This document shows positions 1 through 64,000 of a DNA stretch of 64,000 nucleotides, in pieces (within the stretch, counting starts at the first letter, position 1; each line of letters begins with the position of its first letter). This stretch comes from Verrucomicrobiota bacterium (GTDB taxonomy: Bacteria > Verrucomicrobiota > Verrucomicrobiia > Chthoniobacterales > Terrimicrobiaceae). Under the pieces are notes generated by a model. It did not search any database and was not told the origin of the DNA. It saw only the letters and a program-made list of their open reading frames with translations. The stretch lies in NCBI GenBank assembly GCA_026398275.1, contig JAPLTF010000032.1, forward strand, positions 124,001-188,000, given 5' to 3'. The position numbers were made by a program, and so were the translations under genes.

Positions 1-703
1 TCCTCCATCCGCACCACTCGCCGGTCCGCCCGAGTCCGCACTGGATCTCATCAAAGAGCAGGAGCAGATTGTGCCGGTCACAAATCTCCCGGAGCCCAAC
101 CAGAAATGCCTCCCGGGCGATATGGATCCCACCCTCCCCTTGGACCGGCTCGACCAGAATCGCGACCGTTGTGCGCCCGACGGCGGTCTCCACCGCAGCG
201 AGATCGCCAAACGGCACGTGCCGGAATCCCTCCAGCAGCGGCCCAAAACCGGCTTTGACCTTCTGCTGACCGGTCGCCGAGATCCCGGCCATCGTCCGGC
301 CGTGGAACGATCCTTCAAACGTTAAAATCTCATGCCGCCCCGTCACGCTTCCGAACCTTCTGGCAACCTTGATGAGTCCCTCATTGGCCTCGGCGCCGCT
401 GTTGCAGAAAAAGACTTTCCCAGGCCCCGTGATCTTGACCAGACACTCGGCCAATGCCGCCTGCGGAGCCGTGCGGTAGAGGTTTGAACTGTGCACCAAC
501 TTTCCGGCCTGCCCGGATATCGCCTCCGTGATTTCCGGGTGCGCGTGCCCGAGCGAGCAGACCGCGATGCCGGCCCCGAAATCCAGATATTCCCGCCCGT
601 CGAAATCCCAAACCCGGCACCCCGATCCGCGTGCGATATCCAGATCGAACCGCCCGTAGGTCGGGATCACAAACTCCTGATATTTCGCTGCCAATGTGGA
701 CAT
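1..703 (-). CDS. argD: Acetylornithine aminotransferase ArgD, N-terminal part (runs off the left edge)
   Basis: PLP-dependent class III aminotransferase that makes N-acetylornithine in arginine synthesis. The minus strand reads open from the ATG at 703-701 to the window edge, giving about 234 residues. Family motifs seen in order: the start MSTLAAKYQEFVIPTYGRFD, a DFDGREYLDFGAGIAVCSLGHAHP segment (the ArgD dimer/PLP region), FFCNSGAEANEGLIKVAR (phosphate-binding loop), SFHGRTMAG, EPVQGEGGIH and LLLFDEIQCGLGRTG near the edge. The catalytic lysine should lie beyond position 1 and cannot be checked. The NSGAEANE and EPVQGEGG signatures fit ArgD better than ornithine or GABA aminotransferase, but the substrate is inferred from similarity only. 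Confidence 0.93.
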   Translation of the reverse strand, partial: MSTLAAKYQEFVIPTYGRFDLDIARGSGCRVWDFDGREYLDFGAGIAVCSLGHAHPEITEAISGQAGKLVHSSNLYRTAPQAALAECLVKITGPGKVFFCNSGAEANEGLIKVARRFGSVTGRHEILTFEGSFHGRTMAGISATGQQKVKAGFGPLLEGFRHVPFGDLAAVETAVGRTTVAILVEPVQGEGGIHIAREAFLVGLREICDRHNLLLLFDEIQCGLGRTGEWCGWR

Positions 704-740
704 CCGGTCACAGCTAACCGATCCGGCGTACAATGGTGAG

Positions 741-787
741 AAAAAAATGTGGCGGCGGCGGCCGCGATTCCTTCTTCAGCCCGCCAC
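741..787 (-). terminator. Possible intrinsic terminator downstream of the CXXCH/TP-repeat gene
   Basis: On the minus strand a GTGGCGG arm (787-781) pairs with a CCGCCAC arm (755-749), with a GC-rich loop of about 25 nt, followed by a run of seven T (747-741). It lies between the stop of the 862-2430 gene and the start of argD, where a terminator is expected. The loop is long and the stem only 7 bp, so support is modest. Confidence 0.4.
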
Positions 788-861
788 GACGCTATCGTCG
801 CAGCCCGTTTTCTGCAGCTATTTTCATCTCCTTCAGCCTCTCTCTTGCTTGTGCCTGGAAA

Positions 862-2430
862 CTATAAATCCCGTGATCGGCTGGAAGAATCCCTGCTTAA
901 TTTTATCGTAATCGTTGTGCTGCCGGTGACGTTGAGCGTTGCGCTGGATGCAAGGCGGGATTTCGCCGAGGCAACGTAGGCATGGCTTCCTAATGTGACG
1001 TCCCGCAGAACCACGGTGCCGGAATCGGATGCCTCAATGCTTTTTCCGTCGAAGGACAACATCGCATCCTCAATCTTCCTGCCCGTTCGGCTGTCCACGA
1101 TGACAAAGGTCAGGGTGGCTTTTTTTATGGGTGTCAGCTTGATGGTCAGGGTGGTGCTTTCCTGGACTTTGACTGGAGCGCTGACCGGAAGGTAGTTTGC
1201 TGCCGAGACAGCGTAGGTGTGGTTGCCCTGGGTGATGTCACGCAGAACCACGGTTCCATGATCGCTTGGCACACTGCTTTTTCCGTCGAATGACAGCGTA
1301 GCATTTTCAATCTTCCTGCCCGTTTGGCTGTCCAAGATGACAAAGGTCAGGGTGGCCTTCTGTGGAGCACGACTCAATTTTACAGTCAGGAGTGTGGCGC
1401 CACTCACATTGAATGAGGCATTTGCGGGGAGGTAGTTTTCTGCTGCGACAAGATAGTTGTGACCGCCAAACGCAACATTGCGGATGACCGCAGTTCCATG
1501 GTCTCCGGACACGATCTTACTGCCATCAATGGAGACGGTGGCATTTTCGACCTTCTTGCCTGAAGCGCTGTCGACGATGGTAAAGGTCACGTTGGCTGTT
1601 TTCCCAGGCGTGGGTGTCGGCGTTGGCGTCGGCGTGGGTGTCGGCGTGGGCGTCGGGGTGGGCGTCGGCGTTGGCGTCGGTGTGGGTGTCGGTGTGGGTG
1701 TCGGCGTGGGTGTCGGCGTGGGTGTCGGCGTGGGTGTCGGCGTTGGCGTCGGCGTTGGCGTCGGCGTTGGCGTTGGCGTTGGCGTTGGCGTTGGCGTCGG
1801 CGTCGGCGTCGGCGTCGGCGTTGGCGTCGGCGTTGGCGGCGGCGTCGGCGTTGGAGTCGGCGTTGGCGTTGGCGGCGGCGTGGGCGTCGGCGTGGGTGTC
1901 GGCGTGGGTGTCGGCGTGGGTGTCGGCGTGGGTGTCGGCGTGGGTGTCGGCGTGGGTGTCGGCGTGGGTGTCGGCGTGGGTGTCGGTGTCGGTGCTGCGA
2001 CCGTCACGGGTATCAACCGGAAATCGGTCTCAAATAAGTTGCCCCCTGTTGCAGCGTAAACCTGCAAACTGTATTTTCCGGGAGTTGCGGGGGCGATGAA
2101 ATTGGTTGTCAGTGAACCGCTGGGCATAATGCCTGCAACAGACATGACAGGTGCAGGAGTGAAAACGGCGTTGTTCAAGACCAGGGATGGCCATTTGGCG
2201 ACCGTTTGGGCATCCGTTCCCGAGCCGGTCCAGTTCGCAATGATCGTGAATTTTTGCCCTGCGACCACGGTTACTGATGAGACATCCGTGGTAAGAATGA
2301 TGGAAGCGGGGGGATTTCCGTGGCAATTGACGCACGAATTATTTTGACTGGCAAATCCCGGGGCTTTTCCGGGAAAAACCAGTGCGAGCGCCAGGGCAAA
2401 CAAATATCCAATCCTAGTTTTTTGATTCAT
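862..2430 (-). CDS. Exported protein with one CXXCH motif, Thr-Pro repeat linker and three tandem beta-repeat domains
   Basis: A 522-residue product if started at the ATG at 2430-2428, which puts a signal peptide at the N-terminus (KTR, then a hydrophobic core up to about residue 27). An upstream ATG at 2505 is possible but would bury the signal. After cleavage comes SCVNCHG (residues 32-38), a single heme-c type CXXCH, then an Ig-like region of about 100 residues. Next is a linker of about 128 residues made almost only of Thr-Pro pairs with two PPP interruptions. The C-terminal part is three repeats of about 80 residues sharing VDSxTGRKIENAxLSFDGKS and GTVVLRDV motifs, like PEGA or carboxypeptidase-regulatory-like folds. 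Likely periplasmic or surface located. Function is unknown; one CXXCH alone does not prove heme binding. Confidence 0.8.
   Translation of the reverse strand: MNQKTRIGYLFALALALVFPGKAPGFASQNNSCVNCHGNPPASIILTTDVSSVTVVAGQKFTIIANWTGSGTDAQTVAKWPSLVLNNAVFTPAPVMSVAGIMPSGSLTTNFIAPATPGKYSLQVYAATGGNLFETDFRLIPVTVAAPTPTPTPTPTPTPTPTPTPTPTPTPTPTPTPTPTPTPTPPPTPTPTPTPTPPPTPTPTPTPTPTPTPTPTPTPTPTPTPTPTPTPTPTPTPTPTPTPTPTPTPTPTPTPTPTPTPTPTPTPTPTPTPTPGKTANVTFTIVDSASGKKVENATVSIDGSKIVSGDHGTAVIRNVAFGGHNYLVAAENYLPANASFNVSGATLLTVKLSRAPQKATLTFVILDSQTGRKIENATLSFDGKSSVPSDHGTVVLRDITQGNHTYAVSAANYLPVSAPVKVQESTTLTIKLTPIKKATLTFVIVDSRTGRKIEDAMLSFDGKSIEASDSGTVVLRDVTLGSHAYVASAKSRLASSATLNVTGSTTITIKLSRDSSSRSRDL
1607..1992. repeat. 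6-bp/12-bp tandem repeat encoding (Thr-Pro)n
   Basis: About 386 bp of near-perfect GTCGGC/GTGGGC/GTTGGC hexamers, with a higher-order 12-bp unit (GGTGTCGGCGTG) repeated many times near both ends. Read on the minus strand it encodes the Thr-Pro linker of the 862-2430 gene. The plus strand is also open in two frames (Val-Gly and Ala-Ser/Trp rich), which is a by-product of the repeat. The unit is a multiple of 3, so slippage would change linker length without breaking the reading frame. Confidence 0.95.
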
Positions 2431-2559
2431 ATAGATTTCCAAGTTAAGTGGGTCAGTCAGGAGAAATCGTTTTGATGCAGGGGTGTGGTTTGAATGCCGG
2501 GCCATGTGGGTTATTGGGGCATTTCATGAGCCAGACCCTGTCAGTCTAAAATGAATTCC

Positions 2560-2718
2560 TCATGAATGAAAAATGAATATTTGTTCATAATTGATCGTCG
2601 ACGGGCGCGGGACGCCCGGCAGGTCGGCCAGTTCGATCATGAACTGCTGGGCATTTGCGTGCTCGGAGGCTTCCGCTTGAGACCAGCGGGCGATGGAGGA
2701 TTCGGCAGCGGCAGACAT
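2560..2718 (-). pseudogene. N-terminal remnant of an MmeI-type (type IIL) restriction-methyltransferase
   Basis: A 52-residue ORF from the ATG at 2718-2716 to a TGA at 2562-2560. It reads ARWSQAEASEHANAQQFMIE then LADLPGVPRPS. This matches the family pattern of the N-terminal segment of MmeI-like DNA methyltransferases, a W...AxExANxQxF...L...LGVPRP motif. Those proteins are around 900 residues, so only the first 5% is left, ending after an unrelated INYEQIFIFHS tail. It sits in the 400-bp gap between the genes starting at 2430 and 2831; the rest of that gap holds no recognised signal. Family assignment is from remembered motif pattern, not from a search. Confidence 0.6.
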
Positions 2719-2830
2719 CGAAAACCGGCAGCGCAGGAACTCCAGGAAAAAATCACAGGATATTCAGAACCGAGCCTGTCGTGATTTCGCGAATTGAATG
2801 CTGCGCCAATCTGGCATTTACTGCGACATC

Positions 2831-4192
2831 ATGTCCTCATCCATCCTGATTGTTGATGACGAAAAGAACACGCGCGACGGGCTGCGCAATGCGTTGGATT
2901 CGGATTTTGACGTGTATGTGGCGGCGGATGCGGACGGCGCGATGAAGACGATGGAGACGATGCCGATCGATGTCCTGCTCACGGATTTGCGGCTCGGGGG
3001 CGAGGACGGCATGTCACTCATCGGCCGCGCGCTGAAACTCTCCAAGCCGCCGATCTGCATCATGATGACCGCCTACGGATCGGTGGATACCGCGGTCGAA
3101 GCCATGAAAAAAGGCGCGTATGACTTTGTGACCAAGCCGGTGAACATCGACCGGCTGGAAATCCTGATCAAGCGGGCGCTGAAAGACCGCGCCACGCGGC
3201 AGGAAAACACGGTGCTCCGCGAGCGGGTGGACAAGCAGCTGACGATCGATGGGATGATCGGGCGCTCGCCGGCCATGGTCGAGGTGTTCGATACCATCAA
3301 GCAGGTCGCCCCCTCAAAAGCCACCGTCCTCATCCAGGGCGAGAGCGGCACGGGCAAGGAACTCGCCGCCCATGCGATCCACCACCTCAGCCCGCGGGGA
3401 AAAGAAAAATTTCTCGCCGTCCACTGCGCCGCCCTCGCTCCGGAGCTCCTGGCCAGCGAGCTGTTCGGCCACGAAAAAGGGGCCTTCACAGGCGCCTTCG
3501 AGCGGAGGATCGGGCGCTTCGAGCAGGCGAAGGGCGGGACGCTTTTCCTGGATGAGATCGGCGAGATCGATGCGGGCACGCAGGTGAAAATCCTCCGCGT
3601 CCTGGGCGAGAGAAACTTCGAGCGGGTCGGTGGCAACCAGACCCTGCAGACCGATGTGCGGCTCATCGCCGCGACCAACAAGGATCTCGCGAAGCTCGTG
3701 GCCGAGGGAAAATTCCGCGAGGACCTCTATTTTCGACTGCATGTGGTCCCGCTGACCATGCCGCCGCTGAGGGACCGGAAGGTCGACATCCCGCTGCTCG
3801 CGGATGCATTTTTGAAGGAATCCGCGGTCGAAAACGGCAAGGCCTTCCGCGAGCTGGCTCCGGAGGCCATGACGGCGGTTCTCGAATACGACTGGCCGGG
3901 GAACGTCCGCGAGCTGCGCACGGCGGTCGAGCACGGGGTGGTGATGTGCACGGCAGCGAAGATCGCCATTCGCGACCTGCCCGCCTCGGTGCGCAACCGG
4001 AAGGCCGACGCCCCCCCCTCCTCGCCCGGCGGATTAAATTTGCAGGAAACCGAAACGGCACTTATTCTGCGGGCCTTGGATGACTGCCGGGGCAATCGTA
4101 CGGATGCGGCGCAGGTATTGGGGATCAGTCGCCGCACATTGCACCGTCGTCTCAAAGAACTGAACATCTCAAAACGCAGCAACCTCTCTTAA
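2831..4192 (+). CDS. NtrC-family sigma-54-dependent response regulator
   Basis: 453 residues in three domains. The receiver domain (about 1-120) has the acidic pair D9/D10, phospho-acceptor D52 (LLTDLRLGG) and K102 (FVTKPV). The AAA+ domain (about 140-375) has Walker A GESGTGKE (170-177), the sigma-54 contact loop GAFTGA (217-222), Walker B-like GGTLFLDEIGEI and an arginine-finger region. A Fis-type helix-turn-helix ends the protein (NRTDAAQVLGISRRTLHRRL). It should activate sigma-54 promoters after phosphorylation by a sensor kinase, which is not encoded in this window. The ATG at 2831 is preferred over 2798 because the receiver domain then begins at once (SSSILIVDDE). The next gene starts 7 bp after its stop, so the two are probably co-transcribed. 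Confidence 0.93.
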   Translation: MSSSILIVDDEKNTRDGLRNALDSDFDVYVAADADGAMKTMETMPIDVLLTDLRLGGEDGMSLIGRALKLSKPPICIMMTAYGSVDTAVEAMKKGAYDFVTKPVNIDRLEILIKRALKDRATRQENTVLRERVDKQLTIDGMIGRSPAMVEVFDTIKQVAPSKATVLIQGESGTGKELAAHAIHHLSPRGKEKFLAVHCAALAPELLASELFGHEKGAFTGAFERRIGRFEQAKGGTLFLDEIGEIDAGTQVKILRVLGERNFERVGGNQTLQTDVRLIAATNKDLAKLVAEGKFREDLYFRLHVVPLTMPPLRDRKVDIPLLADAFLKESAVENGKAFRELAPEAMTAVLEYDWPGNVRELRTAVEHGVVMCTAAKIAIRDLPASVRNRKADAPPSSPGGLNLQETETALILRALDDCRGNRTDAAQVLGISRRTLHRRLKELNISKRSNLS

Positions 4193-4198
4193 ACTCTT

Positions 4199-5923
4199 AT
4201 GGCAGTATCAGGCGAAGTCGGCGTGCAAACCGCCGTTCACTCACTCGAACAGGGCCGGTTGGCCCCGATCATCCGCGGAGCCATGTTCGGGGTCCTCATC
4301 ATCGCGCTCACCCTCCTCTATCTCTTCGTGCAGTTCCGGGGCTTCTCGTCCATCACCGCGATGGATCAGGCGCAGATCGCCCGCAACATCGCCTCCGGAA
4401 AAGGCATCAGCACGAAATTCATCCGCCCGCTCGCAATCTGGCAGCTTGAAAAATCCGAAAAGGCGATCCCGACGGACGACTTTCCCGACTTTTACCAGGC
4501 CCCGCTGAACTCGATCGTGAACGCGCTTCCGCTGCTGCTGGTGAAGTCGGCGTGGAAGATGACTCCGACCGATCTCGTCTACGCCGGAGACAGGATCATC
4601 GTCGTCTTTTCGATCCTCTTCTTCCTCCTGTCAGTGGCGATCTGGTATTTTGTGGGATCCAGGCTCTTTGACAGCAAGCTCTCGCTGATCGCGTGTGCGA
4701 TCATCCTGATGACCGACATGATGTGGCAGTTCTCGATGTCGGGGCTTCCGCAGATGCTGATGCTGTTCCTTTTTTCCGGGGCGATCTGGCTGACCGTCCA
4801 TGCGATGCACAAGCGGGACCGCCTGGTGACGGTGCTGATCTCGCTGTTTGCAGCCGGGCTGCTGTTTGGCCTCATGATTCTTGCCCACGGGCTGGCGGCC
4901 TGGATTTTTCTGGGATGGCTGGTCTTCGCGGCGGTGTATTTTTCTCCCCGCGGGATCGCCGCGATGGCGGCCCTCGCGGCGGTGCTCATGGTGACGCTGC
5001 CGTGGTTGGTCCGGAACTATTCCGTCTGCGGAAATCCGTTCGGCCTCTCGATCTATTCGGCCGTCGCGGCGGGCGGGTCGCCTGAGGAAGGGTATCTCCG
5101 GTCGCTGGATGACGCGCCGCCGATCAGCGGCTCCGGGCTCTTTTCAAAAATCAAATCCGGCGTCTCTTCTCAGGTCGAATCGCTGTTTGCGTTCCTCGGG
5201 ATGAACCTCGCCGCCGGCGCATTCTTTTTGGCCCTGCTGCACCCGTTCCGCTCGCCGGTGGTCTCGATGTTCCGGTGGTGCATCGTTCTGATGTGGATCG
5301 GGGCGGTCTTCGGGATGGCGGCCTTCGGGTTGGAGGGCACGATCTCGTCGAACCAGCTCCACGTGCTCATCCTGCCGCTGTTTATTTTCTACGGCCTGGC
5401 ATTTCTCATGGTCCTCTGGAGCCGGTGGGAGCTCAACTTCCCACTGCTGAGGGTGATTTTTCTGAGCGGAGTCGTCTTCCTGTGCGCGGTTCCGATGCTG
5501 GCCACGCTGTTCTCGAGGGGCGGAGCCGCCATCCAGTGGCCTCCCTACGTGCCGCCGTTTATCGGAATCCTCGGGGATTGGTATGGGGAGAAGGAAATCA
5601 TCGCCTCCGACATGCCGTGGGCGGTCGCATGGTATGCCCAACGCAAGTCGGTGCTGCTGCCCGAGTCGGTGCGCGCGTTCAACCGCCTGAACGACTACCG
5701 GACTCTCGGCGAGCCGGTCTCCGGCCTCTACCTCACCCCGATCACCGGAAACCTCCGGCTCTTTTCAGATGTCTACAAGGGCGCCTACAAGGAATGGGCG
5801 CTCCTGATCACCCGCCCGCCGAAGGTCGACGGGTTCGCGCTTCCCTTCTACACCGCGCTGCCGATCGAGGGTGAGTGCATCATCTTTGCGGACCGCGATC
5901 GCTGGAGCAAGCCGACGCAGTAA
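4199..5923 (+). CDS. Polytopic membrane protein, GT-C (ArnT/PMT-like) glycosyltransferase candidate
   Basis: 574 residues with about ten hydrophobic spans from residue 28 to 440 and a soluble C-terminal part of about 120 residues. An early extracytoplasmic loop carries MDQAQIARNIASGKGISTKF, resembling the acidic first loop and D-x-A-x-x-A-R pattern of GT-C lipid-linked sugar transferases such as ArnT. No single motif settles the substrate. It starts 7 bp after the sigma-54 regulator and may be a target or a passenger of that operon. It could equally be an uncharacterised membrane protein with a GT39-like fold. Confidence 0.7.
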   Translation: MAVSGEVGVQTAVHSLEQGRLAPIIRGAMFGVLIIALTLLYLFVQFRGFSSITAMDQAQIARNIASGKGISTKFIRPLAIWQLEKSEKAIPTDDFPDFYQAPLNSIVNALPLLLVKSAWKMTPTDLVYAGDRIIVVFSILFFLLSVAIWYFVGSRLFDSKLSLIACAIILMTDMMWQFSMSGLPQMLMLFLFSGAIWLTVHAMHKRDRLVTVLISLFAAGLLFGLMILAHGLAAWIFLGWLVFAAVYFSPRGIAAMAALAAVLMVTLPWLVRNYSVCGNPFGLSIYSAVAAGGSPEEGYLRSLDDAPPISGSGLFSKIKSGVSSQVESLFAFLGMNLAAGAFFLALLHPFRSPVVSMFRWCIVLMWIGAVFGMAAFGLEGTISSNQLHVLILPLFIFYGLAFLMVLWSRWELNFPLLRVIFLSGVVFLCAVPMLATLFSRGGAAIQWPPYVPPFIGILGDWYGEKEIIASDMPWAVAWYAQRKSVLLPESVRAFNRLNDYRTLGEPVSGLYLTPITGNLRLFSDVYKGAYKEWALLITRPPKVDGFALPFYTALPIEGECIIFADRDRWSKPTQ

Positions 5924-6044
5924 TTTCAGAAAAGCAGAAGAGGCCCGCGAATCGCGCGAAGATGCGCGAATGACGGAAAATTCTCAACCTGTCGATTCCT
6001 GTTGTCTTCGTGCCCGGCATTCGCGGGCAGAAGTTGTTCCGTGC

Positions 6045-7130
6045 TCACAGCAGTTCCGCAGCCACGGAGTCGGCGACAAGCTTTCCCTTGCGGGTGAGTG
6101 TGAGGCGGCCGGAGGAGGTCTCGACCAGGCCGTTCGCTTCAAGGGCGACGACGATCTGCGGATCTGCCCCGGCGGTGGAAATGCCGAATTTCGTCCTGAG
6201 CGCGAATGCGGTGATCTCCGAGTGCCGGAGCGCCTCGGGAACGAGCTCTTCGAAGTCGTGGCGGTCCAAGCCGTTTTCGGTGCGCCGGATGTATTCCGAT
6301 GTGTTCGCGATATTCCGGCGGCGCACGCCGGAGCATGTGCTGAATGCGCTGGGGCCGAGGCCCGCGTATTCCGCCCCCTGCCAGTAGGCGAGGTTGTGGA
6401 GGCACTCGCGGCCAAGGCGGGAATAGTTCGAAATTTCGTATTGCCCGAAGCCGGCGGCAGGGAGCAGATCCATCGCCATTTCAAAAAAGTCCGCATCCCT
6501 CCCCTCCTCCGGCGCGTATTCGCCACGGGTGAACCTCTCGAAATACTCGGTGTCCTCCTCGTAGGTGAGGCAATATGCGGAGATGTGGTCGGGGCCGAGT
6601 TCGATCGTCCGCAGAAGCGACTCGTGCCATTCGCCAACCGACTGGCCGGGAATGCCGAAGATGAGATCCAGGTTGATATTTTTGACTCCGGCCTCCCGGA
6701 GGATCCCGTAGCTCCGCCGCGCCTGGGCCGCCGAGTGGACGCGCCCGAGCGTCTTGAGCAGACGGTCGTCCCACGACTGGATCCCCATGCTCACCCGGTT
6801 CACCCCGAGATCGAGCAGAGCCGCCGCCTTTTCGAGGGAAACGGTGGCGGGATTCATCTCGATCGTGAATTCCTTCAACGCCGAAAAATCCACCCTCTCA
6901 CGCAGGCCACCGATGAGGAACTGAAGCTGGGGCGTCGACAGCGCGGTCGGCGTCCCGCCTCCGAAAAACACCGTTTCCGGCCGCAGCCGGCCCCCGAACA
7001 TTTTCGCCTCGGTGAGCAGGGCCTCAAGAAATCCCTGCGTTTTGTTGCGGTCGCTCGCTTCTTTGTAGAAACTGCAATATGGACACACCTTCGGACAAAA
7101 CGGAATGTGGACGTAAAGATGCCGGACCAT
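6045..7130 (-). CDS. hemW: Radical SAM protein HemW (coproporphyrinogen III oxidase-like, heme chaperone)
   Basis: 361 residues. The radical-SAM cluster motif is C12-x3-C16-x2-C19 (HIPFCPKVCPYCSFY), followed by a GGGTPTAL glycine motif for SAM and by EMNPATVS, RVSMGIQSWDD and NLDLIFGIPGQS, all typical of the HemN/HemW family. The C-terminal HemW domain has GQYEISNYSR and LAYWQGAEYAGLGPSAFS. Length fits HemW (about 380) rather than true HemN (about 455). HemW members are heme-binding proteins thought to deliver heme, not oxidases. The start codon lies 3 bp from the start of the divergent DUF362 gene, so promoters must sit inside the neighbouring coding sequence. A 400-codon open frame on the opposite strand is antisense noise. 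Confidence 0.93.
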   Translation of the reverse strand: MVRHLYVHIPFCPKVCPYCSFYKEASDRNKTQGFLEALLTEAKMFGGRLRPETVFFGGGTPTALSTPQLQFLIGGLRERVDFSALKEFTIEMNPATVSLEKAAALLDLGVNRVSMGIQSWDDRLLKTLGRVHSAAQARRSYGILREAGVKNINLDLIFGIPGQSVGEWHESLLRTIELGPDHISAYCLTYEEDTEYFERFTRGEYAPEEGRDADFFEMAMDLLPAAGFGQYEISNYSRLGRECLHNLAYWQGAEYAGLGPSAFSTCSGVRRRNIANTSEYIRRTENGLDRHDFEELVPEALRHSEITAFALRTKFGISTAGADPQIVVALEANGLVETSSGRLTLTRKGKLVADSVAAELL

Positions 7131-7133
7131 CGA

Positions 7134-8222
7134 ATGAGACTAGCCCCAAAATGGAAGACATGCAAAGCGCAGGCGTGCGCCGCCGGGCTGCTCGCTGCCG
7201 CGGCATTTTGCCAGGCGGCCGAAAAGCCTGATATCCCGGCGAAGGTTTTTTTTGCCACCGACAATGCCGCTCTTAAGCCAGGCCGCAAGGTGAGCGGCGC
7301 GGTTGTCCAACGCATGGTCGACAGCCTCGTCATGCAGCTGACCGCGAAGCCCACTGTCGCAGAGGCTTGGAAGAGCCTCGTGGGAAAAAAGGACCGCGTC
7401 GGAATCAAGGTGGCCGCCGCAGGAGGTCCGGTGAGCGGCACAAATCCTGAAGTTGTGGACGCCATTGTCGCGGGCTTGTCCGAGGCGGGCATCCCCGCCT
7501 CGCAGATCATCGTCTGGGACAGAAACCTCCAGGACCTGATCGCCGCCGGATACCGCAAAGACGGCTCGCGCTACCAACTGCGCTGGGTGGATCCGGTCAA
7601 GGGCTACGATCTCAAGGCGCAGGTCAGTGCGCCCGTGCTCGGCAAATTGATCTGGGGCGACAGCTCGTTCGGCAGCAAGGCCGGCGCGCGCTTCGTCGAC
7701 ATCCTGGGAACAGGCGACCAGCTCAGCAGCAAGAGCTTTTACTCGAACATCCTCAGCAAGGAGGTCACGAAGATCATCAACGTCCCCTCGCTCACCGACA
7801 GCTTCCTCACCGGCGTCAACGGAGCCCTCGCCAACCTCGTCCTGCCGAATCTCGACAACTGGCGCCGGTTTACAAAACCGCCCTCGTATGGCGATCCCTA
7901 CCTCGCGGAAATTTATGCGGACGCCATGATCCACGACAAGGTCGTCCTCACGATCATGGATGGCCTCGTCCTGCAATACGCCGGCGGACCATTCGCGAAT
8001 CCGGGATTCCTTCTCGACCACTTCACGATCTATGCGAGCCGTGATCCCGTGGCCATCGATGCCATGGCCGCGCGGCTTTTGGAGGAGGCCAGAAGACCCT
8101 CCAAGCTCCCAAGCCTCGTGCCCATGACCACATGGCTCGAGAGCGCGCGCTCCGCGGGCCTTGGCACCCCCCGGGAAGAGGAGATCGAGTTTATCCGCGC
8201 CAGCGACAGCGGCGTGCGTTGA
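7134..8222 (+). CDS. Exported DUF362-domain protein
   Basis: 362 residues from the ATG at 7134. The first 32 residues form a signal peptide (MRLAPKWKTCKAQACAAGLL, then AAAAFCQAAEK). The mature part shows the DUF362 pattern: GKKDRVGIKVAAAGGPVSGT, NPEVVDAIVAGLSEAG with IIVWDR, KIINVPSLTDSFLTGVNGAL, and ASRDPVAIDAMAARLLEEAR near the C-terminus. The family has no settled biochemical role; some members carry ferredoxin domains, but this one has none. An in-frame ATG at 7119 would overlap hemW and lengthen the charged region of the signal, so 7134 is preferred. The frame stays open far upstream only because it runs antisense to hemW. Confidence 0.82.
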   Translation: MRLAPKWKTCKAQACAAGLLAAAAFCQAAEKPDIPAKVFFATDNAALKPGRKVSGAVVQRMVDSLVMQLTAKPTVAEAWKSLVGKKDRVGIKVAAAGGPVSGTNPEVVDAIVAGLSEAGIPASQIIVWDRNLQDLIAAGYRKDGSRYQLRWVDPVKGYDLKAQVSAPVLGKLIWGDSSFGSKAGARFVDILGTGDQLSSKSFYSNILSKEVTKIINVPSLTDSFLTGVNGALANLVLPNLDNWRRFTKPPSYGDPYLAEIYADAMIHDKVVLTIMDGLVLQYAGGPFANPGFLLDHFTIYASRDPVAIDAMAARLLEEARRPSKLPSLVPMTTWLESARSAGLGTPREEEIEFIRASDSGVR

Positions 8223-8262
8223 AGGCCGCGCCGTGGACTACTGCGATTTGACGATCTCGATC

Positions 8263-8328
8263 GTAACAGTTTAAGCCCGATAGATTCGGCTCCTCGCCAA
8301 AGCCGAATCTACCGGGCTAAACTGTTAC
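8263..8328. repeat. Large near-perfect palindrome (28-bp stem, 9-nt loop)
   Basis: Left arm 8263-8291 and right arm 8301-8328 pair over 28 bp with one bulged A and one mismatch, around the loop CCTCGCCAA. Core arms are TAGATTCGGCT and AGCCGAATCTA. It lies 40 bp after the DUF362 gene and marks the left edge of the AT-richer accessory region. There is no T-run after it, so it is not a typical intrinsic terminator. It could be a REP- or MITE-like hairpin element or a very stable transcript end. No second copy was noticed in this window. Confidence 0.85.
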
Positions 8329-8406
8329 TTGTGTTGCGCTTCATTTCTGCCCTTGCAAAATAAATTTCTCTTTATACACATCACGCTAGTCGATTTCAAC
8401 AGACAT

Positions 8407-8808
8407 ATGAAAACTCAAACAAAGCAGACCCCTGGCCGCACAGACCATAGCAACTGGCCGAAGAGAACCATAGAGATCAAACAAGGTGTTAAGACTGTTT
8501 CTTTTGCTATTTCTGGAAGAAGCGGTGGTGCTAGGTATTTACATATAAAGGTTGGCTTTTATAGCACAGGTTTACACCACTCACTTTACCTCGAGGCCTC
8601 AACGTGGAAGGATAGCTCCATGAAAATTCCTGCAGCCGTTGAGGAGATCTTTTTTGAGCTTAAGTCGGATGCTGGCGATCATAAAACCCAGGTTCTGCGC
8701 GAAACGAGTTCCGGGACATTGGTTGATGATGGACGCTGGGGGTGCAGCAGCGTTTACGGTAAAGTTATTACAAAAGGTCCAAGAATGATGGCTGAGGCAA
8801 CTGCTTAA
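8407..8808 (+). CDS. Hypothetical protein, AT-richer orphan
   Basis: 133 residues from the ATG at 8407 (MKTQTKQTPGRTDHSNWPKR); the open frame reaches up to 8329 but the upstream part overlaps the end of the hairpin. I do not recognise the family. It is a basic, soluble protein with no signal peptide or membrane span and with a beta-rich middle (ARYLHIKVGFYSTGLHHSLY). Base composition and codon use are visibly more AT-rich than the flanking genes, which suggests recent transfer. It stands alone between the palindrome and the convergent HNH nuclease gene. Confidence 0.6.
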   Translation: MKTQTKQTPGRTDHSNWPKRTIEIKQGVKTVSFAISGRSGGARYLHIKVGFYSTGLHHSLYLEASTWKDSSMKIPAAVEEIFFELKSDAGDHKTQVLRETSSGTLVDDGRWGCSSVYGKVITKGPRMMAEATA

Positions 8809-8911
8809 ATCTTTGGGGCGGGTTCCCTAAGTGGAACACCCCTCTGGGGTTTTATGTCCTGTTGCGGGGGCTGGGTTTGGTTACGATTCTAACCACGAGT
8901 CTGAGTGGGCT

Positions 8912-9388
8912 TCATGATTGACCGGCTCGTTTCTTCAGCACGTTCTCTACGTGAGTTTTGTATTTTTGGAAATTCCTCAACCGGCACTCGGCGACGAACC
9001 GGCTGCATTCCTTGATGAAGGACTTTCGGCTTTTCCAGCAGGGGTGTGTTGCCGGTGGCAGGGATTCGCCTTTCAGTCCGTTACAGCCAGCACAGCACAC
9101 CGCCATGTTGTGTTCGTTGTCGAACTTCACCCCATTCGCCTCCAACAATGAACGGGGCACAAGGTGTTCCTCGGTGGATTCCGCCAATGCGTCCGTGCTG
9201 GATGCTAGATCACGCGAGCAATAGACGCATTTCCCGCCGCTTTTTTCAAAGACATCCACCCATCCAAAGCTCGCGCTCCGCTTGTTTCCTCCCAGCCACC
9301 ATGTGGGCACCTTGAGCGTGGCGTAGAAGGCTTTCCGGGCTGCATCACTTTTGAGCCGCTGAAATTGGGAGGAACTGGGATCACTCAT
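8912..9388 (-). CDS. HNH endonuclease
   Basis: 158 residues if started at the ATG at 9388. The HNH fold is complete by motif: C54-x2-C57 (GGKCVYCSRDL), the catalytic E74-H75 (STEEHLVPRSLL), N94 in NEHNMAVCC, and C99-x2-C102 (CCAGCNGLKGE). The two CXXC pairs should hold a structural zinc. The open frame extends to 9511, but that part overlaps the gene fragment ending at 9439, so the internal ATG is preferred. It lies in the decayed restriction region and may act in phage defence, as many stand-alone HNH proteins beside restriction or ATPase genes do. That role is inference. Confidence 0.82.
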   Translation of the reverse strand: MSDPSSSQFQRLKSDAARKAFYATLKVPTWWLGGNKRSASFGWVDVFEKSGGKCVYCSRDLASSTDALAESTEEHLVPRSLLEANGVKFDNEHNMAVCCAGCNGLKGESLPPATHPCWKSRKSFIKECSRFVAECRLRNFQKYKTHVENVLKKRAGQS

Positions 9389-9438
9389 GGGGTTACGGGA
9401 TTCTTTTGGCCTAGTTCTGGAAATATTAAAATATTCGA

Positions 9439-9853
9439 TCAGTTTGCGCCTCGCCTTGTTCGGAAAGCCTTCAACCGATCCGAGGCCGTTTGCTGATTGA
9501 CGATCAACCATTCTCCATTTGGAAACGGTTCGACTGCTCGTTCGGTGTAAATGGTTTCATAAAGTTTCTGGTAGATCCCGCTGTCGTTCACCTCAAGGCT
9601 GGTTGTGGCCGATTCGAGCGTATCTACAAAAGAATAGATAAGTTCTCCCTGAGAATTCCGAGTTGCTTGCTCCAGCAGAAACGTATCGGGAGCCAAAGTA
9701 TTTGACTTGGAGTGCGTGACCCAGATTCCAGTTTTTACGGCCTCAAAAACAAAATCATCAAGGGCGGCATCGAAAACCGCGATCTTCTCAATGAGGTGAT
9801 TCCACTCGGTTACGACTCGAAAGCGGTAGTGTGGTATGATTTCTTCGACGAGG
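9439..9853 (-). pseudogene. C-terminal fragment of an unrecognised gene next to the HNH gene
   Basis: About 138 codons open on the minus strand up to a TGA at 9441-9439 (begins near SLVEEIIPHYRFRVVTEW, ends DRLKAFRTRRGAN). In this frame I see no start codon after the hsdM stub. The only formal start is an ATG at 10119, which would run through the hsdM start region in the wrong frame and give 226 residues with an implausible N-terminal half. So this looks like a truncated 3' end fused to the hsdM stub. AT content is higher than in the flanking core genes. The product is not recognised. Its position just upstream of an HNH gene recalls ATPase-HNH defence pairs, but no ATPase motif remains. Confidence 0.5.
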
Positions 9854-9970
9854 CTAAATGAGGAAGAACGTCCACCCGAGCTGTTCAAGCCGCTGGGCGT
9901 CGCCGTATGTCCCGGCGTCCTTGCGCATGATGTCTTGGATGGATTTGACGATGTTGGAGACGTTGGGCAT
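9854..9970 (-). pseudogene. hsdM stub: first 38 codons of a type I restriction-modification methylase
   Basis: From the ATG at 9970-9968 the minus strand reads MPNVSNIVKSIQDIMRKDAG, then TYGDAQRLEQLGWTFFLI and a TAG at 9856-9854. The HsdM N-terminus in this family is IKSIQDIMRKDxGxxGDAQR followed by LxWMFFLKI, so the match is close and ends exactly where the homology would continue. About 460 codons, including the SAM and NPPF motifs, are missing. It follows hsdR and the DUF3800 gene in the same orientation, so it is the broken remains of the modification gene. Confidence 0.85.
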
Positions 9971-10078
9971 GGGAATTTATTGACAGCGCGTGGGAGATCG
10001 GTGATTGTATGGGCAAGTCGGACTGGAAATTTCCGGTCGGCGCTGGGCTTCTGGATATTCTGGAAGCCCTTCGCATTT

Positions 10079-10837
10079 TCAGGGGAGAGACTTAATTCCC
10101 CAACCCTCGGTTTTTCCATCGGGACCGCGACGGAGTTTTTTTGCGATCATTTCAAATGCGCGATTCGGCTGGTCAGGCCGCAAGTGCTGGAGGGCAACCG
10201 GACGCACCATGAGGTCGGTCAATTGGAGACCGGCCGAGTTCGAGGCTTTGGGAATCATGACAAGCTGAAAGGGGAACGGTTTGCGAAGCAGGTTTCCTCC
10301 ATCGCACACCCGTCGGAAAGCCAGTTCCAGCTCTGAGTCCTCGCGCCTGCCGCGCCTCTCAACAATGATGGGAGTCGAAGCGGAAGTCTGGCCGAGGTGT
10401 TCGAGATGGCGAAATACCCGCTCCAATCCGGCTTCCATCGCATAGTCGTAGGGGTTTGCGGGTTCGTGGTAGCGAGCGACATACCCCGGCTTATCAATCA
10501 CGACAGCGATCACAGTCGCAGGCAGTGCTGCCATCTGCGCGGTCAGATCGCCAAGGAAACGTTCGCGCAGCGGTTTTTGCAGAAGGAAGAGAAAATCACC
10601 GGAGGGCTTCCGAATCTCGTGTTCGTGCAAAACAACCTCGTCATGTCCCCAATAATCAAACTTGAACCGCTGGAGAGTCGGGCAAATCTGTTCGACGTAG
10701 TCGGTCTTGCTCATCACAGCGAACAGTAGGACGAACACCGGGAACTGCGGGTCAATTTGAGCCAAGTTGTGATCGCCGCTCTCATCCACGAAGACGATAT
10801 AGTCGCCGAACCGGGCAGGGTTGGATACGGGTGTCAT
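10079..10837 (-). CDS. DUF3800 family protein (putative RNase H-like fold)
   Basis: 252 residues. It starts with the family signature [13 protein letters not shown] (the DESG acidic motif), has VFVLLFAVM and [10 protein letters not shown] in the middle, and a C-terminal [19 protein letters not shown], where the QLTDL motif with its aspartate is also conserved in DUF3800. The family is predicted to have a nuclease-like fold, but its activity is not established. Its ATG (10837-10835) overlaps the hsdR stop by 4 bp, so the two genes are translationally coupled. DUF3800 genes are often found in restriction and other defence loci. Confidence 0.85.
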
Positions 10838-13200
10838 GCGGCGTCGGCGTAGAGGGCGGTTTCGAGCTCGTGGATGGCTACGAGGTAGGCGGATTTCCCG
10901 CCGAAAAAGCTGACGATCTCAATCGGGGTGCCGAAAGCGGTGAGTGGATCGACTTTGAGGATTTCGAGAGATTCGACGCTGGTGATCCCGGTATCCGCAT
11001 ATTTTTGCAGCAAGGCGTCGAGGACGGCACGGGCGTTGTCGCCATACTTGGCGAAGACATCCCGCTTTTTGACATTCTGCGCCCGTTCCTGCCGCGTGAG
11101 GGGCGGTTGGTCAAAAGCCACATGGCAGATGAGGTCGAAGGCATCGTATTCGCGCCCGACTTGATCGGCCAGTTCATCGAAGAAGACCCCCTTGCTGGCG
11201 AGTTCCTCCAGAATCACCTGTTTCCGCTCGGCGTCATTCCAAACGGTGAGAAATTCATCCAGCGAGGCGAATTCCTCCCGGACTGTCTTGCGTGAGTAGT
11301 CCTTGAGGGATTCGGTGATGAGCTTGCCGTTGCTGTCGAGGTATTGGACGCGCTCGGTAGCGACAGTAACCGGGACGTTGTTGACGTAGTATCTTGTGAC
11401 CCCGGGAGGGGGTGGATCGACAATCGTTCCACCGGGATCGGGCGTCGGGCCGTATGTGCCGGGGTCTTCCCCTGTCGTCGTCGTTCCGGGTTCCTCTTCC
11501 GGCGGAATGGGGGGATCCGTTGGCCCGGGTTCGTAAATCACTACCGGGTCGCCATCGAAGTCGGGATCCGCAAACAAGGACGTCGCCCGTTTGAAATCCA
11601 TGATGGTGAAGAAGAGCTTGCCGTAATCCTCGTTGATGCGAGTGCCGCGCCCGATGATCTGCTTGAACTCGGTCATGGAATTGATGCGCCGGTCCAGAAC
11701 GATGAGCTTGCAGGTCTGGGCATCGACGCCGGTGGTCATGAGCCGGGACGTGCAGGCGATCACCGGATAGCTCTTCTCGGGGTCGATGAAGTTGTCGAGC
11801 TGAGCCTTGCCCTCCTCATTGTCGCCGGTGATCCGCATGACATATTTGCTATTCGCGGCGGCAAGATCGGAATTCGCGTTCACCAGTGCCTGACGCATCC
11901 GCTCGGCATGGTCGATATTCTCACAGAAGATGATCGTTTTGGCAAAGCGGTCGGTGGCTTTGAGAAACTCCGTGATCTTGGCCGCGACGACTTCGGTTCG
12001 TTTTTCGAGGACCAGGTTCCGGTCGAAATCCCTGTCATTATATTCGCGGTCTTCGATTTCGTTCCCGAATTTGTCGAGTTGACCGTCCTCGGGTCGCCAT
12101 CCGTCGAGGTCTTTGTCGAGGCCGATGCGGATGACCTTGTAGGGGGCGAGGAACCCGTCATCGATCCCCTGTTTGAGCGAGTAGGTGTAGATCGGCTCGC
12201 CGAAGTAATCGATGTTGGAAACGTCCTTGGTTTCCTTCGGGGTGGCGGTGAGGCCGATCTGGGTGGCGGAAGAGAAGTATTCGAGGATTTTGCGCCAAGC
12301 AGCGTCTTCGGCGGCACTGCCCCTGTGGCACTCGTCCACAACCACAAGGTCGAAAAAGTCGGGGGAGAACTGCTTGTAGATGTTCTGTTCCTCCTCGGTG
12401 CCGCTCACCGCTTGGTAAAGGCTCAGGTAGATCTCGAAGGATTTATCGACATTCCGGTTCGTGATCTTCGTCATCGCCGTGCCGAACGGCTTGAAGTCAT
12501 TGATTTTCGTCTGATCGGCGAGAATGTTCCGGTCAACGAGGAAGAGGATGCGCTTCTTTTTCTTCGCCTTCCAAAGCCGCCAGATGATCTGGAATGCCGT
12601 GTAGGTCTTGCCCGTGCCGGTGGCCATGACGAGGAGGATGCGATTCTGCCCACGGGCAATCGCCTCCACGGTGCGGTTGATCGCCGTGCTTTGGAAGTAG
12701 CGGGGGATTTTCCCCGAACCGTCGTTGTAGTAATCCTGCGTTGCGATGGCGATCTGCTCGGGGGTGAGCCCCTTGGCGGTGCAATATCGCGTCCAGAGTT
12801 CCTCGGGCGACGGAAACTGGTCGAGCGGGATTTCGCGGGTGACGGTGCCACCGGCAGCGGTGCGGTCGTGTTCGAGGAAGGCGTCGCCGTTTGAACTATA
12901 GGCGAAAGGGATGTCCAGAGTTTCGGCGTATTCCAGTGCCTGCTGCATCCCGTCTCCGACCGAGTGGTTGTTGTCCTTCGCCTCGACGACGGCAAGGGGG
13001 AGGTTCGGTTTGTAGTCGAGCAGGTAGTCGGCCTTTTTAGCGATTCCGCGTCGAACCGTCTTCCCCCGGACGATCACTCGCCCAGCGGTAAAAAATGCCT
13101 CCTCCCGGATCTGGGTCATCAAATCCCAGTTGCTGCTGATGATGGCAGGGGTGATGAACTTCGTCCGAATATCCGTCTCGGTGAGGGATTTCTTGTTCAT
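10834..13200 (-). CDS. hsdR: Type I restriction enzyme R subunit HsdR (EcoEI-like)
   Basis: 788 residues from the ATG at 13200 ([20 protein letters not shown]). The N-terminal PD-(D/E)xK nuclease shows [20 protein letters not shown] and a downstream QALEYAE helix. The SF2 translocase has Walker [16 protein letters not shown] box [10 protein letters not shown], motif III GLTATP, motif [10 protein letters not shown] and motif [11 protein letters not shown] Pro/Gly/Thr-rich linker follows, then an EcoEI-type R C-terminal domain ([19 protein letters not shown] onward). All catalytic motifs look intact. In a working system HsdR cleaves unmodified DNA together with HsdM and HsdS. Here hsdM is a stub and no hsdS is visible. 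The upstream 13201-13462 stretch may hold the promoter, but I could not place one. Confidence 0.95.
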
Positions 13201-13462
13201 GCGACAGGGGCGAAGATGCGTGTGGGCACGGCGAGGCGGCTGGTGCTGGCTTCTGACCGTTGACCCCGCAGCCACAGACAGGGGTGCAGATATTGCTGCG
13301 ATCCGTTCTGTCTGGTGGAGGCCATGAAGGGTCACGTCTAGCGGTAGAGGGCCAAACCGGCACGCCAAAATTTTAACCCCCTGCAAAATAGTGAGGTGCC
13401 TGATGTGCAGATAGGGGGGGGTGGCGTCTGGGGCCTTGGGGCCAGCGTGCCGAGCAGGATCT

Positions 13463-13744
13463 TCAGAATGGATTCTGCCGGCTCGCATGACCGGTCAGGA
13501 TAGTGATTTTCTGATGACGGTTTTTTACGCGGAGTTTCGGGAGGATTTCCATGCCGGATTCGCCGGGCAGGTTCAAATCGAGCAGGACGACGGGGAACTC
13601 TTCCTTCTCCGCCAAGTCCAAAGCCTCCTCCCCGGTGAAGGCGCATTGAAAATCATACTCGTCCGAAAAGCAAAATTTGACCAGGTGGTGGATCTGTTCA
13701 TCGTCAACGACGACCAATAGCCGTTTGGTGTTTGATGTGAGCAT
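13463..13744 (-). pseudogene. Truncated CheY-like receiver domain
   Basis: 93 residues from the ATG at 13744 (MLTSNTKRLLVVVDDEQIHH). The acidic pair (VVDDE) and phospho-acceptor aspartate (VVLLDLNLPGESG) are present, and beta-4 reads [10 protein letters not shown]. There the protein stops with RQNPF. The usual beta-5 with its lysine (K-P motif) and helix 5 are missing, about 30 residues. Such a domain cannot signal normally. The frame could be lost to a frameshift, but the following sequence shows no receiver-like residues in the other frames, so truncation is favoured. Confidence 0.75.
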
Positions 13745-13991
13745 GGAATCTATGGCGAGTAGAAATCCCAAGGGTCTGGGACGAATGGCGCTTCGTGAAG
13801 TGAGCCGTGCGGGCGTGCACTTTACATATGCACAGTGCTTGACGCAATGAGACACTTTGATGTTTTCACTCTATTGGCAAATCGGGGTGAAAACTACTCC
13901 GGCTTGACGATCTGGATCTGCTCGGGGGAGCTCACCTCGATCTGCTTACCGGGTTGACTTGATTGTTAATGGGGTTAAGGGTTTGCGTCTC

Positions 13992-15125
13992 ATGCTGGCA
14001 ATCGCCCTCAAGATGCTTTTCCGGGACCGCGCGAAGTATGCCATGCTCGTCTGCGGCCTGGCGTTCTGTTCGCTCCTGATGTGCCAGCAGATTTCGGTGT
14101 TCTGCGGGATCATGATGTGGACGACCTCGACCGTCCGGAACATCGGGGCGCCGGTCTGGGTGGTGGACGCAAAAGTCGAGCAGGCGAACGAGGTGATCCC
14201 GATGCGCCAGATCGAAGTCGAGCGCGTGCGCAGCGTTCACGGGGTCGCGTGGGCGGTCCCTCTCTACATCGGCATCGAGCAGGCGCGTCTGAACGATGGA
14301 TCCTTCCAGAACGTGCAGCTCACCGGGCTGGATACCGGAACCCTCACCGGGCGCCCGATGGACATGGTGGCCGGGCGGATCGAGGACCTGCGGCTTCCGA
14401 ATGCGGTGGTCGTCGATCAGGTGGCGGTGGAGAAATTCCGCCGCAAGGGAATCGCGATCAAGCTGGGGACAACATTTGAAATCAATGACAAGGAGGCACG
14501 GGTGGTGGGCATCTGCCACGTGGCCAGGAGCTTTCTCGGCCAGCCGTATATTTACACGACATTCGACCGTGCCCTGGAATACGCGAAGCCGTCGCGCAAG
14601 CAGCTCAGCTACGTGCTTGCGGGACCGGTGCCCGGGGTCTCGAACGAGGAGCTCGCGGCCCGCATCAGCAAGCTGCCCGGCCTGAGAGCCATCACGAAGG
14701 ACAACCTCTTTTGGACGACGATCTGGTGGTATATCAAAAACACCGGCATCCCGATCTCGTTCGGAACCGTGGTCCTGCTGGGGATCATCGTGGGGATCGC
14801 GATTGCCGGGCAGACATTTTATCTTTTCGTACACGACAACCTCCGGTATCTCGCGGCGCTGAAGGCGATGGGGGCAAGAATGCACACGCTCGCGGCCATG
14901 GTGCTCCTTCAGGCGTTCTCGGTCGGGTTCATCGGCTACGGGATCGGGGTCGGCCTGGCCTCGTGGTTCGGGAACTCCGTGCTCGCGAAAGAGCAGCCGC
15001 CGTTTTTCATGCCGTGGCAGGTCCCGGCCTTTGTCGCAATCGTCCTCATCCTCATCTGCGGGTTCTCGGCTTTGATCGGCTTGATCAAGGTCGCCCGCCT
15101 CGAACCCGCCGTCGTTTTCCGGTGA
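13992..15125 (+). CDS. ABC exporter permease, FtsX/MacB (DevC-like)
   Basis: 377 residues from the ATG at 13992. One membrane span near the N-terminus (MLAIALKMLF, then AMLVCGLAFCSLLMC) is followed by a periplasmic domain of about 200 residues and then three spans (about 250-370), ending in the typical LIGLIKVARLEPAVVFR. This is the MacB/FtsX topology, and the long first linker resembles the heterocyst exporter DevC. It is the first gene of a permease-ATPase-adaptor operon; the ATPase starts with a GTG that overlaps this stop (GTGA). The substrate is unknown. Confidence 0.88.
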   Translation: MLAIALKMLFRDRAKYAMLVCGLAFCSLLMCQQISVFCGIMMWTTSTVRNIGAPVWVVDAKVEQANEVIPMRQIEVERVRSVHGVAWAVPLYIGIEQARLNDGSFQNVQLTGLDTGTLTGRPMDMVAGRIEDLRLPNAVVVDQVAVEKFRRKGIAIKLGTTFEINDKEARVVGICHVARSFLGQPYIYTTFDRALEYAKPSRKQLSYVLAGPVPGVSNEELAARISKLPGLRAITKDNLFWTTIWWYIKNTGIPISFGTVVLLGIIVGIAIAGQTFYLFVHDNLRYLAALKAMGARMHTLAAMVLLQAFSVGFIGYGIGVGLASWFGNSVLAKEQPPFFMPWQVPAFVAIVLILICGFSALIGLIKVARLEPAVVFR

Positions 15126-15832
15126 GCAACCTGGCCATCAATGTTGCGGATGTGGTGAAGTCGTTCCCCTCGGGAGACACGCGCACGTTTGCTCTCAAAG
15201 GTGCCACGCTCAACGCCAGGTTCGGCGAGCTCATGATGATCGTCGGTCCTTCGGGATGCGGAAAAACCACGCTGCTGAGCGTGATCTGCGGAACGCTCCA
15301 ATGCGAGGAGGGGATGCTCAGCATCTTCGATCACGATCTGCGCAAGATGAAGGACTGGGAAATCACAAAGTTCCGCTGCGTGAACGTGGGCTTCATCTTC
15401 CAGCAGTTCAACCTCATCCCGACGCTCACGGCAGTCGAGAACGCCTCGATCCCGCTCATCCTCAACGGCGTCCCTACAAACAAGGCCGAGCGGCGCGCGG
15501 GCGAGGTCCTGGCCGAGGTCGGGCTCGGCGACAAGCTCCACTCCTATCCGTCGCAGCTCTCAGGAGGCCAACTCCAGCGCGTCGCGATCTCCCGCGCGCT
15601 GGTCCACGAGCCGCGCCTCATCATCTGCGACGAACCCACCGCATCGCTCGATGCGGCCGCGGGGCAGAAGACCCTGGATCTCCTGAAATCCAGCGCGCTC
15701 CAGCCCGACCGTTGCGTCATCGTGGTCACCCACGACAACCGGATTTATCACTTTGCCGACCGCATCGCCGAGATGGAGGATGGCCGCGTGATCGGAATTT
15801 ACGACGACCCGAAAGACTACCACCATGCTTAA
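15122..15832 (+). CDS. ABC exporter ATPase (DevA/LolD-like)
   Basis: 236 residues from a GTG at 15122 that overlaps the permease stop. Walker A is GPSGCGKTTLLS, the Q-loop region reads VGFIFQQFNLIPTLTA, the ABC signature LSGGQLQRVAISRAL, Walker B LIICDEPTASLD, and the H-loop VVTHDNRIYHFAD. The length and the LxxLNAVEN-type middle fit the MacB/LolD/DevA group of ATPases that power FtsX-type permeases. A short C-terminal tail (YDDPKDYHHA) overlaps the adaptor gene by 8 bp. Coupled translation with both neighbours indicates one complex. Confidence 0.93.
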   Translation: MSNLAINVADVVKSFPSGDTRTFALKGATLNARFGELMMIVGPSGCGKTTLLSVICGTLQCEEGMLSIFDHDLRKMKDWEITKFRCVNVGFIFQQFNLIPTLTAVENASIPLILNGVPTNKAERRAGEVLAEVGLGDKLHSYPSQLSGGQLQRVAISRALVHEPRLIICDEPTASLDAAAGQKTLDLLKSSALQPDRCVIVVTHDNRIYHFADRIAEMEDGRVIGIYDDPKDYHHA

Positions 15833-16748
15833 CCGACCTTCATTCTACTTCGCCCTCATCGGCATCGTTGCCGTGATCCTGCTCGTCGCCCGGCTCCGCC
15901 ATACCGGTCCGGCTCCGGAGCCGCTCGTTCCTCCCCCGCAGTCCCCGTATGCCGAATCCATCGGAGCGCGCGGGATCGTCGAAAGCACCAATGAAAATGT
16001 CCGCATCGCCCCGGCCGCCTCGGGCCTCGTCGAAAAGGTCAACGTGAAAGTCGGCGACCAGGTGAAGGCGGGCGATGTCCTCTTTGTTATGGACTCGCGG
16101 GATGCGGCGGCGGCCGTCAAAACCTCCGAGGCCCAGCTCGCCGTCCAGCAGGCGCGCCTCGCCGAGAGCCAGACGCTTGTCGATGACCGTCGCGATACGC
16201 TCGAACGCGTGACTCGCCTCCGCCAGAAAAATGTGGCCAGCGTGGATGAATCGAAGCGGGATGAATTTGCGATGCAGACCGCGGAGCGCCAGTTCCAACG
16301 CACGACCGCCGACCTCGAACTCGCCCGCGCCCAGCTCAACGATGCCAGGGTCAGCCTCGATCTTCTCACCGTCCGGGCCCCGAGGAACGGGACGATCTTG
16401 CAGGTGAATATCCGCGCCGGCGAATACGCCGCCGTCAATTCCGCGGAGACAGCCGTCCTGCTCGGCGATGTCCGCGAGCTCCAGCTCCGCGCCGATGTGG
16501 ACGAGTCGGATGCCCCGCGCGTGAAGCCGGATTGCAAGGCCGTCGCCTTTCTCAAAGGCTCGCGCGAGCAGGCGATCCCACTGGAATTTGTCCGGATCGA
16601 GCCCTACATCCTTCCAAAAAAATCCCTCTCGGGCGAGAGCACCGAGCGCGTGGATACGCGGGTCCTCCAGGTCATTTTCCGATTCCAGAGCCCCGGTTTC
16701 CCGGTTTACGTCGGCCAGCAGATGGATGTCTTTATCGAGGAAAACTGA
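15825..16748 (+). CDS. HlyD-family membrane fusion protein (DevB-like)
   Basis: 307 residues: an N-terminal anchor (FYFALIGIVAVILLVARL), then ARGIVESTNENVRIAPAASG and the biotinyl-lipoyl half (VKVGDQVKAGDVLFVMDSRD). A coiled-coil hairpin follows (about 90-165, rich in Ala, Gln and Glu), then the second lipoyl half LLTVRAPRNGTILQVNIRAG and a beta-barrel domain. It should span the periplasm and link the ABC permease to an outer-membrane channel. No TolC-type gene lies nearby. Gene order permease-ATPase-adaptor differs from the classical devBCA order. Confidence 0.9.
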   Translation: MLNRPSFYFALIGIVAVILLVARLRHTGPAPEPLVPPPQSPYAESIGARGIVESTNENVRIAPAASGLVEKVNVKVGDQVKAGDVLFVMDSRDAAAAVKTSEAQLAVQQARLAESQTLVDDRRDTLERVTRLRQKNVASVDESKRDEFAMQTAERQFQRTTADLELARAQLNDARVSLDLLTVRAPRNGTILQVNIRAGEYAAVNSAETAVLLGDVRELQLRADVDESDAPRVKPDCKAVAFLKGSREQAIPLEFVRIEPYILPKKSLSGESTERVDTRVLQVIFRFQSPGFPVYVGQQMDVFIEEN

Positions 16749-16803
16749 GGCTTGAGCTTGAAAAGTTGAGGCGCAGTCGCATGCAAGCTGATAGGAGAAC
16801 CCC

Positions 16804-17628
16804 ATGAGCGATTCGTTTCAGGAGGCCATTCACGCCTCGCTACCCCTTTTGAAAAAGATCCAGAAAAGCATCAAGCCACTGCCCGGTGCCTCTGGAGCTG
16901 CGCTCGCGAAGCTTCGCGAAACCGCCGCAAATCGCCGCGCGCCAGCGCCAAAGCCCGCGGCAGCGCCGGCTCAGCGAGTCGAATCGGAATCCCCCCAACC
17001 GGCAAAGAAATGGACATTCGAGTCGCTCCGCGGGGCGGTTCTCGCCTGCGAAAAGTGCCCTCATCTTGTGCGCTCGCGCACCCAGGTCGTCTTCGGGGTC
17101 GGGAATCCGAATGCAGAGCTGATGTTCGTCGGCGAGGCGCCCGGCGCGGACGAGGACGAGCAGGGCGAGCCATTCGTCGGCAGGGCCGGACAGCTCCTCA
17201 CGAAGATGATCCAGGCGATGGGATTCGAGCGCTCGGATATTTTTATCGCGAACGTTTTGAAATGCCGTCCGGACATGCCCGACGGCGAATCCGGAAACCG
17301 GAAGCCGAAGCCCGCCGAAATGGGCACCTGCCTGCCCTGGCTCCGCGAGCAGATCGATCTCATCCAGCCACGAGCCATCGTGGCCCTCGGCGCGACCGCC
17401 GTGGAGGGGCTTCTCGGCGACACCTCTCCGATGCGCGACCTGCGCGGGAGGTGGCTGGAATTTCAAGGGATCCCGGTGATGGTGACCTACCACCCGGCCT
17501 ATCTGCTCCGGAATCAAACCATCACGGAAAAGCGCAAGGTCTGGGAGGACATGCTGCTTGTCCTCGAAAAGCTCGGAAAGAAAATCTCGGCGAAGCAACG
17601 GGCGTTCTTCACCAAGGCCGCCGATTGA
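16804..17628 (+). CDS. Family 4 uracil-DNA glycosylase
   Basis: 274 residues with a good ribosome site (AGGAGAA, 5 nt before the ATG). After a poorly conserved N-terminal extension of about 70 residues comes the Fe-S type UDG domain: CEKCPHL (first two cluster cysteines), the catalytic loop [20 protein letters not shown], then [14 protein letters not shown] with the third cysteine, MGTCLPWL with the fourth, and the DNA-reading motif [12 protein letters not shown]. The four cysteines should hold a [4Fe-4S] cluster. It removes uracil from DNA to begin base-excision repair. It is probably transcribed alone; the exporter genes end 55 bp upstream. Confidence 0.94.
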
Positions 17629-17793
17629 GTCACGGGCCCGCTGGGGGGCAAACTTTGATATTGGGCAAATTTTCGGGTTGCCAGAGGGAGGTCTCGTGCT
17701 AGCCTTCGACCTTTCCCCGGACTCGATTGGGAGGGATTCCGTTTCCTTGGCGAAGCGGCATCTGTCCCCGTCATCCGACCCGATCATCTCCCA

Positions 17794-18666
17794 ATGTTTT
17801 CAATCCCGATATTAGCCACCGCGTTGACCCTTCATGCGCCCCGTCTGTTTGACGAGGACGCAGGGATGAGCTTCACGGGGTTTCTGACGAATTCCATTTT
17901 CGTCAGCATCTTCATTTCGGGGTTTGTGATCTGGCTCTGCCGGAGCGCGACACGCAAGATGCTGATCGTCCCCTCCCCGCTCCAGAACGCATTCGAGCTC
18001 GTGGTCGAGGGCCTCTACGACATGCTGGAGGAAATCGTTGGACGGCACATGATCGCGCGCACGTTCTCCTTCCTCGCCACGCTGTTTATTTTCATTCTTG
18101 CCTCGAACTGGTTCAGCCTCCTGCCGGGTGTGGGGTCGGTCGGATGGTCGCATGAGAAGCCGGGTCCATTCCTCAGCCTGCCGCACGTCGACACCCCGCT
18201 CCTCCGCCCGACCACAGCGGATCTGAACATGACGCTCGCGATGGCGCTCATCTTCATGGTCCTCTGGCTCTACTGGTCGCTCAGCGAGGTCGGCCTGAAA
18301 AATTTCCTGCTCCACCTGTTCGGCGTGAAGGGCGGGCTGAAGGGCTTCATGGCGTTCGCCCTGGCGCCGGTTTTCTTTTTTGTGGGGATTATCGAGGTCG
18401 TCTCGATCCTTTTCCGACCGGTTTCCCTGTCGCTCCGGTTGTTCGGCAACGTCTTCGCCGGGGAAAACCTTCTGAGCTCGATGATCACGCTCGGCCAGGA
18501 CCTCCATCTTCCGAAGTGGGTCGCCTTGATCGCCTCGATCACCATTCCCGTTCCGTTCTACTTCCTCGAACTGCTTGTGGGCATCCTGCAGGCGCTGGTG
18601 TTTATGCTGCTCTGCGCGGTGTATATCCAGCTCGCCACGAGCCATGACGAAGAGGAGGAACACTGA
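17794..18666 (+). CDS. atpB: F1Fo ATP synthase subunit a
   Basis: 290 residues with five to six membrane spans. The key helix reads VSLSLRLFGNVFAGE, holding the essential arginine that releases protons from the c-ring, and the last helix has FYFLELLVGILQALVFMLL. First gene of the atp operon; no atpI-type gene precedes it. The start is uncertain: the ATG at 17794 has no clear ribosome site, and an in-frame ATG at 17866 (MSFTGFLTNSIF) also fits. A 165-bp gap after the UDG gene may hold the promoter, but no convincing -35/-10 pair was found. Confidence 0.93.
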   Translation: MFSIPILATALTLHAPRLFDEDAGMSFTGFLTNSIFVSIFISGFVIWLCRSATRKMLIVPSPLQNAFELVVEGLYDMLEEIVGRHMIARTFSFLATLFIFILASNWFSLLPGVGSVGWSHEKPGPFLSLPHVDTPLLRPTTADLNMTLAMALIFMVLWLYWSLSEVGLKNFLLHLFGVKGGLKGFMAFALAPVFFFVGIIEVVSILFRPVSLSLRLFGNVFAGENLLSSMITLGQDLHLPKWVALIASITIPVPFYFLELLVGILQALVFMLLCAVYIQLATSHDEEEEH

Positions 18667-18736
18667 GACTTTTCCGCTGTGACCGTGGCTGGACTGCGGG
18701 CGGCGGGGATAAAAACAACAACAACAGAAAATACAT

Positions 18737-18979
18737 ATGAACCTTTACATCATAGCAGAGGCCGCTTCGGCGGTCACGGGAGTCACCGGAAGCCTCACCC
18801 TCGCCCTCGCCGGCGCAGGCGCAGCCATCGGCGTCGGGATGGTCGGATCGAAAGCCGCAGAGGCGGTCGGCCGCAATCCCGGAGCGTTCGGCAAGGTGCT
18901 CACGATCAGCATTCTTGGCATGGCGCTCTCCGAGGCGATCGCGATTTACGCGCTCATCCTCGCCTTCCAGGGCCGCTGA
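18737..18979 (+). CDS. atpE: F1Fo ATP synthase subunit c
   Basis: 80 residues, two helices joined by the polar loop VGRNPGAF (R46-N47-P48). The ion-binding carboxylate is E66 (LGMALSEAIAIYALI). The residues that mark sodium-coupled rings (Gln in helix 1, and Ser/Thr after the Glu) are not present: helix 1 reads GAGAAIGVGMVG and the Glu is followed by Ala-Ile. A proton-coupled ring is therefore expected. It sits between atpB and atpF as usual. Confidence 0.95.
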   Translation: MNLYIIAEAASAVTGVTGSLTLALAGAGAAIGVGMVGSKAAEAVGRNPGAFGKVLTISILGMALSEAIAIYALILAFQGR

Positions 18980-19040
18980 CAACATTCTCGGGGCCGCCCG
19001 TCCACCGGACGCGGCGGCGCCCGACCCATTTCTATCTCTC

Positions 19041-19550
19041 ATGGAAGCGCTCACTCAAATTCTCACAAACTTCGGGGTCAACTGGCAGAAATTCGGTGCC
19101 CAGGCGATCCTGTTCCTCATCGTCTATCTGGTTCTGAAGAAGTTCGCCTTCGGCCCGGCTGTCGCCATGTTCGAGGAGCGGCGCCGACGGATTGAGGAGG
19201 GCCAGCTCAACGCCGAAAAGATCAAAAAGCAGCTCGCCGAATCCGAGGTCCGCTGCCAGGAGATCCTGCGCAAGGCGAATGCCGATGCGCAGCGCATCAT
19301 CGAGGAGGGCCGCACGAGCAGCGAGGCCCACAGCCAGAAGGCCTCGCAGCAGGCGATCAAGGATGCCGAGAGCATCATCACCCGCGCCCATGAGACGGTC
19401 GTTCTCGACCGCGCCAAAATGGTGGCCGAGGTCAAACAGGAAATGATCCACCTCGTCGTGGACACCACCGCAAAGGTCGCCGGCCGGATCCTCACCAAGG
19501 ACGACCAGGCCCGCCTCGCCGAAGAAACCTCCAAGCAGGTCGCCGCCTGA
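19041..19550 (+). CDS. atpF: F1Fo ATP synthase subunit b
   Basis: 169 residues from the ATG at 19041. One N-terminal membrane span (FGAQAILFLIVYLVLKKFAF) is followed by a long charged helix (EERRRRIEEGQLNAEKIKKQ onward) forming the peripheral stalk. Length is typical. The open frame reaches back to 18915, but that part overlaps atpE, so the internal ATG is chosen. It ends 4 bp before atpH. Confidence 0.93.
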   Translation: MEALTQILTNFGVNWQKFGAQAILFLIVYLVLKKFAFGPAVAMFEERRRRIEEGQLNAEKIKKQLAESEVRCQEILRKANADAQRIIEEGRTSSEAHSQKASQQAIKDAESIITRAHETVVLDRAKMVAEVKQEMIHLVVDTTAKVAGRILTKDDQARLAEETSKQVAA

Positions 19551-19554
19551 TCGC

Positions 19555-19944
19555 ATGAAACTCAGCCGGGAAGCCAGACGCCAGGCCCGCGAGCTCTTCG
19601 CCATGACAGTCGTGGACGGCCGTCTCGACACATCGCGGCTGAACACCATCTTCGGCGAAGTCGCCGAAAAAAAACCTCGCGACTACATGCCAATCCTCAA
19701 GGAGCTGACCCGACTGGTCCGCCTTGAGGTGGCCAGCCACCACGCGGTGATCGAGAGCGCCACCCCGCTGGATCCCGCCAACATCCAGAAATACGAAGCC
19801 GGCCTCACGGCCCGCTTCGGCGAGCTCACCACCGAATTCCGCCTCAACCCCGCCCTGATCGGCGGGCTCCGCGTGCAGATCGGCAGCGACGTCTGGGACG
19901 GCAGCGTCCAGGCACGCCTCGAAGCCATCAAACAACAACGTTAA
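19555..19944 (+). CDS. atpH: F1Fo ATP synthase subunit delta, short form
   Basis: 129 residues, against about 175-180 for most delta subunits. The C-terminal part is recognisable (RLVRLEVASHHAVIESATPL and a glycine-rich LIGGLRVQIGSDVWDGSVQA ending with a basic tail), matching the conserved region that contacts subunit b. The N-terminal bundle that grips subunit alpha is only about 50 residues instead of about 90-100. The position between atpF and atpA confirms identity. No frameshift is evident; the gene simply begins later, 4 bp after atpF. Confidence 0.88.
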   Translation: MKLSREARRQARELFAMTVVDGRLDTSRLNTIFGEVAEKKPRDYMPILKELTRLVRLEVASHHAVIESATPLDPANIQKYEAGLTARFGELTTEFRLNPALIGGLRVQIGSDVWDGSVQARLEAIKQQR

Positions 19945-19956
19945 TTTTTACCAACC

Positions 19957-21491
<1,535 letters not shown>

Positions 21492-21492
<1 letters not shown>

Positions 21493-22358
21493 TGGCCAAC
21501 CTGCGCGACATCCGGCGGCGGATCAAATCCGTCAAAAATACGGCCCAGATCACCAAGGCCATGCAGATGGTTGCGGCCTCGAAGATGCGCAAGGCCCAGC
21601 AGGCCGCCATCAACGGACGCGACTACGCGCAGCTCATGAACCGGGTCATCGTCTCGCTCCGCGACACCGTGGATCCGACCACGCATCCGCTCCTCGCCCG
21701 CCGCGAGGTGAAGCACGAACTCGTCCTGCTTTTCAGCACGGACAAAGGCCTGTGCGGCGGACTCAACACGAACCTCTTCCGCGAGGCCATGGAGTTCAAT
21801 CCCGAGACCACGTCGTTTGTCTCGGTCGGCCGCAAGGGCACGCAGTTCCTCGCGCGCATGAACCGGAAGATGCTCGCCGATTTCCCGCTCCGCGATCATC
21901 CGAATTTCCTCGAGACCAAGTCGATCTCGAAGTTCTGCATGGAGAAGTTTCTCGACGGCACGGTGGACAAGGTCACCGTCCTGTTCCCGATGTTCGTCAA
22001 CACGCTTTCCCAGGTTCCGAAAGCCATGCCCCTCCTTCCGCTGACCAGCTTCGAGGAGATCGGCCTCACCAACGAGTATGGCGAGGTCACATCGCTCGAG
22101 GGAGGAATCCTCTTCGAGCCGGCAGCCGAATCCGTCCTGGATGCCATCCTGCCCGCCTACATCCACTTCGGCGTTTACCAGACGCTCCTCGGAACCCGCG
22201 CGTCCGAACAGAGCGCCCGCATGGTCGCCATGAAAAGCGCCACCGACAACGCCAGGAACCTCGTCAAGGACCTCACTCTCGAATACAACAAAGCCCGCCA
22301 GGCCAGCATCACCAACGAGATCCTCGAGATCTCGACCGCCCAGCTCGCGCTCGGGTAG
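21492..22358 (+). CDS. atpG: F1Fo ATP synthase subunit gamma
   Basis: 288 residues, the central rotor stalk. The N-terminal helix reads MANLRDIRRRIKSVKNTAQI with TKAMQMVAASKMRKAQ, and the C-terminal helix ends SARMVAMKSATDNARNLVKD with YNKARQASITNEILEISTA, both diagnostic. Length is normal and the C-terminus is complete. In the usual order atpD (beta) and atpC (epsilon) would follow at once. Instead the sequence enters an hlyD-type remnant within a few bases of the stop. Confidence 0.96.
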
Positions 22359-22359
22359 C

Positions 22360-22596
22360 AGGCCGGACATCACGAACCGGGACATCGGGTTCGTCCACAC
22401 CGGCCTCGCGGCCGAGGTCGAGGTGGACAGCTTTCCGGCGCGCGAATACGGGCGCATTGACGGCAAGCTGATCTTTGTCGGCTCCGACGCCCTGCCTCCC
22501 ACCCAGGCGAAGCCGTTCTACAGCTTCCCCGCAAAAATCGAGATTTCACGCCAGAGCCTCGGCGTCCATGGCGTCGAAGTCCCGCTGCAATCAGGA
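22360..22596 (+). pseudogene. 3' remnant of an HlyD-type membrane fusion protein gene
   Basis: About 79 codons without a start. The frame reads NRDIGFVHTGLAAEVEVDSF, then PAREYGRIDGKLIFVGSDAL, and ends ISRQSLGVHGVEVPLQSG. This is the C-terminal beta-barrel signature of type I secretion adaptors (a D-I-G-F-V...V-x-V-x-F-P...YG-x-x-x-G-K pattern and a final L-x-x-G-M element). The homology breaks where the G-M motif should be, at 22596. It begins directly after atpG and is not related in detail to the DevB-like gene at 15825. Confidence 0.75.
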
Positions 22597-22669
22597 CATC
22601 CATCGGGCCAATGGGATGTCCGGCGGCCTCCAGCGAGGCGCGGATGGTCGCGGCATGGGACGACGTCAT
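22583..22669 (-). pseudogene. Remnant of a VapC-type PIN-domain toxin gene
   Basis: On the minus strand 29 codons read MTSSHAATIRASLEAAGHPI then GPMDVLIAA. VapC toxins carry IRAxLExxGxPIGxxDxLIAAHA with the conserved second-half aspartate, so the match is good over about 23 residues. It starts at the end of the corrinoid-activator gene and breaks at 22583. There it overlaps the end of the hlyD remnant on the other strand by about 14 bp. Too short to be functional; no vapB partner is seen. Confidence 0.6.
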
Positions 22670-24240
22670 ACCAGAGAGAGATGGTCGAGGTAGAGGTCCT
22701 CAAATCCGGGATCGAGGTTCAGCTCGATGGTTTTGGCGTCGAGGTCGGCCATTTCCGCGGCGAGCGAGCGGTCGAGCATGGCGAGGTAGGCGCCGCCGAG
22801 CGATGTGTTGCCGACGGCGGAGATCTGCTTTTCGGTGAAGCCCGGGAGCAGTCCGCAGGCGATGGCGTTCGGGATCGACAGGTGGAGTCCGAATCCGCCC
22901 GCCAAAAACAGCCGGCCGATCGCGGAGGCGGGCAGGCCCTGAAGATTCAGCAATGTCTCGATCCCTGCAGCGATCGCGGCCTTGGCCTGAAGAAGCAATG
23001 CGACATCCACCTCTCCGATGCGCAGGTCCGGAAGTCCGGGCGAGAGGAGGAAGCTGAGGCCGTTTTCCTCCTGGCGGAAATGCGCGGGGCACGCGTCCAC
23101 AAGGCTCCGGTTGAAGCGCCCGTTTTCCTGCAGCAGCCCAACGCGCCGGCCTGCCGCGAGGAAATCCACATACGCGGATCCCGTGATCCCGTGCGGGGAC
23201 GCGCAGGGGCCGCCGATCGTTTCGAAGCCGACGCCGAAGGGATCGGCCTGCAAAGTGATTTTTCCGACGACCCCCTGCGCGGCCCGCATCCCGCAGAGGA
23301 GCCCGCATCCTTCAAAGGCCGGCCCCGCCGCGGTCGCGCAGGAAAGATTTCCCTTCGGTCCGCAGAGCAGGATTTCGCCGTTTGTCCCGACGTCGACAAG
23401 CAGCTGCGGGCCGTCGCCATAGCGGACTCCGCAGCACGCGGCCCCGGCGGAAATATCCGCGCCGACATAGGCGGAGATGCCCGGGAGAAAAATGACGCGC
23501 GCCTCGCGCGGGAGGCCGAACATGTCGCCCGCAAATTCCCGCTGGTCGAGGAATGCCGGCGTGAAGGGCACCATGCCAAGCGGCGTGGGATCGATGCCGC
23601 AGGCCAGGTGCAGCATCGTGGTGTTCCCCGCCACGACCACTCCCGCCACGTCGGAGACCGCCGCCCCGGACTGCTTGAACAACTCCTTCAGCAGCGGGTG
23701 AAATGTCTTCTTCCAAAAGTCGTCCTTCAAGAGCCCGATGTTCGCCTTGTCGGTCTGGCAGAGATGGATCCTCGTGAGGACATTGTCTCCGCGGGAAACC
23801 TGCGCGTTCAGAGCCGTGGCCCTGGCGAGAACCTTTCCGCTGGCCAGCTCCGCGAGCAGCATGGCCACGGTCGTTGTGCCGATGTCGAGCGCCACGCCCA
23901 GCGTTCCCGGCTCGGTGAAAATCGGATCGCTGCCGACCGGCACGCCGGTCTGAAAATCGCTGACCACCGAGGGCGGATGCGAGAGCAGCGAGCGCCCCGG
24001 AATCGCAATGCGGATCGAGTCTCCCGCGCTGACATGATGCTGGCAGGCGAGCAGATCCTGCGGCGGATCTCCCTGCAAAATCACATGGCATCCCCGGCAC
24101 AGCCCGCGCTGGCTGCAGCGCGTGTTGAGCGGATACCCGGCGGATTCCAAAATCTCCGCAAGCGTCCGCTCCAGCCCGTCCGCTACCAGGTGGCGCAGGC
24201 GGCCGCCGGACTCGACCTCGATGGCGATGGAATTATTCAC
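22666..24240 (-). CDS. Corrinoid-enzyme activator: [2Fe-2S] ferredoxin plus ASKHA ATPase (RACE/RamA-like, DUF4445)
   Basis: 524 residues from a GTG at 24240, 2 bp after the stop of the methyltransferase gene; an ATG at 24297 overlapping that gene is the alternative. An N-terminal ferredoxin domain has C42-x5-C48-x2-C51-x14-C66 (NTRCSQRGLCRGCHV, then LLACQ). The C-terminal ASKHA ATPase has ALDIGTTTVAMLL (phosphate-1), GVVVAGNTTMLHL, LLVDVGTNGEIL (phosphate-2) and AGGFGLHLSIPNA. Proteins of this family use ATP and an electron donor to re-reduce Co(II) corrinoid in methyltransferases. The adjacent homocysteine methyltransferase gene suggests methionine-synthase repair as the job. That link is inferred from position. 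Confidence 0.9.
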   Translation of the reverse strand: MNNSIAIEVESGGRLRHLVADGLERTLAEILESAGYPLNTRCSQRGLCRGCHVILQGDPPQDLLACQHHVSAGDSIRIAIPGRSLLSHPPSVVSDFQTGVPVGSDPIFTEPGTLGVALDIGTTTVAMLLAELASGKVLARATALNAQVSRGDNVLTRIHLCQTDKANIGLLKDDFWKKTFHPLLKELFKQSGAAVSDVAGVVVAGNTTMLHLACGIDPTPLGMVPFTPAFLDQREFAGDMFGLPREARVIFLPGISAYVGADISAGAACCGVRYGDGPQLLVDVGTNGEILLCGPKGNLSCATAAGPAFEGCGLLCGMRAAQGVVGKITLQADPFGVGFETIGGPCASPHGITGSAYVDFLAAGRRVGLLQENGRFNRSLVDACPAHFRQEENGLSFLLSPGLPDLRIGEVDVALLLQAKAAIAAGIETLLNLQGLPASAIGRLFLAGGFGLHLSIPNAIACGLLPGFTEKQISAVGNTSLGGAYLAMLDRSLAAEMADLDAKTIELNLDPGFEDLYLDHLSLV

Positions 24241-24242
24241 AA

Positions 24243-25127
24243 TCAGGCCAATGCCCCCGCCATGGCGGCGAGGTGGGCGGGAGTCGTGCCGCAGCATCCC
24301 CCGATGATCGAGATTCCGGCATCGCGCAGGCGCAGAGCGGCGGCGGCCATCTCCTCCGGCGTGGCGTCGTAGACGACTCCCTCCGGCGTGGACTTTGGTG
24401 CGCCGGCATTCGGCTGCAGGATCGCGGGGGCGGATCCGGCGGCGGCCTTCAATTCCTTTGCCAGAGCCGCGTAGTCGTCCAGGCTCAGATCGGTTCCGCA
24501 GTTGGCCCCGACGATGTCCGCGCCCGCCTCAAGCGCCGCCGCGATGGCATCGCCCACCGGCGTGCCCATCATCGTGCGGAACCCGTCCGCGGATTTTTGA
24601 AAAGCATACGTCACCACGACCGGAAGTCCGGAAACCGACTTTGCCGCGCGAACCCCCACAGCCGCCTCGGCGGGATCGCTCATCGTCTCGACCAGAATCG
24701 CATCCGCCCCACCCTCGACAAGCGCCCCGATCTGCTCGCTGAAGATCGCGAGCAACTGATCTTCGGTCGTATCGCCCAGCGGCTCGAGAAAATCCCCGAA
24801 CGGCCCGACATCGCCGAAGACCCAGCCATCGGGACCCGCCGCCGCCCGTGCGAGCGCGGCCGCTTTCCGGTTCCAATTGAGGACCTGATCGCCGAGACCG
24901 TGGCGCTCGAGCATCGTCCGCGTTCCGCCGAAAGAATTTGTCGTGATCAGTCGGCAGCCGGCCTGTGCGTAGGCCGAGTGGACGGCACCCACGTCGGCCG
25001 CCCGCTCCTCGTTCCATCGCATTCCACATTCCCCCGGAGTAAGACCACGAAGCATGAGCTGGGTTCCCATCGCGCCGTCGCAAACCACGACGCCGGATCG
25101 GCAGACTGAGAGGAGATCAGATTTCAT
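24243..25127 (-). CDS. Homocysteine S-methyltransferase (MetH N-terminal / BHMT family)
   Basis: 294 residues. Starts VVVCDGAMGTQLMLRG, continues LITTNSFGGTRTMLERHGL, and carries the three zinc-binding cysteines in VGANCGTDLS and IIGGCCGTTPAHLAAMA. It transfers a methyl group to homocysteine to give methionine. This is only the Hcy-binding half of MetH: folate, cobalamin and activation domains are absent, so it is either a stand-alone methyltransferase (for example using S-methylmethionine or betaine) or one part of a split MetH. The corrinoid activator follows 2 bp downstream, favouring a corrinoid-linked role. Confidence 0.88.
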   Translation of the reverse strand: MKSDLLSVCRSGVVVCDGAMGTQLMLRGLTPGECGMRWNEERAADVGAVHSAYAQAGCRLITTNSFGGTRTMLERHGLGDQVLNWNRKAAALARAAAGPDGWVFGDVGPFGDFLEPLGDTTEDQLLAIFSEQIGALVEGGADAILVETMSDPAEAAVGVRAAKSVSGLPVVVTYAFQKSADGFRTMMGTPVGDAIAAALEAGADIVGANCGTDLSLDDYAALAKELKAAAGSAPAILQPNAGAPKSTPEGVVYDATPEEMAAAALRLRDAGISIIGGCCGTTPAHLAAMAGALA

Positions 25128-25242
25128 CGTGGCGGATCATCCTTGTCCAGAGCTTCGCATTCAATCGGAAAATTCTGAAAATCCTGAAGCATGGAAGACT
25201 CAGAATCCTCTTGTGGATATCACAGAAATCTATTGACCGAAG

Positions 25243-25277
25243 TGGGGAAAAATGGTGAAAGGTGGGACTATGTGGCG
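25243..25277 (+). promoter_or_regulatory. MraZ boxes upstream of the dcw cluster
   Basis: Four TGGNN pentamers (TGGGG, TGGTG, TGGGA, TGGCG) stand at 25243, 25253, 25263 and 25273, each separated by exactly 5 bp. This is the known binding pattern of MraZ, which binds TGGGN repeats spaced by 5 nt in its own promoter. The last box ends 28 bp before the mraZ ATG, so binding would block transcription start or elongation into the cluster. Confidence 0.85.
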
Positions 25278-25305
25278 GATTGGGCCACTTTATATCCACT
25301 AACTC

Positions 25306-25761
25306 ATGGGGCAGGAATCCACAAAGGCGACGATTTACTCCGGCACGTTCCCGCGTTCATTGGACGCGAAGAAGCGTGTTGCGATTCCGTCTGCGTGGGT
25401 TTCCGGCGAGGGCGAGGAGTTTCATGTCGCCCCCCATCCCGGCGAGCGGATGCTGATGGTGATGCGGCAGGAGGAGTTGGGGAAATGGGAGCAGCGGTTC
25501 CAGGAATCCACCAAGCTGACCGCCCAGCAGAAGCGCGGAGCGATCCGGGCATTCTACGCCTCGGCCCGGGCTGTGAGCACCGACAAGCAGGGGCGGATCC
25601 TTCTTCCCGAATCCCATTGCGAGTGGGCGCAGCTCGACGGTGAGGTCGTTTTTCTCGGCTCGCCCGGCCGGATTGAAATCTGGTCCGTGAAGAACTTCCA
25701 GGCGAACGAAGCCACCAACCGGTCTGCGCTGCAGGCCGCCGCCGAGGAGAGCGGCCTTTGA
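25306..25761 (+). CDS. mraZ: Transcriptional regulator MraZ
   Basis: 151 residues with the two AbrB-like swapped-hairpin repeats: YSGTFPRSLDAKKRVAIPSAW at the N-terminus and ASARAVSTDKQGRILLPESH in the second half. The D-x-K-x-R-x-x-x-P signature is present in both. It forms a ring that binds tandem TGGGN boxes and represses the dcw operon; four such boxes lie just upstream. First gene of the cluster, 135 bp before rsmH. Confidence 0.95.
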   Translation: MGQESTKATIYSGTFPRSLDAKKRVAIPSAWVSGEGEEFHVAPHPGERMLMVMRQEELGKWEQRFQESTKLTAQQKRGAIRAFYASARAVSTDKQGRILLPESHCEWAQLDGEVVFLGSPGRIEIWSVKNFQANEATNRSALQAAAEESGL

Positions 25762-25896
25762 GATGAAACCACAATGAGGAAATCAACCTGATGGCAAAAG
25801 GCGGCCGGACATTTTTCTTCGGATTCCATCCCGGGAAATCCGGAGATGGAAAACCCACCGGACACGCCACCATTAAAATCCGACCCCGGAACGCAT

Positions 25897-26892
25897 ATGA
25901 ACTTCTTGGATTGCGAAGACCTGCTGGAAACACTCTTGGAAAAAACTGACGAGAACGGCCCCGTTTACCATGTCCCGGTGATGCTGGACGAGGTGGCGGC
26001 CCTGCTGCGCCCCGCGCCGGGAATGTTGTTTTTGGATGGAACCGTCGGGGGGGGCGGGCACAGCGAGCGCCTTTTGGAATGCGGAGCCGAGGTCATCGGG
26101 CTCGATCAGGATGTCGAAGCCATTGAGGAGGCGCGCCGGAGGCTGGCGCGGTTCGGATCCCGCCTCAGGCTCGTGGAGGCGAACTTCCGTGAGGCGGAAG
26201 GCGTGCTGGATGATCTGGGCGAGAGGCGCGGCCTCGCGGGCGCGCTGCTGGATATCGGGGTCTCGTCGCACCAGCTCGACACGGCGGAGCGGGGGTTTGC
26301 GCTGATGAAGGACGGCCCGCTCGACATGCGGATGAGCCGCGCTTCGGCCCTGAGCGCCGCGGACCTTGTGAACACGAGCCCGGTCGCGGATCTGGCAAAG
26401 ATTTTCCGGGAATACGGCGACGAGCCGCGCGCGATGCAGATCGCCGCACGGATCGGTGCCCTGCGGGTGCAGCATCCGTTCGCGACAACCTTCGACCTCG
26501 CGGCCGCGGTCTCCTCCGTGGCCCCGCGAACGAGCGGCCGGCATCCGGCCACCAGGGTTTTCCAGGCGCTGCGGATCGCGGTCAACGACGAGCTGGGAGC
26601 GTTGAAGGAGGCGCTTGAAACCATCCCCGCCAACCTCGCTCCCGGCGGACGGCTCGCGGTGATCACCTTCCACTCGCTCGAGGACCGGATCGTCAAACAC
26701 TTCTTCCGCGACCACAGCCAGGAGTGGGTTGACCGGCCGGAGTGGCCGGAGCCGCGCCGCAACCCCAACCGCATTTTCCGGCTTCTCACACCCCATCCCA
26801 TGGATGCGGGCGCCGAAGAAATTGCGAACAACCCCCGCGCACGGAGCGCCAAGCTCCGCGTCGTGGAAAAACTGAAGGAGACCACGCCATGA
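25897..26892 (+). CDS. rsmH: 16S rRNA (cytosine-1402-N4) methyltransferase RsmH (MraW)
   Basis: 331 residues from the ATG at 25897. The ATG at 25846 adds 17 residues but has no room for a ribosome site, so the inner one is preferred (CGGAA 5 nt upstream). Motifs: YHVPVMLDEVAALL, the SAM loop FLDGTVGGGGHSERLL, GLDQDVEAIEEARRRL, LLDIGVSSHQLDTAERGFAL, FQALRIAVNDELGAL and VITFHSLEDRIVKHFF. The enzyme methylates C1402 in 16S rRNA and is a fixed member of dcw clusters. The stop overlaps ftsL (ATGA). Confidence 0.96.
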   Translation: MNFLDCEDLLETLLEKTDENGPVYHVPVMLDEVAALLRPAPGMLFLDGTVGGGGHSERLLECGAEVIGLDQDVEAIEEARRRLARFGSRLRLVEANFREAEGVLDDLGERRGLAGALLDIGVSSHQLDTAERGFALMKDGPLDMRMSRASALSAADLVNTSPVADLAKIFREYGDEPRAMQIAARIGALRVQHPFATTFDLAAAVSSVAPRTSGRHPATRVFQALRIAVNDELGALKEALETIPANLAPGGRLAVITFHSLEDRIVKHFFRDHSQEWVDRPEWPEPRRNPNRIFRLLTPHPMDAGAEEIANNPRARSAKLRVVEKLKETTP

Positions 26893-27257
26893 ACGCCAAC
26901 CGCAGAAAGCAAGTCAATCCCGTCCACCTGTCCTCGCTCATCCGATGCATGCTGGTCGCCCTCTTCGTCGGCGTCAGCGCGCTGTTCTTTCTCTTCATCA
27001 AAAACCAGCAGTTCGCGCTGGCGGAGGAGATCCGGCAGATGGAGCGGAAGATCGCCAACGTCCGCTCGCAGAACGAGACCCTGCTGGCCCATGTCACGGA
27101 GCTCTCCTCCCGCCGGATGCTGCAGCAGCGGATCGCGGAGGGCTTTATCTCCATGAAGCTCATCCAGGATAACGCGATCGCCCGCCTGACGCCTCCCGCG
27201 CAGGCCACGGCCGATGGCGTCCTCCGCACGGCCTTCAACGAAGGCGTCCGCCAATGA
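26889..27257 (+). CDS. ftsL: FtsL-like division protein
   Basis: 122 residues from the ATG at 26889, overlapping the rsmH stop by 4 bp. It has a short basic cytoplasmic tail, one membrane span (CMLVALFVGVSALFFLFIK) and a periplasmic coiled coil (QFALAEEIRQMERKIANVRS onward) of about 45 residues. Sequence conservation in FtsL is low; identity rests on size, topology and place between rsmH and ftsI. FtsL pairs with FtsB and FtsQ to activate FtsWI. The stop overlaps ftsI (ATGA). Confidence 0.85.
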   Translation: MNANRRKQVNPVHLSSLIRCMLVALFVGVSALFFLFIKNQQFALAEEIRQMERKIANVRSQNETLLAHVTELSSRRMLQQRIAEGFISMKLIQDNAIARLTPPAQATADGVLRTAFNEGVRQ

Positions 27258-29014
27258 GGTGGACGGCACGCACACGCACCGGCTTTGCCTGTGCTGCCGT
27301 CGCGATGGTTTTTACTGCCTACTCGGCACGGCTGGTCGAGCTTCAGGTGGCGAAGCACAAGGAATATTCGCAGATGGCGGCCGAAAAGCATACGATGCGG
27401 CAGGTGATCCACGCCCGTCGCGGGCTGATCTTTGACCGGAACGGGGAGCTGCTGGCCTCGAACCTTCCGGTGCGCACGGTCGTCGCGGATGGATCCCATG
27501 TCAAAGATCCCGCCGCCCTGGCCAGGGTCGCGGCCCCGTTTCTCGGCATGGACGAGAAGGAGCTTTGCGCCAAGCTCACCAGCGGGCGGAAGTATATTGT
27601 CATCCGCCACGAACTCGCCGAGGAGACCGCCCTCGCTCTGGGGAAGGCGATCCAGGATGCCAACCTGCGCGGGCTGTATTTTGAGCCGGACGCCGTCCGC
27701 ACCTACCCGAACGGCCAGATGCTCGGGCATGTCCTCGGATTTTTAAACAATGAGGGCGCCGGAATCCAGGGCGTGGAGATGTCGATGGAGAAATCCCTTC
27801 GCGGGCAGGATGGATACCGCTACATCGAGCACGACCGGACCGGGCGCGAGATCATGCTCTACCGGGGGCAGGAGGAGCCGGCGGTCCATGGCCTGAACGT
27901 GCGGCTGACGATCGATATGGGGTTGCAGGCGATTCTGGAGGATGAGCTGGATTCGGCATTCAAGGACCTCAGGCCGGAGATGGCGGTGGGCATCATCATG
28001 GATCCCAACACGGGCGAGATTCTCGCCATGACCAACCGCCCCTGCTTCGATCCGAACCATCCGGGCGACGCCAAATCGGAGCAGATGAAAAACCGCGCGA
28101 TCATCGACATGGTCGAGCCCGGGTCCACATTCAAAATCGTCGTGGCTTCCGGCGCGCTGAATGAAGGCAAGGTCAACGAAAAGACATCGATCTACTGCGA
28201 GAACGGGGCCTTCGCTTACGGCGGCAGGATCCTCCGCGACCACCACGGTTACGGCTCGATGGGCGTCCACGACATCCTTGTGAAATCCTCAAACATCGGC
28301 TCTGCGAAAATGGCGCTGATGATGGGGGACACCAAATTCTACGAGTATGTGAAGCGGTTCGGATTCGGCGACCGCACCGGTATCGAGCTGCCCGGCGAGA
28401 TCCCCGGCCTCGTGCATCCCCCGCATCGCTGGGACAAGCTGACCATCACCCGCATGCCGATGGGGCAGTCGGTCGCCGTGACTCCGCTGCAAATGACCAT
28501 GGGCATGTCGGTCATCGCAAACGGAGGCCGGCTGCTTGCTCCGCAAATCATCCGCTCCGTGGAGGATTCCGACGGGAGCGTCGTGGTCAGCAAGCCGCCG
28601 AAAGTTGTCCGGGAAGTCGTTCCCCAAAAGACCGCCCGCTTTGTCAGCGAGGCGCTGACCGGCGTGGTGGGCGAGGGGGGCACGGCGCAACTGGCGAAAA
28701 TCGCCGGGTTCACGGTCGCCGGCAAAACCGGCACCGCGCAAAAAGTCAGCCCCTCCGGCGGCTATGCCCAGGGAAAATATGTCGTCTCGTTCGTTGGCTA
28801 CCTTCCGCAGGAAGACCCGCGGTTCGTCTGCCTGGTCATGCTCGACGATGCGAAGGTCGCCTCGAATTTGAACTACGGCGGGCTCGTGGCCGCCCCGATT
28901 TTTTCGCGGATCGGCGAGCGGGCCGCCCGCTACCTCGACCTCGTTCCCTCGCTCCGCGCGGAGCCGACCGGACCGCTCGCCCTGCGCGAGCAAAAGCAGG
29001 AAAGGACGAACTGA
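27254..29014 (+). CDS. ftsI: Peptidoglycan transpeptidase FtsI (class B PBP, PBP3)
   Basis: 586 residues. One N-terminal span (GFACAAVAMVFTAYSARLVE) precedes the PBP dimerisation domain (VIHARRGLIFDRNGELLASN). The transpeptidase has S291-T-F-K (VEPGSTFKIVVAS), the SxN motif (VKSSNIGSAKM) and the KTG motif (VAGKTGTAQKVSP). It cross-links septal peptidoglycan together with FtsW, encoded downstream. No C-terminal PASTA domain is present. It overlaps ftsL by 4 bp and ends 3 bp before murE. Confidence 0.96.
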   Translation: MRWTARTRTGFACAAVAMVFTAYSARLVELQVAKHKEYSQMAAEKHTMRQVIHARRGLIFDRNGELLASNLPVRTVVADGSHVKDPAALARVAAPFLGMDEKELCAKLTSGRKYIVIRHELAEETALALGKAIQDANLRGLYFEPDAVRTYPNGQMLGHVLGFLNNEGAGIQGVEMSMEKSLRGQDGYRYIEHDRTGREIMLYRGQEEPAVHGLNVRLTIDMGLQAILEDELDSAFKDLRPEMAVGIIMDPNTGEILAMTNRPCFDPNHPGDAKSEQMKNRAIIDMVEPGSTFKIVVASGALNEGKVNEKTSIYCENGAFAYGGRILRDHHGYGSMGVHDILVKSSNIGSAKMALMMGDTKFYEYVKRFGFGDRTGIELPGEIPGLVHPPHRWDKLTITRMPMGQSVAVTPLQMTMGMSVIANGGRLLAPQIIRSVEDSDGSVVVSKPPKVVREVVPQKTARFVSEALTGVVGEGGTAQLAKIAGFTVAGKTGTAQKVSPSGGYAQGKYVVSFVGYLPQEDPRFVCLVMLDDAKVASNLNYGGLVAAPIFSRIGERAARYLDLVPSLRAEPTGPLALREQKQERTN

Positions 29015-29017
29015 CCC

Positions 29018-30487
29018 GTGAGGCTCACCACGCTCCTTCAATCCGCCGGAATGCCGGATATTCTTGCCGATCCGGAGATCACCTCGCTCGCCTACGACTC
29101 CCGCCTCGCGGGTGAGGGCAGCCTGTTTTTTGCGCTGCCCGGGACAAGGACAAACGGCGCGGAGTTCGCCCGGCAGGCCGCGGAAAAAGGCGCGGCCGCC
29201 GTGGTGGCGGAATCGCCCGTTGTGGACTGCGGCTGCCCGGTCGTGCAGGTCCCGGATGCGCGGGCCGCGATGGCCGACATCGCAGCCGCATTTTACGGCC
29301 ACCCGGACCGGTCGCTGAAATGTGCGGGCGTGACGGGAACAAACGGAAAGACGACCTCCGCATTTCTGATGAAGCACGTGCTGGATTCGGCCTCGCTCCG
29401 CAGCGGGCTCATCGGCACGGTGAAATATGTTGTGGGATCCGAGGAGATTTCCGCGCCGAGGACGACGCCCGAATCGGCGGACCTTCAGGAGATGATGGCC
29501 CGCATGCGCGATTGCGGATCCAAAGCGGTCGCCATGGAGGTGTCCAGCCATGCCCTCGTGCAGAAGCGCGTGAGGGGCATCGAGTTTGATGCGGCGGTCT
29601 TCACCAACCTCACGCAGGACCATCTCGATTACCACCGCACGATGGAGGCGTATTTCGACGCGAAGACGCTCCTCTTCGAGAGCCTCGCCGCCCAGACGCA
29701 CAAGAAGGGCCGCGCGATCATCAACGCCGACGACCGGCACGGGCACCTGCTCATGGAGAGGCTCGGAAAAAACGTGAAGGCCGTCACGTTCGGCCGCGGC
29801 GTGGGGGCGGACTTCCGCGCGAGCGCCATCCAGTTCGACGGGACGGGATCCGTCTTCCATCTCGATGCCCGGAAAAAAAGTTTTCTGGTGAGGACGCCAC
29901 TGATCGGGCTCTTCAATATTTACAATGTCCTCGCGGCCCTCGCGGCTGCGGCGGCGTGCGGCGTGGAGCTGCGTGGAGCGATCGCGGCGCTCGCATCGGC
30001 TCCCCAGGTGCCCGGCCGCCTCGAGCGCGTTCCGGCCAAGCGGAATTTCCATGTGTTCGTGGACTACGCCCACACGGACGACGCCCTCAGAAATGTTCTC
30101 CGCACGCTGCAGGAACTGAAGCCGTCCCGGCTGATCACGGTTTTCGGATGCGGGGGCGACCGCGACCGCGCCAAGCGCCCGCTCATGGCTGCGGCCGCCG
30201 AGGAATTTTCCGACTGGTCGATCCTCACCTCGGACAACCCGCGCCGCGAGGACCCCGAGGACATCCTCGCGGATGTCCGGGCCGGAATGCGCGGGACGAA
30301 TTTTGAAAAGATCACCGACCGCGAGAATGCGATCCGCCGCGCGGTCGAACTGGCGGCCCCGGGAGACATCGTGCTCATCGCGGGGAAGGGCCACGAGAAC
30401 TACCAGGAATTCGCGGACCGCCGGATCACATTCGACGATGTCGACGTCGCCGGGAAGGCGATGGCCCACAAGAAGGCGGAGGCCTGA
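29018..30487 (+). CDS. murE: UDP-MurNAc-tripeptide synthetase MurE
   Basis: 489 residues from a GTG start. ATP loop GVTGTNGKTTS (about residues 105-114), then TTPESADLQEMMARM, FTNLTQDHLDYHRTMEAYF (Mur ligase metal site), VDYAHTDDALRNVL and the substrate region TSDNPRREDPEDILADV. The DNPRxE motif marks enzymes adding meso-diaminopimelate rather than lysine, so a DAP-type peptidoglycan is expected. Order and length are standard. Confidence 0.96.
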   Translation: MRLTTLLQSAGMPDILADPEITSLAYDSRLAGEGSLFFALPGTRTNGAEFARQAAEKGAAAVVAESPVVDCGCPVVQVPDARAAMADIAAAFYGHPDRSLKCAGVTGTNGKTTSAFLMKHVLDSASLRSGLIGTVKYVVGSEEISAPRTTPESADLQEMMARMRDCGSKAVAMEVSSHALVQKRVRGIEFDAAVFTNLTQDHLDYHRTMEAYFDAKTLLFESLAAQTHKKGRAIINADDRHGHLLMERLGKNVKAVTFGRGVGADFRASAIQFDGTGSVFHLDARKKSFLVRTPLIGLFNIYNVLAALAAAAACGVELRGAIAALASAPQVPGRLERVPAKRNFHVFVDYAHTDDALRNVLRTLQELKPSRLITVFGCGGDRDRAKRPLMAAAAEEFSDWSILTSDNPRREDPEDILADVRAGMRGTNFEKITDRENAIRRAVELAAPGDIVLIAGKGHENYQEFADRRITFDDVDVAGKAMAHKKAEA

Positions 30488-30491
30488 CACC

Positions 30492-31859
30492 ATGGACCCG
30501 CTGCCACTCAAAGAAATCGCGGAGATGTCCGGGGCAAAGCTCCTCCGCGGGGACGCTCGGACAATGGTTGCGCGGATCTCCAAGGACTCGCGGACGATCC
30601 AGGCCGGCGACCTCTACGTCGCGCTGCGCGGAGACAACTTCGATGGCAACCTGTTCCCGGCGGACGCGGCGGCCCGCGGGGCGGCAGCCGCGCTGGTCGA
30701 CAATGAGTCGGCGGCGTCCGGGCTTCCGGCGGATTTTCCGGTATTGCTCGCCGGGTCGGGGCTGGATGCGCTGACCCGCCTTGCGGCGGCCTGGCGGTCC
30801 CGCCTGAAATTGAAGGTGCTCTGCATCACCGGCAGCAACGGAAAAACCAGCACGAAAGAATTTGCGACCGGCGTCCTCGGCGCTCGCTTCCAGGTCGTCA
30901 AGACCGAGGGAAATTTGAACAACCACATCGGCGTGCCGCTCTCGATTCTCTCCGCCAGCACGTCGGACACCGCCGCTGTTTGGGAGATCGGGATGAACCA
31001 CCCCGGCGAGATTGCCCCGCTGGCCGCCCTGGCAAAACCGGATGCCGCCATCATCACAAACATCGGGATCGCACACATCGAATACATGAAGACCCGCGAG
31101 GCCATCTCCCTCGAAAAAGGCGCGCTCGCCGAGGCCGTCCCGCCGGAAGGATTTGTGGTCCTTTCCGCCGAAGATGACCAGTCGGACGCCATCGCGTCGC
31201 GCACGAAGGCCCGGGTCGTCCGCGCGGGACTTTCCAGCGGGACCATCACCGCGAGTTCCCTGGTCGAGACCATCGAGGGATGCTCGTTTGTCGTCCATGC
31301 CGGCGGACAGTCCTTCGACACCTCGATCCCCTGCAATGGCTCCCACATGGTCCGCAACGCCCTGCTCGCCGTCGCCGCCGGGATCGAATTCGGAATCTCC
31401 CCCGGGGATGCGGTCTCGGGCCTCCCTCAAACACGCCTTGCCGGGGGAAGGCTCCAGCACCGCATCATTCGGGGGATCTCCTTCCTCGACGACACCTACA
31501 ATGCCAACCCCGATTCCATGGTGGCCGCCCTGACCACGTTGCGCGCGCTCCCGGGCAGCGGGCGCCGGATCGCCGTCCTCGGACGCATGGGCGAGCTGGG
31601 AGATTACGAATTGGAAGGATACCGGCGCACGGGGGCCGCCGCCGGGAAAACTGTCGACATCCTCATCACAGTTGGAGCGGAAACCGCTTCCCTCGCGGAT
31701 GCGGCGCGCGAGACCGGGCTCGGGAGGATCCACGAGGTGGATGACACCGCGTCGGCCTCGCTCATGCTCGATAACCTGGCCCGGCCCGGCGATGTCGTCC
31801 TCGTCAAAGGAAGCCGGTCCGCCCGCATGGAAACCGTCCTGAAAAATTTCGAACAATAA
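30492..31859 (+). CDS. murF: UDP-MurNAc-pentapeptide synthetase MurF
   Basis: 455 residues from the ATG at 30492 (the open frame upstream overlaps murE). It has DSRTIQAGDLYVALRGDNFD, the ATP loop ITGSNGKTSTKEFATGVLG, NLNNHIGVPLSIL, WEIGMNHPGEIAPLA and DDTYNANPDSMVAAL, all characteristic of MurF. It adds D-Ala-D-Ala, which the downstream Ddl supplies. The stop overlaps mraY (TAATG). Confidence 0.96.
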   Translation: MDPLPLKEIAEMSGAKLLRGDARTMVARISKDSRTIQAGDLYVALRGDNFDGNLFPADAAARGAAAALVDNESAASGLPADFPVLLAGSGLDALTRLAAAWRSRLKLKVLCITGSNGKTSTKEFATGVLGARFQVVKTEGNLNNHIGVPLSILSASTSDTAAVWEIGMNHPGEIAPLAALAKPDAAIITNIGIAHIEYMKTREAISLEKGALAEAVPPEGFVVLSAEDDQSDAIASRTKARVVRAGLSSGTITASSLVETIEGCSFVVHAGGQSFDTSIPCNGSHMVRNALLAVAAGIEFGISPGDAVSGLPQTRLAGGRLQHRIIRGISFLDDTYNANPDSMVAALTTLRALPGSGRRIAVLGRMGELGDYELEGYRRTGAAAGKTVDILITVGAETASLADAARETGLGRIHEVDDTASASLMLDNLARPGDVVLVKGSRSARMETVLKNFEQ

Positions 31860-32989
31860 TGCTCTACTACCTTTCAGACCTCAGCGCGTGGGCCCAGGCG
31901 CAGGGGATCGATAACGACTTTTTCAAGGCGTTCAACGTCTTTTCCTACATCACATTCCGCGCGATCTGCGCGGGGATCACGGCCTTTTTGATCAGCCTCA
32001 TCTTCGGAAACTGGGTGATCCGGAAGCTGATCTCCCTGAAGCTCGGCCAGCCGATCCGCAGCAAGGAGGAGGTCCATAAACTGTTCGAGCTGCACGGCGC
32101 AAAAATGGGAACTCCCACCATGGGGGGGATCCTGCTCGTCGGCTCGATCGTCCTCTCCACGCTCCTCTGGGCCAAGCCGGAAAACCCGTTTGTCTGGCTC
32201 GTTCTCTTCAGCACGCTTTTCCTCGGTGCCATCGGATTTTACGACGACTGGCTGAAGGTGACGAAGAAGAGCTCGAAGGGGATCAGCAGCCGGCTCAAGT
32301 TCATTCTCCAGTGCCTGCTCGCGGCGGTGTTCACGATTTACTTTTTGAGCAACCCGAAGCTGGCCGGAATCGCCCAGCAGCTCAACATTCCGTTCTCCAA
32401 GGAGCCGCTGATTTTCAGCCTGGGCTGGGGGACGTTCATCTTTTATCTGCTCGTGATTGTCGGCACGTCGAACGCGGTGAACCTCACCGACGGTCTCGAC
32501 GGACTGGCCACCGGCTGCACGGCCACCGTGGCAGCCACGTATGCGGTGCTGGTTTACCTCGCCGGCAACATCAAGGCCGCCACGTATCTGCAGGTTCCGT
32601 TTGTGGTCTACTCCGGCGAGCTGACGATTCTGTGCACGGCGCTGCTCGGTGCGTGCCTCGGGTTCCTTTGGTGGAACGCGCATCCTGCACGGGTCTTCAT
32701 GGGCGACACCGGCTCGCTGGCCATCGGCGGGATGCTCGGTGCCGTGGCGATCTGCTGCAAACAGGAACTGCTTCTCGTCATCGTCGGCGGCGTCTTTGTC
32801 ATCGAGGCGATGTCGGTCATCCTGCAGGTCGCGAGCTTCAAGCTGACTGGAAAGCGGATCATCAAGATGTCGCCCCTGCACCACCATTTCGAGTTGAGCG
32901 GATGGAAGGAAAACACCGTGATCGTGAGGTTCTGGATCATGTCCGTCCTCTTCGCCCTGCTCGGCCTCGCCACGCTCAAACTCCGTTGA
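31859..32989 (+). CDS. mraY: Phospho-MurNAc-pentapeptide translocase MraY
   Basis: 376 residues and about ten membrane spans. Catalytic and substrate motifs: KMGTPTMGGILL, FYDDWLKVTKKSSKGISSRLKF, NLTDGLDGLATG (catalytic Asp), FLWWNAHPARVFMGDTGSLAIGG and MSPLHHHFELSGWKE. It forms lipid I at the inner face of the membrane. The one-base overlap with murF implies coupled translation. Confidence 0.97.
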   Translation: MLYYLSDLSAWAQAQGIDNDFFKAFNVFSYITFRAICAGITAFLISLIFGNWVIRKLISLKLGQPIRSKEEVHKLFELHGAKMGTPTMGGILLVGSIVLSTLLWAKPENPFVWLVLFSTLFLGAIGFYDDWLKVTKKSSKGISSRLKFILQCLLAAVFTIYFLSNPKLAGIAQQLNIPFSKEPLIFSLGWGTFIFYLLVIVGTSNAVNLTDGLDGLATGCTATVAATYAVLVYLAGNIKAATYLQVPFVVYSGELTILCTALLGACLGFLWWNAHPARVFMGDTGSLAIGGMLGAVAICCKQELLLVIVGGVFVIEAMSVILQVASFKLTGKRIIKMSPLHHHFELSGWKENTVIVRFWIMSVLFALLGLATLKLR

Positions 32990-32990
32990 A

Positions 32991-34316
32991 ATGATCTACA
33001 GTGGAAAAAATGCGGTTGTTCTCGGACTCGGCCACAGCGGCGAGGCGGCCGCACTGCTTTTGTGCGAGGAGGGCGCTGGCGTGACGGTCTGCGAAAGCGG
33101 CGACAGCCCGGCGCTCCGCGAAAAGGCGGCCGGACTGGAAGCCCGCGGGATCCGTGTGCTTCTCGGCCCGGCGGCCGACAGCGATCCCACGGTTTACGAC
33201 GTTGCGGTCCTCAGTCCGGGCATCGATCCGGCGGTCCCGCTCGTTCAGAATGTGCTGGGAAAAAACATCCCCGTGATCGGGGAGCTCGAGCTGGCTTTTG
33301 AGGAATGCTCGTGCCCGGCTGTGGCGATCACCGGGACAAACGGGAAGACGACGACGACCGAGCTGACGACGGAGATGCTGAAAGCCTGCGGGGTGCGCAC
33401 GATGGCAAGCGGAAATATCGGCCTGCCATTCGCCACCGCCACCCGGCTGAGCCACGAACTGGACGTGATGGTTCTCGAGGTGAGCTCGTTCCAGCTCGAA
33501 ACGATCCGGTCATTCCGCCCGCAGGTCGCGGTGTGGCTGAACCTCAGCCCGAACCACCTCGACCGGTATCCGGGCATGAACGAATATCGCGATGCGAAGC
33601 TCAGGATCTTTGAAAACCAGGCCGCGTCGGATATCGCGATCGTCAACGCCGCCTCCGAACTCCCGCCGCTTGCCGCCCGCAGGATCACGTTCAGCGCGCA
33701 CACGCGCGATGCGGACTTCACCCTCGATGGCAGCTGGATCTGCTTCGGAGGACAAAAAATCCTCGACCAGAATGCCACCCGGCTCCGGGGGATCCACAAC
33801 GCGGAAAACCTGATGGCCGCGCTCGCGATCGGCCACGCGCTCGATGTCGAATTCGACCTCATGGCCGGAGCGGTCACCGGCTACACCGCGCCCGCCCACC
33901 GCTGCGAGTTTGTGCGCGAGCTGGACGGTGCCCGCTGGATCAACGACTCGAAGGCCACGAACCTGGATGCCATGGAGATGGCGATCCGCTCGCAGAACTC
34001 ACCGGTCATCCTGGTTGCCGGCGGCAAGGACAAGGGCTTCGAGTTCGATGCGATCGCGCCCCTTGTGCGCGAGAGGGTTCGGGCTGCGGTTCTCATCGGC
34101 GAGATGAAGGACCGCATCGCAAACTCCTGGCGGGACGTCCCGTGCCACAAGGCCTCAAACCTCGAGGAGGCGGTCGCCCTGGCGCACGGTCTCGCGCGCT
34201 CCGGCGACACGGTGCTCTTTTCTCCCGGCACCTCCTCGTTCGACATGTTCCGCAACTACGGGGAACGCGGCAACCTTTTCAAAACCCACGCAAACGAACT
34301 CCAGCCAAAACTGTAA
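32991..34316 (+). CDS. murD: UDP-MurNAc-L-Ala:D-Glu ligase MurD
   Basis: 441 residues. Motifs: VVLGLGHSGEAAALLL (UDP-binding), LSPGIDPAVP, the ATP loop AITGTNGKTTTTEL, EVSSFQLETI, WLNLSPNHLDRYPGMNEY, WINDSKATNLDAMEMA and FSPGTSSFDMFRNYGERG. It adds D-glutamate to UDP-MurNAc-L-Ala in the cytoplasm. It starts one base after the mraY stop. Confidence 0.96.
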   Translation: MIYSGKNAVVLGLGHSGEAAALLLCEEGAGVTVCESGDSPALREKAAGLEARGIRVLLGPAADSDPTVYDVAVLSPGIDPAVPLVQNVLGKNIPVIGELELAFEECSCPAVAITGTNGKTTTTELTTEMLKACGVRTMASGNIGLPFATATRLSHELDVMVLEVSSFQLETIRSFRPQVAVWLNLSPNHLDRYPGMNEYRDAKLRIFENQAASDIAIVNAASELPPLAARRITFSAHTRDADFTLDGSWICFGGQKILDQNATRLRGIHNAENLMAALAIGHALDVEFDLMAGAVTGYTAPAHRCEFVRELDGARWINDSKATNLDAMEMAIRSQNSPVILVAGGKDKGFEFDAIAPLVRERVRAAVLIGEMKDRIANSWRDVPCHKASNLEEAVALAHGLARSGDTVLFSPGTSSFDMFRNYGERGNLFKTHANELQPKL

Positions 34317-34323
34317 AACCCAC

Positions 34324-35241
34324 ATGAAAATGAAACCCATACCACGCCCGCCCACACCCCGCCGGGTCCCGCGCAGAATGGTGAAAACCCTGCACGCGAG
34401 AGCCGCGGCCAGCGAAAAAGATTTCGAGGAATATGAGGGCGAGTCCGAGCCGAACATGAAATTTTCGCACGCCCTGATCGTCGTCCTCGTTCTGCACATC
34501 CTCGCCGTCGGGGGTGTCTTCGCGTTCAATGCCCTGAAGGGCCGGCATGGCGCACCGGAGCACGCAAAACCGGCCGCTGCCGAGCAGCCGGCGACCGCCA
34601 CTCCGGATGTCGTCACCGCCTCCGCGGCCAAGACCGCCGCCCAGGCACATGAGTCCCCGGCCGCTCTGTCTGCTCCGGCCAAGGCGCCGGCAAAAAGCCA
34701 GCCGGAATCAGCCTCAGCCACATATACCGTCGTGGCGGGCGACACGCTGACGCGCATCGCCACGGGACACAAAACCACCGTTGAAGCCATCGAGCAGGCC
34801 AACGGGATCGGCAGCAACTCCGCCCTCAGAATCGGCCAGGTTCTCAAGATCCCCGCCAGGCCCGGCACGGCACCCGCCAGGCAGGAAACGCCCGCCGCGA
34901 AAACCGCGGAGGCCAAGGCGGCGCCGGTTGCAAAATCCCCCGAGGTCAAAGCCGCTCCCGCTCCCAAAACCTCCGAGGCGAAAACAGCCCCCGCAGTCAA
35001 GAGCCCGGATGCCAAACCGACGCCGGTTGTGAAGACGGTGGAGGCGTCGGCTCCCCCGAAGCCTGCTGTCAGTGAGGCTCCGAAGCCGTCGGCCGCCGAC
35101 AAGAGCTATACGGTTGCCAAGGGAGACAACCCCTACTCGATCGCAAAAAAACTCAAGGTCAGCTACAGCGAGCTGATCAAAGCCAACAACATCCAGGACC
35201 CGACAAAACTGCAAATCGGCCAGAAATTGATCGTCCCGTAA
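34324..35241 (+). CDS. Membrane-anchored protein with two LysM domains inside the dcw cluster
   Basis: 305 residues: a basic cytoplasmic tail of about 45 residues, one membrane span (HALIVVLVLHILAVGGVFAF), a Pro/Ala/Lys-rich linker, LysM 1 (YTVVAGDTLTRIATGHKTTV onward, about 135-180), a second Pro/Ala/Lys-rich linker, and LysM 2 at the C-terminus (YTVAKGDNPYSIAKKLKVSY onward). LysM binds peptidoglycan GlcNAc, so it likely ties the membrane to the wall at the division site. No catalytic domain is present. It starts 7 bp after murD and ends 57 bp before ftsW. Its role in division is inferred from position. Confidence 0.88.
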   Translation: MKMKPIPRPPTPRRVPRRMVKTLHARAAASEKDFEEYEGESEPNMKFSHALIVVLVLHILAVGGVFAFNALKGRHGAPEHAKPAAAEQPATATPDVVTASAAKTAAQAHESPAALSAPAKAPAKSQPESASATYTVVAGDTLTRIATGHKTTVEAIEQANGIGSNSALRIGQVLKIPARPGTAPARQETPAAKTAEAKAAPVAKSPEVKAAPAPKTSEAKTAPAVKSPDAKPTPVVKTVEASAPPKPAVSEAPKPSAADKSYTVAKGDNPYSIAKKLKVSYSELIKANNIQDPTKLQIGQKLIVP

Positions 35242-35298
35242 GCGTTTGTCCGGAATTCCACTCCGGTGGAGTTCCTGAGCTTCCGGAAATAACTCTCC

Positions 35299-36438
35299 AT
35301 GCAAAAACACGGCATCCTCTTTCTCCTGCTGACAGTCGCGGGCCTTGTGGTCCTCGGCATCGTGATGCTTTTCAGCACGAGCGCGTTCGCGCAGGACAGC
35401 CATGGGGACATCTACTTTTTCGTCAAGCGCCAGCTGATGTGGCTGTGCGTCGGGCTCGCGGTCGCGTTTTTCGCAGCCCGCATGGACTATCATTTCTGGG
35501 AGCGGAGCTGGTGGGTCTGGTTCGGCGGGGCCTTCCTCCTCCTTCTTCTCTGCTTCGTCCCTCACATCGGGCTCCGGCTCAATGGTTCGTCCCGCTGGAT
35601 CAACGTCGGCGTGGGGGTCCTCCAGCCGAGCGAGTTCGCCAAGATCGGCGGCCTCTTTTTCCTCGCCTGGTGGTTTTCAAAATTCGAGGAGCAATCCAGG
35701 GGATTCCTGATGGGCTTCGCCGCGCCGATGGCGATTCTCGGTCTTCTCCTGCTTCCGATTCTTCTGGAGGTGGACATGGGGAACACGGCGCTCATCGGAG
35801 CGACCGGCGTGGCGATGATGTTTGTCGCCGGCGCAGCGATGCGCTGGCTCCTCCTGATGGGACTGGCAGGTGTCGGGGGCATCCTCTTTCTGGGCATGAA
35901 TATCTCCGAGCGCCAGGGGCGGCTGCTGGCGTTTCTGCACCCGGACAAATACCCCGACGAATTTTATCAGCAGCTCCAGGGGCTCATCGCCTTCGGCTCC
36001 GGCGGGGTCGATGGCCTCGGCCTCGGGGAAGGCCGCCAGAAAATGCTCTACCTTCCCTACGCCCACACCGACTTTATTTTTCCAATGATCGGCGAGGAGC
36101 TCGGCCTGCGGATCACTTTGCTGACGGTGACCGCCTACCTCCTGATCTGCCTGTGCGGATCGCTCGTCGCGACGAATGCGCGGGACCGCTTTGGCTTGCT
36201 CCTGGGGTTCGGGGCGGTGATGATGATCTCCCTGCAGGCTGCAGTGAATATCGGGGTCACGACATCCCTTCTTCCCAACAAGGGCATGCCGCTCCCGTTC
36301 ATCAGCTACGGAGGTTCAAATCTCATGGTGTGCCTTTTCATGATCGGGTTGCTCGTCAACGTCCACCGCCAGGGCCGGCCGCTGGTTGCCCGCCTGGCTC
36401 CCGCGCTCCTCCGCGCCCGGATCCAACCACGACTATGA
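35299..36438 (+). CDS. ftsW: Septal peptidoglycan polymerase FtsW (SEDS family)
   Basis: 379 residues with about ten spans. SEDS motifs include LNGSSRWINVGVGVLQPSEF, LLEVDMGNTALIGATGVAMM, PDEFYQQLQGLIAFGSGGVDGLGLGEGRQK-type loop residues (about 214-243), HTDFIFPMIGEELGLR and GMPLPFISYGGSNLMV. It polymerises lipid II with FtsI. The usual extended N-terminus is short. The stop overlaps the first murG ATG. Confidence 0.96.
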   Translation: MQKHGILFLLLTVAGLVVLGIVMLFSTSAFAQDSHGDIYFFVKRQLMWLCVGLAVAFFAARMDYHFWERSWWVWFGGAFLLLLLCFVPHIGLRLNGSSRWINVGVGVLQPSEFAKIGGLFFLAWWFSKFEEQSRGFLMGFAAPMAILGLLLLPILLEVDMGNTALIGATGVAMMFVAGAAMRWLLLMGLAGVGGILFLGMNISERQGRLLAFLHPDKYPDEFYQQLQGLIAFGSGGVDGLGLGEGRQKMLYLPYAHTDFIFPMIGEELGLRITLLTVTAYLLICLCGSLVATNARDRFGLLLGFGAVMMISLQAAVNIGVTTSLLPNKGMPLPFISYGGSNLMVCLFMIGLLVNVHRQGRPLVARLAPALLRARIQPRL

Positions 36439-37553
36439 TGAAGGTTGCGCCATTCCGGGCTGTGATTGCCTGCGGCGGAACCGGCGGCCACCTGTTCCCG
36501 GGCCTGGCTGTCGCCGAGGCGCTGCATGGCCGCGGCCACGAGGTTTTGCTTTTTGTATCGGAAAAAGAAATCGACACCACCGCCCTCAAGGCGAGGCCCG
36601 AGTTCCGCTCGGAGAAGCTGCCCTCGATCGGCATGCCGAGCATGATCGTCTCGCCGGCGTTCGTGAGGTTTGTCCGCCGGTTTTGGGAAAGCTTTTCCCA
36701 CTGCGGGAAAATCTACCGCAAATTCCGCCCATCCGTCGTCCTCGGAATGGGCGGCTTCACCTCCACGGCCCCGGTGCTGGCGGCCCGGATGCGCGGCCTG
36801 CCCGCGTTCATCCATGAGTCGAATGCGATTCCGGGAAGGGCGAACCGCCTGGCCGCGAAGTTTGCAACGAAGGTATTTCTCGGATTCGAAGAAGCCGAGG
36901 CGCGTTTTCCGGGTGCGCAGTGCGTCGTCACGGGGACGCCGGTCAGGAAAAACCTCGGCCAGCCGATGGACCGCGCGACAGCCCGGAAGGCGTTTCATCT
37001 GGATCCCGACAAAAAGACCGTCCTCGTCATGGGGGGCAGCCAGGGTGCCGCGGGCATCAACCAGCTCCTCTTCAAATCCGCGTCTTTGCTGAGCGGGTCT
37101 GGAGTCCAGATCATCCACCTGACCGGCGACCGCGACGACCGGCTCGCCGCCGCAAACTACCAGCGCGACGAGATTCCGCACTACGTATCGCCGTTCCATC
37201 ACAGCATGGAGGAGGCGTATTCGGCGGCGGACATCGTGGTCTCCCGGGCCGGGGCCTCCAGCCTGAGCGAGATCTCGCAGTTCGCCCTGCCGTCAATCCT
37301 TATCCCGTATCCGTTTGCGACAGACGACCACCAGACCGCAAACGCGCAGATTTACGTCCACGCGGGTGCGGCTGAGGCGCTGACCGAAAAGGAAACCGGC
37401 GCGGAGAAGCTGGCGGCAATGATTTCCAACCTGCTTGAAGACGACCAGCGTCGCGGGCGGATGTCGCTTGCCGCGAAAAGAATTCCGCCGGCCTCGGCCG
37501 CGGAGAATGTGGCCGACGAGATGGAGCGCGCGGTGAAGGAGGCCTCGACATGA
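36435..37553 (+). CDS. murG: MurG, lipid II-forming GlcNAc transferase
   Basis: 372 residues from the first of two consecutive ATG codons (36435, 36438). Motifs: ACGGTGGHLFPGLAVAEAL (lipid I loop), VLGMGGFTSTAPVLAA, HESNAIPGRANRLAAKFA, VMGGSQGAAGINQLL, VVSRAGASSLSEIS and IPYPFATDDHQTANA (UDP-GlcNAc site). It converts lipid I to lipid II at the inner membrane face. The stop overlaps murC by 4 bp. Confidence 0.96.
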   Translation: MMKVAPFRAVIACGGTGGHLFPGLAVAEALHGRGHEVLLFVSEKEIDTTALKARPEFRSEKLPSIGMPSMIVSPAFVRFVRRFWESFSHCGKIYRKFRPSVVLGMGGFTSTAPVLAARMRGLPAFIHESNAIPGRANRLAAKFATKVFLGFEEAEARFPGAQCVVTGTPVRKNLGQPMDRATARKAFHLDPDKKTVLVMGGSQGAAGINQLLFKSASLLSGSGVQIIHLTGDRDDRLAAANYQRDEIPHYVSPFHHSMEEAYSAADIVVSRAGASSLSEISQFALPSILIPYPFATDDHQTANAQIYVHAGAAEALTEKETGAEKLAAMISNLLEDDQRRGRMSLAAKRIPPASAAENVADEMERAVKEAST

Positions 37554-39838
37554 CGCTTCCGGAACTCCAGTCGGCTCTCACCGGCCCGGCCTCGAAGCGC
37601 GTGAACCTGATCGGGGTGGCCGGATCCGGGATGAGCGGCATTGCCGCACTCCTGCTCGCGCTCGGCCATCAGGTCAGCGGATCGGACAAGGTGGTGACCG
37701 TCGAGGTCGAGCGCCTGCAGAAAAAGGGGCTGAAGTTTGCATCCCCGCAGACCGCCGAGAGCGTCCAGGATGCGGAGATCGTCATCTATTCGTCGGCCAT
37801 CAAGGCGGGGAATCCGGCCTTCGACGAGGCGAAGCGGCTGGGCATTCCGATGGTCCGTCGCGCCGATGCCCTCGCGGCGATCATGGCGGCCAAGAAGGGC
37901 ATCGTGGTTTGCGGCATGCACGGGAAGACGACGACTTCCGCCATGGCGGCCCATGTGCTCCGCTCCGGAGGCCTCAAGCCCTCGCATTATGTCGGCGCGG
38001 AAATCCCGATCCTCGGGACCAACGCCCGCTGGGACTCGGAGGGCGAATATTTTGTCGCGGAGGGAGACGAGAGCGACGGGACCCTGATCAACTACCATCC
38101 GGCCCATGCAATCGTGCTCAACATCGAGCCCGAGCACCTCGACTTTTACAAGGACCTCGCCGCCATCGACGCCGTCTACTCGAAGCTCATCGGGCAGACG
38201 TCCGGCCACATCTTTTTCTGCGGCGATGATGCCGGTGCGCGGCGCGTCTGCTCCGCGCATCCGCGCGCGGTTTCGTATGGCCACGCGCCGGAGTGCAATT
38301 ACCGGATCCTCAACCTGACGACTGAAAATTTCCGCTCGCGGTTTTCCGTGGCGAAGGACGGGGCGCCCCTCGGGGAGATCGCGCTCAACATCCCGGGCGC
38401 GCACAACGCGGTGAACGCCCTCGCGGTCATCGCGCTCTCCACCGAGCTCGGAATTTCTTTCGACCGGATCGCCGCCGCGCTGGAAACCTTCCGCGGTGCC
38501 AGGCGGCGTTTTGAGATTCGATACGAATCCACGACGCACCTTCTGGTGGACGATTACGGGCACCATCCCACCGAGATCGCCGCCACGCTCGCGACCGCGC
38601 GCACCGGCGGATGGAAGCGCGTGCTCGCGATGTTCCAGCCGCACCGCTACACGCGAACCCTCGCGCTGAAGGACGAGTTTGGAAAGGCGTTTGGCGACGC
38701 GGACCACGTCTTCGTTGCGGATGTTTACGCCGCCAGCGAAAAACCCATTCCCGGAGTTTCGGGCGCCACGATTGTCGAGGCGCTCAAGGCCTGCGGGCAT
38801 CCCTCCGCGCAGCATGTTCCGGAGGTGGCCAGCATCCACCGATCGGCGGCGGTCATTATTGAGGACGGCGACCTGGTCATCAGCCTCGGTGCCGGCAACA
38901 TCCACGAAGCCGGCGCCCGGCTGGCCGGGGATCTCGCCACGCGCGAAAAGCTTCTCGGCGTGATGGGGCCGGGCACGATCAAACTCCACGAGCCGCTCTC
39001 CAAGCATACCACCATGCGCGTCGGGGGACCGGCCCAGTTCTGGGTCGAACCGGAGACCGGGGAAGGCTTCGCGGATCTCGTGCAGTATTGCTTCGATGAG
39101 GCGATCCCGTTCATGGTGATGGGGCGCGGATCGAATCTCCTCGTGCGCGATGGCGGGATTCCGGGCGTCGTGGCCCACCTGTCGCGCGGCGAGTTCCTGC
39201 GCCACGAGGTGAACGGCGCGGAGATCACCGCGGGCGTCGGCGTGAAATTCAAGCAGCTCAGCGGTCTCGCGCGCGGTGCGGGGATCGGCGGGTTCGAGTG
39301 GATGGAGGGAATTCCCGGGAACCTCGGCGGCGGGCTCCGCATGAATGCCGGCGCGATGGGTTTCCAGACCTTCGACCAGGTGGTGCGGCTCAGGTTCTGC
39401 GACCAGGATGGAAACATCTTCACCCGCACTCCCGCCGAGATGGAAATTCACTACCGGAGCGTCCCCATGCTGCGGCAGAACTACGCGCTGTCGGCCGTGC
39501 TGAAAGGCCACCCGGCCAGCAGGGACGAGATCGACCGCCTGATCGAAATGTCGGCCGCCAAGAGGCGGGAATCCCAGCCGGTCGCCGCAAGCGCGGGTTG
39601 CATCTTCAAAAATCCCGGCCCGGTTCCGGCAGGTCGGCTGATCGACGAGCTCGGATTCAAAAACTTTGCGGTCGGGCATGCGCGGGTTTCCGAGGTTCAC
39701 GGCAATTTCATCGTGAACGACGGCGGGGCGACCGCCGGCGAGGTGCTGACATTGATCGGGGAGATCCAGGCGGCGGCCGAGCGGGTGCGGGGGATCACTT
39801 TGGAAACAGAAGTTCAAATTGTGGGGGTTGATGCATGA
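37550..39838 (+). CDS. murC-murB: MurC-MurB fusion: UDP-MurNAc-L-Ala ligase and UDP-enolpyruvyl-GlcNAc reductase
   Basis: 762 residues with no break between halves. MurC (about 1-460): GVAGSGMSGIAALLLALGHQ, ATP loop GMHGKTTTSAMAAHVL, NIEPEHLDFYKDL, DDYGHHPTEIAATL and FQPHRYTRT. MurB (about 470-762): TTMRVGGPAQFWVEP, MGRGSNLLVRDGG (FAD pyrophosphate loop), EGIPGNLGGGLRMNAGAMG, YRSVPM and SAGCIFKNPG. The catalytic Ser of well-studied MurB enzymes is replaced by C684, a change also met in other bacterial MurBs as far as I recall. One chain thus carries two non-adjacent steps (MurB acts before MurC). It overlaps both neighbours by 4 bp. Confidence 0.95.
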   Translation: MTLPELQSALTGPASKRVNLIGVAGSGMSGIAALLLALGHQVSGSDKVVTVEVERLQKKGLKFASPQTAESVQDAEIVIYSSAIKAGNPAFDEAKRLGIPMVRRADALAAIMAAKKGIVVCGMHGKTTTSAMAAHVLRSGGLKPSHYVGAEIPILGTNARWDSEGEYFVAEGDESDGTLINYHPAHAIVLNIEPEHLDFYKDLAAIDAVYSKLIGQTSGHIFFCGDDAGARRVCSAHPRAVSYGHAPECNYRILNLTTENFRSRFSVAKDGAPLGEIALNIPGAHNAVNALAVIALSTELGISFDRIAAALETFRGARRRFEIRYESTTHLLVDDYGHHPTEIAATLATARTGGWKRVLAMFQPHRYTRTLALKDEFGKAFGDADHVFVADVYAASEKPIPGVSGATIVEALKACGHPSAQHVPEVASIHRSAAVIIEDGDLVISLGAGNIHEAGARLAGDLATREKLLGVMGPGTIKLHEPLSKHTTMRVGGPAQFWVEPETGEGFADLVQYCFDEAIPFMVMGRGSNLLVRDGGIPGVVAHLSRGEFLRHEVNGAEITAGVGVKFKQLSGLARGAGIGGFEWMEGIPGNLGGGLRMNAGAMGFQTFDQVVRLRFCDQDGNIFTRTPAEMEIHYRSVPMLRQNYALSAVLKGHPASRDEIDRLIEMSAAKRRESQPVAASAGCIFKNPGPVPAGRLIDELGFKNFAVGHARVSEVHGNFIVNDGGATAGEVLTLIGEIQAAAERVRGITLETEVQIVGVDA

Positions 39839-40755
39839 AGCGACATTACGAGGGAATTCTCAAAGACTTGTCCGTCGCACTGCTCATGGGCGGGCCGGGA
39901 AAAGAGCGCGAGGTTTCACTGCGCTCGGGGGCCGCCGTGGCCGGGGCGCTCCGCAAGTGCGGGGCCCGGGTCCACGGGACGGATGTCGCCGGGCCGGGGT
40001 TCGACCTGCCGCCGGACACGCAGCTCGTCTTCAACATGATCCACGGCACGTTTGGGGAGGACGGCGAACTGCAGTCCCTCCTGGATGCGGCAGGAGTTCC
40101 CTATACCGGGGAAGGGGCCGCGGGCAGCCGGCTGGCATTTGATAAGATTGAGACGAAGGAATGTTTCGACCGGGCGGGAGTGCCAACCTGCGCATGGCGG
40201 GCCGTCCGTCGGGGGGAGGGCCCGGAGTGGAAATTCCCCTGCGTCATCAAGGCCCCTCGCCAGGGATCGAGCGTCGGCGTTCACATCGTCCGATCGCCGG
40301 AAGCGATTCCCGCCGCCTTGGACGATTGCTTCCTCTATGGCGACCGGGTTCTCGTCGAGGAATTTTTCACCGGCCGCGAGCTGACGATCGGGATCCTTGG
40401 GAAGGAGGCCCTGCCGATCGTGGAAATTGTCCCGCACGAGGGCTTCTACGACTACGAGCACAAGTATACGAAAGGCGCTTCCGATTACCATGTGCCCGCC
40501 CAACTCGCGCCCCAGGTGGCAGCGAACATCCAGGCCGCCGCGCTGGCCGCATGCCGTTCGCTCGCGCTCGAGGTCTATTCGCGGGTGGACATCCTTCTCG
40601 CGCCGGACGGCCGCCTGAATGTGCTCGAGATCAACACGATTCCCGGGATGACAGAAACCAGCCTTCTTCCGAAGGCCGCGGCGGTCGCGGGGCTCGATTT
40701 CCCTTCCCTCTGCGAGGAAATCGCAGGCCTTTCACTCGCCAGAAAAATCCCATGA
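39835..40755 (+). CDS. ddl: D-alanine-D-alanine ligase
   Basis: 306 residues with an ATP-grasp fold: VALLMGGPGKEREVSLRSG, FNMIHGTFGEDGELQSLLD, PYTGEGAAGSRLAFDKIETK, IKAPRQGSSVGVHIV, VLVEEFFTGRELTIGIL and the metal/ATP site LNVLEINTIPGMTETSLLPK. It makes the D-Ala-D-Ala used by MurF. Standard Ddl length. It overlaps murCB and ftsQ by 4 bp each. Confidence 0.95.
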   Translation: MKRHYEGILKDLSVALLMGGPGKEREVSLRSGAAVAGALRKCGARVHGTDVAGPGFDLPPDTQLVFNMIHGTFGEDGELQSLLDAAGVPYTGEGAAGSRLAFDKIETKECFDRAGVPTCAWRAVRRGEGPEWKFPCVIKAPRQGSSVGVHIVRSPEAIPAALDDCFLYGDRVLVEEFFTGRELTIGILGKEALPIVEIVPHEGFYDYEHKYTKGASDYHVPAQLAPQVAANIQAAALAACRSLALEVYSRVDILLAPDGRLNVLEINTIPGMTETSLLPKAAAVAGLDFPSLCEEIAGLSLARKIP

Positions 40756-41711
40756 TCCGGCACTCGTCACCCTCACCACATGGCAACCGCAGGCTCCGCC
40801 CGGCGGGGCGCGGCCAGCATCTGCTCAATGTGAAGGTTCGCGCCGTGACCGCCCGGCGCCAGCGGAGGCAGAAGGTCAGCTCGCTTTTCTGGATGTCTGC
40901 CCTCCTTGTGATCATCTGCGTCACCGCCTGGCTGGGGATCGCCACCGCGCTGGACAAATTCTTTTTCTCCAACTCCGAATACACGCTCAAGCACGTCACC
41001 CTGGAGCTGGACGGCGTGATGACCCGCGAGGAGGCGCTCGAGGAGACAGGGATCCGCGAGGGGGAGAACATTTTCCGCGTCGATCTCTCGAATGCCGAGC
41101 GGGCGCTGCGGGCGGTTCCGCAGGTCGGCGACGTCTGCATCGAGCGGCATCTCCCGGACCAGATCTCGATCACCGTCACCGCGCGCGATCCCGTGGCCTG
41201 GGTGGCCCCGCTGGAGAAGGATGCCGATCCGTTTGACCCGGAGAAATCCCTCCTTGTGGACGAGACCGGATATCTGATGAAGCCCCGGATCATCCAGCCG
41301 GAGTTCTATCACCTCCCCGTGATTTATGGTGTGCAGAGCGACAACATCCGGGACGGGGAGCCGCTCCACAACGAGGATCTTCATCGCGCGCTCGCCCTCC
41401 TCGACGAGGTGGCCCGCCACCCCGAGTGCCTGCTGAACATCCGCACCATGAACATCTCCAAGGGCTATTGCGTGGATGTGGTGAGCGACCGGAATGCCCG
41501 CGTCACCTTTTCCACCGAAGAATATTCCGAGCAGCTCGCACGCCTGCGCCAACTGCTCGAACACTGCCGGGATTCCGGGCGCGAGCTGGACTCGGTCAAC
41601 CTCATGGTGAAACGGAACACGCCGGTCACGTTCGTGATGGCTCCGCCTGCCACGGAGAGGGTCGCAGGCGCAAATCAACGCACCGCATCAAGCGGAGGAA
41701 GGAAAAACTGA
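40752..41711 (+). CDS. ftsQ: Division protein FtsQ (POTRA domain)
   Basis: 319 residues from the ATG at 40752 (upstream frame overlaps ddl). A basic tail of about 45 residues precedes one span (LFWMSALLVIICVTAWLGIA), then a POTRA region (LKHVTLELDGVMTREEALEE, IREGENIFRVDLSNAERALR, VCIERHLPDQISITVTARDP) and a beta domain. Conservation is low, as usual for FtsQ; synteny supports the call. The stop shares a base with the ftsA start (TGATG). Confidence 0.9.
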   Translation: MIRHSSPSPHGNRRLRPAGRGQHLLNVKVRAVTARRQRRQKVSSLFWMSALLVIICVTAWLGIATALDKFFFSNSEYTLKHVTLELDGVMTREEALEETGIREGENIFRVDLSNAERALRAVPQVGDVCIERHLPDQISITVTARDPVAWVAPLEKDADPFDPEKSLLVDETGYLMKPRIIQPEFYHLPVIYGVQSDNIRDGEPLHNEDLHRALALLDEVARHPECLLNIRTMNISKGYCVDVVSDRNARVTFSTEEYSEQLARLRQLLEHCRDSGRELDSVNLMVKRNTPVTFVMAPPATERVAGANQRTASSGGRKN

Positions 41712-42928
41712 TGGCTCGGGATGATATTCATGTCGGTTTGGAAATCGGCACCACCAAGGTCTGCGCCGTCGTGGCGGAGTGCCGCGAGGACGGGGAGATC
41801 CGGCTTCTCGGCGTCGGGGAAACGCCGTCGCGCGGCGTGCGCAAGGGCGAGATCGTCGATTTTGAAAATGCCTCGAACTGCGTCCGCGAGGCGCTTTCGG
41901 ACGCGGAGGAAAAAAGCGACGTCGAGATCAAGAGCGTCTGGCTCGCGGTCACCGGAAGCCACATCCACAGCTTCAACAACCGCGGCTCGGCGGCGATCCC
42001 CGAGGAGAGCGGCGAGATCACCGAGGAGGAGATCCAGGAGGTCGAATACAAGGCGAAGGAGATCAGCCTGCCGAAGGAAAATGCCATCCTCCACTCGATC
42101 ATCCAGCACTACTACGTGGACGGGCAGGAGGGCGTCCTCAATCCGGTCGGCATGCTGGGAAGCCGCCTGGAGGCGGATTTCCACATCATCCACGGTGTGA
42201 CGAACCGGATCCAGAATTCGATCCGCTGCGTGAAGGAATGCCATATCGAGGTCGAGGACGTGGTGGTGAGTTCCCTCGCTTCCGCGCAGGTCGTGCTCGG
42301 GCAGCATCAGAAAGAATCCGGGGCCCTGGTCATCGACATCGGCGGCGGAGTCACCGACTACATCGTGTATCTCGACGGGGCGGTCCGCCAGAGCGGGGTT
42401 CTGGCCGTCGGCGGCGATCACATCACCAACGACATCTCGATCGGACTCCGGATCCCGATCACCCGCGCGGAGAAACTCAAAATCGAGGAGGGATCGGCGG
42501 ACCTCGGAAAATCCCTCCCGGGCGAAAAAATTGTTTTGAAAAATGACACCGGCTTTTCGGGCAAGGAGGTCGAGCGGGAGATGCTGAACATGATCATCCA
42601 CGCGCGGCTCGAGGAGCTCTTCGGGCTGCTGCGCAAGCGGTTTGCCGGCGAGGTTCCGGAGCGGCTCCTCGGCTCGGGCGTCATGCTCACCGGAGGCTGC
42701 AGCATGATCCGCGGCATCCGCGGGATCGCGGAGTCGGTCTTCGACATGCCCGTCCACCTCACGCGCGCCCAGGCGGTCTCGGGCCCGACGTCCGCATTTG
42801 AGAATCCGCAGTTTTCCACGTGCATCGGCCTCGCGAAATATGCGCAGGCGGTCCGCTCCGAGATGCCGGAACCGTCGTTTCTTGGCAATATTTTCGGGAA
42901 AGTGTTTAAAAAATTCCGTTCGTCCTAG
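41711..42928 (+). CDS. ftsA: Division protein FtsA (actin-like)
   Basis: 405 residues. HVGLEIGTTKVCAVVAECR (phosphate-1), EIVDFENASNCVREALSDAE, LAVTGSHIHSFNNRGSAAI (SHS2 region 1C), ALVIDIGGGVTDYIVYLDG (phosphate-2), LAVGGDHITNDISIGLRIP, GSGVMLTGGCSMIRGI (adenosine). The C-terminus FLGNIFGKVFKKFRSS is an amphipathic membrane-targeting helix. It anchors FtsZ filaments to the membrane. Sequence quality is normal, unlike its partner FtsZ. Confidence 0.96.
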   Translation: MARDDIHVGLEIGTTKVCAVVAECREDGEIRLLGVGETPSRGVRKGEIVDFENASNCVREALSDAEEKSDVEIKSVWLAVTGSHIHSFNNRGSAAIPEESGEITEEEIQEVEYKAKEISLPKENAILHSIIQHYYVDGQEGVLNPVGMLGSRLEADFHIIHGVTNRIQNSIRCVKECHIEVEDVVVSSLASAQVVLGQHQKESGALVIDIGGGVTDYIVYLDGAVRQSGVLAVGGDHITNDISIGLRIPITRAEKLKIEEGSADLGKSLPGEKIVLKNDTGFSGKEVEREMLNMIIHARLEELFGLLRKRFAGEVPERLLGSGVMLTGGCSMIRGIRGIAESVFDMPVHLTRAQAVSGPTSAFENPQFSTCIGLAKYAQAVRSEMPEPSFLGNIFGKVFKKFRSS

Positions 42929-42934
42929 AGTCCT

Positions 42935-44290
42935 ATGATCTCGTTTCCAAAATATCTCGACCGTTCGCAAACTCCGGTGGTGCGGCTTGTGGGGCTCGGA
43001 AATGCGGGGGTCAACCTCGCGGACCGGATCACCATGGCCGGAGTGCCCGGGCTGGAAACCGTGGCGATCAACTCGGATCAGCAGTCGCTTTCCTCATCGG
43101 TCTCACCGGTGAAGGTTTCGCTCGGGCCGCTGACCACCAGGGGGCTGGGGGCCGGCGGAGACCCGGAGATCGGATTGGATGCGGCGAAGGAGTCGCTCTC
43201 GGAGATCGAGGAGGCGCTTGCGGGTTCGGATATCCTATTTCTTTGTGCCGGCCTTGGCGGGGGAACCGCCTCGGGCGCGGGAGGAATGGTTGCCGAGGCG
43301 GCGAAGCAGACCGGAGCCCTCCTGATCGCGATCGTCACGACGCCGTTCGGATTCGAGGGGCGCCGCCGGACCTCGCAGGCGGCAGCAGCAGTCCAGGAGA
43401 TCGGCGCGCATGCCGACGCCGTAATCCATTTTGAAAACGACCGGATGGCGGAGCTGGCCGCGCCGAAATCCGGAGTGGCCGAGACATTTGCCGCCTGCGA
43501 CGAGTTGCTCTGCGGATGCATTTCTGCGGTCGCCCACCTGATTTCCGCCCGCGGTCCGCTGGGCGTCGGCCTTCCGGACCTTCTCTCTGTGCTGAATGCC
43601 GGGAACGGCGGATGTCTTTTCGGAACCGGAGCCTCCGCCGGCGACAACCGCGCCCATGAGGCCCTGGAGCGCGCGCTGAAGAGCCCGCTTCTGGACCGGG
43701 GACGTCTCCTCGATGAGGCTGCGAGCGTCCTTGTCCATCTCTCCGGCCCGCCTTCGCTTTCGTTCGCCGAGGTGGGGGCCATCATGCAGGAGATCGCCCG
43801 CCAGGCCTCGGAGGGGTCGATGCTCCATCTCGGGGTCAGCACATCGCAGGACAAGAATGCGCCGGTCGTCGTGACGATCCTCGCGAAGGCCGGAGCGGCC
43901 GCCCCCGCTGCCGCGCCAGCCGTCCGTCCCCGCCCGTCTCCAGCGGTGGAACGCCCGCCCAAACCCCGGCCGGTGCCCGTTGAGCCGGAACCCGAACGGT
44001 CGGTCTCACCCGATCCCTCCCCGTCGCACGAAGCAGCGGAAGCTCCGGAACCGGAGCCCCTGCCGGAACCCGCGCCCGTCCGACAGGTCCCACCGCCGCG
44101 CCCCGCCGCACAGCAGCCGCCGCCAAAGCCGCATCCCGCGACGAAACCGGCTTCGCCGAAAATCAAACAGGAAACCCTCCAGTTCGAACCGGTCGCCCGG
44201 GGAAGATTCGAGAAAATCGAACCGACGATCGTCGAGGGCGAGGATCTCGATGTGCCGACATTCCTGCGCTTGAATGTGAAAAAACCCTGA
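42935..44290 (+). CDS. ftsZ: Divergent cell division GTPase FtsZ
   Basis: 451 residues. The tubulin fold is clear: VRLVGLGNAGVNLADRI (18-32 region), INSDQQSL, LGAGGDPEIGLDAA, the signature GGGTASG (108-114), TTPFGFEGRRR and FENDRMAEL. Differences from typical FtsZ: the usual GGGTGTG has Ala at 112; the first glycine loop reads GNAGVN instead of GGGG(S/C)N; and the T7 catalytic loop, normally N-x-D-F-x-D, reads G210-V-G212-L-P-D215. The Asn and first Asp are lost and the last Asp kept. A Pro/Glu-rich linker (about 315-410) leads to a good C-terminal FtsA-binding peptide (LDVPTFLRLNVKKP). Position after ftsA confirms identity. Confidence 0.93.
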   Translation: MISFPKYLDRSQTPVVRLVGLGNAGVNLADRITMAGVPGLETVAINSDQQSLSSSVSPVKVSLGPLTTRGLGAGGDPEIGLDAAKESLSEIEEALAGSDILFLCAGLGGGTASGAGGMVAEAAKQTGALLIAIVTTPFGFEGRRRTSQAAAAVQEIGAHADAVIHFENDRMAELAAPKSGVAETFAACDELLCGCISAVAHLISARGPLGVGLPDLLSVLNAGNGGCLFGTGASAGDNRAHEALERALKSPLLDRGRLLDEAASVLVHLSGPPSLSFAEVGAIMQEIARQASEGSMLHLGVSTSQDKNAPVVVTILAKAGAAAPAAAPAVRPRPSPAVERPPKPRPVPVEPEPERSVSPDPSPSHEAAEAPEPEPLPEPAPVRQVPPPRPAAQQPPPKPHPATKPASPKIKQETLQFEPVARGRFEKIEPTIVEGEDLDVPTFLRLNVKKP

Positions 44291-44481
44291 TCCCGGGATG
44301 TTTCGCCGGACATTCTTTCAACGTGCGGCCCGCTGATTGGGGCTGCGACCGTGCGGATCGGAGGTCTCATCCCCTCAACTACCCCGACTTGATCCCCGCC
44401 GCCTCGATCCAATCCCGCGTCTCATTTTACAGGGTGAGATGCGTATTTACAACTCCGCAGATCCTGTCTTGAGTTGCGGGC

Positions 44482-46146
44482 ATGAATTTTTCCCTCGGCG
44501 TGGATTATGGAAGCAACTCGGTGCGCGCGCTGGTGGTGCGGTGCTCCGATGGCAGGGAACTCGGTGCCTGCGTCGTCGGCTACCCCTCCGGCAAGGAGGG
44601 CATCCTGCTCGACGGCAAAGACCACCATCTCGCGCGGCAACATCCGGGAGATTATCTGACCGCGCTGGAGAAATGCGTGCGCGGGGCGCTGGCGGAGGCT
44701 GCAAAAACGAAGGGGTTTCGCGCGGACCGGATCATCGGCATCGGGGTGGACACGACCGGGTCGAGCCCGATCCCGGTGGACGCCGCAAACCGCGCGCTCG
44801 GGACGGTCGCGAAGTGGAGGAAAAATCTGAACGCCCAATGCTGGCTCTGGAAAGACCACACCAGCTGGCGCGAGGCGGCGCGGATCACGGAGCTCGCCGC
44901 GAAGCACCGTCCGCAATTCATCGCGAAGTGCGGCAACACGTATTCCTCGGAATGGTTCTGGAGCAAGATCTGGCACTGCCTGAAAACCGACCGGGCAGTT
45001 TTTGACGCGGCGTATTCCTGGGTCGAGCTTTCGGACTGGATTCCGTCCGTTCTTGCAGGGGTGACGGATCCACGGGAGGTCCGCCGCGGGATCTGCGCGG
45101 CCGGGCACAAGGCGCTCTACTGCGATGAGTGGGGCGGGCTGCCGGACAAAAAGTTTCTTTCGATGCTGGATCCGAAGCTGGCCGGCCTCCGCGACCGGCT
45201 CTACGCGAAGGCGCACGATGCGACCGCGTCTGCGGGCGCGCTCTGCAAGGCCTGGGCCGGGCGGCTCCGCCTGCGCGCGGGGATTCCGATCGCGATCGGC
45301 GAGATGGATGTCCACTACGGGGCGATCGGGAGCGGGATCGCCGAGGGGACGCTCGTGAAGGTCATCGGCACATCGACATGCGATTGCGCGGTCGTTCCGG
45401 CCACAAAAAATGTCGCCGACATCCCCGGGATCTGCGGGATCGTCAAAGGCGCGATTCTGCCGGGGTTCTACGGGATCGAGGCCGGGCAGTCGGCGGTCGG
45501 GGATATTTTCAAGTGGTGGATCGAAACCGTCTGTGCGGGCGACGCCGCGCTCTACGGACGGCTGGAAAAGGAAGCCGCCGCGAAGGCTCCGGGGGCGAGC
45601 GGGCTCCTTGCGCTGGATTGGAACAACGGGAACCGCACGATCCTTGTGGACCCGATGCTCACCGGGCTTTTGGTGGGGACGACGCTGCACACGACACGCG
45701 CGGAAATTTACCGTGCGCTGATCGAGGCGACCGCGTTCGGTGCGCGGGCGATCATCGAGAGGATCGAGGAATACGGGGTGCCGGTGAAGCGGGTTGTCTG
45801 CGCCGGCGGCATCGCGGAGAAGAGCCCGATGCTCATGCAGATCTACGCCGATGTCACCGGGCGCACGATGCAGGTCGCGGGGTCGAGCCAGGCCTGCGCG
45901 CTCGGCTCGGCGGTATCGGCCGCCGTCCTGGCGGGCGAGTTCCGAGATTTTCCATCCGCCCAGAAGGCGATGACCTCGGTGAAGCCGGTGCAATACAAGC
46001 CGCGCCCGGCGGCCCGCAAAACCTACAACCGGCTCTACCGGCTCTACATGGGGCTGCACGACGCGTTCGGCGGGGTCAACCGTGCCTCCGACCTCTCCCG
46101 CACGATGAAAGAACTTCTCGAAATCCAACAATCCGTCACAAAATGA
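44482..46146 (+). CDS. araB: Ribulokinase AraB
   Basis: 554 residues, FGGY carbohydrate kinase. [17 protein letters not shown] (phosphate-1), [16 protein letters not shown], the araB-type [16 protein letters not shown] with [39 protein letters not shown], and [18 protein letters not shown] with [20 protein letters not shown]. It phosphorylates L-ribulose. First gene of araBAD; the 190-bp gap after ftsZ should hold the promoter, but no clear operator was found. The stop overlaps araA (ATGA). Confidence 0.95.
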
Positions 46147-47633
46147 AAACTCCCGAAATCTGGTTCCTCACCGGCAGCCAGCACCTCTACGGTCCCGAGA
46201 CTCTCAAGCAGGTTGCATCCAACGCCCAGGCGATCGCCAAAGGGCTGAACCTTCCGCTGCCGCTCGTCTTCAAGCCGGTTCTCACGACGCCGGATGCCAT
46301 CCGCACGACGCTCCTGGAGGCGAATTCCGATCCGTCCTGCGCGGGCCTGATCCTGTGGATGCACACGTTCTCCCCGTCGAAAATGTGGATTGGCGGGCTC
46401 TCCGCGCTGCGGAAGCCGTTCCTGCATCTTCACACCCAGTTCAACCGCGACCTGCCGTGGGGCTCGATCGACATGGATTTCATGAACCTGAACCAGTCGG
46501 CTCATGGCGACCGCGAGGCCGGGTTCATCCACTCGCGCATGCGGCTCTCGCGCAAGGTCGTCGTCGGGCATTGGCAGGATCCCGAAGTCGTCGGGCGGAT
46601 CGCCGCATGGGTCCGCGCCGCGCGCGCGTGGCACGACTGGCAGGGGGCGAAGTTTGTGAGGTTCGGGGACAACATGCGGCAGGTCGCGGTCACTGAAGGC
46701 GACAAGGTCTCCGCGGAAATGACGTTCGGATTTTCGGTCAATGGGCACGGGGTCGGCGATCTTGCCGCCGCGCTGCGCGATGTCTCCGACAAGGCCGTGA
46801 CCGGGCTCGCCGGCGAATATGCGGACGCCTACACGCTCGCTCCATCGATGGCCAAAGGCGGGGACCGCCACGAATCGCTCCGCGACGCGGCGCGCATCGA
46901 GCTCGCCCTGCGCGGGTTCCTTGAAAAGGGAGGCTTCTCGGGATTCACGACCACGTTCGAGGATCTCCACGGGCTCAAGCAATTGCCCGGGATCGCCGTC
47001 CAGCGGCTCATGGCCGACGGGTATGGCTTCGGTGCGGAGGGCGACTGGAAGACTGCGGCGCTCCTGAGAGCGATGAAAGTCATGGCCTCGGATCTCGGCG
47101 GAAAAACCTCGTTCATGGAGGATTACACCTACCACCTCGAACCAGGAAACCACCTCGTGCTCGGCTCGCACATGCTCGAAGTGTGCCCTTCGATTGCCGC
47201 TGCAAAACCCTCCTGCGTGATTCATCCGCTCGGCATCGGCGGCAAGGAGGATCCCGTCCGCCTGGTCTTCGACGCGCCGGCCGGACCCGCGCTCAACGCG
47301 ACGCTCGTGGACCTCGGAAACCGGTTCCGCATGATCGTCAACGAAGTGGACGCCATCACCCCGCCGCAGCCGCTGCCGAACCTTCCCGTGGCCCGAGCCG
47401 TCTGGAAGTGCCGCCCGGATTTCAAGACCGCGTGCGGCGCATGGATCCAGGCCGGGGGCGCCCACCATACCGCCTACAGCTACACGGTGACGCGCGAGCA
47501 CCTGGAGGATTTTTCCGCGATGGCGGGCATCGAATTTCTTGTCATCGGAAACGAGACCCGCCTCGATGATTTCAAAAAGGAACTGCGCTTCAACGAGGTT
47601 TATCACCACCTTGCCGGAGGGTTTGTCGCGTGA
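46143..47633 (+). CDS. araA: L-arabinose isomerase AraA
   Basis: 496 residues from the ATG at 46143; the frame upstream overlaps araB. It starts [20 protein letters not shown] and contains [38 protein letters not shown] with [48 protein letters not shown] and [20 protein letters not shown]. The metal-binding Glu and His residues are in these blocks. It converts L-arabinose to L-ribulose. Normal length; it overlaps araB and araD by 4 bp. Confidence 0.97.
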
Positions 47634-48334
47634 GCGATTTTGAATCCCTCCGCGAAGAATGCCATGCCGCGAACGTGGCCCTGCCGGCCACCGGGCTGGT
47701 GGACCTGACATTCGGCAACGTCAGCGTCTGCGACCGCGAGCTCGGAGTTTTTGCCATCAAGCCCAGCGGGGTCGCCTACGACCGGCTGGTTCCGGCGGAC
47801 ATGGTGATCGTCGATTTTGATGGCCGGGTTGTGGACGGCTCCCTGCGCCCGTCATCCGACACGCCGACCCACCGACGCCTTTTTCTCGGTTTTCCCGGGA
47901 TCCGTTCGGTCGTGCACACCCACTCGCGCCACGCGGTGGCATTCGCCCAGGCCGCGGCGGAGATCCCGGTTTTCGGAACCACCCACGCCGACTATTTCCG
48001 CGGCTCCGTGCCGGTGACCCGCGCGCTGACTGCCGGGGAGGTCGAGGCTGACTACGAATGGGAAACCGGCAACGTCATCGTCGAGCGGTTTTCCGACATG
48101 GACCCATTGGATTCCCCGGCCGTTCTGGTCCGCAACCACGGCCCGTTCGCATGGGGGCCGTCTGGCGAGAAAGCCGTCGAAACCGCGCTGGCGCTTGAGA
48201 TCGTGGCAAACATGGCGCTGAAGACCCTCGCCATCAATCCCGCAGCACATCGTCTGGGCCGGCATCTCGTGGAAAAACACTTTCTCAGGAAGCACGGAGA
48301 TGCGGCCTATTACGGCCAATCCTCGCCGGGGTAG
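47630..48334 (+). CDS. araD: L-ribulose-5-phosphate 4-epimerase AraD
   Basis: 234 residues from a GTG that overlaps the araA stop. Class II aldolase fold: [48 protein letters not shown], the zinc histidines [15 protein letters not shown] and a later H in [13 protein letters not shown], and a TTHADYFRG segment seen in AraD. It produces D-xylulose-5-phosphate for the pentose phosphate pathway, completing the araBAD route. The 3' end overlaps the convergent DCC-protein gene by 25 bp. Confidence 0.95.
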
Positions 48335-48684
48335 TGCGGATTCGAGTAGAAGCCCCGGCGGGCAGCCACGCCGGCATAGAGAGCCTCTGCCAGGCGCGCG
48401 AAGCCAGGCGCCTTGCGATAAAGCGTCAAGGCCATCCGGCCATACCATGTCGCCGTGGCCAGTGCGGAAAACACCGCCTCCGCACCGGAGCAGATGGAGC
48501 CGTCCGCGCCGATCCACTGCACGGCGCGCGCGAAGTTCTCCGGCGGGACCTGGGGAAATTTCGGCCCAGCGATCTGCGAGGGTTCATACAGGACGCGGTC
48601 GCCGGTGACCGCCTTCCATGCTCCGACCCACCGGCAGCAAAACCGGCAGTCGCCATCATAGATCAGCAGAGGCTTTGCGGGCAC
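48310..48684 (-). CDS. DCC family thiol-disulfide oxidoreductase-like protein (DUF393)
   Basis: 124 residues from a GTG at 48684 (VPAKPLLIYDGDCRFCCRWV). The family signature YDGDCxFC is at residues 9-16, so the redox cysteine motif is complete. Other family features are VLYEPSQIAG and ICSGAEAVFSALA. The open frame reaches 49062, but this overlaps the next gene and encodes a basic, unlikely N-terminus. The substrate is unknown. Convergent with araD, with a 25-bp overlap of the 3' ends. Confidence 0.82.
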   Translation of the reverse strand: MPAKPLLIYDGDCRFCCRWVGAWKAVTGDRVLYEPSQIAGPKFPQVPPENFARAVQWIGADGSICSGAEAVFSALATATWYGRMALTLYRKAPGFARLAEALYAGVAARRGFYSNPHYPGEDWP

Positions 48685-48748
48685 TTGGACATGTTGCTCT
48701 CTTGCCGGCGGGATTCCAAACACAAACGCCCACCTGCGAGGCAACGGC

Positions 48749-49666
48749 CTACTCCGCTGCGGCCGCCGATGGGGAAGCCGATCGGGCTGCGAGGGCGAGG
48801 TCCTCTTTTTCCTCCTCCGCGCGACGGTTAATGACGAAGGTGTTGTTGTCGCCGAACGTGGCCCAGGGGCCGGCGGGGACGTCGGCGAATTCCACGAATT
48901 TCCAATCCGTGACATCTGTGTCGTCCATGCCGAGAAAGTCGCGGACAGCGGGCGAGACGTCGAGGCCCGCGCCCTGGTTGAGATTGGGCTGGGGCCTTTC
49001 ATTGCCGAAGACGTAGTCCGCATGGTCGGTGCGGAACGGGCCGGCATCCTCCCACTGCGCATAGCAGACGCGGCTCCCCCGCCGGATCGCGATCCACCGG
49101 CCTTTGCAAACGGACCGGGAGGCAGATTGGTATTCCTTTTTGAACCAGGGAATAACCTGCATGGCTTCGGGTTTGTGGCCCTTTGAGGTCATGTCATTGT
49201 AGGGAAGGGCGATGTAGAAGGGATTTTGGCGGGGCGTGAATGCCTGCGGGATGTAGTTGCTCCGCCGCTCGCCGCGCTGGGGCGTATCCGTGCCGCCGTA
49301 GTTCTCCGCCCACCGGGAATCCCAGCAACTCTTGCGGTTCGGGACGGGATTGTTGGCCGAGGGCTTCTCGCCGATCCAGAAAGTCGTGGTGACAATGGCA
49401 GTGCGCCACGGATACTGAGGGATGGCGTCGGAGGGGGGGGGATCGGTGCGTGGAGTGGAGTCCGAGGACCAGGAATCATTCTCAAAGGAGAGCTGGGTGC
49501 TTCCCGCCTTCTTCGTTTTCGGGGAATCAACAGTCCTGATGGTGGCCCCGGGCGAGGAGGTCAGGCTGGCCGCGGAATACATGGCCACCCCGATCCAGCG
49601 AATAAAGGATTTTCTCTTCTGATGCCGACGGCGGTCGCGGATGTGAGAGCAACGGTGCCTGCTCAT
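48749..49666 (-). CDS. Exported hypothetical protein with a double-psi beta-barrel-like C-terminal domain
   Basis: 305 residues. The N-terminus (basic RHQKRKSFIR, then WIGVAMYSAASLTS) looks like a signal peptide or anchor, which supports the ATG at 49666 over the inner one at 49582. A low-complexity Ser/Thr/Pro region follows. The conserved part reads YIALPYNDM, then CKGRWIAIRRGSRVCYAQWE with DAGPFRTDHADYVFG, and GAGLDVSPAVRDFLGMDD. The DxGPF ... GLDVSPAVRDxLG pattern recalls RlpA-type DPBB domains, where the Asp is catalytic in lytic enzymes. A peptidoglycan or polysaccharide role is possible but unproven. Ends in a Glu/Ala-rich tail. Confidence 0.65.
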   Translation of the reverse strand: MSRHRCSHIRDRRRHQKRKSFIRWIGVAMYSAASLTSSPGATIRTVDSPKTKKAGSTQLSFENDSWSSDSTPRTDPPPSDAIPQYPWRTAIVTTTFWIGEKPSANNPVPNRKSCWDSRWAENYGGTDTPQRGERRSNYIPQAFTPRQNPFYIALPYNDMTSKGHKPEAMQVIPWFKKEYQSASRSVCKGRWIAIRRGSRVCYAQWEDAGPFRTDHADYVFGNERPQPNLNQGAGLDVSPAVRDFLGMDDTDVTDWKFVEFADVPAGPWATFGDNNTFVINRRAEEEKEDLALAARSASPSAAAAE

Positions 49667-49872
49667 GGGAGAATGTCGGCCATGGGCAGGGCATTTGCAA
49701 ATGACGGAAACCCGCGCAGACGGCCTGCGACACTCAATGCGTTCATTGAGAGTGCGTTAGCGATTTTTCATCCTGACGCGGTGGAGTTCAGCCGCCCTGC
49801 GGTGTCAGGGAGTGACCGCGCGAAGCACCAAATGCCCGGCCCCGATAGAAACACGGCGGCTCAGCATCGCGG

Positions 49873-51168
49873 CTACACTTCCAGGCGGTCGTCCGCCTTG
49901 ACCCGCAATGTCAGCACGGCGGCAAGAAGCAGGCAGAACCCGCCAAACACGACGGCGCTGAGGCGGTTGACCTGCGGGAATTGCTCCATCGCGCGGCTGA
50001 GCAGGATGGCCACGAGGATTTGGGGAATGACGATGAAGAAATTGAAGATGCCCATGTAGACTCCCATTCGTGCGGGCGGGAGGGAATTTGAGAGCATCGC
50101 GTATGGCATCGAGAGGATCGAGGCCCAGGCGATCCCCACTCCGACGAAGGCCAGCATCAGCAGATGCGGGTCGCGGATGATTCCAACCGACGCCAGTCCG
50201 AGGCCTCCGCACGCCAGCGAGATCACGTGGATCCACTTCGCGCTCATCACCCGGCCCAGCCAGAGAAAGGCCATGGCCGCAAGGAACGCCACGAAATTGT
50301 AGGACGCGAAGCAATTGTTGGCGATCGCGATCCCCTGCTTGTAGAGGTCCGAATTCGTATCTGTCGCGCCCATCACATTGCGGGCGACGGCGACAGAAAA
50401 AAAGATCCACATGCAAAAGAGCCCCATCCACGTGAAGAACTGGACGAGCGCAAGCTGCTTCATGCGCGATGGCATTTCGCGGAACGCGATCAGGATTTCT
50501 CCGAGCCCCTCCCCCTTCCGCCGGCGCAAGGCCTCGAGGTCGTCGGGCGGATACTCGCGGGTCGTGAAAACCGTCCAGAGAACTGCCAGGATGAACACCA
50601 GCGCCCCGATCGAGAACGCCCAGTGGACGGTGGCGGGAATCGGCTGCCCGGGCCCGGTCGCCAGGCTGATCCCGGCGTAGTCGTTCAGCCACTGGGGAAG
50701 CTTCGAGGCGATCACGGCACCGGCTCCGATGAAGACCGACTGCATCGCAAAACCGACCGTGCGCTGCTCGCTCGGCAGCAGGTCCGCAACGAACGCGCGG
50801 AACGGCTCCATGCTGATATTCACCGAGGCATCCATCACCCACAGCAGGCCGGCCGCCATCCACAGCGCGGAGGAATGCGGCATCGCCAGAAGCGCGAGGG
50901 AGGCCAGGATCGCGCCGACAAGAAAATACGGCCGCCGGCGACCCATCCGGCCCCACGTTCGGTCGCTCATGTGGCCGATGATCGGCTGAACGATCAGCCC
51001 GGTGAGCGGGGCCGCGAGCCAGAGCAGCGGAAGCTCGCTCTCCTTGGCGCCGAGGTATTCATAGATCGACGACATGTTGCCCATCTGGAGACCCCAGCCA
51101 AACTGGATCCCGAAAAAACCGAAACTCATGTTCCAAATGGCCCAAAAACTCAAACGCGGCTTGTTCAT
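49873..51168 (-). CDS. MFS sugar transporter (GPH / SLC45-like)
   Basis: 431 residues from the ATG at 51168 (MNKPRLSFWAIWNMSFGFFG); a TTG at 51210 is the other candidate. Twelve spans are expected. The first part contains GIQFGWGLQMGNMSSIYEYL, the loop 2-3 motif QPIIGHMSDRTWGRMGRRRPYF (D-R-x-x-x-R-x-G-R-R-R type, residues about 80-100) and MEPFRAFVADLLP. These are hallmarks of sucrose/maltose proton symporters of the SLC45 and GPH type. It lies near araBAD but is on the other strand, so the sugar is not known. Confidence 0.85.
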   Translation of the reverse strand: MNKPRLSFWAIWNMSFGFFGIQFGWGLQMGNMSSIYEYLGAKESELPLLWLAAPLTGLIVQPIIGHMSDRTWGRMGRRRPYFLVGAILASLALLAMPHSSALWMAAGLLWVMDASVNISMEPFRAFVADLLPSEQRTVGFAMQSVFIGAGAVIASKLPQWLNDYAGISLATGPGQPIPATVHWAFSIGALVFILAVLWTVFTTREYPPDDLEALRRRKGEGLGEILIAFREMPSRMKQLALVQFFTWMGLFCMWIFFSVAVARNVMGATDTNSDLYKQGIAIANNCFASYNFVAFLAAMAFLWLGRVMSAKWIHVISLACGGLGLASVGIIRDPHLLMLAFVGVGIAWASILSMPYAMLSNSLPPARMGVYMGIFNFFIVIPQILVAILLSRAMEQFPQVNRLSAVVFGGFCLLLAAVLTLRVKADDRLEV

Positions 51169-51241
51169 AGGAGGAGCGGGCACGCTATCAGCGCGCGAAA
51201 CGCAATTCAAACAAAGTTGTTTTTGTATCGTTCAACCGGCC

Positions 51242-52081
51242 TCAGAACCCGACCGGCCCGTTCGCATAGTGGACGCGTCCGGCGGAAAGCTTTTCCACCT
51301 GGATCTCCATGGATTCAAATTGCACGGAGGCCGACATCGTCGCGACGGAGGTATCGGCGGCATCGTGGCCGCTTCCCACCCGGATGAAACCATATTGCGG
51401 GGCAAGGCGGGTGGGATCGTAGCACCACCAGCGGTCGCCGAGCCACACCTCGAAGAAGGCGTGAAAATCCGGCTGCTGCAGCCCGTAGGCGTAGGCGCAG
51501 CCGTAGCGCGCCGGAATTCCCAGTGCGCGGCAGAAGGTGATGCCGAGGTGGGCAAAATCCCGGCACACCCCGGCGCGCAGGGTCAGGCATTCAACGGCGC
51601 TCGTGTGCGCGTCGGTGATGCCGGGCTGGTAGTCGATGTTTGTGTGGATCCAATTGCAGATCCCCGCCACGCGCTCGTGGCCGGGCGCGAGATCGCCGAA
51701 GCTTTTTGCGGCGAGCCGCACGAGCTTGTCGGATTCGCAATACCGGCTGGGATAAAGGTAGCGCACCACGCCGGACGGCAGGTCCACCAGCGGGGACTCC
51801 GGAGGATTCCGCGAACCGCGGGCGGGGGAGATATCCCGCTCGACCTCGGCCTCGTAAAAAACCTCCAGGCCGCCGGCCGGCGCGGCGAGCCCATGGAACC
51901 GGGTGGTTCCCTCCGGCACGACGTGCTCGCGGAATTTGATCCCGCGGCTGTTCGAGACGCTCTCCGTCAGGATCCGCTGCGACGCGGTTTTCACGGCCGC
52001 CATGTTCAGCAGCAACCAGCCTTCCTGTTCGATACGGTAGGCGAGCCGGGTGCGGATGGAAAACCGGTGCGTCGTGGACAT
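51242..52081 (-). CDS. Transglutaminase-like protein
   Basis: 279 residues from the ATG at 52081 (MSTTHRFSIRTRLAYRIEQE). An N-terminal beta domain of the bacterial transglutaminase type is followed by the core with a complete Cys-His-Asp triad: LRAGVCRDFAHLGITFCRAL, FHAFFEVWLGDRWW and CYDPTRLAP. These are usually cytoplasmic cysteine peptidases or amidases of unknown substrate. Divergent from the ABC exporter gene with a 72-bp gap, which must hold both promoters. Confidence 0.88.
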   Translation of the reverse strand: MSTTHRFSIRTRLAYRIEQEGWLLLNMAAVKTASQRILTESVSNSRGIKFREHVVPEGTTRFHGLAAPAGGLEVFYEAEVERDISPARGSRNPPESPLVDLPSGVVRYLYPSRYCESDKLVRLAAKSFGDLAPGHERVAGICNWIHTNIDYQPGITDAHTSAVECLTLRAGVCRDFAHLGITFCRALGIPARYGCAYAYGLQQPDFHAFFEVWLGDRWWCYDPTRLAPQYGFIRVGSGHDAADTSVATMSASVQFESMEIQVEKLSAGRVHYANGPVGF

Positions 52082-52153
52082 TCGGGGCAGTGTAGACTGC
52101 ATCAACCCAAAAAGCTTTTGATTTCCGGCGGGCTGCTACAGAATGCGCGGTTC

Positions 52154-53977
52154 ATGTCCAAACAAAAGCTGCCGTTCCCTCAACTCGTCAAGGCGTTCTG
52201 GGAGCCCTACCTTCACCTGCTCAAGTATCTCAAGACTTACAGGAAGCGGTTCATTTTGGGTCTGGTTTTCGGAAGCCTTGCCGGCGTGCTCAACGGCACC
52301 TTTCCTCTTGTCATCAAACTCGCCGGCGATGCCATCCTGCCTCCCGGCCATTCACCCGTCTCCCCCACCCAAATCCTGAAATCCGGGGTCGATTCGGGGC
52401 CGGGCGTCGAGAAGGTCTTCTGGATCGCGCTGCTCATCCCGGCAGCCATGGTGGCCAGAGGGCTCTTTTCCTATCTGAGCTCTTATTGTCTGGCTTGGGT
52501 GAGTCTCCGGGTGCTCCGCGACCTCCGCACAAAATTGTTTGCGCACCTGATGTCGCAGTCGCTGGGATTTTTCAACCGCGCGAAGGCGGGCAAGCTCATT
52601 TCGCGGGTGATGAACGACACCCGGATGGCCCAGAACGCGCTCACCACGATCTCGGGGGATATCGTTCAAGGCCCCATCGCCGTCCTCACTGGAGTCATCG
52701 TGCTGGTCAAGTTGGACTGGATGTTCAGCCTCACCACCCTTCTCCTTTTTCCGATCTGCATTTTCCCCGTGGTCTTCTTTGGGAAAAAAGTCCGCCAGGC
52801 CGGACGGGCGGAGGAGAACGAGGCCGGGCAAATGTCCGTCATCCTCCAGGAATCGTTCGCCGGGATCCGGATCGTCAAGTCGTTCGCCCGCGAAAGCTAC
52901 CAGGCGGAGGAGTTTGACAAATCCAGCGAAATCCAGTGGAGGAACAGCCTGCGCGTGCGGAGGAGCTCGGACATCGTCCAGCCGCTCATCGAGTCGGTAT
53001 CGGCGCTCGGCGTGGTCCTCGCGTTGATGTATGTCTATTACTTCCACATCAGCTTCATTAAATTCGCCGCGCTTTGCGCCGGGATTTTCCTCCTCTACAA
53101 CCCGGTCAAATCCCTGAGCAAAATTCCGATGCTCATGCAAAAGTGCATGGCGTCAGCCACGAATATTTTCGACCTGCTGAAACTTCAGCCCGAGATCCAG
53201 GACAAGCCGGATGCCGTCGTTTTGAGAAACAGCGCCGGGCGGATCGAGTTCGACCGCATGAGCTTTTCCTACGGCGTGAACAAGGCGGCGGTCCAGGACA
53301 TCTCGCTCACCATTGATTCCGGAAAAAAATATGCCCTCGTCGGGGCAAGCGGTGCCGGCAAGAGCACCCTCCTTTCTCTGATTTTGCGTTTCTATGACCC
53401 GCAGTCGGGGTGCATCCGGATCGATGGCCACGACATCCGCGACCTCACCCAGAAGTCTCTCCACGAGCAGATTGGCGTCGTCACGCAGGAGTCGTTCCTC
53501 TTTCACGACACGATCTACGAGAACATCCGCTACGGGCGGTTGGAGGCGACGCGCGAGGAGATCATCGCCGCCTCGCAGTCCGCCTTCGCCCACGATTTCA
53601 TCCTGGCCCAGGCGGAAGGATACGAGACGGTCGTCGGCGATAAGGGCAGCCTTCTTTCCGGCGGCCAGCAGCAGCGGGTGGCCATCGCCCGGGCTCTGCT
53701 CAAGAACGCGCCGATCCTCCTCCTCGACGAGGCGACCTCCGCGCTGGATTCCGAATCCGAGCGCATGATCCAAGCCGCCCTCGAACGACTCTCTGAGGGG
53801 CGGACGGTGATCGCCATCGCCCACCGGCTCTCGACGATCCTCAAATCCGACTGCATCGTCGTCATGGATCAAGGCAGGATCGTTGACGCCGGCACGCATC
53901 ACAAATTGCTCGAAAAATCGACCCTCTACCGCAACCTTTACGAGCTTCAGTTCCACCACCACGAAATCCCGGCGTGA
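52154..53977 (+). CDS. MsbA-like ABC half-transporter (lipid or multidrug exporter)
   Basis: 607 residues from the ATG at 52154. Six membrane spans lie in the first 340 residues, then an ATPase domain: Walker A VGASGAGKSTLLSLILRF, Q-loop GVVTQESFLFHDTIYENI, signature LLSGGQQQRVAIARALL, Walker B PILLLDEATSALDSESE and H-loop VIAIAHRLSTILKSD. The fused TMD-NBD layout and YENIRYGR box fit the MsbA group. As the polysaccharide region follows, lipid A or lipid-linked glycan export is plausible. The open frame upstream overlaps the divergent transglutaminase gene and is not coding. Confidence 0.92.
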   Translation: MSKQKLPFPQLVKAFWEPYLHLLKYLKTYRKRFILGLVFGSLAGVLNGTFPLVIKLAGDAILPPGHSPVSPTQILKSGVDSGPGVEKVFWIALLIPAAMVARGLFSYLSSYCLAWVSLRVLRDLRTKLFAHLMSQSLGFFNRAKAGKLISRVMNDTRMAQNALTTISGDIVQGPIAVLTGVIVLVKLDWMFSLTTLLLFPICIFPVVFFGKKVRQAGRAEENEAGQMSVILQESFAGIRIVKSFARESYQAEEFDKSSEIQWRNSLRVRRSSDIVQPLIESVSALGVVLALMYVYYFHISFIKFAALCAGIFLLYNPVKSLSKIPMLMQKCMASATNIFDLLKLQPEIQDKPDAVVLRNSAGRIEFDRMSFSYGVNKAAVQDISLTIDSGKKYALVGASGAGKSTLLSLILRFYDPQSGCIRIDGHDIRDLTQKSLHEQIGVVTQESFLFHDTIYENIRYGRLEATREEIIAASQSAFAHDFILAQAEGYETVVGDKGSLLSGGQQQRVAIARALLKNAPILLLDEATSALDSESERMIQAALERLSEGRTVIAIAHRLSTILKSDCIVVMDQGRIVDAGTHHKLLEKSTLYRNLYELQFHHHEIPA

Positions 53978-54017
53978 TCGGCCCGCAAGGCGCCCGCCGC
54001 TTCGGAGACGGGCTGCC

Positions 54018-55058
54018 TCACGACGATGAGGACATTTTTCCCATGAGCCGTTCAAACGCGGCCCCGGCATCCTCCACCGGGATGTCTTTCACGTTCCGGG
54101 TGGCGGGGTTGAGCAGCTCGTAGGGCACACCCCAGGGGTGCCAGTTTTGAGGGGGCGAGTCGCCGAAGAAGCAGAGGATCGGCAGGCCCAGGCCCGCGCC
54201 GACATGCATGGCTCCCCCATCGCTGCAAATCATGGCATCACAAACGGAGAGCCCTCCCATCAACGTCTCAAGCCGCCCGGTCGCATAGGGAAGAACAGGC
54301 AGCCCTGACGTGGAGGCGACAATGGACGCCGCCGCCTGATCATCGCCAGGATGCATGCGGTTTTTCTCGTCGCCCGGTGACCAGAAGAGCATGAACTGGA
54401 AACCGTCCTTCGCGTGCAGGCGCTTGATCAATTCAGAAAATTGCCCCCCGGTCCAACGCTGAAGCTCTTTGCGCGAGCTGATATGAACCCCGACCACGGT
54501 CCGGTCCGGACGAAACCACGTCTGCGAACGGAGGAGATCTTGCGCCCGGCGTTTCTCCCCCGGATCCGGCACCAGGCGCAAAGGGGGGGGCGGCCCCTCG
54601 ATGCCGAGCGGACGGAGCAAAAAAAATGCCTTCTCCACGCTGTGGCGGGGGGCGGTGTTGATGGGGATCCCGTGCGAGATGCCCGGGATCGTTGTGCGGG
54701 CGGGAACAAACCCGATGATGGACGCAGGGGCAATCCACCGGGCCGGGCGCAGCAGGCGGGGATGGTAGCCCCAATTGGCAACAATCACCGTATCGTAATG
54801 CGTGGAGCGCAGCCTCAACATGAGCCGGAATCGCCGCCAATGAGTCATCAGCAAGCTGGCCCCAGGGGAGCGGTGCTTGCCTTTTGTATAGACGTGGATC
54901 CGGCTCAAATCCGGGTTGTTCTGCAAGATCGGAAAATTATACGAATTCACCAGGGCATCGATCTGCGCGTCGGGGAAACGCTCCCGCAGCGCACGAAAAA
55001 CCGGGGTGGTGATGATCAGATCCCCAATGTTGTCGTGGCGGATGACAAGGATCTTCAT
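54018..55058 (-). CDS. Glycosyltransferase family 9 (heptosyltransferase-like)
   Basis: 346 residues from the ATG at 55058. Starts MKILVIRHDNIGDLIITTPV with FRALRERFPDAQIDALV, typical of ADP-heptose:LPS heptosyltransferases. The C-terminal nucleotide-sugar site is CDAMICSDGGAMHVGAGLGL with PILCFFGDSPPQNWHPWG. The catalytic Asp near the N-terminus (GDLIITTP) is kept. Probably adds a heptose-like sugar to an outer-membrane glycolipid. Convergent with the ABC exporter gene, 40 bp apart. Confidence 0.9.
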   Translation of the reverse strand: MKILVIRHDNIGDLIITTPVFRALRERFPDAQIDALVNSYNFPILQNNPDLSRIHVYTKGKHRSPGASLLMTHWRRFRLMLRLRSTHYDTVIVANWGYHPRLLRPARWIAPASIIGFVPARTTIPGISHGIPINTAPRHSVEKAFFLLRPLGIEGPPPPLRLVPDPGEKRRAQDLLRSQTWFRPDRTVVGVHISSRKELQRWTGGQFSELIKRLHAKDGFQFMLFWSPGDEKNRMHPGDDQAAASIVASTSGLPVLPYATGRLETLMGGLSVCDAMICSDGGAMHVGAGLGLPILCFFGDSPPQNWHPWGVPYELLNPATRNVKDIPVEDAGAAFERLMGKMSSSS

Positions 55059-55205
55059 GGTCGTGCGTTTCAAGTTGGTGAAAGGAAAGGCCGGCTTGGG
55101 AACGCCTGTCAGCATCCTCGGTGGCGCATCCATCCTCTCCCATCAAGGCACGTCCGTAAATTATGATTTTGATTTCCCGGGGGCTTGTTGCAAAACTACA
55201 GGCCC

Positions 55206-55364
55206 ATGCCCACCCACCACATCGCTTGCGACCTCGGCGCCGAGAGCGGCCGCGTCATGCTCGGCTCGTTGGAGGCTGGAACCCTCGCCCTCGAGGAATT
55301 CCAGCCGTCAGGAATCCCGGAGTGGGAGGCGGCTTTTGCCCGTTTTGAAAAGATCCGGAGCTGA
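55206..55364 (+). pseudogene. 5' stub of a rhamnulokinase (rhaB) gene
   Basis: A 52-codon ORF from the ATG at 55206. It begins MPTHHIACDLGAESGRVMLG and continues SLEAGTLALEEF, which matches the N-terminus of rhamnulokinase (the phosphate-1 loop DLGAxSGRVML). After residue 32 the sequence is unrelated (QPSGIPEWEAAFARFEKIRS, then a stop). About 450 codons of kinase are missing. Its last codons contain the ribosome site of the next gene. The true rhaB may be elsewhere, or this may be the residue of a deletion. Confidence 0.7.
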
Positions 55365-55368
55365 CCTT

Positions 55369-57207
55369 GTGAACCTGCCGCCAACCCGATCCATCCGGAG
55401 AACGTTGGGGGGGGTCGCTCAAAACCCCAGGGTTGGCTTGGCGATGCCGTGGCTCCTGGCAGGATTCGCCCTCGTTTACTACGCCCTGTATGCCAATGCC
55501 GGGCTCAACCTAGGCGGCGAGGGCGGGACGGCCGGCGTGGTGGCGATGCGGCTGATGGCCGGCCAGCGGCCGATCGTGGACACATTCCTCGGCTACAATG
55601 TCCTTTGGTTTCTGCCCGTCGCCGGGCTGTTCGAGCTCACCGGGCCGAACTACCTCGCGCTGCGCTGGTATTTTTTTGCGATCTGCACGGCATCCGGCCT
55701 GCTGACGTATTTTGTCGTTCACGGCTACACCCGCAACGCGTGGTTTTCCGCGATCCCGGCGATGCTGGCGATCCTGATTCCGGGCATGCTTTTCAGGAAC
55801 TACATGCCGTTTCTGGGGATCCTGAACGCGTTTCTTCTCACGTCCGCCCTTGTCTTACCGCACCGGACGGACGGGCGCACCCTGGCCTGGGCTGCGGCCG
55901 CGGGACTGGGGCTCGGGCTGACCTTCCTGTTTCGCATCGATCTCGGAATGTTCTGCTTGGCGATCTTCCTCGGGCTCTGCCTGCTTTATCCTCTCGGTGA
56001 AATAACGGCAGGCCGCGTGAGGATCGCGTTCTTATCCGCACTGGCCGGCCTGGGAATGGCGTTTATGGCCCATGTCCCGTTCGCGATGGACGCGAATGCG
56101 CGAGGTTACGGAGAAGCCTTCCTCTCGCAATACACGGGCTGGGCCCACATGCTGCAGGGGGAGCTTCTGATCCTCATCAAGAAGCACGCGCCGGCTTCGC
56201 ATGCCGAGCCAAAAGCTGCGGCGGGTGCCGCGACACATCCCCCAGCCTCCGCTCCGAGAAAGCAAACCTCACAGGCCGGCAAGGCCTGGGAAGACCGTGG
56301 GGCGCTCGCTCGCGCCGGCTTCGCCGACGTGTGGGAAAAGCCTTCCTGGTCCGAAAAGTCCCTCGCCCTCAGCACCTATCTGCCGATCGCTTTTTCGACC
56401 TCCGCGATTCTGGCCGGGAGCTTTTTTCTTTTCCGGGCGATCCGCAGAAAAGATCCGGACGCCAAATTCCGCGCCCTTTATCCGCTGACCGTAATCGGGT
56501 GCTCGCTCACGCTTTTCCCGCAATACTTTTTTTTCCGCCCTGACACGGTCCACATCGCGGAGATGATGGTGCCCTTCTTTGCCGCTCTCGCCACCGTCGC
56601 CTGGGCGTGCGGGCGCAATTCTCTCGCCGCCCCCCCCGGCAGGGCCGCGTGGGCCGGATGGACCGCCGCCGCCGCCTGCCTGCTCGTCGCCGCAATTTAC
56701 GTCTCCCACGCGTTTCCCAAGGAATCCTCCGGCTCGATCGCGGCAAAAAAAAAGGTCTCGCGCGGGTTCCGTGCACTCAATGGAGTGAACGTCATCGTGC
56801 GGGACCGCGAGGCGATCTGGCTGCCGGGGTTGAGGGATGCGATCCTGAAGCATTCCTCACCCGGCGAATATGTCCTGTGTCTTCCTTACTCTCCGACCAT
56901 CAACTTCATGACCGACCGCCCGTCACCGCTCCACAACCTCTATGTGGACAACACGGTCGGCGAAAAAACTTTCCACAGCTACTTTCTTGACCTGGTGGCG
57001 AAATCCCCCCCGGCGGTCATCGTCGTGAACCAACGCAAGATCAATGGCACCGAGATCTCACGATTCCAAAACTGGGCACCACTGACCTACGGATGGATCT
57101 GGGAAAACTACGTCTTCGTCGGGCGCTACCACGACAACGAGGTCTTTGTGCGCCGGGACAAATGCGCAGGCGGCATCGCTCCGGAATACATCGGCGTTTC
57201 GAACTGA
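55369..57207 (+). CDS. Large polytopic membrane protein (GT-C-like, surface polysaccharide region)
   Basis: 612 residues from a GTG at 55369 with a CCGGAG ribosome site 8 nt upstream; the next in-frame ATG (55444) would cut into the first span. About ten to twelve membrane spans, for example MPWLLAGFALVYYALYANAG, LLTYFVVHGYT, LGLGLTFLFRIDLGMFCLAI and VAWACGRN. A long loop of about 80 residues lies near the middle (KKHAPASHAEPKAAAGAATH onward). The C-terminal soluble part resembles the outer domain of GT-C proteins. Family not certain; likely handles a lipid-linked sugar. Ends against the convergent glycosyltransferase with no gap. Confidence 0.7.
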   Translation: MNLPPTRSIRRTLGGVAQNPRVGLAMPWLLAGFALVYYALYANAGLNLGGEGGTAGVVAMRLMAGQRPIVDTFLGYNVLWFLPVAGLFELTGPNYLALRWYFFAICTASGLLTYFVVHGYTRNAWFSAIPAMLAILIPGMLFRNYMPFLGILNAFLLTSALVLPHRTDGRTLAWAAAAGLGLGLTFLFRIDLGMFCLAIFLGLCLLYPLGEITAGRVRIAFLSALAGLGMAFMAHVPFAMDANARGYGEAFLSQYTGWAHMLQGELLILIKKHAPASHAEPKAAAGAATHPPASAPRKQTSQAGKAWEDRGALARAGFADVWEKPSWSEKSLALSTYLPIAFSTSAILAGSFFLFRAIRRKDPDAKFRALYPLTVIGCSLTLFPQYFFFRPDTVHIAEMMVPFFAALATVAWACGRNSLAAPPGRAAWAGWTAAAACLLVAAIYVSHAFPKESSGSIAAKKKVSRGFRALNGVNVIVRDREAIWLPGLRDAILKHSSPGEYVLCLPYSPTINFMTDRPSPLHNLYVDNTVGEKTFHSYFLDLVAKSPPAVIVVNQRKINGTEISRFQNWAPLTYGWIWENYVFVGRYHDNEVFVRRDKCAGGIAPEYIGVSN

Positions 57208-58305
57208 TCAGCGCGCGGGGCGCTTACCCAGGCCGTTGAGAAACGCTTCCACATTCGCCGCGTTTCCGTGCCACTCTTTGACAAAGCGGACCGCCCCGCT
57301 CCGCGCCTTCTCCAGCTCCTCGGGATCCGCCAGCAGCCGCCCGGTCCCCGACACCAGCGCCTCCATGCCATCCCCCGCGCAAAACCCGGCTTGAAAAACC
57401 CCGAACATGCCATCGGGATCGACGCGCAATGAAGCGATGGCCGCCCGTCCGAGCCCGGCGTGGATAAACGTGTTCGGCACCCCCTCCTCGGTCGAGGTGT
57501 TCACAAAAATCCGCGCGGCGTTGAAGTGCTCCTGGATTTCGCTGTAAGGCGCACTCTCGATGAAGTCCACGTTGTCCATCCCCACCGCCCTGGCGCGCAC
57601 GTCCTGCCACAAACTCATGTCCTGCGGCGAGCAGATCATCCGGCACCGGGCGGATGGAAACTGCCCGGCCAGATCCAGAAATTTCATCGGCTGCTTGACC
57701 GGATGGCACCGCGCAACCCAGAGCAGGTCGACCGCTTTGTTGTCGCCGGACGCAAAGTCTGCCTTTTGGAGAAGCAGGCGTGTCACTTCGCAGGCCATCC
57801 CCCTTTTGTGAAAGAGGTCCGCCTGGTGGCGGGTGATCCCGAAACGGAAATCCGAGAGCTCCATCCCTTTCCCAAAGAGCATCCCCCGAATGGGATTCTC
57901 ACGGCGGAACCCGCCGTCGATTTCCGCGTCGAGCGCGCAGACGAAAACCAGCCGGCAGCCAAGCAGACGCTTGAGGATTCCGAGCAGGAAAAGCAGCGAC
58001 GTCCATCCGTAAACAATGACATAGTCGGGCTTCTCCTCGCGCAGGATCCTGAACATTTTCGGAAGCGCCCGAAGCGTTGCCCCAACCGCTCCGGTGTCGA
58101 ATCTCCCGGCCTTGCGCAGGCGGACGCCCTGCATCATCTCCCCATCCGTCTGCCCGGTCTCGGCACCCAGAATCGTCGTCGGGTGTCCGGCACCAGCCAG
58201 TTCGCGGGCGAGCAGCGCCACCTGGAGCTGTGATCCGCCGGAGATGCGCGTGGCCGCGGGATCCAGCGCCAGATGGGCGTGGTCGGATAAAAAAAGAAAC
58301 TTCAT
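57208..58305 (-). CDS. Glycosyltransferase, GT4-like (GT-B fold)
   Basis: 365 residues from the ATG at 58305 (MKFLFLSDHAHLALDPAATR). N-terminal ISGGSQLQVALLARELAGAG and VYGWTSLLFLLGIL, then VDLLWVARCHPVKQPMKFLD (the phosphate region of GT4 enzymes) and NAARIFVNTSTEEGVPNTFI with HAGLGRAAIASLRVDPDGMF at the donor site. The E-G-x-P-N motif is the usual GT4 pattern. The start overlaps the acyltransferase stop by 4 bp, so both are coupled. Confidence 0.88.
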   Translation of the reverse strand: MKFLFLSDHAHLALDPAATRISGGSQLQVALLARELAGAGHPTTILGAETGQTDGEMMQGVRLRKAGRFDTGAVGATLRALPKMFRILREEKPDYVIVYGWTSLLFLLGILKRLLGCRLVFVCALDAEIDGGFRRENPIRGMLFGKGMELSDFRFGITRHQADLFHKRGMACEVTRLLLQKADFASGDNKAVDLLWVARCHPVKQPMKFLDLAGQFPSARCRMICSPQDMSLWQDVRARAVGMDNVDFIESAPYSEIQEHFNAARIFVNTSTEEGVPNTFIHAGLGRAAIASLRVDPDGMFGVFQAGFCAGDGMEALVSGTGRLLADPEELEKARSGAVRFVKEWHGNAANVEAFLNGLGKRPAR

Positions 58306-58808
58306 GCCGGACGGGCCGACGGCCCGGAATGGACCTGCCGCGCCGGATTGCCCACGACCACCGCGCCTGCGGGAACATCTTTCACCACGACCGAGCCGGC
58401 TCCGATGACCGCGCCGTCGCCGATTTTGATCCGTCCGATAATCACCGAGTTGCACCCGACGTCCACATGGTCGCCGATCAGGGGAACATCATCCGGAGAG
58501 CTCTTCATCCCGATCGTCGTGCAGTGCCGCAGCGTGCAGTGCGAGCCGATGACCGACCCGCCGTGAATAACGAGCGCCGTGCCGTGGAAAAGCTTCAGCC
58601 CGGGCCCGATGCTCGCCTTGTGGTTGAGCTCGATCCCGAGCACCCAGCCGATGAAAACCTCGTAAAAGGCCAAGTAGGGAAACCCCAGCCATCGCCAATC
58701 CGCAGGCAGGCGGTAAAACCACTGCGCGAGCCGGAACAGCACGAGGATCACCCGGCTCCGGATGTTTCCGGCATTGGCCCCCCAATCTTGCAGGATTCCT
58801 TGGTTCAT
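58302..58808 (-). CDS. Hexapeptide-repeat acetyltransferase (serine acetyltransferase-like)
   Basis: 168 residues. A helical N-terminal part (QWFYRLPADWRWLGFPYLAF) precedes left-handed beta-helix repeats: ELNHKASIGPGLKLFHGTAL, VIHGGSVIGSHCTLRHCTTI and PLIGDHVDVGCNSVIIGRIK with IGDGAVIGAGSVVVKDVPAG. The catalytic histidine is in HGTALVIHGGS and the C-terminus has VVGNPARQV. Similar to WcaB/CysE-type O-acetyltransferases. In this setting, modification of an extracellular polysaccharide is likelier than cysteine synthesis. Confidence 0.85.
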   Translation of the reverse strand: MNQGILQDWGANAGNIRSRVILVLFRLAQWFYRLPADWRWLGFPYLAFYEVFIGWVLGIELNHKASIGPGLKLFHGTALVIHGGSVIGSHCTLRHCTTIGMKSSPDDVPLIGDHVDVGCNSVIIGRIKIGDGAVIGAGSVVVKDVPAGAVVVGNPARQVHSGPSARPA

Positions 58809-58826
58809 TTATTCTCCGAGTTTCAA

Positions 58827-59798
58827 ATGCGGGTCACTTTTTATCTGCCGGAAAAATATCTGCCGGGCGGCCCGGACCAGGAGGCCTGGAAATCGGGTTC
58901 GATCCGCAATTTGGAGGAGAGCGGAAAAATCGCCTGCGCACAATGCTGGATCTACCAGACATGGGTCGCGCTCGAGGCCGCCGGCGTTCCGTGCGGGCTC
59001 TCGTCGGAGATCCCAGCGGACGGAATCCTGCTGGCGCTTTCCGGGTTCTTCAACGATTCGTGGCGTCCGCCAAAGGGTGTTTTTTTTGCGGACATCGTCG
59101 CGGATTTTCTGCCGCATCCTGCGGCCCATCTGCACATCGTGCAGAACAGGGCGCACGCCGGGCGGCTTCCGCGCTCGGTGTTCATGCCGCTCTGGACGCA
59201 GCCGAACCTTGTGCCGCGCGACCCCGCCCGCGGTGCGGTCTTTGAGAATGTTTGTTTTCTGGGCGATCCCTGCAATCTGGCTCCTGCGCTTCGCGAGAGC
59301 GCCTGGCTGGAACGCTTGAGAAGTATTCCGAGCCTCCGTCTCGACGTCCGGCGCGCGGACCGCTGGCATGATTACAGCGATGTGGACTGCTCGCTCGCGA
59401 TCCGGGATTTTTCGCGCTCCCGGCAGCTCCACAAGCCGGCCACGAAACTCTACAACGCCTGGCTCGCCGGCGTCCCGTTCATCGGAGGAAATGACTCGGC
59501 TTACGCAGCGGACGGAAGATCCGGGGCGGATTACTTGAAGGCGGCCTCGCCGGAAGAGGTGCTGGCCCATCTCCAACGGCTGCGGGAAGACCCCACATTC
59601 CGGAGCGCTCTCGTCGCAAACGGACGGAAATCCGGAAAGGAATTCACCCGCGAGAAAACGCTCCATCGCTGGGAGCGGCTGGTGAAGGAGACGCTTCCGG
59701 AACTCGCGGGACGGTTCGCCACCACCGCGTTACCGGGAAAATTTCTTTTTGAGGCCACCCAGTTCGCCATCGCTCACCTGGATCGCAGGGTGCGGTAG
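58827..59798 (+). CDS. Putative glycosyltransferase (GT-B C-terminal type)
   Basis: 323 residues from the ATG at 58827, 18 bp from the divergent acyltransferase start. The second half shows AWLERLRSIPSLRLDVRRAD, then LHKPATKLYNAWLAGVPFIG with GNDSAYAADGRSGADYLKAA and SPEEVLAHLQRLREDPTFR. This order (K-P-x-x-K-L-x-N-A-W-x-A-G-V-P) is the donor-site pattern of GT-B enzymes with reduced N-terminal domains. I do not recognise a named family. Cytoplasmic, no spans. Confidence 0.6.
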   Translation: MRVTFYLPEKYLPGGPDQEAWKSGSIRNLEESGKIACAQCWIYQTWVALEAAGVPCGLSSEIPADGILLALSGFFNDSWRPPKGVFFADIVADFLPHPAAHLHIVQNRAHAGRLPRSVFMPLWTQPNLVPRDPARGAVFENVCFLGDPCNLAPALRESAWLERLRSIPSLRLDVRRADRWHDYSDVDCSLAIRDFSRSRQLHKPATKLYNAWLAGVPFIGGNDSAYAADGRSGADYLKAASPEEVLAHLQRLREDPTFRSALVANGRKSGKEFTREKTLHRWERLVKETLPELAGRFATTALPGKFLFEATQFAIAHLDRRVR

Positions 59799-59800
59799 AA

Positions 59801-60778
59801 TCACCCCGGCCAACGCTCGATCAGCCAGCGGGCAGCGAAGGCCGGATCGTGGCGGAAGGCGGAAAAGATCTCCAATATTCTTGCGCCCGAGCCGCAGGCG
59901 CCGGCGACTTTCAGATGGTGAGCCGCAATCATCCGCGCCCGGTCCGGGGCCGTCAGGGACGGAAGCAGGCCGTTGTAAACACGCCAAAATGCCCGCCGAT
60001 CAGCCGGGTCCAACCCTTCGCGGAACGAGGCAACCAGCCGGCGCTCCTCCGCGGAAAGCTCCCTGCCGAATGACTCCGCCTCCCCCTGCTCTGAAATTCT
60101 CCGTGCCTCGTCATACGCGGTCTCCCGGCCGGTTTTTGAGAGCGCGGTCGAAAGGTTTCGGTAGCAAACGAGCCGCCACGGAAGATTGGCGGACTTCTTC
60201 CGCGCCGTCAGCCGCAGCCAAAGATCGTAATCCTGGGAGATGCGGAAACCCTCGTCGTAGCCGCCGAACTCCTCCAGAACCACATCCCTTCGGAACATCA
60301 CCGAGGTGTGCAGGAAGGGATTCAGCAGCGCGGCGCTCCAGCGGATGCTCCCGCCGGTGAGCGGCATGTCGAGCAAGCCGGTCAGGCGGTCCGCCCCGTC
60401 AATGATCCTTCCGCATGTTCCCAGCAAAGCCAGATCTGGCTCGACGGTGACGCGCTCAACCTGGCGGGTCAGCCGCAGCGGATGGGAGAGGTCGTCGGCG
60501 TCCTGACGGGCGACCCATGTCCCGCGGGCCTCGCGAAGCCCCTGATTCAGGCACGGCGTCTGCCCCGTGTTTCCGGCATTCCGAATCAGCCGGATCCGCT
60601 TGTCCTTCACCGCCCAGGATTCCGCGACCTCCGCGGATCCGTCGGTCGAGGCGTCATCAACAATCAGAAATTCCCAGTCCTGAAACGTCTGGGCAACAAT
60701 GCTGCGGACCGAGGCGTCGAGATACCTGCCCGCATTGAAAACCGTCATCAGCACCGAGATGCGCGGGATGGAATTCAT
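59801..60778 (-). CDS. Glycosyltransferase family 2
   Basis: 325 residues. The GT-A donor core is clear: RISVLMTVFNAGRYLDASVR, FLIVDDASTDGSAEVAESWA, RNAGNTGQTPCLNQGLREAR and GTWVARQDADDLSHPLRLTR, where DADD is the metal-binding D-x-D. A later FGGYDEGFRISQDYDLWLRL is the usual catalytic-base region. The C-terminal 90 residues are helical. Adds a sugar from a nucleotide donor; substrate unknown. Its stop is 3 bp from the convergent gene end. Confidence 0.93.
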   Translation of the reverse strand: MNSIPRISVLMTVFNAGRYLDASVRSIVAQTFQDWEFLIVDDASTDGSAEVAESWAVKDKRIRLIRNAGNTGQTPCLNQGLREARGTWVARQDADDLSHPLRLTRQVERVTVEPDLALLGTCGRIIDGADRLTGLLDMPLTGGSIRWSAALLNPFLHTSVMFRRDVVLEEFGGYDEGFRISQDYDLWLRLTARKKSANLPWRLVCYRNLSTALSKTGRETAYDEARRISEQGEAESFGRELSAEERRLVASFREGLDPADRRAFWRVYNGLLPSLTAPDRARMIAAHHLKVAGACGSGARILEIFSAFRHDPAFAARWLIERWPG

Positions 60779-60809
60779 GCCGGAAACCCCACGCTGATGA
60801 ATGGGATGC

Positions 60810-61337
60810 TCACACCTCGGTCAGATCGTGGAGATTTCTTCCTGCCCGGAACATCTCCTTTTCTCCGAGCGGCATCGCGTGAAGCCGCTTGCGGAGTTGA
60901 TCCGCCGAGATTTTTCCAAGCCCGAGAAGCCCGCGCACAAGCGCCAGGTCTTTTTCCCGGCCGACGACGACCTTCACGGCCGCGAGATCACAGGGATCCA
61001 GCGCGAAAACATTCTCGAAGCCATTCACGGCCACGAGCCGGCTCTCCCACCCCGGCGGAAGGCTCTCCACAATCGTCGGATGGAGGATGTCGGCATGGTA
61101 GCCATGCTCGGCCCGAAAAAGACTCCCCTGTCCGACAGCCTCCGCCAAATAGCCAGCGATCTCCTTGTTGATCGGATCCAGCAGCAGATCGCCATCATAG
61201 GTGTTTTCGAGCAGCTCCTGATCCCCGAGTTCCGGAAACGAGGCGAGAAGCGAAGCCGAACCCAGAACGGTTACTTTGCGGCTTTGCCCGAGCGCCCGAA
61301 CCGACTCGACCAAATGCTTTAATGCTGGAAGGCGCAT
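60810..61337 (-). CDS. DUF6036-like nucleotidyltransferase
   Basis: 175 residues. Features: KVTVLGSASLLASFPELG, ENTYDGDLLLDPI, AEHGYHADILHPTIVESLPP with GWESRLVAV, and DLAAVKVVVGREKDLALVRG near the end. The G-S-x-S-L-L ... T-x-D-G-D-L pattern resembles the minimal nucleotidyltransferase fold used by DUF6036 and AbiEii-type proteins. It overlaps the small upstream gene by 19 bp, a layout common in toxin-antitoxin modules. Identification is from pattern memory; the role as toxin is a guess. Confidence 0.65.
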   Translation of the reverse strand: MRLPALKHLVESVRALGQSRKVTVLGSASLLASFPELGDQELLENTYDGDLLLDPINKEIAGYLAEAVGQGSLFRAEHGYHADILHPTIVESLPPGWESRLVAVNGFENVFALDPCDLAAVKVVVGREKDLALVRGLLGLGKISADQLRKRLHAMPLGEKEMFRAGRNLHDLTEV

Positions 61338-61651
61338 TGTAAAATAAACGGCCGCCGCTCCAAAGTTGTGAGCACTCCATCAAACGGCGCAAACTCGCGC
61401 AGATGCGCCGCCTGCTCACTGTCCTCCCGGAGCGCCGAGAGCAAGGTCTCCATGCCGGGCTTCGATGCTTGGGCCGCGCGGATCATCCCCTCCCACTGTC
61501 GCAGCCGGTGCTGCTGGTCCGCGCCATTGGCGGTCCATCGCGCAATATTATCGAGGCCGGTTTGCAGCAACCCGGGATCCCGCGCGATCTTGTCGGCAAT
61601 GAGCCGGAACATCCCGAGCTTGTCAAATCGGTTGCACGGATCGTCAGTCAT
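61319..61651 (-). CDS. Small partner protein of the DUF6036-like gene
   Basis: 110 residues from the ATG at 61651 (MTDDPCNRFDKLGMFRLIAD). Mostly helical and mixed-charge, with no recognised domain and no span. It precedes and overlaps the DUF6036-like gene by 19 bp, so the two are almost certainly expressed together. An antitoxin or accessory role fits the gene order, but I see no DNA-binding motif. The upstream ATG at 61687 is possible. Confidence 0.6.
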   Translation of the reverse strand: MTDDPCNRFDKLGMFRLIADKIARDPGLLQTGLDNIARWTANGADQQHRLRQWEGMIRAAQASKPGMETLLSALREDSEQAAHLREFAPFDGVLTTLERRPFILQCAFQH

Positions 61652-61777
61652 TCTCTGAAAACATGGAGCCGACGGTTTCGTTGTCAAGAATTCCGGAGCT
61701 TCCGAAAAGTCCGCGCACGAGCCTCCATCGAGTTTCCGACATTGAGCCGGGCTTCGACATGGCGACGGGCGGGATAA

Positions 61778-62881
61778 TTATTTGATCAACCGGCTGAAGA
61801 TCTCCGCATGGCGGGCGACCCATTTCCGCGCGTCAAAAAGGTTCTCCGCACGCTGCCGCGCGGATTGGCTGGCGGATTCGAGTCGGGGAAGCAGCGCCCG
61901 GACCGCGTCGGCAAGCTCGGCTCCAGAAGGTGTGATCAGGCGGCTCCAATCCATCGCGGCCTCGACAAGAACTCCGCAATCCGGCCCCACCAGCTCGGGC
62001 ATTCCCCCGCTGCGGGAGCCCACGACCGGGCATCCGCTGGCAAGCGCTTCGACCGCGACCGTCGGGCAGGGGTCCATGTATTTCGGATGAATCACGATGT
62101 GGTGCTCACGGTAGAGCCGCGCCGCTTCATCCTGCGAAAACGGCGGCAGGATCGTGACGTGCTTTTCGAGGCCGAGCTGCCGGACCAGCCCGCAGACTTG
62201 CGCCTCCCCGGCCTTCCACTGGAAACGTCCTGCGATGGTCAGCGACGACTCAATCCCGCCGCGCCGCAGCGCGTCCAGGCAATGGATCGTTGAAAAAACC
62301 CGCCCCGGGTATCCGTGCGTGCCGAGCGTCAGCAACCGCAGCGGCTTCACGTCCGGCCGGACCTCAGGCGGACAGAACTTTTCGAGATCTACCGGGTTGT
62401 AAAGAATCTCGGAAGGGAGTCCGCACGGGCCGAGAAATTTGTCGGCGGACACGCGGCAGAATTCGCTTTGGTAGATCACATAATCCGCCATGGCGCGGAG
62501 ATCGCGCATCGGTCCATTGAGGCGCTCGCTTTCGCTCCCCGCCCACGCCGGATATCCCACGCCATTCTGGTTCCAAACAATCCGGATCCCGCATTCGCGG
62601 CACCGCTCGAAGAGATCGGCTGCAAACCCCGGCTGGCTGCTGCTCACGGCATAGAGAACGCTGAACTCCCGCTCATTCCCGCCGAACGCCTCGCGCAGCG
62701 GCAGCAGCTTGACCGCACCCCCGTGAACCGGACGGCCTGCATCCAGCACATCGCCGAAGCCGACGGAGAGATGTCCGGCGCGCCGGATCAATGCCAGCTT
62801 TTTCCCGGCCGCCCTGCGCGCGGGGATTTCCAGCAGCGAGCGGATCTGTCGGCGGAATTGCCAGGGGATGATTTCGCTCAT
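61778..62881 (-). CDS. Glycosyltransferase family 4
   Basis: 367 residues from the ATG at 62881 (MSEIIPWQFRRQIRSLLEIP). GT4 features: RIVWNQNGVGYPAWAGSESE, YVIYQSEFCRVSADKFLG, LPSEILYNPVDLEKFCPPEV, LRLLTLGTHGYPGRVFSTIH, the donor site HIVIHPKYMDPCPTVAVEAL with ASGCPVVGSRSGGMPELVG, and a C-terminal helix. The E-x7-E pattern of retaining GT4 enzymes is mostly kept (D-P-C-P-T-V-A-V-E). Coupled by a 4-bp overlap to the upstream glycosyltransferase. Confidence 0.92.
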   Translation of the reverse strand: MSEIIPWQFRRQIRSLLEIPARRAAGKKLALIRRAGHLSVGFGDVLDAGRPVHGGAVKLLPLREAFGGNEREFSVLYAVSSSQPGFAADLFERCRECGIRIVWNQNGVGYPAWAGSESERLNGPMRDLRAMADYVIYQSEFCRVSADKFLGPCGLPSEILYNPVDLEKFCPPEVRPDVKPLRLLTLGTHGYPGRVFSTIHCLDALRRGGIESSLTIAGRFQWKAGEAQVCGLVRQLGLEKHVTILPPFSQDEAARLYREHHIVIHPKYMDPCPTVAVEALASGCPVVGSRSGGMPELVGPDCGVLVEAAMDWSRLITPSGAELADAVRALLPRLESASQSARQRAENLFDARKWVARHAEIFSRLIK

Positions 62882-64000
62882 GATCGCAGCAGCACCTTGA
62901 GAAACTTCATGGCATCGGACTGCGCGGGAAGATGCGCGAACGTCCGCAGCTCCTCCTGGTTTTCTCCTGCAAGCTTTGTGAGCGGGCCGGCTTCTGTCTG
63001 CCGGGAATACCGCAGCCCCGCGTGAAACACCTGCTCGTAGTAGGCGGTCCCTTCCGGATAGACCACTGGCAGCCCGGAAGCCAGTGCGCGCCAGATCCGG
63101 ACCGATGCACCGACATCGCCGGGCTCGACCAGCAGGGCTTCGTGCGCAGGATTCAAGCCGGTCATCGGCATGCCGGATACCACGACCGCTTGAAGATGGC
63201 CATCGGCCCTCAGATTCAGAACATCCTGGACGGACGGCACCACAAGCAGTGCCGACGGCACCAACTGCTCCGAAGGCAGGCCCGGGACAATCCACTGAAA
63301 GTTCCGGCGCTTGCTGGAAACCGGGCGCTCCGGCCAGCCGATAATTTCCAGAGCGGGGCCATCCGCGTTGCCGATGCGGATGCCGAGCTGCCCGAGCGCG
63401 GCGCGGAGCGCTTCGAAAATCTCATCGAGGTCGGCATTTGCGCCCGGCTTGTGGTTCCACGCCACTTCTGCCGGCAGCGCCGGATGAATGATCCTGCGCC
63501 GGAATGCATGCCGGAGCTGAACACACCGGCCGCTCCACACAGGGAGGCGAGGGCTCGACTTTTTCCTTTGAAACGAAGGCATCTCCGGAAGCGAGCTGTA
63601 AAGCCTGCGCAGTCCAGCTCCCATGGCCGCGATCGTGTGCGAGGCTTTCCAGCGCTCGAACTGCGGCTCGATCGTCCGATCGAGAGAATGGCTGCGAATG
63701 TCATCGAGCGCCCGCCCGGCGGCTTCCGGCGCTGTCTGCACAAGGGATTCCGGCTCCAGGATATCCCGCGCCACCCCGACCGGCGTGCTGAGAATTTTGC
63801 ACCGGCACGCGGCGGCCTCCATCGCCGACTGGGGCCCTCCCTCCCAACGCGACGGGATGAGATAAAGGTCAGAGGCATTGTAGAGCTTGTTCAGCCGGAC
63901 CCGGTCGAGAATATTGACGCCGAAATCATCTCCGCCGACGTCGTGCTTGCCGACAAACGTGAACGGGATCCCCTCGCGGCGGAGCTCGTTCCTCAGCCAG
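62878..64000 (-). CDS. Glycosyltransferase, GT-B type (5' end beyond the right edge)
   Basis: 374 codons visible; the frame is open to position 64000, so the start is outside the window. The visible N-terminal part reads LRREGIPFTFVGKHDVGGDD, RLNKLYNASDLYLIPSRWEG and GGPQSAMEAAACRCKILSTP with VGVARDIL. This is the GT4 donor-binding site (S-R-x-E-G-G-P). The 300 residues after it are less typical and contain a second GT-like region (GQLGIRIGNADGPALEIIGW, ASGLPVVYPEGTAYYEQVFH), so it may hold two GT-B domains. It overlaps the next gene by 4 bp. Confidence 0.85.
   Translation of the reverse strand, partial: WLRNELRREGIPFTFVGKHDVGGDDFGVNILDRVRLNKLYNASDLYLIPSRWEGGPQSAMEAAACRCKILSTPVGVARDILEPESLVQTAPEAAGRALDDIRSHSLDRTIEPQFERWKASHTIAAMGAGLRRLYSSLPEMPSFQRKKSSPRLPVWSGRCVQLRHAFRRRIIHPALPAEVAWNHKPGANADLDEIFEALRAALGQLGIRIGNADGPALEIIGWPERPVSSKRRNFQWIVPGLPSEQLVPSALLVVPSVQDVLNLRADGHLQAVVVSGMPMTGLNPAHEALLVEPGDVGASVRIWRALASGLPVVYPEGTAYYEQVFHAGLRYSRQTEAGPLTKLAGENQEELRTFAHLPAQSDAMKFLKVLLRS

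What the first reader, a model, noticed from the sequence alone, without database searches (positions are those of the whole stretch)
22360..22669. Two unrelated gene remnants on opposite strands share a 14-bp junction
The plus strand shows the C-terminal end of an HlyD-type adaptor up to 22596. The minus strand shows a VapC PIN-domain piece from 22669 to 22583. Each homology stops inside the other, at a shared stretch of about 14 bp. This looks like a microhomology end-joining scar and marks a rearrangement breakpoint.
Basis: partly seen in the sequence, partly recalled or inferred. Interest (0 to 1): 0.5.

Follow-up and report, generated by a model that had tools for sequence, protein, structure and literature searches.

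The report
Scar of two broken gene fragments
Between two intact bacterial genes lies a 307-base stretch pieced together from a broken secretion-adaptor gene and a broken toxin gene, a leftover of chromosome rearrangement that is real but of an ordinary kind.

Summary
Plus strand 22365-22595 is an internal piece of a type I secretion HlyD gene, 212 of 231 bases identical to an intact hlyD elsewhere in the same genome. Minus strand, about 22663-22583, is a 27-residue piece of a VapC toxin. They overlap by 13 bp; against the nearest known parents the exact shared runs are only 3 and 5 bp. The pieces fill nearly the whole spacer between intact atpG (stop 22356-22358) and an intact convergent RACo-type gene (stop 22668-22666). 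In relative G001 and at a second locus of this genome RACo is followed by a PocR/AraC-like regulator; here only its first bases seem to remain. No match spanning a junction was seen in the relatives searched. Ku was not found in the four genus genomes. Contig C32 of this genome holds a RACo remnant with two deletions at about 5-bp repeats. Best reading: a non-functional scar of illegitimate recombination, most likely stepwise deletion; templated capture of fragments is not excluded. Ordinary; low interest.

The parts
21492..22358 (+). intact atpG (ATP synthase gamma), left border of the scar
   Evidence: Pfam PF00231 E 7e-87; one match in each of the 12 genomes searched
22359..22365 (.). junction 1 (atpG spacer / HlyD piece); six bases of unknown origin, 22359-22364
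   Evidence: genus relatives' atpG homology ends at 22348-22358, HlyD homology starts at 22365
22365..22595 (+). HlyD fragment: 77 codons from the inside of a 513-codon gene, both ends missing
   Evidence: 92% nt identity to C110 hlyD, 81% to G002 hlyD, TIGR01843 E 1.7e-10
22583..22595 (.). junction 2: 13-bp overlap of the HlyD and VapC homologies
   Evidence: C110 hlyD matches 11 of 13; G003 vapC matches 22584-22593
22583..22663 (-). VapC fragment, about 27 residues around the IRAxLExxGxPIGPMDxLIAA core, both ends missing
22658..22669 (-). junction 3: VapC piece / first bases (ATGAC) that look like a former pocR-like start overlapping the RACo stop
   Evidence: C32 homology reaches window 22665; RACo followed by a PocR/AraC-like gene in C32 and G001 (label by eye)
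22666..24297 (-). intact RACo-type corrinoid-activation gene, right border of the scar
   Evidence: Pfam RACo_C_ter E 2.8e-57 and Raco_middle E 6.5e-42; G001 orthologue 84%

Best explanation
The 307-bp spacer between atpG and RACo is a non-functional rearrangement scar. Genes that once lay there (a second hlyD on the plus strand, a vapC on the minus strand, and the regulator gene that follows RACo in G001 and at C32) were removed by illegitimate recombination at very short microhomologies. Only an internal hlyD piece and a vapC core piece were left, joined tail to tail. Shown: both pieces are real, truncated at both ends and bounded by intact genes; no spanning match was seen in the relatives searched; an intact hlyD persists elsewhere in the genome; Ku was not found. 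Inferred: that the loss went by successive deletions (strand slippage or Ku-independent end joining) and not by one capture event, and that a whole hlyD and vapC once lay here.
For: The intact atpG stop lies six bases from the HlyD piece and the RACo stop within a few bases of the VapC piece, as expected if deletions run up to genes kept by selection. RACo is followed by a PocR/AraC-like gene in G001 and at C32; here that gene is gone after what look like its first bases. The same genome's C32 locus holds a RACo remnant of three pieces whose two joins share 5 bp (CGCAT, GCCAA) between the parent sites, judged on the diverged window RACo, then a regulator gene with an internal deletion relative to G001 (by eye). 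Ku (PF02735) gave 0 matches in G000-G003. Leaving out the VapC overlap, changes assigned to the window lineage are 3 non-synonymous and 2 synonymous, to the C110 lineage 1 and 7, with 4 unassigned: the direction expected for a dead copy, but too few to be significant.
Against: No genome searched shows the intermediate (whole hlyD plus vapC beside atpG or RACo): 28 relatives (at most 24 candidates scored per genome), 25 other family genomes. A single VapC query (E 1e-6) found no vapC in the 16-20 kb held around C110 hlyD, G002 hlyD, C32 and G001 RACo; distant VapC would be missed. The actual vapC parent was not found: no second DNA copy of the VapC piece in the own genome below E 0.08 apart from the hlyD overlap. 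So the microhomology at junction 2 is an estimate. The hlyD piece has no indel or stop in 231 bp, which fits slow decay or a short captured copy equally.
Confidence: 0.6

Rival explanations
1. Templated capture: while a break or stalled fork at the atpG/RACo border was repaired, a polymerase switched templates at microhomologies and copied a 231-bp piece of hlyD and about 80 bp of a vapC into the join (MMBIR-like filler DNA), leaving the source genes whole.
For: An hlyD source is still intact at C110; a 20-kb scan (window 16001-36000) found only this one piece of it (40 of 145 first-look candidates scored). A 10-nt perfect inverted repeat GCCGGACATC links junction 1 (22362-22371) with the VapC piece (22615-22624); a 13-mer scores as well against the VapC piece at 21 of 4540 overlapping positions of the atp region, a test chosen after the fact. 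MMBIR has been proposed for E. coli (PMC5542668, passages).
Against: Needs two captures; source vapC not found; the piece differs from C110 at 8% of bases, so the donor may have been another copy; deletion is the commoner process in bacteria (recalled).
Confidence: 0.3
2. Assembly artefact: the pieces were joined by the assembler or by strain mixing.
For: G000 is in 117 contigs with 3.84% contamination; no second genome showed the junctions.
Against: The HlyD piece is 92%, not 100%, identical to the other copy, and the exact shared runs at junction 2 with known parents are 3 and 5 bp, far below assembler word lengths (recalled). The joins fall outside the intact flanking genes.
Confidence: 0.06
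3. A functional element: a fused or antisense small gene, or a terminator between convergent genes.
For: Open frames run through both strands (99 aa minus, 649 aa plus); a GGACATCC...GGATGTCC hairpin lies in the VapC piece.
Against: No terminator-like or promoter-like site found; hairpin no better than shuffles (z 0.10 and -0.52 on the two strands); the VapC piece covers positions 76-102 of a 130-position profile; the arrangement was not seen in relatives.
Confidence: 0.04

Closest known systems
Gene remnants (decaying pseudogenes) in bacterial intergenic spacers
   Same: Truncated pieces of once functional genes fill a spacer between intact genes, as described for Buchnera spacers (PMC3164680, passages seen).
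   Different: Here two pieces from unrelated genes on opposite strands are fused, in a 4.66-Mb genome rather than a reduced symbiont genome.
Ku-independent (alternative, microhomology-mediated) end joining in bacteria
   Same: Join at a few bp of microhomology in a genome where Ku was not found; MMEJ has been reported in E. coli (Chayot et al. 2010, as cited in PMC12426944, passages seen).
   Different: No break was observed; the parent of one side is unknown; slipped-strand deletion gives the same footprint.
Microhomology-mediated break-induced replication (template switching)
   Same: Short ectopic segment with a source gene retained, as proposed for E. coli rearrangements (PMC5542668, passages seen).
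   Different: Only one of the two sources is located, and it is 8% diverged.

Membership tests
HlyD type I secretion adaptor | Sequence match to the family | tested here: met
   TIGR01843 E 1.7e-10 over positions 321-389 of 422; 40.5 bits, below the curated 208.65, being a fragment
HlyD type I secretion adaptor | Full-length gene | tested here: not met
   77 of 513 codons present
VapC PIN-domain toxin | Sequence match to the family | tested here: met
   no Pfam-A hit
VapC PIN-domain toxin | Complete PIN domain (about 130 aa) | tested here: not met
   about 27 residues, profile positions 76-102 of 130
VapC PIN-domain toxin | Adjacent vapB antitoxin gene | tested here: not met
   by position only: the piece lies between the HlyD piece and the RACo stop; no antitoxin family search was run
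Microhomology-mediated illegitimate join | A few bp shared by both parents at the join | tested here: inconclusive
   GCT and CAATC shared with nearest known parents, one mismatch between; true vapC parent not found
Classical NHEJ scar | Ku present in the genome | tested here: not met
   PF02735: 0 matches in G000-G003; matches in 5 of the 19 genomes searched
Rearrangement breakpoint | Synteny lost on both sides in relatives | tested here: met

The most novel reading that the evidence does not exclude
One repair event at the atpG border in a bacterium without detectable Ku switched templates several times (vapC, hlyD, vapC in the other orientation). This would explain the 10-nt inverted repeat GCCGGACATC shared by junction 1 and the VapC piece, and would be a multi-template filler of the kind known from eukaryotic break repair.
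Probability: 0.12. Interest if true: 0.35.

Novelty: new member of a known kind. Interest (0 to 1): 0.13.

Why it matters
It is one well-delimited example of how a bacterial spacer is built from gene debris, with an intact hlyD in the same genome to compare against and a second locus (C32) showing the same type of join. It would matter more only if shown to be a one-step multi-template insertion.

Tried and rejected
Functional spacer: no promoter-like or terminator-like site, hairpins not clearly better than shuffles (102, 52 and 30 of 200 shuffles fold as well). Classical NHEJ: no Ku match in the four genus genomes. An hlyD-vapC neighbourhood as donor: no vapC match in the 20 kb held of C110 with one VapC query. 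A vapC parent at high DNA identity: none in 26 family genomes, own included (best 83% over 40 bp in G003), and none in the own genome. A general repeat or mobile element: in window 16001-36000 only this HlyD piece and two RACo stretches matched elsewhere in the genome at E 1e-6, with 40 of 145 first-look candidates scored; the other 44 kb of the window were not scanned. An exact 20-mer across junction 2 gave no match in viral contigs. A first VapC HMM was built from six ORFs of which only two were VapC; it still ranked the piece first (E 0.0039) but was discarded and rebuilt from the three real VapC proteins recovered from 13 loci tried. The inverted repeat at junction 1 was tested after being seen, so it is only a lead. 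Four literature searches were made (listings seen); the end-joining ones returned mostly eukaryotic work, and passages of three papers were read. No claim is made that such scars are unreported.

Full report
What is there. The window is G000:C102:124001-188000 of a 4.66-Mb, 117-contig genome. The nearest named record found for its atpG protein is a MAG labelled Chthoniobacterales bacterium VE2, 89% (records of the window's own genome may be left out there). From left to right: atpG ends with TAG at 22356-22358; six bases follow; 22365-22595 is an HlyD piece on the plus strand; about 22583-22663 is a VapC piece on the minus strand; the RACo-type gene ends at 22668-22666 on the minus strand. The names BHMT, corrinoid protein and PocR/AraC-like regulator used below are read by eye from the translations; no family search was run on them.

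HlyD piece. It matches the intact 513-codon hlyD on contig C110 of the same genome over 231 gap-free bases, 212 identical, and the hlyD of same-genus G002 at 81%. TIGR01843 gives E 1.7e-10. Of the 19 differences from C110, 13 are at third codon positions. With G002 as outgroup, and leaving out the overlap with VapC, the window lineage has 3 non-synonymous and 2 synonymous changes, the C110 lineage 1 and 7, and 4 cannot be assigned. The direction fits a dead copy; the numbers are too small for a test.

VapC piece. NCBIfam VapCLeptosp E 4.4e-4. PDB: the best seven of nine sequences listed are tRNA(fMet)-specific VapC, E 0.029 to 0.18. In the own genome the nearest vapC is 70% identical over 27 aa, E 2.1e-6. 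An HMM made from three VapC proteins (own C31 and C76, G003) puts this segment first of 1167 six-frame segments of at least 25 aa in the window, E 1e-10, next 2.1; these three had been found with the piece itself, so the value flatters. Pfam gave nothing.

The junctions. Junction 2: the two homologies overlap at 22583-22595. C110 hlyD has two mismatches there (22587, 22593), G002 hlyD also has CTC where the window has CTG, and the G003 vapC agrees with the window at 22584-22593. So the strand probably passes from hlyD to vapC sequence within about 22583-22587, at a few bp of identity; the 14-bp figure is an overlap of detectable similarity, not of exact identity. Junction 3: in C32 and G001 the RACo stop overlaps or adjoins the start of a PocR/AraC-like gene; window homology to C32 runs to 22665, that is through ATGAC, then VapC begins. 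Junction 1: atpG homology of the three genus relatives ends at 22348-22358 and hlyD begins at 22365.

Context. RACo was found in 3 of 8 genomes (G000, G001, G002). Of 12 genomes whose atpG was fetched with up to 1.5 kb beyond it (0.65 kb in G016), atpD follows atpG in 2 (G006, G007) and RACo only in the window; by ORF inspection the four genus members have four different neighbours. In the eight genomes checked, all of genera g1 and g2, atpD lies on another contig than atpG. The mraZ homology of G001-G003 starts at 25229-25243 and the G001 RACo-BHMT block ends at 25141, so the pair BHMT-RACo sits between two breakpoints.

Mechanism. Ku gave no match in G000-G003 but did in 5 of the 19 genomes of that search. 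In the same genome, contig C32 carries a RACo remnant in three pieces whose joins share CGCAT and GCCAA between the parent sites (5 bp each, judged on the diverged window RACo), beside a regulator gene with an internal deletion relative to G001 (by eye). That makes short-repeat deletion a process seen at a second locus of this genome. MMEJ has been reported in E. coli (PMC12426944, passages) and template switching at microhomology proposed there (PMC5542668, passages). I prefer stepwise deletion (0.6), with templated capture second (0.3).

Negative and limiting results. No intermediate was found; the vapC parent is unknown; no second genome carried the junctions, so an assembly artefact cannot be fully excluded, though 92% identity and tiny shared runs speak against it. 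Spacer function is unsupported.

Verdict. Low interest.

Noticed in passing
L122 8679-8897 (G000:C32 about 28678-28896): A RACo remnant of three collinear pieces joined where the parent sites share 5 bp, in an open frame of 97 aa, next to a corrinoid-protein-like gene and a PocR/AraC-like gene with an internal deletion (labels by eye).
   Followed up: partly
window 22362-22371 and 22615-22624: A perfect 10-nt inverted repeat GCCGGACATC links junction 1 with the VapC piece; possible trace of a template switch or chance.
   Followed up: partly
window 21492-22358; G000:C68:66530-67933: atpD is on a different contig from atpG in 8 of 8 genomes checked of genera g1 and g2, but directly follows it in G006 and G007.
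   Followed up: partly
window 25141-25243: A second synteny break: the BHMT-RACo pair abuts mraZ here, unlike in G001, G002 and G003.
   Followed up: partly
L120 229-5598 and 11456-15906: The intact hlyD lies beside an ABC-transporter-like gene and, about 6 kb away, a 1789-aa protein with many GGxGxD-like repeats (RTX-like by eye; no family search run).
   Followed up: no

Follow-up and report, generated by a model that had tools for sequence, protein, structure and literature searches.

FtsZ treadmilling is thought to require GTP hydrolysis by a conserved T7 motif, N-x-D-x-x-D, which reads N207-V-D209-F-A-D212 in E. coli FtsZ, the numbering used as reference here. In the general alignment of FtsZ and tubulin T7 loops, D212 occupies the position of E254 in alpha-tubulin. 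Ruiz et al. (2022, PMC8936486) describe the filament of S. aureus FtsZ: K+ is coordinated by N208, the catalytic water is positioned by a swing of D210, D213 and G72 maintain the surroundings, R143 is arginine-finger-like and Q48 locks K+. The substitutions N208L, D210N and D213N each abolish assembly (PMC8936486), and E. coli FtsZ D212A retains 7% activity (PMC8142252). In tubulin, E254 of the alpha subunit is catalytic and K254 of the beta subunit does not support hydrolysis (PMC13394414). FtsZ, unlike tubulin, is a homopolymer and hence presents the same T7 loop at every interface.

The divergence of verrucomicrobial FtsZ, a Ser in its tubulin signature and an essential C-terminal extension of the FtsZ of Verrucomicrobium spinosum are already published (PMC1845146, PMC2474590, PMC9871819, PMC12283558). 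The V. spinosum protein was presented as canonical, with its divergence and the Ser noted; the T7 loss treated below is absent from the text of that account (PMC1845146). Transposon sequencing shows the gene to be essential, and the cells undergo binary fission that depends on FtsZ (PMC12283558). Our literature search was limited and found no GTPase measurement of any verrucomicrobial FtsZ. The texts of the published accounts that it covered do not describe the T7 loss, whose novelty is provisional to that extent.

The stretch of DNA analysed here (the window, 64 kb) carries a complete dcw cluster, in which a single-copy ftsZ follows ftsQ and ftsA:

25846..40755, + strand: remaining dcw genes, in the order rsmH, ftsI-type PBP, murE, murF, mraY, murD, LysM protein, ftsW, murG, murC-murB fusion, ddl
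40161..41711, + strand: ORF holding ftsQ, with an FtsQ-type POTRA domain; the true start lies further downstream
41708..42928, + strand: ftsA, 406 aa; TIGR01174 370.7 bits (cut-off 175.85)
42935..44290, + strand: ftsZ, 451 aa; sole tubulin-family gene found in the genome

The ftsZ ORF matches the Tubulin/FtsZ GTPase domain (PF00091) with 117.9 bits against a cut-off of 33, and FtsZ_C (PF12327) with 50.4 bits against a cut-off of 27. Its score of 231 bits lies under the TIGR00065 equivalog cut-off of 295.2 bits and its T7 loop reads GVGLPD instead of N-x-D-x-x-D, so we class it as a variant and not as a canonical FtsZ. The same cut-off is passed by no match in 176 of 195 sampled Verrucomicrobiota genomes. 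An FtsZ match occurs in 191 of the 195, nearly all of them single-copy. Loss, divergence or incomplete assembly may lie behind the four genomes that have none, and in five genomes of one family the match is very weak (E about 1e-17 to 1e-21). The genome of the window is 98.7% complete; we found neither a second ftsZ nor any match to the FtsZ-like Tubulin_2 (PF13809), ZapA or SepF in it, and the window itself holds no Rfam match. An AlphaFold2 model of the protein (mean pLDDT 78, core mostly above 90, 72 in residues 221-230) has the FtsZ fold, with Z about 35-36 over residues 8-321 against FtsZ structures.

The loops of the putative active site and the C-terminal motif are located as follows:

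42992..43015, + strand: T1 glycine loop GLGNAGVN, residues 20-27, where E. coli has GVGGGGGN
43070..43084, + strand: T2 NSDQQ, residues 46-50; retains the Mg-network Asp (D48, D45 in E. coli) and the K+-locking Gln (Q50, Q47 in E. coli) (roles from PMC8936486)
43139..43165, + strand: T3 RGLGAGGDP, residues 69-77; the Gly that holds the catalytic water is kept
43256..43276, + strand: T4 tubulin signature GGGTASG, residues 108-114
43343..43369, + strand: T5 PFGFEGRRR, residues 137-145; retains E141 (E138 in E. coli) and the arginine-finger-like R145 (R142 in E. coli)
43430..43447, + strand: T6 FENDRM, residues 166-171; E167 is the acid at E. coli position 164
43562..43579, + strand: T7 loop GVGLPD, residues 210-215; N207 and D209 are each replaced by Gly, D212 is kept as D215
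44159..44269, + strand: extended C-terminal motif KIKQETLQFEPVARGRFEKIEPTIVEGEDLDVPTFLRL surrounding the FtsA-binding peptide

The initial annotation held that T7 lacks the Asn and the first Asp, and this is borne out. GVGLPD aligns with NVDFAD or NLDFAD both in HMMER alignments against solved FtsZs and in a MAFFT alignment with E. coli K-12 FtsZ. In the AlphaFold2 model residues 210-215 sit between helix 181-204 (H7) and helix 213-220 (H8), which is the position of T7, and alignments and model together rule out an N-x-D-x-x-D motif placed elsewhere in the protein. Overlooked at that stage was the retained second Asp, which is equivalent to the catalytic E254 of alpha-tubulin. The loop reads GVGLPD or GIGLPD in all four sampled members of the genus, and the FtsZ core is under purifying selection within it (dN/dS 0.06-0.19, with dS near saturation), which together indicate more than chance.

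Nor is the change a property of this one gene, as had been supposed: alignment of FtsZs from Verrucomicrobiota and other bacteria confirms the loss and shows it to be a clade-wide state of two orders. All seven outgroup sequences in the alignment keep N-x-D-x-x-D, whereas N207 and both acids are kept in only 17 of the 195 non-redundant Verrucomicrobiota FtsZs. The acid at 209 is absent in 114 of the 195, the acid at 212 in 53, and both in two. T7 thus decays in several ways across the phylum. On a FastTree tree from which the T7 columns and positions 163-165 had been left out, the loss of D209 is a single change in one clade of about 106 rows, which includes records named as Chthoniobacterales, Spartobacteria, Verrucomicrobiaceae, Prosthecobacter, Luteolibacter and Akkermansia; because the tree has many long branches, its deep order is not firm. 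The window FtsZ falls inside this clade with three congeners. This mapping indicates that the T7 loss is ancient and goes back to the ancestor that Chthoniobacterales and Verrucomicrobiales share.

The raw counts strikingly suggest that losing one acid excludes losing the other, but we rejected this idea, as two losses of 212 occurred on the tree on a 209-lost background versus six on a 209-kept background (p = 0.48). One of the two FtsZs that have neither T7 acid comes from a genome labelled Akkermansia.

Among 68 genomes of the family holding Prosthecobacter-like members, a single one matched a sequencing primer that Yee et al. 2007 used for V. spinosum. The second primer lies nearby on the opposite strand, the ORF, counted from its first ATG, has the published length of 673 aa, and the signature is GGGTGSG, which together identify this FtsZ as that of V. 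spinosum. Its T7 loop is RMGIAD, in which N207 and D209 are lost, D212 is kept and no acid stands at 211. Since V. spinosum ftsZ is essential, an FtsZ lacking both N207 and D209 works in cells. This essentiality shows the need for FtsZ, but not that FtsZ hydrolyses GTP. The V. spinosum protein (PMC1845146) shares with the window FtsZ the T7 losses, an acidic T6 (FEN), the signature Ser, the position in the dcw cluster and the extended C-terminal motif; it differs in its length, in a much longer linker and in having Arg instead of Gly at 207.

Compared with the S. aureus filament, the window FtsZ retains the fold and the equivalents of R143, D46, Q48, G72 and D213, but both N208, the K+ ligand, and D210, the swinging catalytic Asp, are Gly. 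The initial annotation had described the altered residues as drivers of GTP hydrolysis. N207 and D209 do belong to the catalytic loop, and since the corresponding S. aureus substitutions N208L and D210N abolish assembly, an altered filament turnover is a reasonable prediction. The T4 change is close to the state in tubulin. GGGTASG is present as had been noted, yet it falls within the range of the phylum: T110 is replaced by Ser in 93 of 127 Verrucomicrobiota sequences and G109 by Ala in 14 of 127. The Ala varies even within the genus, with GGGTGSG in two of three sampled congeners. The T4 change is therefore mild, Ser being the usual state both in the phylum and in tubulin. The same applies to the first glycine loop, correctly reported as altered but likewise within the range of the phylum, where its fourth position is Asn in 32 of 127 sequences.

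Conservation was ranked over 305 core positions in 103 sequences that have lost acid 209 and carry an acid at 164. Of these, 98% have an acid at 212 and 98% have R or K at 142, while G71 is kept in 99%, D45 in 99% and E138 in 98%. By contrast, position 207 ranks 276th, so that N207 drifts freely, and position 47, the K+-locking Gln in S. aureus, ranks 236th and is Arg in about half of the sequences. At 207, 49 of the 103 carry a basic residue (R, K or H). Such a residue, or an Arg at 47, might replace the charge of K+ in the clade that lost D209.

A group of about 25 FtsZs of Opitutales type shows the opposite arrangement. Like the D209-lost proteins they keep one of the two T7 acids, but it is the other one: N207 and D209 are kept (invariant in the 25 by choice of the set) and Thr or Ser stands in place of D212. 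Of these proteins, 80% retain Q47. Conservation in the two sets thus indicates that the D212-related parts are held in the D209-lost group and the K+-related parts in the Opitutales type. The acid kept in the window FtsZ stands at the position of alpha-tubulin E254, whereas the Opitutales resemble beta-tubulin K254 in having no acid there. It is conceivable, though we lean slightly against it, that one phylum houses two minimal FtsZ sites with one T7 acid each, the Chthoniobacterales and Verrucomicrobiales having D212 alone and no K+ site and the Opitutales having N207 and D209 alone, in which case the two-acid K+-assisted mechanism would not be required for division.

For the window itself, we consider it probable that the ORF supplies a Chthoniobacterales (Terrimicrobiaceae-like) bacterium with its working and only division FtsZ, a protein with an inherited, reduced active site and hydrolysis through a single T7 acid. 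Its T7 loop lacks the equivalents of the K+-coordinating Asn and the swinging Asp of S. aureus and is left with one acid, D215. Along with R145, the Gly of T3 and D48 from the adjacent subunit, this residue would most likely support GTP-dependent assembly. Retention of the acid, the Arg and the Mg network suggests continued hydrolysis through the one T7 acid, probably more slowly and with less dependence on K+, possibly with none, and such slow hydrolysis may turn the filaments over for FtsA-anchored division. We infer this catalytic route, its rate and the K+ independence from the pattern of kept and lost residues. A widespread group that includes the gut bacterium Akkermansia, and is related to the FtsZ-less Planctomycetota and Chlamydiota, divides with FtsZs missing part of the T7 motif. 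Genetic tools for V. spinosum, including targeted mutagenesis (PMC12283558), are published. The parts of the active site needed for FtsZ-based division can be tested directly, and so can the question whether a decay of hydrolysis preceded the loss of FtsZ in related phyla.

Against this reading, each of N208L, D210N and D213N abolishes assembly in S. aureus, and a single acid may therefore be too little for hydrolysis; the two sequences with neither T7 acid also speak against it. Hydrolysis could instead be effectively lost, with GTP filaments serving as a scaffold whose turnover relies on nucleotide exchange, on severing or on other proteins, and with the phylum partly en route to dividing without FtsZ as Planctomycetota and Chlamydiota do. 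The need for the N207 and D209 equivalents in S. aureus assembly (PMC8936486), the several modes of T7 decay and the accelerated evolution of ftsZ that has been reported in Methylacidiphilum and Prosthecobacter (PMC2474590) are consistent with such a loss. However, the clade-wide conservation of acid 212, R142, E138 and the Mg network would be unexpected if catalysis were dispensable, and no ZapA, SepF or Tubulin_2 gene that might take over was found in the genome. We regard this explanation as unlikely.

Still less likely is a restoration of catalysis by a compensating acid, be it the Glu or Asp that T6 carries at position 164 or Asp at position 211. An acid at 164 is present in 103 of 114 sequences without acid 209 versus two of 81 with it, its gain maps to the same branch as the loss of D209, and Asp occurs at 211 in 72 of the 103. 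One shared branch is nevertheless one event, hence no test of association, and neither the window FtsZ nor that of V. spinosum has an acid at 211. T6 in FtsZ structures, moreover, borders the ribose and base and not the gamma-phosphate. The low TIGR00065 score might suggest an FtsZ in decay and without function, or else an artefact of sequencing or assembly, but the comparative data refute this in practice, given the intact single-copy ORF with low dN/dS, the recurrence of this T7 type across independent genomes and in named species, the essentiality in V. spinosum (PMC12283558) and the fact that most of the phylum also scores below that cut-off.

Hydrolysis through one T7 acid, as preferred here, would act in filaments anchored by an FtsA that is normal as originally described, its TIGR01174 score lying far above the cut-off. 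The FtsA-binding peptide is also present (EDLDVPTFLR, compared with YLDIPAFLR in E. coli), but calling it normal was incomplete, since it forms the end of a conserved motif far longer than the E. coli peptide. This extended motif, KQExLQFEPVxRGRFEKxEPTIVEGEDLDVPTFLR, is recognisable in most of Verrucomicrobiota. Within the dcw cluster, a LysM-domain protein (34324-35241) lies between murD and ftsW, and murC and murB are fused in a single ORF (37550-39838), as reported for V. spinosum.
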